Source: a virus. From it: a DNA stretch of 31,427 nt. The notes under the pieces were generated by a model. It was not told where the DNA came from, made no database searches, and saw only the letters and a list, made by a program, of their open reading frames with translations. Shown here piece by piece: positions 1 to 31,427 of this stretch. Position 1 is the stretch's first letter. The number at the start of each line of letters is the position of its first letter. The position numbers and the translations under genes are program-made. The stretch lies in the IMG/VR virus record IMGVR_UViG_3300001681_000082, positions 1 to 31,427 of that record, one strand, 5' to 3'.

Positions 1-36
1 ATAATGAAGCTAAAAACAAATACAGGAGAAAGGAAG

Positions 37-144
37 ATGACTGAACTATTCGATAAAATCAAATCTATGAAGAAAACTACTTTAGCAGTAGTAGGTATAT
101 TCGCAGTAATTGTTATTATTAATCTACTAGGTTACGGAGGCTAG
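37..144 (+). CDS. Small single-membrane-segment protein (35 aa)
   Basis: A 35-codon frame starts at ATG 37 behind a Shine-Dalgarno site (AGGAG at 24-28, 8 nt spacing). The product has a charged N-terminus (MTELFDKIKSMKK) followed by one hydrophobic segment of about 20 residues (AVVGIFAVIVIINLL) and a short tail, so it should be a single-pass membrane peptide. The frame is also open upstream through ATG 4 to the window edge, so a longer protein cannot be excluded; the ribosome site favours 37. The next gene begins 1 nt after this stop, with its ribosome site (GGAGG) inside this reading frame, which points to tight coupling. No family recognised; a small holin-like or membrane-anchoring role is possible but unproven. 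Confidence 0.55.
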   Translation: MTELFDKIKSMKKTTLAVVGIFAVIVIINLLGYGG

Positions 145-145
145 T

Positions 146-280
146 ATGCCATCACACTTTATAGGTAAGACAGGCTCCGCTTATGATAAAGCCATTAAAG
201 AGCATAGAGCTACTACTGGGAACAAAGGTAAAAAGACTACTAAAGGTAAAAAGAAAACTAAACGTAAATCTAGTTACTAG
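146..280 (+). CDS. Small lysine-rich protein (44 aa)
   Basis: ATG 146 follows GGAGG (136-140) at good spacing, and the frame runs 44 codons. The first half is ordinary (MPSHFIGKTGSAYDK); the second half is almost entirely Lys, Thr, Gly and Arg, ending KRKSSY. The tail resembles that of the 20-aa product encoded at 489-551 (ending KRKNKY). Such a basic peptide could bind nucleic acid or an acidic virion partner; that is inference. It lies in a compact run of genes, each with its own ribosome site. No family recognised. Confidence 0.6.
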   Translation: MPSHFIGKTGSAYDKAIKEHRATTGNKGKKTTKGKKKTKRKSSY

Positions 281-294
281 TATAAGGAGTTAGA

Positions 295-480
295 ATGAGT
301 AAATGTGCTTTACTATATTTTGTAATAGGTGTGACACTTACTACTGCTAGTTATGCTTTCTTTGGACAGATGATGCAGATGCCAGGCAAGGCATTTCAAA
401 CAGGTAGTCAGATGCTTATGCCCCAACAAAACATGGTACAATCGCAACAACCATGCACTTGTATGTGTAAAACTGATTAG
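295..480 (+). CDS. Small exported protein with signal peptide and Cys-rich tail (61 aa)
   Basis: ATG 295 follows AAGGAG (284-289). The first 20 or so residues form a typical Sec signal: a short basic start (MSK), a hydrophobic core (ALLYFVIGVTLTTA) and a plausible signal peptidase I site after Ser-Tyr-Ala. The mature part is rich in Met and Gln (several MQ/QM pairs) and ends with a CTCMC cluster, which could form disulphides in the periplasm. There is no lipobox. An exported phage protein between tiny genes could work in lysis or superinfection exclusion, but nothing in the sequence decides this. No family recognised. Confidence 0.7.
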   Translation: MSKCALLYFVIGVTLTTASYAFFGQMMQMPGKAFQTGSQMLMPQQNMVQSQQPCTCMCKTD

Positions 481-488
481 GAATTATC

Positions 489-551
489 ATGGCGTGTGCA
501 AAACCTGTTAAAAAGATGAAGAAACCAACTAAACGTAAGAATAAATACTAG
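489..551 (+). CDS. Very small basic peptide (20 aa)
   Basis: ATG 489 lies 8 nt after the previous stop, with TAGGAA just upstream. The 20-residue product contains nine Lys or Arg and ends KRKNKY, echoing the tail of the 44-aa product upstream (KRKSSY). Its stop codon is part of the TAGGAG ribosome site of the next gene. The compact spacing and repeated C-terminal theme favour a real gene, but at this length chance cannot be excluded. Confidence 0.4.
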   Translation: MACAKPVKKMKKPTKRKNKY

Positions 552-560
552 GAGTAATTT

Positions 561-1031
561 ATGCCACAACATCAAGGAAACGTTAATTTTCAACAATATC
601 AAGCGAATCAACAAAATAACCCTTGGGCTAAAAATAACCCAAGTAGTTATGATATGTTAATGATGCGTACACAACAAAACGTTAGTACTGGAATGCCCCG
701 TAACGAAGCTGAAGCTCGTGCTGCACAGGAGATACTTGCTGTACAAAAAGCTGGAGGTCACCCTATGGGTATGATTAATGAAACAGAAGCTACCAATAAT
801 GAAATTTCAGGTAGTAGACAAGCTCATGACGCTATGCAACTACAAGAGCAAGAAAAGGCTGCTACGAAACAACAGTTTGATAACACAATTACTGATTTCA
901 ATAAGTGGTTAATGCAACAAGGTAAGCCTCCTATGCCTGCGCCTAGACAACCTAACAATAGAGGTTGGGAAGGTGCTACAGAAGCCCTTCAACAGTTACA
1001 AAAGTTACAATTACCAGTAATTAAATATTAG
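561..1031 (+). CDS. Gln/Asn-rich protein of unknown function (156 aa)
   Basis: ATG 561 has a strong ribosome site (TAGGAG, 549-554) overlapping the preceding stop. The product is rich in Gln, Asn, Met and Ala, with no hydrophobic segment. The N-terminal third is disordered in composition (runs of QQ, NN), followed by a likely helical stretch (residues about 45-110, with EAEARAAQEIL and LQEQEKAATKQQF) and a C-terminal LQQLQKLQ helix. It sits upstream of the portal in a late operon, so a virion or assembly role is likely by position only. Confidence 0.7.
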   Translation: MPQHQGNVNFQQYQANQQNNPWAKNNPSSYDMLMMRTQQNVSTGMPRNEAEARAAQEILAVQKAGGHPMGMINETEATNNEISGSRQAHDAMQLQEQEKAATKQQFDNTITDFNKWLMQQGKPPMPAPRQPNNRGWEGATEALQQLQKLQLPVIKY

Positions 1032-1040
1032 GAGATTATC

Positions 1041-2012
1041 ATGCCAACACATGCAAAAAATAGAAGAGCTGCCAGGATTAAAGATACTCGTACACAAGAA
1101 GAAAAAAACATGGACCCATACAATATGAAGGGTATTCGTGAAGATAATAGAAACAAAAGACAAGCTGATAGAGCTGAAGCTAAAATAAAAGCAAAAAATT
1201 TTAATGAGTTTGCGCAACGTGCAGGGTTTGTATCAAATCCTAATGCAGTGCAACGTACGTACTCACCATCAAGTATTTTTGATACTTCGGGTGCAGAAGC
1301 TGACCGTATTTGGAACAGCGGTGCTAGAGACAGATTTGAACCTACATCAATGGTTAATACACAAACACCAGTACAAACTAATACTAGTAATACAGGACGT
1401 GGTGTTAGAAATACAGAATTAGCTGCTAAAAATAAGAACATAGTAAATGAAGTAATAGCTAAAGTAGTTGATAATAGAAATCCAGGAACAAGAAGAAAAG
1501 ATAACAGGGAGTTAAACCAACTATCTTTTAATGACTATCAAAAAGAAATGGAAATTTTAGATTGGGAAAACCGTCAAAATTACGTACAAACTAGACGTGG
1601 AATGAGACCTCCTAGACAAGGAATATTACCAGTTGTACCGAATACACCTAATTTAATTGATATAGCTAGAAATCCTGATTATGCAATAGGTCAAGAAGAT
1701 GCACCTGTTAATACAGAGATTCGCAGGGCAGAACCAGCTGCACCTTCTGTACCGATACACCCAGTAACAGGGTTACGTATTGAAAAAGGTGACAATTGGA
1801 ATTCTTACACAGATGCCCCAAGTGGAACTACGTTCAATAATGAAAACTTTAATTGGAATAATGAAAACTTTAAAACACCTACTGGAAATGTAGATGGACT
1901 ATCACAACAGGAAATTGATGTGTTATATGGACGTACACCTAGTCCTGTACAACCTAAACAAGAGGTTGATTTCTCAAGTATTGCAAATTTCTTTAGGAAT
2001 TTAGGTAAATAA
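1041..2012 (+). CDS. Hydrophilic late-region protein of unknown function (323 aa)
   Basis: ATG 1041 follows TAGGAG (1029-1034), which includes the previous stop. The N-terminal 55 residues are very basic (many Arg and Lys). The middle is rich in Asn, Thr, Pro and Arg, and a near-duplicate NENFNWNNENF appears around residue 270. The last 30 residues look ordered (QQEIDVLYGRTP, then FSSIANFFRNLGK, a possible amphipathic helix). There are no membrane segments or enzymatic motifs. Low complexity and position before the portal suggest a virion or head-associated protein; no family recognised. Confidence 0.7.
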   Translation: MPTHAKNRRAARIKDTRTQEEKNMDPYNMKGIREDNRNKRQADRAEAKIKAKNFNEFAQRAGFVSNPNAVQRTYSPSSIFDTSGAEADRIWNSGARDRFEPTSMVNTQTPVQTNTSNTGRGVRNTELAAKNKNIVNEVIAKVVDNRNPGTRRKDNRELNQLSFNDYQKEMEILDWENRQNYVQTRRGMRPPRQGILPVVPNTPNLIDIARNPDYAIGQEDAPVNTEIRRAEPAAPSVPIHPVTGLRIEKGDNWNSYTDAPSGTTFNNENFNWNNENFKTPTGNVDGLSQQEIDVLYGRTPSPVQPKQEVDFSSIANFFRNLGK

Positions 2013-2033
2013 ATTAAAGTTTGAGATTAATTA

Positions 2034-2339
2034 ATGGAAATTAAGTTTCATCACTGTACAGCATTAAGTAAAGGCCAAGCATACCTATATTATAGGTATG
2101 ACAAAGCTTTACCCGGGTACTTTGTGACTAGTGTTGCTATTGCAGATACTATGGAAGCAAAACGAAACTTTACAGAAGTATTAAAATATTTTTTTGTAGA
2201 AATAGTTAGAAGTAAAGACGTTTACTGTAATCTATTTGAAAATAGCGTAGAACTTTTTAGTAAGTACGTTAATACTCCACAACAGTATAATGGTATGACC
2301 ATATATAAGGTTAAACCTTATGAGGAAATAGTCGGATGA
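2034..2339 (+). CDS. Conserved-looking small protein upstream of portal (101 aa)
   Basis: A 101-codon frame with only a weak ribosome site (TTTGAGAT) before ATG 2034. The product looks globular, with alternating strands and helices and many aromatic residues (HHCTALSKGQAYLYYRYD near the start, YFFVEIVRSKDVYCNLFE in the middle). Its stop overlaps the portal start as ATGA (2336-2339), a typical translational coupling, so it is probably made together with the portal and may take part in head or connector assembly. No family recognised. Confidence 0.7.
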   Translation: MEIKFHHCTALSKGQAYLYYRYDKALPGYFVTSVAIADTMEAKRNFTEVLKYFFVEIVRSKDVYCNLFENSVELFSKYVNTPQQYNGMTIYKVKPYEEIVG

Positions 2340-4468
2340 AAGAAAACAAAGATGAGTTAGATTTAGACTTAAGTGAAGCAAAAAGCTTAACTGAATGGGA
2401 AAATCCGCCTAAGTTAGAAGAACTTAAGCAAGACTACCAAGAAGCACAATCAGCACATACTGACCACGTACTTGAGATAGATAACTGGTTAAGCAATTTA
2501 AACGGTGACCAACAAATTAAAGCTAAAAAGGGTAGGTCTAAAATTGTACCTAAACTTATTCGTAAACAAGCTGAATGGCGCTATGCTGCATTAAGCGAGC
2601 CTTTCCTATCTACTGATGACTTATTTAATACAGCCCCAGCTACCTTTGAAGATAAAGAAGCTGCTATTCAGAATGGTCAAGTACTTAACTATCAGATTAA
2701 TTCCAAGATTGACAAAACTAAGTTTATCGATGAATACATCCGTACAGCCGTAGATGAAGGCACAGTTGTAGTTAAAGTAGGCTGGGAGTACGAAGAAGAA
2801 ATTGAAGAGGTAGAAGTACCAGATTTTGATTTTCAACCGACTCCTGAAGCTGGACAAACGCACCAACAGTTACATGCAATGATGCAGGAAGACCCTGAGA
2901 GATTTCAACAAGAAATTCCACCAGAGATGCAACAAGCACATGAAATTACTATGCAAGGTGGTGCGCCTGTAATGCCTGTACAAGTTGGCTCACATATAGA
3001 AGAACAAATTAAAATTCTTAAGAATCAACCTGAGTTAGAGGTATGTGATTACAATAATGTAGTTATTGACCCAACTTGTCAAGGTGACTTAAATAGTGCA
3101 GAGTTCATAATTTATAGCTTTGAAACATCGATGTCTCAGCTTAAGAAAGACGGTAGATATGATAATTTAAAACATGTGTCTTTAGATAACAGTAGTCCAC
3201 TTAATGAGCCTGATTTTGAGGCAGGTGATGACAGTAGTTTTAAGTTTAAAGATGACGCACGTAAAAAGATTGTAGTTTATGAATACTGGGGTTTCTGGGA
3301 TATTAATGGTACAGGTGAAGTAGAACCTTTTGTAGCTTCATGGGTAGGTAATACGTTAATCAGAATGGATGAGAATCCATTCCCAGATAAGAAGTTACCA
3401 TTTGTAGCAATACAATACCTACCTAGACGTAAATCCATATATGGTGAACCGGATGGTGCATTACTAGAGGACAACCAGAAGATTGTAGGTGCTGTAACTC
3501 GTGGTATGATTGATATCATCGGTAGAAGTGCTAACGGTCAGATGGGTATCCGTAAGGACGCTCTAGACGTTACTAACGCACGTAAGTTTGAACAAGGTGC
3601 TGATTACAAGTTTAATTCTAATGTAGACCCTAGACAAGCTTTCCACATGGAAGTTTATCCAGAGATTCCTGGTAGTGCCTTGAATATGCTTAACCTTCAA
3701 AATAATGAAGCTGAGTCTCTTACAGGTGTTAAAGCATTCAGTCAGGGTATCACAGGCCAAGCATTAGGTTCTACAGCTACTGGAATTAGGTCAGCATTAG
3801 ATGCTTCATCTAAGCGTGAACTAGGTATCTTACGTAGATTAGCTAATGGTATTAACCAGATAGGTAGAAAGGTTATCTCTATGAATGCAGAGTTTTTATC
3901 TGACCAAGAGATTATCCGAGTCACAAACGAAGAGTTCGTTGCTATCAACCGTGAAGACTTAGGTGGCAATTACGACATCAAACTAAACATATCTACTGCT
4001 GAAGCAGATAATGAGAAAGCTCAAGAGTTATCATTCATGTTACAAACTATGGGTAATAACATGGACCCAGCGATGTCACAGATGATATTATCGGACATTG
4101 CACGTTTACGTAAGATGCCAGAGTTATCTAAACAAATTAAAGAATACCAGCCACAACCTAATCCGATGGCTGAACAGAAAGCACAACTTGAGATGCAACT
4201 ACTACAAGCACAGATAGCTAATGAACAAGCTAAAGCTGCTGAGAATACTGTAGATGTTGAATACAAGAAGGCTAAGACTGCTACTGAGATGGCTAAGAAT
4301 AGAAATCTTAATAGTAAGTCTGACTTGGAAGACCTTAACTTCGTGGAGCAAGAGTCTGGTGTAGGTCGCCAGCATGAGGAAAACATGAAGAAGGTTGACC
4401 AAGGACACGGGATGGATAATAAGTTTGCAGACGCGCTTATTAACGACCCTGTGTTAAATGGAGGGTAA
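2336..4468 (+). CDS. Portal protein (N4 gp59-like)
   Basis: A 710-aa protein placed immediately before scaffold and capsid genes, as expected for the portal, which forms the dodecameric ring at the DNA-packaging vertex. The N-terminal part has the usual podovirus portal features: an acidic start, KGRSKIVPKLIRKQAEWRYAA around residues 64-84, then a strand-rich body with VVKVGWEYEE near 145. The central part contains YEYWGFWDINGTGE and the PFVAIQYLPRRKSIYGEP block, followed by TGVKAFSQGITG and a long C-terminal helical region rich in Gln, Glu, Ala and Lys (about 590-690), like the barrel or crown of portals. Length is close to the roughly 760 aa of N4 gp59. The start overlaps the upstream gene by 4 nt. 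Confidence 0.88.
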   Translation: MKENKDELDLDLSEAKSLTEWENPPKLEELKQDYQEAQSAHTDHVLEIDNWLSNLNGDQQIKAKKGRSKIVPKLIRKQAEWRYAALSEPFLSTDDLFNTAPATFEDKEAAIQNGQVLNYQINSKIDKTKFIDEYIRTAVDEGTVVVKVGWEYEEEIEEVEVPDFDFQPTPEAGQTHQQLHAMMQEDPERFQQEIPPEMQQAHEITMQGGAPVMPVQVGSHIEEQIKILKNQPELEVCDYNNVVIDPTCQGDLNSAEFIIYSFETSMSQLKKDGRYDNLKHVSLDNSSPLNEPDFEAGDDSSFKFKDDARKKIVVYEYWGFWDINGTGEVEPFVASWVGNTLIRMDENPFPDKKLPFVAIQYLPRRKSIYGEPDGALLEDNQKIVGAVTRGMIDIIGRSANGQMGIRKDALDVTNARKFEQGADYKFNSNVDPRQAFHMEVYPEIPGSALNMLNLQNNEAESLTGVKAFSQGITGQALGSTATGIRSALDASSKRELGILRRLANGINQIGRKVISMNAEFLSDQEIIRVTNEEFVAINREDLGGNYDIKLNISTAEADNEKAQELSFMLQTMGNNMDPAMSQMILSDIARLRKMPELSKQIKEYQPQPNPMAEQKAQLEMQLLQAQIANEQAKAAENTVDVEYKKAKTATEMAKNRNLNSKSDLEDLNFVEQESGVGRQHEENMKKVDQGHGMDNKFADALINDPVLNGG

Positions 4469-4482
4469 TGTTTAAAAAACCG

Positions 4483-4491
4483 TGATATAAT
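4483..4491 (+). promoter_or_regulatory. Extended -10 promoter candidate before scaffold/capsid genes
   Basis: TGATATAAT matches the sigma70 extended -10 (TGnTATAAT) exactly and lies in one of the few real gaps of the late region (4469-4539). No good -35 hexamer is present at 16-18 nt upstream, as is common for extended -10 promoters. It is flanked by short inverted arms AACCG (4478-4482) and CGGTT (4493-4497). In N4, late genes are read by host sigma70 RNA polymerase with the phage SSB as activator, which fits. Assignment is by sequence only. Confidence 0.5.
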
Positions 4492-4497
4492 CCGGTT

Positions 4498-4513
4498 AAA
4501 GTAACTTTACTTT
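4498..4513 (+). repeat. Short perfect inverted repeat after the promoter candidate
   Basis: Arms AAAGTAA and TTACTTT are perfectly complementary and separated by 2 nt, just downstream of TGATATAAT and about 25 nt before the next start codon. It could be an operator or a 5' UTR hairpin (6 bp, 4-nt loop). It has no T-tract, so a terminator is unlikely. Confidence 0.4.
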
Positions 4514-4539
4514 GTTTAATCTCATTTTGAGGACACACG

Positions 4540-4878
4540 ATGAACAATGAAGAGCAAATAGAAGTATTAGAAAGTAATATGGTAGATTCAAAACATTTTG
4601 TAGATGTTAAGAATAGTATGGTTAAGCTACAGAATAATAAAGAATTTAAAAAAGTAATCATTGAGTATTACTTTAAGGAAGAAGCTGCGAGACTAGTTAT
4701 GGCTAAAAGCTCTAACTTAACTGAAGAGCAGCAAATAGTTATCGATAAGATGATTTATGGTATCGGTTCACTAGCGAAGTTTTTCGATAGTGTATTGTCA
4801 AGAGGAGTTCAATCTGAACAACAGCTTGCTGAAGATGAAGAAACTAAAGCAACGCTTATTCAGGAGGGCTTAGCATAA
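4540..4878 (+). CDS. Small helical protein between portal and scaffold (112 aa)
   Basis: ATG 4540 follows TTGAGGA. The product is charged and predicted helical throughout (EEQIEVLESNMVDSKHF, NNKEFKKVIIEYYFKEEAARLV), ending in an acidic tail. Its stop overlaps the scaffold start (TAATG at 4876-4880), so the two are translationally coupled. The location between portal and scaffold matches the small gene found there in N4-type genomes (gp58 position), and an assembly role is likely. No catalytic motif or membrane segment is visible. Confidence 0.7.
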   Translation: MNNEEQIEVLESNMVDSKHFVDVKNSMVKLQNNKEFKKVIIEYYFKEEAARLVMAKSSNLTEEQQIVIDKMIYGIGSLAKFFDSVLSRGVQSEQQLAEDEETKATLIQEGLA

Positions 4879-6062
4879 TGGCATTAGATAACGCACTGGG
4901 AATGACAGATGAGGAATTCCTAAAACAAGATTTAAGTATGCTTGAGGAAGAACTAGACCAAGAACTAGAAGCTCAAGAAACTAACCAGATTGATGAAGCA
5001 GACGGAGAGCAAACTCTTGAAGCAGAATCGAATGAGGGTACTACTGAAGAAGTAGTAGCTGAAAGTAACACCGATGAATCTGACGCAGATGATTCAGTAG
5101 ATGAAGTAGCCGACCCGTTAGAGGATACTCTAGCAGAGGATGAAACAACTAATGATGATAACTCCACAGAGTCTCAGGATACAGATGTAACTGCAAATAC
5201 CGAAACAGATGATACACTTGAGGATACTCAAGAGTCATCTGGAGTAGATTTTGAGGGTGCATATAAACGGATTATGTCACCGTTTAAGGCTAGCAAGCGA
5301 ATGATGCAAGTCGACACTGTCGATGATGCTATTTCGTTAATGCAAAAGGGTGCTGACTATAATCAGAAGATGCAGGCGTTAAATCCGAATCTAAAGATTG
5401 TTAGCATGTTAGAAAAAGAAGGTTTGTTAGATACTGCAAAGTTGAATAACTTAATTGACTTATCTAAGAAAAACCCTCAAGCAATTGCTAAACTTATTAA
5501 AGATAGTGGCATTGACCCGTTAGATATAGATACTGATGAGGAAGTAGATTATAAACCTACAGACTACGGAGTATCTGATACGGAGTTTAAGATAAATCAG
5601 GCGTTAGACGGTATTAAAGATTCGCCATCTTTTGACAAGACATTAAATGTTTTATCTAAAGAATGGGATAACGAAAGTAAGAAGTTAATAACTGAAAATC
5701 CTGAGATTATCGGAATTATCAATGACCACGTTTATAACGGTGTCTATGATAAGGTTCAGTCAATCATTGACTCTGAGCGTGCGGTAGGTAGATTAGCTAA
5801 TGTACCTGACGTAGTAGCTTATAGACAAGTGGCAGAATACCTCCAACATCAGGGCGCTATAGTCAATGAGGGACACGGTAATCAACAACCTCAAGCATCT
5901 GTACCACAGACTAAAGCAAATGAAGTAGATACTGCAAAGCTTAACCAGAAACGGAAAGCAGCAGCATCTACAAAGAAAACTGCTAGCAAGAAAACTTCGT
6001 CTACTCCGGATTATCTAAAGATGACCGATGATGAGTTTATGAAGATAGCGGCTAGTGGTTAA
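4878..6062 (+). CDS. Scaffold-like capsid assembly protein (N4 gp57 position)
   Basis: A 394-aa protein directly upstream of the major capsid gene. The first about 125 residues are extremely acidic (strings of Glu, Asp, Thr, Ser), the middle (about 125-330) is helical, and the C-terminus is basic (KRKAAASTKKTASKKTSS, about 355-372). This is the charge layout of phage scaffolding proteins, whose basic C-terminus binds coat protein. A short motif recurs at both ends: MTDEEFLK at residues 9-16 and MTDDEFMK at 382-389. ATG 4878 has a strong site (CAGGAGGG, 4861-4868). It probably guides procapsid assembly and leaves before or during DNA packaging. The scaffold call rests on position, charge and helicity. 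Confidence 0.75.
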   Translation: MALDNALGMTDEEFLKQDLSMLEEELDQELEAQETNQIDEADGEQTLEAESNEGTTEEVVAESNTDESDADDSVDEVADPLEDTLAEDETTNDDNSTESQDTDVTANTETDDTLEDTQESSGVDFEGAYKRIMSPFKASKRMMQVDTVDDAISLMQKGADYNQKMQALNPNLKIVSMLEKEGLLDTAKLNNLIDLSKKNPQAIAKLIKDSGIDPLDIDTDEEVDYKPTDYGVSDTEFKINQALDGIKDSPSFDKTLNVLSKEWDNESKKLITENPEIIGIINDHVYNGVYDKVQSIIDSERAVGRLANVPDVVAYRQVAEYLQHQGAIVNEGHGNQQPQASVPQTKANEVDTAKLNQKRKAAASTKKTASKKTSSTPDYLKMTDDEFMKIAASG

Positions 6063-6090
6063 ATTTAATAAAGCTTTATAGGAGAATATC

Positions 6091-7365
6091 ATGGCTTTAA
6101 CATATGGAACACCTGTCGGTCCTCAAGCGCGCACTGACTTTTATTACAAAAAAGCGCTAATCGCTACACGCGATAAACAGTACTTCATGCCTTTGGCTGA
6201 TGTACGTGCAATGCCTAAGCATCACGGTAAGACTATTAAACAAGACGTTTACCAGCCTTTACTAGATGACTTGAACAATAATGACCAAGGCTTAGATGCT
6301 GCTGGTTTAATTGTACTTAAGGATAAGTACTCTGCATGGAAGATTGATGGTACGCAAGCAACTGGTGGTACTGGTTGGACTGCTGCTTCATCTACTACTG
6401 CTGGTTACTATGCAACTTCAGCTAACGCTTTAGCTGCTACTGGTGCAGTTGTTGCTCTTAAGAACTCTGGTAACATTTATGGTTCTGCTAAAGACATCGG
6501 TGTAATTGCTGACCGTCTTCCTGCATTGACTGAGAATGGTGGTAGAGTTAACCGTGTTGGTATGACTCGTACGCAAATTACTGGTTCTATCGTGAAGCAA
6601 GGCTTCTTTACTGAGTACACTCAAGAGTCTTTAGACTTTGATACAGACTCAGAATTGATGTCACACATCACTGAAGAAATGGTACAAGGTGCAACTGAGT
6701 TAACTGAAGCTGCTTTACAAGTAGACTTACTTAACACTGCAACTTCTAGCGGTACTGTTAAGTATCCTGGTGCTGTTATTACTAAAGCAACTGTTGCAGC
6801 TGCTGTTGATTACGAAGACTTTATGCAATTATCTATTGCTTTGGATAACGCTAAGTGTCCTAAGCAAACTAAGATTATTTCTGGTTCTCGTATGACAGAT
6901 ACTAAAACTGTTAATGGTGGTCGTGTAATGTACATTGGCCCTGACTTGATTCCATTAGTTCGTAAGATGAAGGACATCGGTGGTTCATCTTCAGCTGTAG
7001 GTTCAGGTTTTACTTCTGTAGAGAAGTATGCTGATGCTGCTAACATCCTTAACGGTGAGATTGGTTCAGTAGACCAGTTCCGTATCGTTGTAGTTCCTGA
7101 GATGTTGTACTCTGCTAAAGGTGGTGCTTCTAGTGCTGATATTTACCCTATGCTTGTTGTAGGTGATGGTTCATTTACTACTATCGGTTTCCAAACTGAT
7201 GGTAAGACTGTGAAGTTCACTACTACTCACAAGAAGCCAGGTAAAGAGATTGCAGACCTTAACGACCCTTACGGTGAGAAAGGTTTCTACTCTATCAAAT
7301 GGTACTACGGCTTCATGGCATTACGCCCTGAACGTCTAGGTATCATGTGGACTAAAATCGCTTAA
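6091..7365 (+). CDS. Major capsid protein, N4-gp56 family
   Basis: A 424-aa protein with the features of the N4-gp56 major capsid family (HK97 fold): an N-terminal arm with ARTDFYYKKALIATRDKQYF, a Gly/Thr/Ala-rich loop region (about 85-125), GGRVNRVGMTRTQITGSI around residue 150, and a C-terminal FYSIKWYYGFMALRPERLG block. Length is close to N4 gp56 (about 400 aa). Codon use is smoother and somewhat richer in GC than the neighbours, as expected of a very highly expressed gene. The ribosome site is TAGGAGAATATC before ATG 6091. A strong nested hairpin follows the stop. The product forms the icosahedral shell. Confidence 0.92.
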   Translation: MALTYGTPVGPQARTDFYYKKALIATRDKQYFMPLADVRAMPKHHGKTIKQDVYQPLLDDLNNNDQGLDAAGLIVLKDKYSAWKIDGTQATGGTGWTAASSTTAGYYATSANALAATGAVVALKNSGNIYGSAKDIGVIADRLPALTENGGRVNRVGMTRTQITGSIVKQGFFTEYTQESLDFDTDSELMSHITEEMVQGATELTEAALQVDLLNTATSSGTVKYPGAVITKATVAAAVDYEDFMQLSIALDNAKCPKQTKIISGSRMTDTKTVNGGRVMYIGPDLIPLVRKMKDIGGSSSAVGSGFTSVEKYADAANILNGEIGSVDQFRIVVVPEMLYSAKGGASSADIYPMLVVGDGSFTTIGFQTDGKTVKFTTTHKKPGKEIADLNDPYGEKGFYSIKWYYGFMALRPERLGIMWTKIA

Positions 7366-7382
7366 GTAGGATTTTAACCTTG

Positions 7383-7416
7383 GTAGCCCGTTAGCACGAA
7401 GTGCGGTGCGGGCTAC
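7383..7416 (+). terminator. Strong nested hairpin after the capsid gene (terminator, attenuator or processing site)
   Basis: Outer arms GTAGCCCG (7383-7390) and CGGGCTAC (7409-7416) form 8 bp; inside, GCAC (7394-7397) and GTGC (7401-7404) close a GAA loop. It is by far the most GC-rich structure in the late region. No T-tract follows (next bases TTACTAATAATT), so a classical intrinsic terminator is doubtful. Stabilising the capsid mRNA 3' end, partial termination or RNase III processing would each fit its place between the capsid gene and less-needed downstream genes. Confidence 0.6.
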
Positions 7417-7445
7417 TTACTAATAATTCCCGGGAGGAACTAATT

Positions 7446-8039
7446 ATGAATTTACAAGATATGACATCTAAACAGATAAGCGATAAGCTAGCCGAAAACG
7501 GTATTAAGATGCACTTTAATTCAAAAAGAGAAAAGCTTGAAGAAGCTTTAAATAACTTAACTATCACGGAGGGTGATATTATGGAAGTACATGCAACACA
7601 AACAGCACCAACAGAAACAGCTGTATTAATTACAGAAGATATGTTGGATGACTTTAAATTCAATGGTGTTGAATTAGATGGTTTACGTGAAAATAATGCG
7701 ATGAAGTTAATACGTGTAATTGTTAGACCTAATGACCCACTTAAACTTGAGTCAAGAGGTGAAATCTTTAGTTTCGGTAACAGTGTAGCTAATGGCGGTA
7801 AGGTTGTTAAAAAGTACGTACCATTTAATAATGAAGAAGGTTGGCATATTCCTAATATCATCTTTGCAAATATTAAAGCAGCTGAGTGTCAAATCTTTAA
7901 GAAGGTTACACGGAATGGTCAAGAGACTATGGAGCCTCAAAAGATTAAAGCATATAATGTAGAAGTATTATCGGATTTAACACAAGATGAAGTCGATAAA
8001 ATTGCAATTAGACAGAAATCAACAAGCTCAGTAGGATAA
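7446..8039 (+). CDS. Virion-associated protein with N-terminal SAP/HeH-like motif (gp55 position, 197 aa)
   Basis: ATG 7446 is chosen because CGGGAGGAA lies 7-15 nt upstream; the frame extends further only through the hairpin to a GTG. Residues 5-35 (MTSKQISDKLAENGIKMHFNS, then KREKLEEALN) have the two-helix pattern of SAP/HeH/Rho-N-type nucleic-acid-binding motifs. The rest is strand-rich (FKFNGVELDGLRENNAMKLIRVIVRP). By order after the capsid it occupies the position of N4 gp55. A head or decoration role, or contact with packaged DNA, is inferred only. Confidence 0.7.
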   Translation: MNLQDMTSKQISDKLAENGIKMHFNSKREKLEEALNNLTITEGDIMEVHATQTAPTETAVLITEDMLDDFKFNGVELDGLRENNAMKLIRVIVRPNDPLKLESRGEIFSFGNSVANGGKVVKKYVPFNNEEGWHIPNIIFANIKAAECQIFKKVTRNGQETMEPQKIKAYNVEVLSDLTQDEVDKIAIRQKSTSSVG

Positions 8040-8043
8040 TACT

Positions 8044-8580
8044 ATGGCAGTAGCTAATACAGATTTAACCCAAGGAAGTGCCTTAACAACCAGTACAGAT
8101 GGTAAGTATACGGTTACAGGTACAGGTATCTTTGATGACCTAATGGAAGCCGTAAACATCCATTTAGACGCACAATTTCAATTAGGTAGGATAACAGGTG
8201 CTGATTACGCTACTGTGTATTTAGGAGCTATGCAGAGTGCTTTACAGAACTCTGCTTCGTTCACACTAGGTAAAGAAAAGACTAATGCTGAGTCTACTTT
8301 GATTGCTCAAAAAGAAATTACTGAGTACGCTCAAACACAGCAAACTACTAAAGTGGCACCACATGCTGACAGTTTATCTGGGAAACAAGCTGTCTTATAT
8401 GGTGAACAGGCGAAAGGTTTTCAATGGAATGCTGACCAGAAGTATCTTAAAACTTTACTTGATGCTTGGGCTATTAATATTAATACAGCTGGTGTAGCTT
8501 CAACTAATATTACTGCGCTTAATGCAACAGGTACAGGTAACATGAATACTCAAATCACTAACGCAGAGCCAACAGGTTAA
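8044..8580 (+). CDS. Virion-type protein of unknown function (gp54 position, 178 aa)
   Basis: Starts 4 nt after the previous stop, with AGGAT upstream. The first 30 residues are Thr/Gly-rich and extended. Then comes a helical body, GIFDDLMEAVNIHLDAQFQ and GADYATVYLGAMQSALQNS (about 29-75), and KQAVLYGEQAKGFQWNAD (about 113-130) followed by KYLKTLLDAWAININTAG. This combination is familiar from many marine and N4-type phage structural modules, usually annotated as hypothetical or virion structural. I infer a head-tail or internal protein from family pattern and context; the exact role is unknown. Confidence 0.7.
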   Translation: MAVANTDLTQGSALTTSTDGKYTVTGTGIFDDLMEAVNIHLDAQFQLGRITGADYATVYLGAMQSALQNSASFTLGKEKTNAESTLIAQKEITEYAQTQQTTKVAPHADSLSGKQAVLYGEQAKGFQWNADQKYLKTLLDAWAININTAGVASTNITALNATGTGNMNTQITNAEPTG

Positions 8581-8619
8581 GGATAACACTTAGTCACTAA
8601 CATTTTTAGGAGATAGTAT

Positions 8620-11199
8620 ATGGGTGGTATCGTAGATAGTATTGTCGATATCATTTCAAGTGTTGTTGATGCAATTGTAGACATTATTGAAACTATCGTA
8701 GAGGTAGTTGTTGATATTGTTGAATCAGTTGTTGATATTGTCGCAGGTATCCTTGGTTTTGATAATGATAGTCAAACTGTTGAACAGTTTGAAGTACATA
8801 ATCAAGCTTTATTTGACGACCCAGATAGAAATCTTTATAGTGAAACTCTTTATCAAACTGTAATACGTAATGAAGATATTACAGCTAACCTGTTATATGA
8901 TGCAGTTTTTCGTAGTGGTAAAAACAATCTTAGGCAATTCATAAAATATATTGATGATGGTAACTACTTTGAGAGTTTCCCTACAGTACAGTCAGCTATT
9001 ATGGCTGTTAATTATGGTGATGTAACTGCGGTATTAAATGCTATACACTCAACACCTTGTACAATCAACAATGCAGCACTAGGTTCACTGTTTATTCCTA
9101 CATGGGTAAAGTACTGGTTACAGGAAAATAAAGGTTATAGTAAGACATCTAACTCAATGGGTGTAGTTAGAACATCTAATACCTCAGCAAGTAGTACAAG
9201 TTCTAGTTTCACTTCTTCCTATGCTACAAACCATTGGACTGTAGCTATAAATGATGAAATAGCTTTTGCTGAAGACTTTGAAGCAGACGAAAGATGGTAT
9301 GTTGATTTAACAAATATTGTGTATAACACAGCTACTGATGATTATACAATTAACGTTTACAGAGGTACTTTAACTGACACTATGGTATCACTAGTACCTA
9401 GTAAAGGTACAGGTGTACATTACATTATTAACTACTATATAGATAGTGACCCACTAAATGAACTACTATTTATCTATAAGGTGGGTGCTGGGACATATAC
9501 AGATTTAGATGACCCATCTCTAGATTTTGATGCTACATCTACTGCATTACAAATTCTTCCAGCTATTCCTATTAGATTAAATAATACTAATTTTAATGAT
9601 ACTACAACTACTAAATCTACCCAGATTCAAGACTTATGTGAGTATTTAGGGATAGAGGCAGATGAAGTTATTGATGCTGTTATGGAGGATGTATCAACTG
9701 CTGGTATTGCAGATTACGAAAATAAAGTAGACCATGTATTCATTAACTTTGGTGTGCGTATTTGGGATACTTCACAAGCAGGAATGCGTTACATGTTTAA
9801 GTTGAGTGAAAACATGTATGCCAACCAAGCTGTGACTGAAGCTACATATAATTCAACACCTGCTAGTGATGAAAAACCTTATAACCAAATTCTTGTAACT
9901 GCAGCTGATTATAAATATGTATTCAAATATTCATATATTACATTCAACCATTACACTAAAGCTACAGTAGACTCTGATACTTCAAGCGTAATTAACGGTG
10001 TTTATTATTCTGATATGTCTAGATTTGATTCATCAAACATATTGATTCAGCCTTATTATGTTTCATCAGGTAAAGCTACATACAATGTTGGATATAAAGC
10101 AGATAATCTAACTGAAGTTAATTCATATGTATCAGGTAGTGGTGTTGCTGCTCCAGGTACACCTTCTTCAGAAGCTTCTAGTTGGTTACAAGTAACTCAA
10201 CGTATTACCTATGGAGGAACTTTATACGACAGAGATGGTGTTCATGGTGATAATATAATGAAACCAGACGCTGCGTTCTACATGGATGGCTCACAGCTCA
10301 CAATTGTAACTAGAGCAGAAGAAGAAACAACTAACGGTCAAAAGTTTACTTTCTATCAAGTTGTAGCTAATGGACTTAATGAATATACTCTTCATGCGCC
10401 TATTGCTATGCTGCGTGTTGTGGATGCTGCAACAACTCAATTTAAAATGGTTAAGTTTAATATCGCAAATCAAAATGATTTGATGGTGCCATTTTCCTAT
10501 GACTTAGTTGAAACGTTTCCTAACAGTGATATGACACATTTGTTCCTAGCTGCAGCACATGTATCACTATATGTTGCACACTATGAAGTTATTGAAACCC
10601 CTTGGTGGGCTAAGTTACTACAGATTATACAAATAGTACTAATTGTCATTGCTATATTCTTTCCTCCTGCACACATTGCAGCTATGACGTTCCAACAAAT
10701 GGTGGCACACTTTGCACAGAAGATGTTTACACAAATGCTCATTAGAGCAGTTGTTGTTAAGGTTGCTGAAAAGATAAGTCCTGAATTAGCAATGATTGTA
10801 GGTGCTTACCTAATGTGGGAATATGGTGGAGTAAAAGAATTAGACTTTTCTGTATTTTCTGATTTAGCTCAATTGTTTTCTTCATTTGCAGACATTATGA
10901 ACACAGTAATAACAGTAATAACAGAAGAAGATTTAGGTGAAATAGAACGTGAAAAAATAAATGCATTAGCTATACACAATGCAGGTATAGAAGATTTAGC
11001 TGCAATACGTAAAGCTTTGCGTTTAGATTATAAAGGTGAGCCTATAAATCTTGTCAATGAATCTGTTAGAGGTACTATTCGTATAATGTCTCCTGTTGAA
11101 TACATGGCTTATTGGGAAAACTTTAATCAAATTGGTTTTATGGATTATGACTATGAACAAAAAATCAATAGTGTGTTTGATGTACCACAGTATGCATAA
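8620..11199 (+). CDS. Large virion protein with amphipathic N-terminus and internal membrane segment (gp53 position, 859 aa)
   Basis: ATG 8620 follows TTTAGGAGATAG. Residues 3-45 are a run of Val/Ile with Asp/Glu at regular spacing (VDSIVDIISSVVDAIVDII and on), which would form an amphipathic or coiled-coil helix. A long strand-rich body follows (about 180-620; Ser/Thr-rich at 180-205). Around residues 660-685 a strongly hydrophobic stretch (LLQIIQIVLIVIAIFFPP) is followed by amphipathic helices and a second weaker hydrophobic segment (AMIVGAYLMW). The C-terminus is soluble (LDYKGEPINLVNESVRGTI). The mix of surface-like strands and membrane segments suggests a structural protein that meets the host envelope at DNA ejection. 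No named domain recognised. Confidence 0.8.
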   Translation: MGGIVDSIVDIISSVVDAIVDIIETIVEVVVDIVESVVDIVAGILGFDNDSQTVEQFEVHNQALFDDPDRNLYSETLYQTVIRNEDITANLLYDAVFRSGKNNLRQFIKYIDDGNYFESFPTVQSAIMAVNYGDVTAVLNAIHSTPCTINNAALGSLFIPTWVKYWLQENKGYSKTSNSMGVVRTSNTSASSTSSSFTSSYATNHWTVAINDEIAFAEDFEADERWYVDLTNIVYNTATDDYTINVYRGTLTDTMVSLVPSKGTGVHYIINYYIDSDPLNELLFIYKVGAGTYTDLDDPSLDFDATSTALQILPAIPIRLNNTNFNDTTTTKSTQIQDLCEYLGIEADEVIDAVMEDVSTAGIADYENKVDHVFINFGVRIWDTSQAGMRYMFKLSENMYANQAVTEATYNSTPASDEKPYNQILVTAADYKYVFKYSYITFNHYTKATVDSDTSSVINGVYYSDMSRFDSSNILIQPYYVSSGKATYNVGYKADNLTEVNSYVSGSGVAAPGTPSSEASSWLQVTQRITYGGTLYDRDGVHGDNIMKPDAAFYMDGSQLTIVTRAEEETTNGQKFTFYQVVANGLNEYTLHAPIAMLRVVDAATTQFKMVKFNIANQNDLMVPFSYDLVETFPNSDMTHLFLAAAHVSLYVAHYEVIETPWWAKLLQIIQIVLIVIAIFFPPAHIAAMTFQQMVAHFAQKMFTQMLIRAVVVKVAEKISPELAMIVGAYLMWEYGGVKELDFSVFSDLAQLFSSFADIMNTVITVITEEDLGEIEREKINALAIHNAGIEDLAAIRKALRLDYKGEPINLVNESVRGTIRIMSPVEYMAYWENFNQIGFMDYDYEQKINSVFDVPQYA

Positions 11200-11234
11200 A
11201 ACAAAAACTAACATCTTATATCTACTTTGATGTA

Positions 11235-11243
11235 TGATATAGA
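11235..11243 (+). promoter_or_regulatory. Extended -10 promoter candidate before internal virion genes
   Basis: TGATATAGA (TGn plus TATAGA) lies in the 82-nt AT-rich gap between the 859-aa gene and the internal virion genes. It shares the core TGATATA with the candidate at 4483-4491. No convincing -35 is present. By N4 precedent it could be a late promoter for the gp52-gp50 genes read by host polymerase; evidence is only the match and the location. Confidence 0.3.
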
Positions 11244-11281
11244 TACGATTATTTAACATATAAAATATTTAGGAGAATTTT

Positions 11282-11755
11282 ATGGGATGGCCTTTTGATG
11301 ATGAAGATTCATGGAATATAAATACTAATGCCGTTACAAGCCCACAACAAGCACAGCAAGGATATATCAATGCTTATGGTAACTTATCGGGCTTACAACA
11401 AAAAGATTTTATGGGGTCTCCTATTGATAAGCGTTTATCATTCCAAACGGATGCTAATTCACAATATTTAAAGGGTTTAAATGGAAATAAAAGTAGCGGT
11501 ATTGGTTGGAATACTGGTACATTAGAAGGTGTAGGCTCCATTATGGGAGGCTTAGGTTCATTAGCTGGAGCATGGGCAGGACTACAAAATGTTAAATTAG
11601 GCAAACAAGAATTAGCTTCACAAAAAGAACAGTGGAATAAGAACTATGCCTCACAAGCTACTACTGTTAATAACCAAATTGCTAACCAAAATGCTTGGAA
11701 AGCAGCACAAGGTAGAAGTGATATGGGCAACTTAGTAAAAACTTACTTAGGTTAA
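11282..11755 (+). CDS. Internal virion protein-like, glycine-zipper segment (gp52 position, 157 aa)
   Basis: ATG 11282 follows TTTAGGAGAA. The N-terminus is GWPFDDEDSW. Residues about 80-105 form a glycine-zipper hydrophobic segment (GSIMGGLGSLAGAWAGLQN), immediately followed by KLGKQELASQKEQWNKNYASQ, a pairing common in podovirus internal virion proteins. These proteins are packed in the head and are thought to enter the envelope during DNA ejection. It stands directly before another internal protein and the vRNAP, matching the gp52-gp51-gp50 order of N4. Confidence 0.75.
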   Translation: MGWPFDDEDSWNINTNAVTSPQQAQQGYINAYGNLSGLQQKDFMGSPIDKRLSFQTDANSQYLKGLNGNKSSGIGWNTGTLEGVGSIMGGLGSLAGAWAGLQNVKLGKQELASQKEQWNKNYASQATTVNNQIANQNAWKAAQGRSDMGNLVKTYLG

Positions 11756-11764
11756 GGGGATAGT

Positions 11765-12544
11765 ATGGCAGCAGTAACTTGGAAGAATATAGCTCCCACT
11801 AGTGGTTCAGGTATTTTAGATGCTCTTAATGACGCAGGTGGCATGATTGGTACTGGTATTGGTGGTATTGGTGATGCTATCACTGGGTATGCTGATGACA
11901 GAACTGCTCGTGAAACAGACCAGTTTGTAGCTGATTTAATGCGGTATAAAGATAGACCATTAGAAGCAGATGCTTTTATAGATGCAGCTGACAACTCTTT
12001 TTTAGATATGTCTAGGGTTAATACTGCCAGAGAAGCTGTTAATGCTGATGCTACTGAAATAGCACTGTTTGGAGAAAAAGCAAAAATTAAAAGTATGTAC
12101 GATATAAAGTTAGCAGAAACTCAAGCAGCTGAAAAGGCAAAAGCAGAAAGAAAGAAAAATAAAATAAAACCTTTAGCACGTGCGGATTTAAACGCAACAA
12201 TGATTAAAAAAGATGGTGTAGAAACTACTACAACTTTCTGGCCAGGTTCTGACAGTGCTGCACAGGATTTCACATCTCTTACAGATAAGTATATAAAAAG
12301 TCGGAAAATCTTAGGTAAAGATGCTGATATGGCCAGACGTTTAATGTTTAATGATGCTGTATTTGATATAGATATGATAGATGAGCACTTTTTTAGTAAT
12401 GGAAAAACCTCAGATGAGAATAATGATGAAGCTGGTTACAAATACTTTGATGGGCTTCTTAAAGCATATTATAAGGATAAGATATTAGAAAAAGGTAAAA
12501 ACCAGGGTACGAGTACAGACACAATAAGCACTACTATAAAATAA
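11765..12544 (+). CDS. Internal virion protein-like (gp51 position, 259 aa)
   Basis: ATG 11765 follows AAGGGGATAGT. The start, MAAVTWKNIAPTSGSGILD, is a recurrent signature of podovirus internal virion proteins encoded just before the large ejected protein. A Gly-rich stretch follows (GGMIGTGIGGIGDAITGYA, about 25-43), then a long charged helix (about 85-135, with AETQAAEKAKAERKKNK) and a mixed C-terminal domain. It probably accompanies the vRNAP in the capsid and during injection. The next gene begins 21 nt downstream. Confidence 0.75.
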   Translation: MAAVTWKNIAPTSGSGILDALNDAGGMIGTGIGGIGDAITGYADDRTARETDQFVADLMRYKDRPLEADAFIDAADNSFLDMSRVNTAREAVNADATEIALFGEKAKIKSMYDIKLAETQAAEKAKAERKKNKIKPLARADLNATMIKKDGVETTTTFWPGSDSAAQDFTSLTDKYIKSRKILGKDADMARRLMFNDAVFDIDMIDEHFFSNGKTSDENNDEAGYKYFDGLLKAYYKDKILEKGKNQGTSTDTISTTIK

Positions 12545-12565
12545 CAAATTTAAGGATTATTGCGC

Positions 12566-15500
12566 ATGAGTTACTTAGGTAATGAGTCTTTTGACGATAT
12601 AGTTGCACGGAAACAAGCACAACTTTCAAGCGCAGCAAATGCTAAAAGAACACTTTTTGAAGACGCTGTATATAGCAAACAATTAGCAATAACTCCAGAT
12701 AGAGATTACCAAGGTCTCCAAAATAAACTTAATGCTAATGACTCAACTGAATTATCTTTTAAACATAATTCATTATTCAATAAAAATGCAGATGCTGATT
12801 CCATCATGGGACAGAATGCTAAAGGTGAAGACGTTGGTATACGTGCACTAGGTCTAGACACTTGGGAACATAGTTCTTATAAAGGCGATAAGAATAAAAT
12901 TAGAGCTTCACAGCGTAAACATTATGCACGTCTATTTAATGTACCTGAAAATGAAGTAACTGTTGACCAAATTCATGCTATGGGGCGTAGAGCAGATAAT
13001 CGCTTTAGAAATCTTCTAACAGAAGGCCAAGGTGAATACGACCAATCTTCAGGCACTTTCTCAAATATGCCAGGTAAACAATTTGAAGGTTTTGAAGACC
13101 AACTTTGGGCTCCTGAAAGCTTTAGAGATAACGCACAATATAGTGGTGAAGTAACGTATGACCCACTTAGTAGGAAATATAAGACTGATAAACGAACTAA
13201 AGTTAACTCATTTATTAATCCAGAAACAGGTGTAGACCTCTATAAGGCAATGAACACACCTGAGTTTAATACTAGGTGGTTTGAAAACACAGTAGAACAA
13301 AATGCTATACGTTCAGCTTATGAAGCTAAGTATGGAACTGCATACGATACCTTTACAGCACCAACTGCATCAAGAGACCATGAAGTAATGGGGTACACCC
13401 AACATGGTAGAGCAGCATTTGGTTTAAATGGTGAAGTTGTATCTGAAAAAGCCATAACATTACAAATGGATGGTAAGTGGGTTAATGTACCTACTATCTG
13501 GAAAGGTGAAAAGTATAGTGATGATGAAGTTGCTCAAATGCTTATCAATAATGAAGTATCTCCAACCAGTGAGCATAGTACTGAACAGGAAGCTATTGAC
13601 GCAGCAAAGAAAAGAAGTGATGAAATCACAGTAACACCATTACCTCAGGTATTTAAAGAAAAGAAAAGTAAATTTACTAATAGATTTACTGCAGAAGAAC
13701 TTGAGGTAATGTTTGCAAAAGATAGTTATTGGGAAGTTTTTACTAAGAGTTTAAGTGCTGGTGTTGATTCAATACAAGCGGCTGGTTATGGATTAGCTGC
13801 TTTAGCCGCTGATGTTACTAAAGATGCTAAGTGGATACGTGCAATAGTCCCCCCATTCGCTATATGGACGCTAATACATGAGTACACGAGTGACGTAGAT
13901 TTTGCTGATGCTATGTTAGAAGAATACCAAACTAATATACAAGAAGCTCACGAAAATGGTGCACAACTTCCTGCTTGGGATGCTGAGAACATGGATTGGA
14001 CAAATCCTGACATGGTCTTTAGACAGATATTAGCGGGAGTAGGTGAGTTTATCCCATCAATAGCAGGTGGTGGTATAGGTGGTAAAGTAGTATCTACAGG
14101 TGTTAAGAGTTTTCTAAAACACAAAATGAAGAAGTGGGGAGCAGATAAAGCAGTTAAAAGTAAAGCTTTACTTGCTGGAGAGATTACAGGTGCCGCTATC
14201 GGAAGTAATGCTTTCTACATGGGAATAGGTGGTGGTAGTGTATATGGTGATTTAGGTAGTGCTGGCTATAGAGGTAGAGATGCTCAACTTGCATCTATAG
14301 GTGGTGGTATTGTAATTGGTGCTTTAGATTCAATTGTTCCTAGAAGTATTGCTAAACAATTAGGTTTGTCCAAGTCTGCTGTTCAACGTTTTAAAGGTGA
14401 ACTAAGGAAAAAAGGTTTTGTAAATTCTGCTGGTAAAGTATTAACTGAAACTGCTAAAGGTGGTTTAGGTGAGGGTCTTACAGAAACTTTTCAACAAGTC
14501 GTAGAAAACTCTGTAATTAACATGGTTAAGTATGGTGAATTACCAGCATTTACTTCAGACGAAGCTTTTAGTGAGTATGTAGGTGTATTCATTAAGTCGG
14601 TATTAGGTGGTGGTGTTATTAAAGGAACCGTAACTACTGGTACTGAAGCTGTTAGTTTGTATAAAGGTGACAAAGGCGCTATACGTGAAGCAGCTGAGCA
14701 AATTGCAACAGAAGCCGAAGATGCACGTAATAAAGAGTCTGGAGAACACAGTGTAGAAGCAGAAGCAGAACTTAAAATTTTAGTAAAAGAATTTGATGCT
14801 CTAAATCTTGACATAGCTGGGTTACCTGAAGAATTTGATTCAATGAATAACTTGAACAAAGTAATTCATATTTCTAATGCTCTACAGAAAGCCGATAATC
14901 AAGAGATTATTAATAATAGCAGTCGTAGTACTCAAGAAATAGAAAGTATCCAGGAATCGCTAAATAACGTAGTTAATGCCTTACAAAATAGTTCTGATGC
15001 TAACAGTGTAGCTGCAGTTGAAGCAGCTTTTGATGCTGCTATTAAAAATGACCCAGCACGTAAAGCTTACTATTTACAACAGAAAGAGCAGCAACTAGCT
15101 ACTATTAAAGAGCTCAATAAACTCAAGAAAACTAAAGGTAAGAAAAAAGCAATATCTCCAGCACTTCAAAAATTAATTGATGATGCTGTTACTGTTCCAG
15201 TAGTAGTTGAAAAGAAAAGTTCTGATAGTACTGCTAAAGACTCAACAGATAAAGACTCAACAGATAAAGATGCAACTTCTGAAGATGACAAAGTAGAACA
15301 GTATTCACATGAACAACGTTTAGTAAAACTAAATGAAGCTTTTGATGCAGCTGTTGAAGCTAACCCTAAAGAAGAAGCTCATATTAATAAGCTCAGAGCT
15401 CTAGAAATTGCTAATCTTGAAGGACAAACTATACTTAACCAAGAAATTGCACGTATTAATAATACTGGTAATAAAGGTGACACAACAGGTAAAGGTAATA

Positions 15501-18500
15501 GTGAATTTGTAGGACGCTTAAATAAAGCAGTTAGTTCTTTTAAAACAGGCGGTGTAGATTCACAATTACAAACAGAACAGTATGGTGCTGCTCTTGATGC
15601 TAAAGGTGAAAAAGATAAACTTAATCGAAAGGTTGAAAAAACCACTGACAGTAACCCTTCAAACAGAGAAGCTAATGAAACAGCTATTGTAGGTGAAAAA
15701 GAAAAAATACTTAAGAAAGAAAAAGAAGCTTCAAAATCTGCAGAAGAAACACAAGAAAAAGCAGATGAGAAAAGTACTGAAGTTGTTAGCGGTCATGTTG
15801 AAAAAATAATAAAACAAATCAATGCTATATCTAAAAAAATTGAAGATAGTGACATTAACCCTAAACATAAAAAACGCTTAGAAAAGAAACGTAATAATCT
15901 AGGATTACTTATTGATAACTTAGCTTCACAGCAGCGTACCGAAAAGTCTGTAAATGAAGTTACTAATATTGCAATACAAGATACTTTAGACAGTTTTGAC
16001 TACCAACATGTTATTGTTGATATTGAAAATTTATCTATTACAAAGTCTTCTGATAGAGATGCAATTGTTAAGTCCGCGTTAGATGCTATTGAAGTCCTTC
16101 GTGATAAAGATGTTGAGTATGACGAAAAGATTAGAATAATCGCAGGAGTATTAGCTGCAAGAGAAAGATTAGTACAGAACCTCATATCAATTAAGAAACA
16201 GTTAAAACGTGTTACTGAAGAAGCTAATGTTAAAGACTTAGAAACTGAGTTAAACAGAACAAATGATTCAATCAAAAAAATGGAACCATTTGTTAAAGAA
16301 ATTTCTGGAATGAAATTTAAACAAGTAAACAACACAAAAAATAAGTACTCAGATTTACTATACTCATTAAAAACTGAATCATTTAAAAATATTGACAGAG
16401 ACGCATTAGATGACACAGATAAGCCACTATACGACTTAGTAGCTAAAATGGTGGCTAAGCAAGCCAGACGTGATAAAGCTGTTGGTAATAAAAATATTAG
16501 TCAAGTTAACCGTGAAATTTTATATGGTGATGAAGGCTATCAAGGTTATGAGGGGTATAAACAAGACGCAAAAGATGGCACACTTTCTATTAAAAATTTA
16601 AAAAACTTTGTAAAAGGTTTACAAGCTAAGTTAGTAGCATTTAATAAAGCAGTAGCTAAGTCAAAGCAGCTTAAAAAAGATGTCTGGGTAAATAAAGAAA
16701 CATTAGAAATTATTACAGAAAGACCTTTACCTGAAGGACAGGAAACTGCCACATTGACAAAAGATGGTTATAAAGATTTTGACCGTGAGAATTTCTGGTT
16801 TATAAATGCTAAAAATAGTAATAAATTAATTAACTTATTAAAGCTAGAGGTTGAACTTGGTGTAGCCACATTAGATGCTTTAACTAAGTATAAAGACTCT
16901 ACAAAAAACAAAGTTGTAACTACTGAAGAAATTGAAGAACATAATAAATTAATTGCACAAATTAATAAGTTAGTTAATCCTCCTGAAGATATAGGTGATT
17001 TAAACAACTTAGGTAAGGGTGAGACTGTCAAAGAAGCTTTACAACCATTTATGGATGCTGTCAATAAAGCTACTAAAAAGTTGAATTACGAGAGTAAACA
17101 AGTAGTTAAGTATATTAAAAAGCTTAAAGCTAATGGTAAAGAAGTATTTGAGACTGTTTACTTAAAAGAACTTAAAGCCAAAATAGCATTAATTGAAGCT
17201 AACATTAACTTATGGGAAGCTAAAGAAGTAGTAGGTAAAGTTACTTCTACACAAGCAAGCAAAGCTATTATTAAACTTAATAGTGATATTGTAAGTATCA
17301 CAGCAGAGATTGATAAAGCTGTAAAAGATGCTCAAAGTCGCAAAAAAGATAGTAGAACAACTGTAGCTAAACAACACTTCTTAAATGCCCAAGAACGCTT
17401 AAAAGGTAGCTTTATTAAAATTGTTAGTAAAGCTAAAGATAGCATATTTGTAACTGATATATTCGGAGTTAAGGATGACACTAGATTGTCATTAGCTGTC
17501 TATGCACAAGACAAAGATAATGGTAACTTAACAGCTGAAATTATTAAAGGGGGTTTAATAGATTTAGGTATTACAGATAAAAAATATATTCGTTACATTG
17601 TAAAGACCTTTGAACATTTTAAAGCTACTTACACAGACAGTATTGTTGCAGATGTTGATGGTAAACAGTCTAAAAAATATGATGAAGTAGGTGTATTTAA
17701 CTATAGTGAGCCTTTAGGTATGCTGTATGTTAAAGATGGTAAAAATGTCAAATTACCAGACACTGTATTATTTGCTATGATGATGGGTTCATTAGAATGG
17801 TTGTCGATTAGTCAAGGTGAATCTGCATTTATGGACTCACAGGCTATTGCCCAGTACCTTAAAGGTGATAGAAAAGCCCACGTAACACCTGAAGAAATTT
17901 CTATTTTTGGAAATATGGGTATTACTTACGGAAATGGTTCAAGGTCACTAGGCCCAATTGTTTACAACTATCTAAACATGCGTAGTATCGGAGCTAACTC
18001 AAAATTAAAGTTCTCTGAACTTATGAAAGACCCAACTAGTATTATGAAAGACTCTAGTATTGAGGAACGCCTAATAGTTGCTTTAGGTGAAATGTCATTA
18101 GAAATTTTAGAGCAAATGCCTGCAACGGTAACAAAAGCAGGAACAACAAACTTTATATCAATTACTCACACTGAATTTCCATCTGAACACTTTGGGGTTA
18201 AACCACTGGTTTCATGGAGAGAAACTGTTAAAGGTATAAGTCCTAAAGATATTGTAAAAATTCCAGCAGTACTAAGGAAAGCTGAAAAAGCTGTTGACAC
18301 TGCTTTCTTGAAACTATCTGAAGAAAAACAAACCTGGGAAAATTATATTTCTTTGTGGGAAAATTATTTTAATCCTACTAAAGGCGATAGAGATTTCATT
18401 AAGGCTAGGAAAAAAGAACTTGCTGTATTGAGAGCTGATGCAGAAAAACGTGCCGATGCTGGACTTAGTAATATATTCATAAATGAAACAGAAGATAACT

Positions 18501-21500
18501 TAAGTTTAGCTCGAGTAGCATCTAGTTTAATTAATGGTTATACGTCAGTTAATACTATTAAGTTACTGCCTGAAAACCATAAAGCATTTGAGAATATTGT
18601 TAAGTTTATTAAAGAAGGTAAAGATAACGTAAAAACTACTATGGGTACTCAGACTATCCTAGATGATATTCTGGATGAACCATCTACTACAGTACAAGAG
18701 CGTGCAACAGGTAGTCCACATCTATTACCAAAATTTGTAAGAAACTTAATTGAAAAGTTACAAAATGTAGAATGGCGAGGTAAAAAGGGAGAGCTTGGTT
18801 TATTTAAGCTTCTTAATATCATAAATAGACGTTTACTCGCTAATATGAATGATGATATAAATCCACATGTTGAACATGTTGATGGTATTGAAGCTTCTAA
18901 TGCGATTAAAGAACAAGAGCTTGCTGCTGTAGATGAATATATTACACTAGAAGGTTCAGAGGACGGTGAGTACAAGTCTTTCTACTTCAGATTTAAAGCT
19001 CAAGTACAGCATAGATTGCGTATTGTCAGTAATACTATTAATGGTCAAGCCAGTAAAATACATAGAGCACTATTTTTACCTATTAAAGCAATTTCAACAA
19101 TATCTCTAGACACGGATAAAAAACAGAGTATTTCTAGAATAGTGTTTAAGATAGCTGTAGCGCAAGCATTTGGCTTTAGCGTAGACAAAAAACCTTTAAC
19201 TGAAATCTTAACTGCCTTTGATAAATACGTTGAAATCTCGAAGGATTTGGTAGAAGCAGTATCACGTGGTGATATAACGGAAAAAGAATTTAATGCTAAA
19301 TTAACAGCATTTATTAAAGATAATAAAGATAATGATGTAGCACCTAGTATGCACATACTAGAGGCTATTATTGCGTTGACAGAGTATGACCCTGACGGTG
19401 TCTTTGACACACGTATAGGCTTAGAAATTGATGGTATCACTAATGGTTATGCTATTTCACTTTTACAATTTTTATCATTAAGTGAAAAAGAGCTTAAAAG
19501 TTTTAAAGAAATTTATGGTGAAAATACACCAGAGTTTAAAGCTGCAATTGTTGATGAACTTGTTTCATCACTAAAACGTGTTGGTATCAATGTTGATAAG
19601 TCTGAAACATATGATATGTTTTTACAAGCCGGTGACCTTGACGTTTATCAAGTGCTATCTATGCGTATTGTAGAGTCTTTCAATGACCCTGAATACATAG
19701 AAAAGATTAACAAAGATAACAAGATAAAGTTAAAGCAAGAGCAATTAGACGCTTTAGAAGGTGTGCAAGGAACACTGTTTGACAAGGCAAAACAAAAACT
19801 AGAAAAATTAGCAAGAGATTTAGCTAAAGCCCCTGTAATGACTAGTGTGTATGGTGCAAGCATCTTTAAGATTATCAATAATATTGCTGCGGATATTACA
19901 GATAATATATACACAGACTTTGCTGATTTCCAGCGTAGATACAATGCTACTAAAGAAGGTTCAGCAGAACAATCCACTATTTTGAACGAGGTTGCAGACT
20001 ACTCAAACAACTTAGCAGCACTGTTAAACTTCAAACAAGTAGGTGTAGTTAAGAAAGCAGTTAAAGGTGAGAGGGCCAAGAAACAAAAAGCAACTAGCAT
20101 TATCAAAGCACTTAAAGCGGGTGAGCTTGAACAACATGTCTTACCACGTAAGACAATTGAAACACTAGAGTTTACAGTTGTACGTATTTATACACCTGCA
20201 ATGACCTCCACAATGGATAAACTAATCGGTGGCTTACGTGAAAGTTCTAGTGTCGTAGTTAAAGCTAATGAGTATGAGTTCATGTTATTTGGACGTAAAC
20301 TTAAACAAGCTAAAGAATACTATCTAAAAGTTAATGACTTGCCACCTGAAAGTAAAGTGCCACAAGATGTTATTGAAGTATTAGTTAAACGTTTAGCTAT
20401 GGAGTATTTACCTTCGTACTACGGTCCTAAGTCTAGTTCAACACCGATTCCATTAATAAAACGTGGTAAAAAAGATGATAACGCAGTTACTATTAAATTT
20501 AAAAGTAAGCGTGTTACTAAAGCGAAAAAGTTAGGTAAAAGCACTACTAGACAAGATAGTAAAACACCTAAGATAGGTAGTAGAGCTACACCAGGTTCAA
20601 GTAATACATTTGAAAGAATGGGTGTTGGTGCAGCATTAGGTCAGATTATAAATATTGATTCAGCTGTATTAGGAGAAGTTCTTGAGGTATTCCCAAATGC
20701 TTTACCTATCTTTGATGCGTACTTTGGTACGGTTAATGACATGGTTAGTGTGTCTAAAACATATGGTAGTAGTTTTGGACGTATCGGTAATACTCATAGC
20801 ATTTTAGATGGTACATTAAAGCGTCTACATAAATACGTACAAGATGACAGTCAAACTGTAACAGCTGATGATGCTATAGATATTGATGCACCATATCTTA
20901 AATTAACGCAAGAAGACATTGACAAAACTAACGAGGAATACGCAGAAAGTTCTTTTGAAGCTAACGAGTTACGTAAACAACTTGAAAAAGCACAAGGTAA
21001 TTCAAATGAAGAAGCTCGCATAGCAATACAATTATCTGAGTTAGGAATATCTCAAATAATTGGTGAGTTAAATACACGTATTGACACTGTTAAAGCGCAC
21101 AAGAATTTACTTAAAAATGCAGGTTATTCTTTAGAAGATGCTAACGTTGAGCAAATGCCTATTTCGTCTTTAAAGAATAAGACACAGAAGCCTAAAACTA
21201 AAACATCTAGTAATGACACTAACAAAAACTCAGATATTCCAAATATTCAGGGAGAGTTACCTGGCTTTGAAACAGCTGAAGGTAAACCTACTAAACTTAG
21301 TAAAACACTGAAGAAATTTGAATTACAAAAACTTGCAAAAGCAAGAGATATTGATACAAGTAATATGACAGTAGCTGACTTACGTACAGCTATTAAACGT
21401 TTTGATGCAGGCAAGAAAGTATTCCCTAAGTTAGTTGAGCCTAAAGCCCCTAGTTTAGAATCTATACAACCTGTTCTTAGAATGTTTATGGGCAAAATTC

Positions 21501-24500
21501 ACCCAGAATCTGAGATAGCTAGTGATTTTAGACGTATAGGTATTACATCTAAAACTGTACCCGGCTTTTATTCTAAAAACGCTAAGCTACAATCAGGTAT
21601 TGATGGAATACCTATGAGTGAAATGTTGGAGGATTTAGCACCTCTAGGTATTTCTCCAGTAGACGAGCAAGGTGGTAGTAATCCAGATTTGTATGTAGAT
21701 ATTGATTGGATAATGGAACAAATTGAAGAAGAATTCTTTAATAGAGTTTTTGCTGGAGATAATGAGTTTTTAAATCAACAATACAACCAAGAGTTTCAAA
21801 AATACCAACAAGAACTTGCACAACAGCAAGCAGAGTTAGAAGCAGAAGAAGATGCAGCAGCTAACGCACAAGGCGACTTTAAAGATAATGAGTTCTTAAA
21901 TAAATTAGATGATAGTACAGAGTATCAATATGATTCAATGTTTGAGGGTATTGAAAAAGACCCAGATACTTACAATATCATTAAGCAAAAACTTAAAGAG
22001 TTATACCCAGAAATTAAATTAAAAGAGGTACAAACAGTTATTGATGGTTTTGGGCGTGAAGTATTAGGTAAAGCTCTTGGTAGTATTATTGAAGTTAGTT
22101 CTAAAGGTAAGTTAGATACTGTACCGCACGAGTATGCTCATGTATACATCAATGTTCTTGAAACAACTGATTTCATGGATATGTTATTAAAACAGGTAGA
22201 AAAGGAAACTGGTTTAGATAGAACAGACGCTAAAGAATACTTAGCTCGTCATATGGGTGAGAATTTTACTAAACAGATTAAAAAGTCAAAATTAAGTATA
22301 AAACTTGGACATTTGATTAATAGAGCAAAACATAAAATAATATCAGCAATGATTGCGCTAAGCTACACATTAGCTATAAAAGTATATGGTGAAGAAGCTG
22401 GTACTAATAAAATTAAAGCAGTTGTAGGTGCTTACTATAAACGTCAAAAGAAAAAAGTAGTACCTTTAAAGACTAATATTAAAAAAGCAAGTATCAGGTT
22501 TTATACTGGAGCTCACAAAGATGCTATTAGATTTACACCTAAAACAGGTTATACCAAGGTTTCAATGGAGGAAACTCTAAAGAATGAGCCAATGGCTGTA
22601 GCCATCTTAGGACGTGTTTTGGACACATTTAAGACAGCTACTTTAACTGGTAGTATTGCTCTTGCTGAACAGGGTGATGTATTTAGACACGGTATTAGCA
22701 GTTTGCATGACATGGATATCAGAGTACATTCTTCAGAATTTAATAACATTGAAGAAAGTGTTTTAGATATTAGCCCAAATGCTGTACTAATTTATGACAT
22801 ACCTACTAAAACAGGCCGTACGATTAAATCATTCATTATTCCACCTGACGGTCGAAAGATTGTAGATATCAAACGTGATATTAGAAGAGTTGTTAGTTAT
22901 AAAATTATTGATGTTGATACAGGCAAAGTTGTTGGTGTATACAAAGCTGCTGTTGATAGTAGAAAACAAATTATCTCTGAAAAAACCAGAGGCGAGTCAG
23001 CAGTTATACTTGATTTAATGGAAAGTGATAAAACAGCAGATTCTATTAATTTCTTTAGTGCTGTTATGCAACGAAATATACCACTAGCTTTAGCTAAATC
23101 AATTTTTAAAGCTAAACAGGAAATTATTACAGGTGGTATGGCAAGGGATAAAGATATTATTGACTATACCTTGTTTGCACAAGACCCTATAACAGAAGTT
23201 ACAGACCCAGAACTTTTTGTTGAGAAAGGTGAAACAGAAGAAACAAGCACCCAACAAGAAGATACAACAGACACAACAGATAGTACCATCTTAAGGTCTA
23301 TTGCACATGAAGTTACAGGCAAAGTCAAACACATATATACAACACATAAATTACGTGAAAAATTACAAAGTGTTTTTGATATGCTAGGTGAAGTCACTGA
23401 TGATTTAATGTATATGTCAGAGGCGGATAAGGACACTCAAGTAGGGCACTTAGCGCGTGTTATGACTGATATTATAAGTAAAGCAGGTCATGACCTAGAC
23501 AGAGCATCTGTGACGGTTAATGAAGTAACATTTAGAATGGATGGTCATATTAGTCCAAGCACTAATAAAATAACTGTTAATGTTAATACTACATCACCAT
23601 TAACTTATGCTGGACAGAGTGCGCAAGAGGTTTACGTACATGAATTGATTCACGCAGTAACTAGAAGTGCTTTATTAGGTAATTCAAATTTTCAACATGA
23701 AATTAGAAAATTACGTAGAGAAGTTAAAGCCACTTTTGAATTAAAAGCGAGACCTTACGAAGTATTTTTAAATACTGACGAAAATGGTAACGTTATATAT
23801 TTGACTGATAAAGCATCAGAAATTGCAGACGCTAAAGAGCAATATAACTATGTGTTTAAAGATGGTAAAAACAGTGCTGAACCACATGCTGTATTAGATG
23901 AGTTTTTAGCTTACGCATTAACTAATAAGTTTTTAGTTAAAGAACTTAGTAAGATGCCGCCTAAACAGTCCCCATTATGGAGTGATAATCCTAAAGATAC
24001 TCCAGTTGAAAAAATAGTTAAACTGTTAGCCAATTTATTTAATAGACTGTCTACAATTCTAGATAGAAAAGATAGACCTAAAAATATTGAAGAGCAAATA
24101 TTTGCATTAACTTATGATGTTGTAGCGATAAGTGAGAAGCGTAAATCATATTTACAAGCTGCATTAACTAAGTTAAAAGTAGGCGAACACTTCTACCGTA
24201 GTAACAAAATTGTTAGTGACTTCTTTAAAACTATTGTTAAAGAAGGTATTGAAGTAGGTGGTAAAAAGTATATTGCAATGGTTGATAAGATTACTAAAGA
24301 TGGTAAAGTAAACTCATTTATTGCTAATTTACTTTACGATACTAAGCTTGCTGCAATGTATGTTGCATATGGTAGTTTTATAGATAAACACCCAAGACTA
24401 CAGTTTCATTTGGGAGATAAATACCGTAAGTTTTCCCCAAGTATTGTTAAAAACATGTTCTCATTAAAAAGTGATTTCTTCGGAAACAAAGATAATGTAT

Positions 24501-26827
24501 TTACACGTTTAACCTTTGAATCAAATGCTAAGATTGACCAGACTAGAAAGGCTTATAAAAATAGTATTATTTCAAATTTACTTGATAGTTTTAAAACTGA
24601 AGGTTTACTAACAAAAGAAAATAAAGAAGCTATTACACGAGGATTATTTAAAACCAGTTTTTCAGATTTAATAGCATTAAAAGCTTTTTCTTTAAAAGAT
24701 GCATTAGCTTTCTTTAGTGATGATAAAGCTTTAACTACTGAAATTACTAAGTATGCTGGTTTATTAGGTATGCCTAGTAATCGTCATTACACTGCACAAA
24801 CACATGCACTAGTTGACTTTATGTTAACGGGTAATAATGATAATATTAATCAGTTTAAAAATCCTGAATTAATTTATATTAAAGACCCTAGTAGAAACTC
24901 AAGTGATAAAGTTGACCAGACTGTTGTAGATAATCTAAAGATTTATGTCACACTACTTGCAATACAAGGTACAACGGATACCACTAAAAAAGCTGTTGCA
25001 GATATTGCAAAACAAGAATTTGCAGCAGATAAATTAGATAATGGTATTATCAATGTAGTTAATATGCATACAGCATTCAAACATCGTTCTTTAGTTGAAG
25101 GTTTTGATAATACAGCTGCTCAAATGACACAAGGTTATATTGCCACTGTGGTTGATTCTGATATATCATTTGAATTCGCACCAACAGATAAAGAAACTGT
25201 TAATAAATTACGTATTGATGGCTTTACACTTATTTCTAAAGTTAAGCCTATAGCAGGATTACAAACTACTGCTTATGGTATCTACATCAGAAAAAATGAC
25301 CCAGATTTACCAAGAGTTAAAGGTTCTTTATCAGTAACAGCAAATCATTCAGGTGGTATGTCGTTGATGGAAATTATTCGTAGGGACGTTAAGCCAGTAT
25401 TTGTTCAAGAAGTTTTCCAAAACTTTATGGCTGACCAAGAAAAATACATGAATAGTTCTAATAATGAAAACACAATGATGCCTATTATTGATGCTTGGGG
25501 TAATATAACGGATTACTCTATACATATGAAACATAGCATGGTTGAAAAACACTTAAATCAAAATCTTCAATTTGATGAAGTGTTAGCAACAATGTATTCA
25601 AATTTAGAAGATAAGTTAGCTTCTAAAGATATGAACATTAGAGTTATCACAGAACTTCATAAATATTCAAAAAAACATTACAAAGATAACCCTAAACGTT
25701 TTATCAACATATTAAGTAGTAAAAATAGAGATGAGTACTTTAATGTATTACCTGCATATACACGTTATGAAATAACTAGACGTGCAACATATGATAAAAA
25801 GACTAAGAGTAAACAGTTCTTTGTAGATATGACACTTTTAGACCAAGTTTTTGGTTACCAATTGCCATCAGTATCCACATTAAGTGTGTTTAAGAAGCAC
25901 CCAGTAGCTGAACGTAGAGCCAAGGTGTTTGAAAAAGGTGTTAGCGAAGTTGTTGCATTTGTTAAAGAAACTATTATTATTAGAATACCTATTGTTCCAG
26001 CTGTGAATATTATAAGTAACTATGTATCATCTTTCTTACATGGTGTACCTATCGGATATATAAATAAAACTTGGTCAGAAGGTGTCCGAGAATTACACAT
26101 GTATCAAAATGATGCAGAGTCATTACGTTTAATTGATTTAAAGATTTTAGGAAACCCTACACATAGTCAAGTAGCTCAATTAGAGCGTAAGCGTGCTAAA
26201 TTAGTATTCAGAATGAATAACAGTAAAGTAGCTAAGTTTATGGATATGGGGCTATTTAACTCAATTACAGAAGATATAAATCAGAATGAGTTTACGTATA
26301 GACGTAAACTGCAAGGTAAGATTAGTAGCTCTAAAATACTAAATAAATTTAAGGGTGCCCCATCAGAGGTTGTAAACCAACTATACATGGGTGAAAAAAC
26401 ATCAACATTTAAGTTTTTTATGCACCTTACTCAGATTAGTGATTTCGTAGCAAGATATACTTTATACAAATATGATACTGAAGTACTTAAAATTGATGAA
26501 GAAACTGCTTATACAAGCATGGTTGATATGTTTGTTAGTTATGACCGCCCATTAAACAAATATTTACAATATGGTAATGACCACGGTTTCTTATTCTTTA
26601 TTAAATACTGGATTCGTATACAACGTCCAGCAATTAAATTAGTTAAAGATAAACCAGTAAATGTAGCATTATTACTTTTAGGAAATCAGATGGTAAGTAT
26701 TGAAAGTATATTCAATACTAGTGTGTTAACTGGTAACTTGTTCCCTATGATAGGTGATATAGAAATGTTTGCTAATGAGTTAGTGATACCATCTGGATTA
26801 GAGATAATGTCAGGTGCTAGTCTTTAG
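12566..26827 (+). CDS. Giant virion RNA polymerase, N4 gp50-like (4753 aa)
   Basis: Start ATG 12566 has TAAGGAT 9 nt upstream; a TTG two codons earlier is less likely. The polymerase core (about 1640-2760) aligns with N4 mini-vRNAP: R2150 in a T/DxxGR-like site (VQHRLR), motif A EIDGITNG (D2289), motif B KAPVMTSVYG (K2421, Y2429) and motif C LPIFDAYFGTVND (D2717); motif spacings match N4. Other modules, N to C: an SNase-like region (about 70-260), a VNVPTIWKG repeat (about 306-355), a Gly-rich hydrophobic region (about 385-700), a charged helical region, a SAP-like segment (2915-2949), HEYAH (3188-3192), a nucleotidyltransferase-like site (GS 3362, HDMD 3381-3384), HELIH (3692-3696) and an N4-type C-terminal block (about 4655-4690). 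Known role in N4: packaged, injected, transcribes early genes. Its length, about 1250 aa over N4 gp50, is unusual. Confidence 0.9.
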   Translation: MSYLGNESFDDIVARKQAQLSSAANAKRTLFEDAVYSKQLAITPDRDYQGLQNKLNANDSTELSFKHNSLFNKNADADSIMGQNAKGEDVGIRALGLDTWEHSSYKGDKNKIRASQRKHYARLFNVPENEVTVDQIHAMGRRADNRFRNLLTEGQGEYDQSSGTFSNMPGKQFEGFEDQLWAPESFRDNAQYSGEVTYDPLSRKYKTDKRTKVNSFINPETGVDLYKAMNTPEFNTRWFENTVEQNAIRSAYEAKYGTAYDTFTAPTASRDHEVMGYTQHGRAAFGLNGEVVSEKAITLQMDGKWVNVPTIWKGEKYSDDEVAQMLINNEVSPTSEHSTEQEAIDAAKKRSDEITVTPLPQVFKEKKSKFTNRFTAEELEVMFAKDSYWEVFTKSLSAGVDSIQAAGYGLAALAADVTKDAKWIRAIVPPFAIWTLIHEYTSDVDFADAMLEEYQTNIQEAHENGAQLPAWDAENMDWTNPDMVFRQILAGVGEFIPSIAGGGIGGKVVSTGVKSFLKHKMKKWGADKAVKSKALLAGEITGAAIGSNAFYMGIGGGSVYGDLGSAGYRGRDAQLASIGGGIVIGALDSIVPRSIAKQLGLSKSAVQRFKGELRKKGFVNSAGKVLTETAKGGLGEGLTETFQQVVENSVINMVKYGELPAFTSDEAFSEYVGVFIKSVLGGGVIKGTVTTGTEAVSLYKGDKGAIREAAEQIATEAEDARNKESGEHSVEAEAELKILVKEFDALNLDIAGLPEEFDSMNNLNKVIHISNALQKADNQEIINNSSRSTQEIESIQESLNNVVNALQNSSDANSVAAVEAAFDAAIKNDPARKAYYLQQKEQQLATIKELNKLKKTKGKKKAISPALQKLIDDAVTVPVVVEKKSSDSTAKDSTDKDSTDKDATSEDDKVEQYSHEQRLVKLNEAFDAAVEANPKEEAHINKLRALEIANLEGQTILNQEIARINNTGNKGDTTGKGNSEFVGRLNKAVSSFKTGGVDSQLQTEQYGAALDAKGEKDKLNRKVEKTTDSNPSNREANETAIVGEKEKILKKEKEASKSAEETQEKADEKSTEVVSGHVEKIIKQINAISKKIEDSDINPKHKKRLEKKRNNLGLLIDNLASQQRTEKSVNEVTNIAIQDTLDSFDYQHVIVDIENLSITKSSDRDAIVKSALDAIEVLRDKDVEYDEKIRIIAGVLAARERLVQNLISIKKQLKRVTEEANVKDLETELNRTNDSIKKMEPFVKEISGMKFKQVNNTKNKYSDLLYSLKTESFKNIDRDALDDTDKPLYDLVAKMVAKQARRDKAVGNKNISQVNREILYGDEGYQGYEGYKQDAKDGTLSIKNLKNFVKGLQAKLVAFNKAVAKSKQLKKDVWVNKETLEIITERPLPEGQETATLTKDGYKDFDRENFWFINAKNSNKLINLLKLEVELGVATLDALTKYKDSTKNKVVTTEEIEEHNKLIAQINKLVNPPEDIGDLNNLGKGETVKEALQPFMDAVNKATKKLNYESKQVVKYIKKLKANGKEVFETVYLKELKAKIALIEANINLWEAKEVVGKVTSTQASKAIIKLNSDIVSITAEIDKAVKDAQSRKKDSRTTVAKQHFLNAQERLKGSFIKIVSKAKDSIFVTDIFGVKDDTRLSLAVYAQDKDNGNLTAEIIKGGLIDLGITDKKYIRYIVKTFEHFKATYTDSIVADVDGKQSKKYDEVGVFNYSEPLGMLYVKDGKNVKLPDTVLFAMMMGSLEWLSISQGESAFMDSQAIAQYLKGDRKAHVTPEEISIFGNMGITYGNGSRSLGPIVYNYLNMRSIGANSKLKFSELMKDPTSIMKDSSIEERLIVALGEMSLEILEQMPATVTKAGTTNFISITHTEFPSEHFGVKPLVSWRETVKGISPKDIVKIPAVLRKAEKAVDTAFLKLSEEKQTWENYISLWENYFNPTKGDRDFIKARKKELAVLRADAEKRADAGLSNIFINETEDNLSLARVASSLINGYTSVNTIKLLPENHKAFENIVKFIKEGKDNVKTTMGTQTILDDILDEPSTTVQERATGSPHLLPKFVRNLIEKLQNVEWRGKKGELGLFKLLNIINRRLLANMNDDINPHVEHVDGIEASNAIKEQELAAVDEYITLEGSEDGEYKSFYFRFKAQVQHRLRIVSNTINGQASKIHRALFLPIKAISTISLDTDKKQSISRIVFKIAVAQAFGFSVDKKPLTEILTAFDKYVEISKDLVEAVSRGDITEKEFNAKLTAFIKDNKDNDVAPSMHILEAIIALTEYDPDGVFDTRIGLEIDGITNGYAISLLQFLSLSEKELKSFKEIYGENTPEFKAAIVDELVSSLKRVGINVDKSETYDMFLQAGDLDVYQVLSMRIVESFNDPEYIEKINKDNKIKLKQEQLDALEGVQGTLFDKAKQKLEKLARDLAKAPVMTSVYGASIFKIINNIAADITDNIYTDFADFQRRYNATKEGSAEQSTILNEVADYSNNLAALLNFKQVGVVKKAVKGERAKKQKATSIIKALKAGELEQHVLPRKTIETLEFTVVRIYTPAMTSTMDKLIGGLRESSSVVVKANEYEFMLFGRKLKQAKEYYLKVNDLPPESKVPQDVIEVLVKRLAMEYLPSYYGPKSSSTPIPLIKRGKKDDNAVTIKFKSKRVTKAKKLGKSTTRQDSKTPKIGSRATPGSSNTFERMGVGAALGQIINIDSAVLGEVLEVFPNALPIFDAYFGTVNDMVSVSKTYGSSFGRIGNTHSILDGTLKRLHKYVQDDSQTVTADDAIDIDAPYLKLTQEDIDKTNEEYAESSFEANELRKQLEKAQGNSNEEARIAIQLSELGISQIIGELNTRIDTVKAHKNLLKNAGYSLEDANVEQMPISSLKNKTQKPKTKTSSNDTNKNSDIPNIQGELPGFETAEGKPTKLSKTLKKFELQKLAKARDIDTSNMTVADLRTAIKRFDAGKKVFPKLVEPKAPSLESIQPVLRMFMGKIHPESEIASDFRRIGITSKTVPGFYSKNAKLQSGIDGIPMSEMLEDLAPLGISPVDEQGGSNPDLYVDIDWIMEQIEEEFFNRVFAGDNEFLNQQYNQEFQKYQQELAQQQAELEAEEDAAANAQGDFKDNEFLNKLDDSTEYQYDSMFEGIEKDPDTYNIIKQKLKELYPEIKLKEVQTVIDGFGREVLGKALGSIIEVSSKGKLDTVPHEYAHVYINVLETTDFMDMLLKQVEKETGLDRTDAKEYLARHMGENFTKQIKKSKLSIKLGHLINRAKHKIISAMIALSYTLAIKVYGEEAGTNKIKAVVGAYYKRQKKKVVPLKTNIKKASIRFYTGAHKDAIRFTPKTGYTKVSMEETLKNEPMAVAILGRVLDTFKTATLTGSIALAEQGDVFRHGISSLHDMDIRVHSSEFNNIEESVLDISPNAVLIYDIPTKTGRTIKSFIIPPDGRKIVDIKRDIRRVVSYKIIDVDTGKVVGVYKAAVDSRKQIISEKTRGESAVILDLMESDKTADSINFFSAVMQRNIPLALAKSIFKAKQEIITGGMARDKDIIDYTLFAQDPITEVTDPELFVEKGETEETSTQQEDTTDTTDSTILRSIAHEVTGKVKHIYTTHKLREKLQSVFDMLGEVTDDLMYMSEADKDTQVGHLARVMTDIISKAGHDLDRASVTVNEVTFRMDGHISPSTNKITVNVNTTSPLTYAGQSAQEVYVHELIHAVTRSALLGNSNFQHEIRKLRREVKATFELKARPYEVFLNTDENGNVIYLTDKASEIADAKEQYNYVFKDGKNSAEPHAVLDEFLAYALTNKFLVKELSKMPPKQSPLWSDNPKDTPVEKIVKLLANLFNRLSTILDRKDRPKNIEEQIFALTYDVVAISEKRKSYLQAALTKLKVGEHFYRSNKIVSDFFKTIVKEGIEVGGKKYIAMVDKITKDGKVNSFIANLLYDTKLAAMYVAYGSFIDKHPRLQFHLGDKYRKFSPSIVKNMFSLKSDFFGNKDNVFTRLTFESNAKIDQTRKAYKNSIISNLLDSFKTEGLLTKENKEAITRGLFKTSFSDLIALKAFSLKDALAFFSDDKALTTEITKYAGLLGMPSNRHYTAQTHALVDFMLTGNNDNINQFKNPELIYIKDPSRNSSDKVDQTVVDNLKIYVTLLAIQGTTDTTKKAVADIAKQEFAADKLDNGIINVVNMHTAFKHRSLVEGFDNTAAQMTQGYIATVVDSDISFEFAPTDKETVNKLRIDGFTLISKVKPIAGLQTTAYGIYIRKNDPDLPRVKGSLSVTANHSGGMSLMEIIRRDVKPVFVQEVFQNFMADQEKYMNSSNNENTMMPIIDAWGNITDYSIHMKHSMVEKHLNQNLQFDEVLATMYSNLEDKLASKDMNIRVITELHKYSKKHYKDNPKRFINILSSKNRDEYFNVLPAYTRYEITRRATYDKKTKSKQFFVDMTLLDQVFGYQLPSVSTLSVFKKHPVAERRAKVFEKGVSEVVAFVKETIIIRIPIVPAVNIISNYVSSFLHGVPIGYINKTWSEGVRELHMYQNDAESLRLIDLKILGNPTHSQVAQLERKRAKLVFRMNNSKVAKFMDMGLFNSITEDINQNEFTYRRKLQGKISSSKILNKFKGAPSEVVNQLYMGEKTSTFKFFMHLTQISDFVARYTLYKYDTEVLKIDEETAYTSMVDMFVSYDRPLNKYLQYGNDHGFLFFIKYWIRIQRPAIKLVKDKPVNVALLLLGNQMVSIESIFNTSVLTGNLFPMIGDIEMFANELVIPSGLEIMSGASL
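15236..15265 (+). repeat. Two 15-bp tandem copies inside the vRNAP gene
   Basis: AAAGACTCAACAGAT occurs twice in tandem, followed by a partial third copy. It keeps frame and encodes the Asp/Ser/Thr/Lys-rich linker (KDSTDKDSTDKD, residues about 890-905) between the hydrophobic region and the long helical region. It looks like a flexible linker produced by slippage. Confidence 0.75.
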
Positions 26828-26985
26828 TCTACATCTTCACTAAGTATTCGCAGTACAATATATACTGCGAACATAATACCGATACCAAGTACGAAAGGTA
26901 CCGCTACTACGGATAATATCAATACAGCAATAATAATTGCTGAGATACCCATAGTAGATAGTATTATCTTAAGTTGATTAAACAT
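26824..26985 (-). CDS. Small membrane protein, two hydrophobic segments (53 aa)
   Basis: ATG at 26985 overlaps the stop of the upstream 80-aa gene by 8 nt, and the frame ends at 26824. The product starts MFNQLKIILSTM, has a first hydrophobic segment (ISAIIIAVLILSVVAVPFVL) running almost directly into a second (GIMFAVYIVLRIL), and ends with an acidic tail (SEDVD). No clear ribosome site, so translation may be coupled to the upstream gene. Its stop overlaps the vRNAP stop on the other strand (26824-26827). A holin-like or other membrane role is possible, but no family is recognised. Confidence 0.55.
   Translation of the reverse strand: MFNQLKIILSTMGISAIIIAVLILSVVAVPFVLGIGIMFAVYIVLRILSEDVD
26847..26871. 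terminator. 9-bp hairpin at the convergent gene junction (possible bidirectional terminator)
   Basis: Arms TTCGCAGTA (26847-26855) and TACTGCGAA (26863-26871) are perfectly complementary with a 7-nt loop. It lies 20 nt after the vRNAP stop and inside the end of the opposing 53-aa gene, exactly where two convergent transcripts meet. Neither side has a T-tract, so intrinsic termination may be weak; stopping antisense read-through or protecting the mRNA 3' end would also fit. Confidence 0.55.
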
Positions 26986-27220
26986 CAGCTGTATCGTTAA
27001 ATAATCCTGTTTTAGCTATTTTTTTAGTTGTAACTGCCTCTGACTCAACTACCTCACTTTTAGCTTCTAGAATCGTAACCTCGGCTGTTGCACCGGCATT
27101 AGTTCCTCTAGATACTGAGAATGAAATACTTAAATCAGTATAGCTATCTACAATATTACGTTCTTGTAGAAAGCCTCTGATAGCAGCATGAATGTCATTA
27201 TTATTTAGTTTAATGTCCAT
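26978..27220 (-). CDS. Small protein downstream of SSB (80 aa)
   Basis: ATG at 27220 follows AAGGAGCTAGC. The N-terminus (MDIKLNNNDIHAAIRGFLQ) looks helical, the middle is strand-like (DLSISFSVSRGTNAGATAEVTI), and the C-terminus is a Lys/Glu/Thr-rich tail. It is separated by 9 nt from the SSB-like gene and overlaps the 53-aa membrane gene. This place after the SSB suggests a replication- or transcription-related partner, but I do not recognise a family. Confidence 0.7.
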   Translation of the reverse strand: MDIKLNNNDIHAAIRGFLQERNIVDSYTDLSISFSVSRGTNAGATAEVTILEAKSEVVESEAVTTKKIAKTGLFNDTADV

Positions 27221-27229
27221 GCTAGCTCC

Positions 27230-27934
27230 TTAGTTAAACAACTTCTTACCAGCCGGCTTAGCAGCAGTAGTGGTAGAACCACCTGCAACTTCTTTAGCAC
27301 GGTTAATAACTTTACCAGTATTACGCTCAGCCCATTTAACTGACATGATAGCTTCTTCAATACCTTTAGTTTTTTCAGCAACTGTTAGACCTGAGTCTGC
27401 GAAGTAGAAATCTTTAATTTCATTTTCTTCTTTAGTTTCTGCAGTATCAACCCATGTGCCTGTACCATTATCAGCACGTTTGTTAACTACCTGCTTAAAG
27501 ATAGCAGCTTTAACTTTTTTACCAAGTAGTTGTACAGCTACATCTTTAGCAGTAGGTACTTCTTTCTTCTTAGTAAAGTCATACACATTAACCATCTTTT
27601 CTTCAGTAGCGTCATCTATTGTACCAATGTCAGTTTCAGTTGCTGTAACAGCTAAGTTATTGCTTACACTGTAACCTGGAAGGTAACGTTTCTCACCTTT
27701 AGCATTCATGTAAGTTACTTCACCTTTACGGTTAGTTACATAAAATGTTTGCTTAAGTTTTTTACCTGCATCATTTAACAGTGTTACGTTTAATGAACGT
27801 GCTCCACCTTTAGATTTATCAAAGTAGGCCATGTCTACTACACAGTCATAAATACCTGTATCCCATAGAAATGAACCACCGCCTGTTGATAACTCTTCGA
27901 CTTTAACGTCATCTTGCATACTTAAATTACTCAT
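27230..27934 (-). CDS. Probable single-stranded DNA-binding protein (N4 gp45-like, 234 aa)
   Basis: ATG at 27934 follows AAAGGAT. The N-terminal 110 residues have the strand pattern and landmarks I associate with N4-type SSBs: GGGSFLWDTGIYDCVVDMAY, then a basic KSKGGARSLNVTLLNDAGK segment, QTFYVTNRKGEVTYMN and YLPGYSVSNNLAV. The protein ends in a flexible Gly/Thr/Ala segment and a basic tail (KPAGKKLFN). In N4, gp45 coats ssDNA in replication and recombination and activates host RNA polymerase at late promoters through basic residues near its C-terminus; the Lys pair here could do the same. Position, convergent to vRNAP, also matches N4. The call rests on remembered pattern and synteny. Confidence 0.65.
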   Translation of the reverse strand: MSNLSMQDDVKVEELSTGGGSFLWDTGIYDCVVDMAYFDKSKGGARSLNVTLLNDAGKKLKQTFYVTNRKGEVTYMNAKGEKRYLPGYSVSNNLAVTATETDIGTIDDATEEKMVNVYDFTKKKEVPTAKDVAVQLLGKKVKAAIFKQVVNKRADNGTGTWVDTAETKEENEIKDFYFADSGLTVAEKTKGIEEAIMSVKWAERNTGKVINRAKEVAGGSTTTAAKPAGKKLFN

Positions 27935-28020
27935 AATTTAATATCCTTTTTGTATTGTTACTAAAAATAAAAATCCATACAGGTAGTAACATCCTGCAGA
28001 GATATAATTGTTTGTGAAAA

Positions 28021-28035
28021 GGGTTCGGAGAACCC
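28021..28035 (-). terminator. 6-bp hairpin with 3-nt loop between the 42-aa gene and SSB
   Basis: On the minus strand, GGGTTC and GAACCC pair around TCC and are followed by TTTT, the form of a short intrinsic terminator 6 nt after the 42-aa gene. Read on the opposite (template) strand, the same element is a C-GGA-G-closed 3-nt-loop hairpin, the shape N4 vRNAP uses as promoter. Either terminator, promoter or both; see findings. Confidence 0.5.
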
Positions 28036-28040
28036 AGAGT

Positions 28041-28169
28041 TTATTTACATCTTTTACTAGTAGGGTGTCTTGTACATCTGTATGTACCATGACTTGTTGC
28101 TTTTTTACTGATACGGTTTCCGTTAGCGTCTGATTTACGTTTAACACCGTCTATTGCTGATTTACTCAT
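28041..28169 (-). CDS. Small basic Cys/His-containing protein (42 aa)
   Basis: ATG at 28169 has an excellent ribosome site (GGGAGGG, 5 nt spacing). The 42-residue product is highly basic (MSKSAIDGVKRKSDANGNR at the start) and ends with CTRHPTSKRCK, a possible C-x2-H-x5-C metal site, though too short for a standard zinc finger. Another frame of the same strand (from GTG 28147) is open for longer but lacks a ribosome site and looks like a shadow. Role unknown; a nucleic-acid-binding peptide is plausible. Confidence 0.6.
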   Translation of the reverse strand: MSKSAIDGVKRKSDANGNRISKKATSHGTYRCTRHPTSKRCK

Positions 28170-28198
28170 AGTACCCTCCCAGGTGTAGTTTAATTAGG

Positions 28199-28226
28199 TG
28201 AGAGCTTCTACACACCAGTGCTCTCA
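28199..28226. repeat. 7-bp inverted repeat in the leader of the 42-aa gene
   Basis: TGAGAGC (28199-28205) and GCTCTCA (28220-28226) pair with a 14-nt loop. A competing pairing, GTGTAG near 28184 with CTACAC near 28209, would include part of the ribosome-site region. This could be a structured leader. There is no T-tract. Confidence 0.35.
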
Positions 28227-28377
28227 AACTGGCTAATAATAGGAGATGGTTAATGAAATTAAAGCCACTCTTTATCGTGTTTGCGGACATTTTTACTAGT
28301 GTCCAGCTAGTCAACTTTGCTTTATGCTCCTAAGAGTTAAAAGTAAAATGAAAATAACTTTTGTGTTAAACTTGCGC

Positions 28378-28438
28378 TGTGCAGATAGACTCTCCTCAAG
28401 AGTAAACCCTCCCAAGATGTTTATAAAATATCTGCACA
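28378..28438. repeat. 10-bp inverted repeat with inner hairpin in a non-coding gap
   Basis: TGTGCAGATA (28378-28387) and TATCTGCACA (28429-28438) are perfect complements enclosing 41 nt, which contain ACTCT/AGAGT (28389-28393 and 28399-28403) and a GGGAGGG motif on the minus strand. The gap 28170-28444 holds no convincing gene; besides this it contains the 28199-28226 repeat and imperfect arms GGACA/TGTCC around 28285-28304. Confidence 0.6.
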
Positions 28439-28444
28439 CTTCAT

Positions 28445-28636
28445 TTAAAATACAAAGCCTGAGCTATTTAAGCCTTGGACTTTATATTGTTTCATTAAAT
28501 CAAGCGTTTTTCTTGCTAAACATCTGCCTAGATAATGGTTGTATGATTCATCATAACTAGCTCCATTTTTTGCAGCTCTATCTGCGTAATCTTCAGCTAA
28601 TGCCTCACATAACTCCTCTTTAGTTAATTCTTTCAA
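28445..28636 (-). CDS. Small acidic/charged protein with TTG start (63 aa)
   Basis: The start is TTG at 28636; CAGGAG sits 7 nt upstream, inside the end of the resolvase gene, and no ATG is better placed. The N-terminal half is helical (KELTKEELCEALAEDYADRA, residues 2-21), followed by YDESYNHYLGRCLARKTLDL. Two Cys are present but no metal motif. The gene directly follows the RusA-like gene (gap 3 nt), so it is co-transcribed with it. No family recognised. Confidence 0.65.
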   Translation of the reverse strand: MKELTKEELCEALAEDYADRAAKNGASYDESYNHYLGRCLARKTLDLMKQYKVQGLNSSGFVF

Positions 28637-28639
28637 TTT

Positions 28640-29032
28640 TTACTCCTGTATAGGTAAAAACTCACAATTGATACTTGGGGTAGTAGACCAAAACATACGA
28701 GCACGTAGCATTACTATTTGCCTGTCATCTACATAATATTTCCCATTTAATGAATCTAGAATGGCTTTACAATAATTATCAATGTCTGCATTATTGTTGC
28801 AGAATTTGCCTCTATGGGCTTCTTTTTTCTTCTTTGACCAAGACTTTGGTATCTGGATAAAGAAGTCTAATTTAGCGTATACGTTGTCCTCAAGAGGTAC
28901 GCAATGTATATCGCTTTTAGCTATTTCCATAGCTGCTTTAAATGCTGTGTATTTCTTCGGATAGAACGTAGACCATCTGGTAACTCTAGGTCTCGCTGCT
29001 GGGACTGGTGTTACCTGAAAGGTTACTTTCAT
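28640..29032 (-). CDS. RusA-type Holliday junction resolvase (130 aa)
   Basis: RusA enzymes are dimeric, metal-dependent nucleases that cut four-way DNA junctions, here probably serving phage recombination and replication. The landmarks are all visible: a VTPVPAARPRV start (residues 7-17), a basic stretch (SWSKKKKEAHRG, 64-75), the acidic centre NADIDNYCKAILDSLNG (81-97, with D83, D85 and K89 equivalent to E. coli D70, D72, K76) and YYVDDRQI (99-106, with D102/D103 as the last acid). Length is typical (about 120-140 aa). ATG 29032 is chosen for GAGGAG 10 nt upstream; the in-frame TTG at 29050 would add six residues. The N-terminus overlaps the upstream gene by 47 nt. Confidence 0.92.
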   Translation of the reverse strand: MKVTFQVTPVPAARPRVTRWSTFYPKKYTAFKAAMEIAKSDIHCVPLEDNVYAKLDFFIQIPKSWSKKKKEAHRGKFCNNNADIDNYCKAILDSLNGKYYVDDRQIVMLRARMFWSTTPSINCEFLPIQE

Positions 29033-29201
29033 TGTCTGTTTGCTCCTCAAGAAGTTTCAATTTTGTTTTATAATATTGAATAGGATACTCCTCTTCCCAG
29101 ACATCTGCAAGGTAAAGGCCAACATCTTCATTAAACATTTGTTCAGCAGATATACAGTACTGTTTACCTTGACCGTCTGGCCAACAAAATTTGCTTTGCA
29201 T
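28986..29201 (-). CDS. Small acidic protein of unknown function (71 aa)
   Basis: ATG at 29201 has AGGAAAAAG upstream, located inside the end of the preceding 45-aa gene. The product begins MQSKFCWPDGQGKQYCISAE, continues with an acidic aromatic region (GLYLADVWEEEYPIQYYK) and ends with a Ser/Thr/Asn/Glu-rich tail encoded over the start of the resolvase gene. Overlaps on both sides indicate a compact operon. No family recognised. Confidence 0.6.
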   Translation of the reverse strand: MQSKFCWPDGQGKQYCISAEQMFNEDVGLYLADVWEEEYPIQYYKTKLKLLEEQTDNESNLSGNTSPSSET

Positions 29202-29301
29202 TTTCTTTTTCCTGTATACGTTTACGTAGTTTATCTAACACTTTACGTTGTTTATCTACTTTATCCCAGTAATCTTTTGGTAGTTCTGGTAAGTTACTCA
29301 T
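29164..29301 (-). CDS. Small charged coiled-coil-like protein (45 aa)
   Basis: ATG at 29301 follows AGGGGGATAC. The product starts MSNLPELPKDYWDKVDKQ and continues as a continuous highly charged helix of Lys, Arg, Glu and Leu. It overlaps the next gene by 38 nt in another frame. It is the first gene after the 280-nt non-coding stretch, so its promoter is likely there. Unknown function. Confidence 0.55.
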   Translation of the reverse strand: MSNLPELPKDYWDKVDKQRKVLDKLRKRIQEKENAKQILLARRSR

Positions 29302-29327
29302 GTATCCCCCTGTTACTTAATATGTTG

Positions 29328-29347
29328 CCTCTGACTGGAATCAGAGG
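29328..29347. repeat. 7-bp hairpin CCTCTGA/TCAGAGG
   Basis: Perfect arms at 29328-29334 and 29341-29347 with a 6-nt loop, about 27 nt upstream of the 45-aa gene start (minus direction). No T-tract on either side. It is one of several palindromic elements packed into 29302-29582. Confidence 0.6.
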
Positions 29348-29363
29348 ACTAACTGTAGCGTAG

Positions 29364-29387
29364 CTTAACCGATGTAGACTTAACCGA
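29364..29387. repeat. Direct repeat CTTAACCGA, 15-bp period
   Basis: CTTAACCGA occurs at 29364-29372 and again at 29379-29387. A 15-bp spacing does not match one or two helical turns exactly, but paired 9-mers in a regulatory gap suggest protein-binding sites. Confidence 0.5.
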
Positions 29388-29424
29388 GGAGTTCATGTAG
29401 GGGTATTACTTGACATGAAACAGA

Positions 29425-29434
29425 AGATTAATCT
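29425..29434. repeat. 10-bp palindrome AGATTAATCT
   Basis: A perfect two-fold symmetric site, a candidate for binding a dimeric regulator, within the same non-coding stretch. Nearby, TTCATGT (29392-29398) and ACATGAA (29413-29419) form another 7-bp inverted pair. Confidence 0.4.
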
Positions 29435-29514
29435 ACATTGAAGGTGTTATTGCATGCTTAGCCACTATCCTCCTATACGCTAAGGTAAACCCATTCAAGT
29501 AGCCACATAACCTA

Positions 29515-29578
29515 CTAACCCAATTTACTACTTGAAAACCTTGTTTACAAAAGGTAATAAAAAACATAATTGGGTTAG
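29515..29578. repeat. 11-bp inverted repeat flanking an AT-rich loop
   Basis: CTAACCCAATT (29515-29525) and AATTGGGTTAG (29568-29578) are perfect complements around a 42-nt AT-rich interior that itself contains ACCTT/AAGGT arms. It begins 4 nt after the stop of the minus-strand tandem-repeat DNA-binding gene. It may end that transcript or be part of a replication or regulatory site. Confidence 0.6.
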
Positions 29579-29582
29579 GAAT

Positions 29583-29990
29583 TTATAAAACTTTATTTAA
29601 TAATGCCCAATGACCTAGTGGGTCATAATACATACGTTCTTTGACAGAGGCAGTTACTGTCTTGTCTTTAGTATTGTAATACAGTGGTGGTGCTAATACT
29701 TTAGCAGGGTCTGTATAAGTACTTAATCTTGTACTTGCAGTAGACAGTAGACAGCCTGTATGGTTAGCTACCATATTACTAGTCCACTCGCTACCATCGT
29801 CTAATATGTATAAACGTTTACCACCTAAGCGTTTAACATTTTCAGCCTTACGTAATACAGTAGCTCTATCTGTAGATTTACGTAATCTATGGTAAGCACT
29901 CGAATTGTTTATGCCTACGTAATTAGCTACTTGCATAGCAGTCCATACACTATTATCAGATAGTACCCATTCTTTTGGTTTTGCTCCCAT
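29583..29990 (-). CDS. DNA-binding protein with two tandem HTH-like repeats (135 aa)
   Basis: The product contains two copies of one about-40-residue module: residues 8-46 (WVLSDNSVWTAMQVANYVG...AYHRLR) and 61-99 (YILDDGSEWTSNMVANHTG...ASTRLS). Each has the pattern D-(N/D)-(G/x)-S-x-W-T-x-x-x-V-A-N-x-x-G followed by a helix ending R-L, typical of a helix-turn-helix. The C-terminus carries a distinct DPLGHWALLNKVL motif. ATG 29990 is preferred because GGGGAGAA is 8 nt upstream; GTG 30005 would extend it. A probable regulator that contacts a repeated or symmetric DNA site, which fits the repeat-rich DNA directly downstream. No exact family named. Confidence 0.7.
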   Translation of the reverse strand: MGAKPKEWVLSDNSVWTAMQVANYVGINNSSAYHRLRKSTDRATVLRKAENVKRLGGKRLYILDDGSEWTSNMVANHTGCLLSTASTRLSTYTDPAKVLAPPLYYNTKDKTVTASVKERMYYDPLGHWALLNKVL

Positions 29991-30064
29991 TAGTCTTCTC
30001 CCCACATTAAGTAACTTAAAAATGCTAGATATAATATACTTGCCCCAAATAAGTATTCAAACAT
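29990..30064 (-). CDS. Tiny single-pass membrane peptide (24 aa)
   Basis: ATG at 30064 follows AGGAGAATTAAA, the ribosome site lying at the end of the upstream winged-helix gene. The frame encodes a hydrophobic peptide (starts MFEYLFGASILYLAFL) and ends GED. Its stop overlaps the next start as TAATG at 29988-29992. Perfect placement, ribosome site and overlap argue that it is translated, either as a membrane peptide or simply as a coupling device for the downstream gene. Confidence 0.45.
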   Translation of the reverse strand: MFEYLFGASILYLAFLSYLMWGED

Positions 30065-30065
30065 T

Positions 30066-30368
30066 TTAATTCTCCTGAGTTGGTATTAACCAGAATACAC
30101 GTCTATCTACAGTATCTTCTTGGTGTTTTATTAAGCCACATGCTTTTAATTCTAATACAGCACGTTTAATGGTTGAGAAAGACTTACTAGCAAAATAATT
30201 ATTTTGTCTAATATGGGCTATACATACTTTAGTAGTAGCTGCATATACATAAATGTCTTCAGCAGTTTCAGATAGATTGTATTCCCCTAATGCTTCTTGC
30301 ACTTCAGTCTTAATTATCTGTTTCTTACGCCACATTTGAGCAATGTTAGTTAATGCTTGTTTTTTCAT
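30066..30368 (-). CDS. Winged helix-turn-helix protein (100 aa)
   Basis: Residues about 55-97 form a MarR/replication-initiator-like winged helix: FASKSFSTIKRAVLELKACG as the recognition helices, then LIKHQEDTVDRRVFWLIPT as the wing. The N-terminal half is helical and basic (ALTNIAQMWRKKQIIK). Such a protein could control the middle genes or bind an origin. It starts at ATG 30368, 2 nt after the upstream stop, without a clear ribosome site, so coupling is likely. Confidence 0.7.
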   Translation of the reverse strand: MKKQALTNIAQMWRKKQIIKTEVQEALGEYNLSETAEDIYVYAATTKVCIAHIRQNNYFASKSFSTIKRAVLELKACGLIKHQEDTVDRRVFWLIPTQEN

Positions 30369-30370
30369 AA

Positions 30371-30631
30371 TTATTTAATTAATTGAATTTTCGTGTATTT
30401 AATTAGAGCATTAGGTGTGCCTAACCACTCACCTTCAATTAAGGTAGATGGTATTGAATCTGCTGCTTTAAGTAAGTCATTGATTGAAAACTTTGCATCT
30501 TTCTTAGCTATGTTTAATAGGTAAGGTGATAAGAATGCTGATATTTGTTCTTTAGATTGATTTTTAAAATACCAGTTAAAGAAAACTTGTTTTTTAACTT
30601 TGTATTTATTTGCTTTAGTTACTTGTTTCAT
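30371..30631 (-). CDS. Small basic protein of unknown function (86 aa)
   Basis: ATG at 30631 overlaps the previous stop (TAATG) and uses GGGAG inside that gene. The start is very basic (MKQVTKANKYKVKKQVFF), followed by a helical body (KEQISAFLSPYLLNIAKKD, FSINDLLKAADSIP). A DNA-binding accessory protein is possible. No family recognised. Confidence 0.65.
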   Translation of the reverse strand: MKQVTKANKYKVKKQVFFNWYFKNQSKEQISAFLSPYLLNIAKKDAKFSINDLLKAADSIPSTLIEGEWLGTPNALIKYTKIQLIK

Positions 30632-30789
30632 TATTTACTCCCACATTTAATGATTACTTCAATGTCTTCAGGAAATGATATCCTGTGACCATCTTTACCT
30701 ACAACAGCTACAAGCTCACACTTTAGTTTAGGTGTACTCTTGCATGATTTTTCAAGTAAGTCTTTCAATAATACTATTTTATTACTCAT
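30631..30789 (-). CDS. Small protein of unknown function (52 aa)
   Basis: ATG 30789 is chosen because GGGAGAA lies 5-11 nt upstream; the frame is open to 30825 but without a ribosome site. The product starts MSNKIVLLKDLLEKSC and has a compact strand-rich end (VVGKDGHRISFPEDIEVIIK). A 7-bp hairpin (30808-30831) stands just before the gene. Unknown function. Confidence 0.6.
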   Translation of the reverse strand: MSNKIVLLKDLLEKSCKSTPKLKCELVAVVGKDGHRISFPEDIEVIIKCGSK

Positions 30790-30807
30790 AATTTCTCCCG
30801 AATTAGT

Positions 30808-30831
30808 TGGGTAAGTTAAAGTCATTACCCA
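30808..30831. repeat. 7-bp hairpin in the leader of the 52-aa gene
   Basis: TGGGTAA (30808-30814) and TTACCCA (30825-30831) pair with a 10-nt loop, about 20 nt upstream of the start. The rest of the gap 30790-30917 contains a minus-strand GGGAGGGTTTTAC motif near 30859-30871 and the 8-bp palindrome ATGCGCAT near 30888, but no convincing gene. Confidence 0.5.
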
Positions 30832-30917
30832 TGACTAGCTTCTTAAGTTTAATTTGTAAAACCCTCCCGGACATTACAGGCTAAACCATGCGCATTTGCA
30901 TAAACACCTACACCCCT

Positions 30918-31118
30918 TCACGAGTGTTCTTTTATGGGTGTACCATTTAGTTGTACGTAAGTATCATATAAATACCTTGTCACATCCATGTACACCTCAT
31001 CATAGTTATTTAAGTCTAAGACTTGTCTTAACACATCGGTTGGTAGTTCATTCTCATGCTGACAGTAATTGTATCTGTTCAGCAATTGTTTTTGTTTTTT
31101 ATTTAATGCTCTAGGCAT
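30918..31118 (-). CDS. Small MPRAL-type phage protein (66 aa)
   Basis: The frame is open to 31217, but ATG 31118 gives the N-terminus MPRALNKKQKQLLNRY, a recurrent signature of small proteins encoded right after phage recombination ATPases; this start overlaps the upstream stop by 8 nt. The remainder is acidic and aromatic (YDEVYMDVTRYLYDTYVQL). Function unknown; probably linked with the upstream ATPase. ATG 31121 is an alternative. Confidence 0.6.
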   Translation of the reverse strand: MPRALNKKQKQLLNRYNYCQHENELPTDVLRQVLDLNNYDEVYMDVTRYLYDTYVQLNGTPIKEHS

Positions 31119-31427
31119 CATAATAGTCATGTAATTTATTAAGTACATGCTGTAGATTGTTATCAATGTAAGTTTCTTTGATACCCCACATACGCATAGG
31201 GCTACGAATACGCTCATTTACAGTGTCTTTTGTTAGACGTGTCTGGTATACGTATTTAAACTCTAATAACTCCTCTTCATCGTTAATATTGAGCATTTTA
31301 GATTTAGAGTTTTCAATTGTTTTAAGTGGCACTTTCTTACAAGCAATTACAGTACTGAAAAAGCTTTCAATACCTGTGTTCATTAGTGAGCCTTTAACTT
31401 TAACCATAGTTTCATTTACCATTTCAG
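31111..31427 (-). CDS. C-terminal part of a phage ATPase-like protein (partial)
   Basis: The frame is open through the window edge, so this is probably the end of a longer gene. The visible about 103 residues (KGSLMNTGIESFFSTVIACK, then LLEFKYVYQTRLTKDTVNER, then RSPMRMWGIKETYIDNNLQH) resemble the C-terminus of phage RecA-like/Sak4-type ATPases as I remember them, which act in ssDNA annealing and recombination. The Walker motifs would lie outside the window, so the assignment is tentative. An ATG at 31422 exists, but no ribosome site can be seen. Confidence 0.45.
   Translation of the reverse strand, partial: EMVNETMVKVKGSLMNTGIESFFSTVIACKKVPLKTIENSKSKMLNINDEEELLEFKYVYQTRLTKDTVNERIRSPMRMWGIKETYIDNNLQHVLNKLHDYYDA

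Follow-up and report, generated by a model that had tools for sequence, protein, structure and literature searches.

A staphylococcal-nuclease-like domain at the N-terminus of the virion RNA polymerase in a rare group of uncultivated N4-type phages

The window analysed here, the whole 31,427-nucleotide stretch of viral DNA (IMG/VR record IMGVR_UViG_3300001681_000082, positions 1 to 31,427), is a 31.4-kb fragment of an N4-type phage of the family Schitoviridae. It holds the following genes and features, with residues counted from ATG 12566 unless stated otherwise (a start at TTG 12560 raises all numbers by two):

2336-4468: portal protein
6091-7365: major capsid protein
12552-12556, plus strand: AAGGA, ribosome-binding-site-like, 9 nt upstream of ATG 12566
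12566-26827, plus strand: virion RNA polymerase (vRNAP) gene, 4753 aa from ATG 12566 or 4755 aa from TTG 12560
19424-19447, plus strand: ExDGxxxG polymerase motif, EIDGITNG, residue 2289 in TTG numbering
22127-22141, plus strand: HEYAH, zincin-like metallopeptidase motif 1 (motif only)
23639-23653, plus strand: HELIH, zincin-like metallopeptidase motif 2 (motif only)
27230-27934, minus strand: ssDNA-binding protein

The giant open reading frame is a true N4-type vRNAP, as it matched PHROG 2206 (virion RNA polymerase) in a profile search (E = 2e-278, best stretch residues 3609-4750) and carries the ExDGxxxG polymerase motif as defined in PMC10654107. Its start is most likely ATG 12566, with the AAGGA on its 5' side. 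Both HExxH motifs lie in the C-terminal half, as expected for the zincin-like metallopeptidases of this protein, and GSIALAEQGDVFRHGISSLHDMDIRVH (window 22649-22729, from TTG residue 3364 on) resembles, as a motif only, that of polymerase-beta-type nucleotidyltransferases, a class reported in polyvalent proteins. At the other end, the window vRNAP has an N-terminal extension of about 300 residues that is absent from N4 and six other cultivated schitovirus vRNAPs. The N-termini of the vRNAPs of N4, S6, MS02, PT15-A5, 98PfluR60PP, ort11 and Presley were free of the nuclease motif described below, and no segment of such a domain was found in N4 gp50, in agreement with the preliminary description of this DNA. 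The features of the extension, compared with staphylococcal nuclease (SNase), are:

12731-13351, plus strand: SNase-like domain, residues 56-262 (family alignment; AlphaFold2 model and Foldseek)
12791-12799, plus strand: D76-x-D78, equivalent of SNase D19-x-D21, invariant in 12 of 12 sequences
12842-12844, plus strand: R93, equivalent of SNase R35, in all eight subgroup-1 sequences, displaced in subgroup 2
12857-12868, plus strand: D98-T99-W100-E101, equivalent of SNase D40-T41-P42-E43, with D98 and E101 invariant
12962-13021, plus strand: helix 133-152, equivalent of the SNase helix after the DTPE loop (AlphaFold2 secondary structure)
13136-13216, plus strand: predicted strands 191-198 and 210-217 (AlphaFold2)
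13193-13195, plus strand: R210, equivalent of SNase R87, invariant; relatives have 'FFGRPLI' or 'KYNRPI' there
13385-13627, plus strand: second N-terminal module, GRAAFGLNGEVVSEK...DGKWVNVPTIWKGEKYSDDE...PTSEH, with tblastn matches in the relatives L016, L017, L043, L045 and L036

The preliminary description had recognised a thermonuclease active-site pattern in NADADS...IRALGLDTWE at residues 76-101, and in the ATG 12566 numbering the motif lies exactly there: NADADSIMGQNAKGEDVGIRALGLDTWE runs up to residue 101, at the place where S. aureus SNase has DGDT...FRLLLVDTPE (sequence from the PDB search). The MGRRADNRFRNLL helix and the segment SRKYKTDKR, which ends in R210 and which that description had likened to the SNase helix and the R87 strand, are both present in the window protein, and R210 is invariant. 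The module at 13385-13627 (TQHGRAAFGLNGEVVSE) was also considered as a second R87 strand and rejected, because in other relatives it lies apart from the SNase-like domain, and it is therefore treated as separate; in L017, L043, L045 and L036 it was found at unrelated genome places.

Single-sequence searches (Pfam, NCBIfam, PDB and tblastn against GenBank phages) were unproductive, and homologues were therefore sought via the capsid protein: an alignment of seven capsid proteins led to 80 uncultivated relatives, with the vRNAP N-terminus readable in the longer ones, and further scans added L094-L104 and L107-L112. A direct search with the window N-terminus matched only two contigs, both 97% identical. 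The homologues split into two subgroups, one (window, L002, L014, L094, L095, L096, L100 and L098) having R at the R35 position, and the other (L048, L043, L103, L108 and L050) having DADT/DGDS ... DAYE or DTAE and, in the second half, 'GYFGRDLI', 'GFFGRPLI', 'GYYGRPLI' or 'DKYNRPI', which are close to the SNase R87 strand 'DKYGRGLA'. Across a conservation set of 12 sequences from uncultivated phages, some as little as about 20% identical to the window, only 14 columns were invariant (M1, D76, D78, D98, E101, Q155, R210, N218, P219, G222, N230, T231, P232 and N235), and five of these (D76, D78, D98, E101 and R210) correspond to SNase D19, D21, D40, E43 and R87, residues whose functional roles are well known. 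The preliminary description had made its proposal depend on conservation of the catalytic residues, and this was found in distant homologues: the equivalents of the Ca2+ ligands D21 and D40 (D78 and D98) were kept in all 12 sequences and those of catalytic E43 and R87 (E101 and R210) were invariant, while R93 was invariant in subgroup 1 only (8/8) and the T41 equivalent, T99 in the window, lies at an alignment position occupied by T, A or S. Judged from the alignment, the five SNase-equivalent residues would come together in one site. The dN/dS of the domain was 0.11-0.43 in 11 comparisons, which indicates purifying selection.

In L014, DSGYFTLGDKEAGLRALGIDAPE contains the canonical 'RxLGIDAPE' and is spaced exactly as in S. 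aureus SNase (14 from D21 to R35 and 5 from R35 to D40). The pattern D.D[ST].{10,15}R.{4,5}D[TAS].E gave 18 matches in the 509,163 residues of the ORFs of all loci fetched, against 0.15 expected in shuffled residues, and 18/18 lay at vRNAP N-termini and none elsewhere. As several matched loci overlap, the matches represent about seven distinct lineages (the window group, L014/L051, L094, L095, L096, L100 and L035).

The Pfam search returned no SNase (PF00565) match for the window or its homologues, and a PDB sequence search with the family profile gave no match; since no Pfam profile detects the domain, we call it SNase-like rather than a demonstrated PF00565 member. Single-sequence matches to amidase 4rn7 (E = 0.13) and Mn superoxide dismutase (E = 0.024) were rejected as chance. 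The second (R87) half of L043 matched PHROG 452 (E = 0.0033), the only member to reach this family of PF00565-bearing phage SNases, which the PF00565 endonuclease of P-SSM7 matches with E = 1.2e-71. When the alignments were compared with eight SNases of phages or S. aureus by hhalign in local mode, subgroup 1, subgroup 2 and all sequences scored 25.3, 29.8 and 27.5, respectively (probability 7-27%), and for each of the three alignments all 200 column shuffles scored below the real one. Among 27 natural fragment families taken from the same phages, the two SNase-like ones ranked 1 and 2 (30.2 and 25.3, with the next at 24.1), and the two subgroups matched SNase independently, subgroup 1 over the first half of the nuclease and subgroup 2 over the second. 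Subgroup 1 alone is borderline, because its 25.3 is barely above the best shuffle (25.1) and the best natural decoy (24.1), and the argument for SNase draws on both subgroups, the fold and the invariant residues combined.

The preliminary description had named the OB-type SNase fold as a point to check, and the prediction agreed with it. From a 12-row alignment, AlphaFold2 modelled the window domain with a mean pLDDT of 73 and a pTM of 0.71, in the order strands 61-66, 79-83 and 89-94, helix 133-152, and strands 191-198 and 210-217, which at moderate confidence is the SNase OB topology of a three-stranded meander, a helix and two further strands. In a Foldseek search of the PDB, ranks 1-8 were all SNase variants or Tudor-SN (E 0.023-0.38, probability up to 0.97, target-normalised TM up to 0.57, rmsd 6-8 Å), with unrelated matches after that and no match to the window model below E 0.001, and against viral models the first match, a weak one, was a phage thermonuclease homologue (E = 0.45). 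The AlphaFold2 model of L108 was set aside as fold evidence, being poor (pLDDT 58) and having no significant match, with the top of its Foldseek list mostly SND1/Tudor-SN at E > 1.

The SNase-like vRNAP extension is a feature of a rare group of uncultivated N4 relatives. The window N-terminus had no match in 50,697 GenBank phage records, four other members used as queries against GenBank phages gave none or insignificant matches only, no relative turned up when bacterial and archaeal genomes were scanned twice, and another scan of viruses yielded no new subgroup-1 lineage. Presence of the domain was compared with capsid identity in those IMG/VR relatives whose ORF at the vRNAP position could be read: the domain was present where the capsid was at least 72% identical to that of the window (L014, L016, L035, L043, L048, L050, L051 and L052) and was not seen in ten relatives with capsids about 60-64% identical. 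Two of these ten have an SLT transglycosylase domain close to the N-terminus of the vRNAP (L074:8677-10000 and L076:14925-16200; E = 2.4e-20 and 8.8e-14), and L091 has a LysM domain near this end (L091:8176-9400), in the same region as the SNase-like domain. The vRNAP N-termini of L014 and L051 are 99% identical despite capsids that are 94% and 72% identical to that of the window, so the N-terminal region has apparently been exchanged between phages by recombination. These observations suggest that the vRNAP N-terminal end is an exchangeable slot holding an SNase-like domain, an SLT transglycosylase domain or neither. In L016 (capsid 88% identical to that of the window), the copy at 12330-13030 has no second half and the R87 strand is missing, so at least one lineage may do without the activity; there, the first half runs directly into the KWVNVPTIW module, which may reflect decay or an assembly join. 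Ordinary stand-alone SNase genes matching PF00565 were seen on two schitovirus contigs, at L071:3247-3846 (plus strand) and in L106, the L043 record, at 32606-32833 (minus strand), and the L043 phage thus encodes a stand-alone SNase in addition to the vRNAP domain.

Based on these results, we propose, with a probability of roughly 0.7, that residues 56-262 form a divergent, metal-dependent nuclease domain of the SNase type that is ejected with the schitovirus vRNAP and acts as outlined here. The family homology, the invariant acidic residues and arginine, the predicted fold, the purifying selection and the one-frame fusion come from the data above; we infer the nuclease activity, the metal, the ejection and the purpose, which would concern host nucleic acid or the DNA of competing phages. 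In N4, gp50 sits inside the capsid and its ejection precedes that of the DNA; its N-terminal domain (NTD) associates with the gp51 tunnel and enters membranes, the isolated NTD enters nanodiscs, residues 224-278 are putative membrane helices, and refolding of the RNAP and of the C-terminal domain takes place in the cytoplasm (PMC12633501). As a homologue of gp50, the window vRNAP would likewise travel in the capsid and be ejected into the host ahead of the DNA. The SNase-like domain would stand at its front, ahead of the part corresponding to the membrane-inserting NTD of gp50, and SYWEVFTKSLSAGVDSIQAAGYGLAALAAD, which follows the domain, resembles by eye the start of the NTD region of N4 and PT15-A5. 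Since an N4-like vRNAP is ejected before the DNA and the domain precedes the membrane-inserting region, the nuclease would reach the inner membrane as infection begins. If the site works as in SNase, Ca2+ would be coordinated by D78 and D98, water activated by E101 and phosphate bound by R93 and R210, resulting in phosphodiester cleavage without strict sequence specificity; the target would be host nucleic acid or the DNA of rival phages that infect that cell.

The side of the membrane may be argued both ways. The putative membrane helices at gp50 224-278 could form a two-helix hairpin, which would favour the cytoplasmic side for the SNase-like domain, whereas the periplasmic side is favoured by the requirement of SNases for Ca2+ and by the SLT domains that relatives carry close to this end. 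It speaks against the proposal that a nuclease entering alongside the phage genome would have to be kept from attacking it. A more specific scenario, which we put forward tentatively and consider somewhat unlikely as a whole, is that an active, Ca2+-dependent nuclease comes with the vRNAP to the inner membrane as the phage enters; in marine hosts it may work periplasmically, where Ca2+ is high, and destroy competitor-phage DNA in transit or other exposed nucleic acid, with the phage's genome shielded in the ejection tunnel. In this scenario the N-terminal slot would serve for weapons used at entry, in support of which relatives have SLT domains there, which cut peptidoglycan.

Three other explanations were weighed against an active, ejected nuclease. 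The domain might have the SNase fold and yet not cut, binding nucleic acid, metal or a partner instead, for example holding the incoming DNA end or docking on the ejection tunnel; inactive SN domains of Tudor-SN are known to bind without cutting. The displaced R35 of subgroup 2 and the truncated copy of L016 are consistent with such a role, and DNA binding would fit a polymerase meeting the entering genome, but the equivalents of the metal-binding and catalytic acids and of R87 belong to the small invariant set of an otherwise highly variable domain, the pattern of a retained active site, so that loss of cutting seems rather unlikely. That the domain is unrelated to SNase, with D-x-D, D-x-x-E and R kept for another metal-dependent or structural domain and the resemblance convergent, would agree with the lack of a curated profile match and with the modest profile-profile and fold scores; we judge it improbable given that the order and spacing of the five residues match SNase (exactly so in L014), that the best PDB fold matches, down to the eighth, are all SNase or Tudor-SN, and that the two subgroups match the two halves of SNase independently.

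The remaining alternative accepts a nuclease and places it on the phage side, processing phage DNA or packaged nucleic acid in assembly or genome entry, with no anti-host role. The gene lies among virion genes, its product is expected to be packaged beside phage DNA, and nothing found ties the domain to host targets. SNase-type enzymes act without strong specificity, however, and a role on packaged DNA would therefore damage the genome, and the SLT transglycosylases that relatives have close to this end target the host envelope; we accordingly give this explanation little credence. On the preferred reading, a nuclease ejected with the vRNAP, the domain of about 210 residues would, if active, be delivered ahead of all phage transcription, and the incoming phage genome would have to escape it in some way.

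Compared with SNase (thermonuclease, PF00565), the domain shares the predicted OB topology, DxD(S/T) and R..G.D[TA]xE at equal spacing, and an invariant R in the fifth strand; it differs in that the PF00565 profile is blind to it and in its long N-terminal helices, its fusion to a polymerase and, in the window protein, some tens of extra residues inserted ahead of strand 4. The phage SNases of PHROG 452 (annotated 'endonuclease'; cyanophages and pelagic phages, also L071/L105) have the same active-site residues and likewise occur in marine phages, but are small stand-alone proteins with clear PF00565 matches. Escherichia phage N4 gp50 has a homologous polymerase and C-terminal region and the same operon order, but is 3500 aa long and has no SNase-like extension. 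A parallel in architecture is provided by polyvalent proteins with an N4-type RNAP, in which the RNAP is fused to a metallopeptidase and one further effector and predicted to be injected; Iyer et al. 2017 (PMC5512222) list ART, lysozyme/transglycosylase, PBECR RNase and MPTase as partners, and the words SNase, thermonuclease and staphylococcal nuclease are absent from that text. Effector fusions to N4-type vRNAPs are thus already known; a search of openly accessible papers, with few subscription papers or preprints among them, gave no published report of an SNase-vRNAP fusion, and the SNase-like one is apparently unpublished. The window vRNAP may belong with the polyvalent proteins, which join several unrelated enzymatic domains and a zincin metallopeptidase motif in one polypeptide: its RNAP is established, its SNase-like domain is supported by fold and residues, and two HExxH and a nucleotidyltransferase-like sequence are seen as motifs only. 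With it, a putative nuclease joins the short list of effector domains fused to N4-type vRNAPs.
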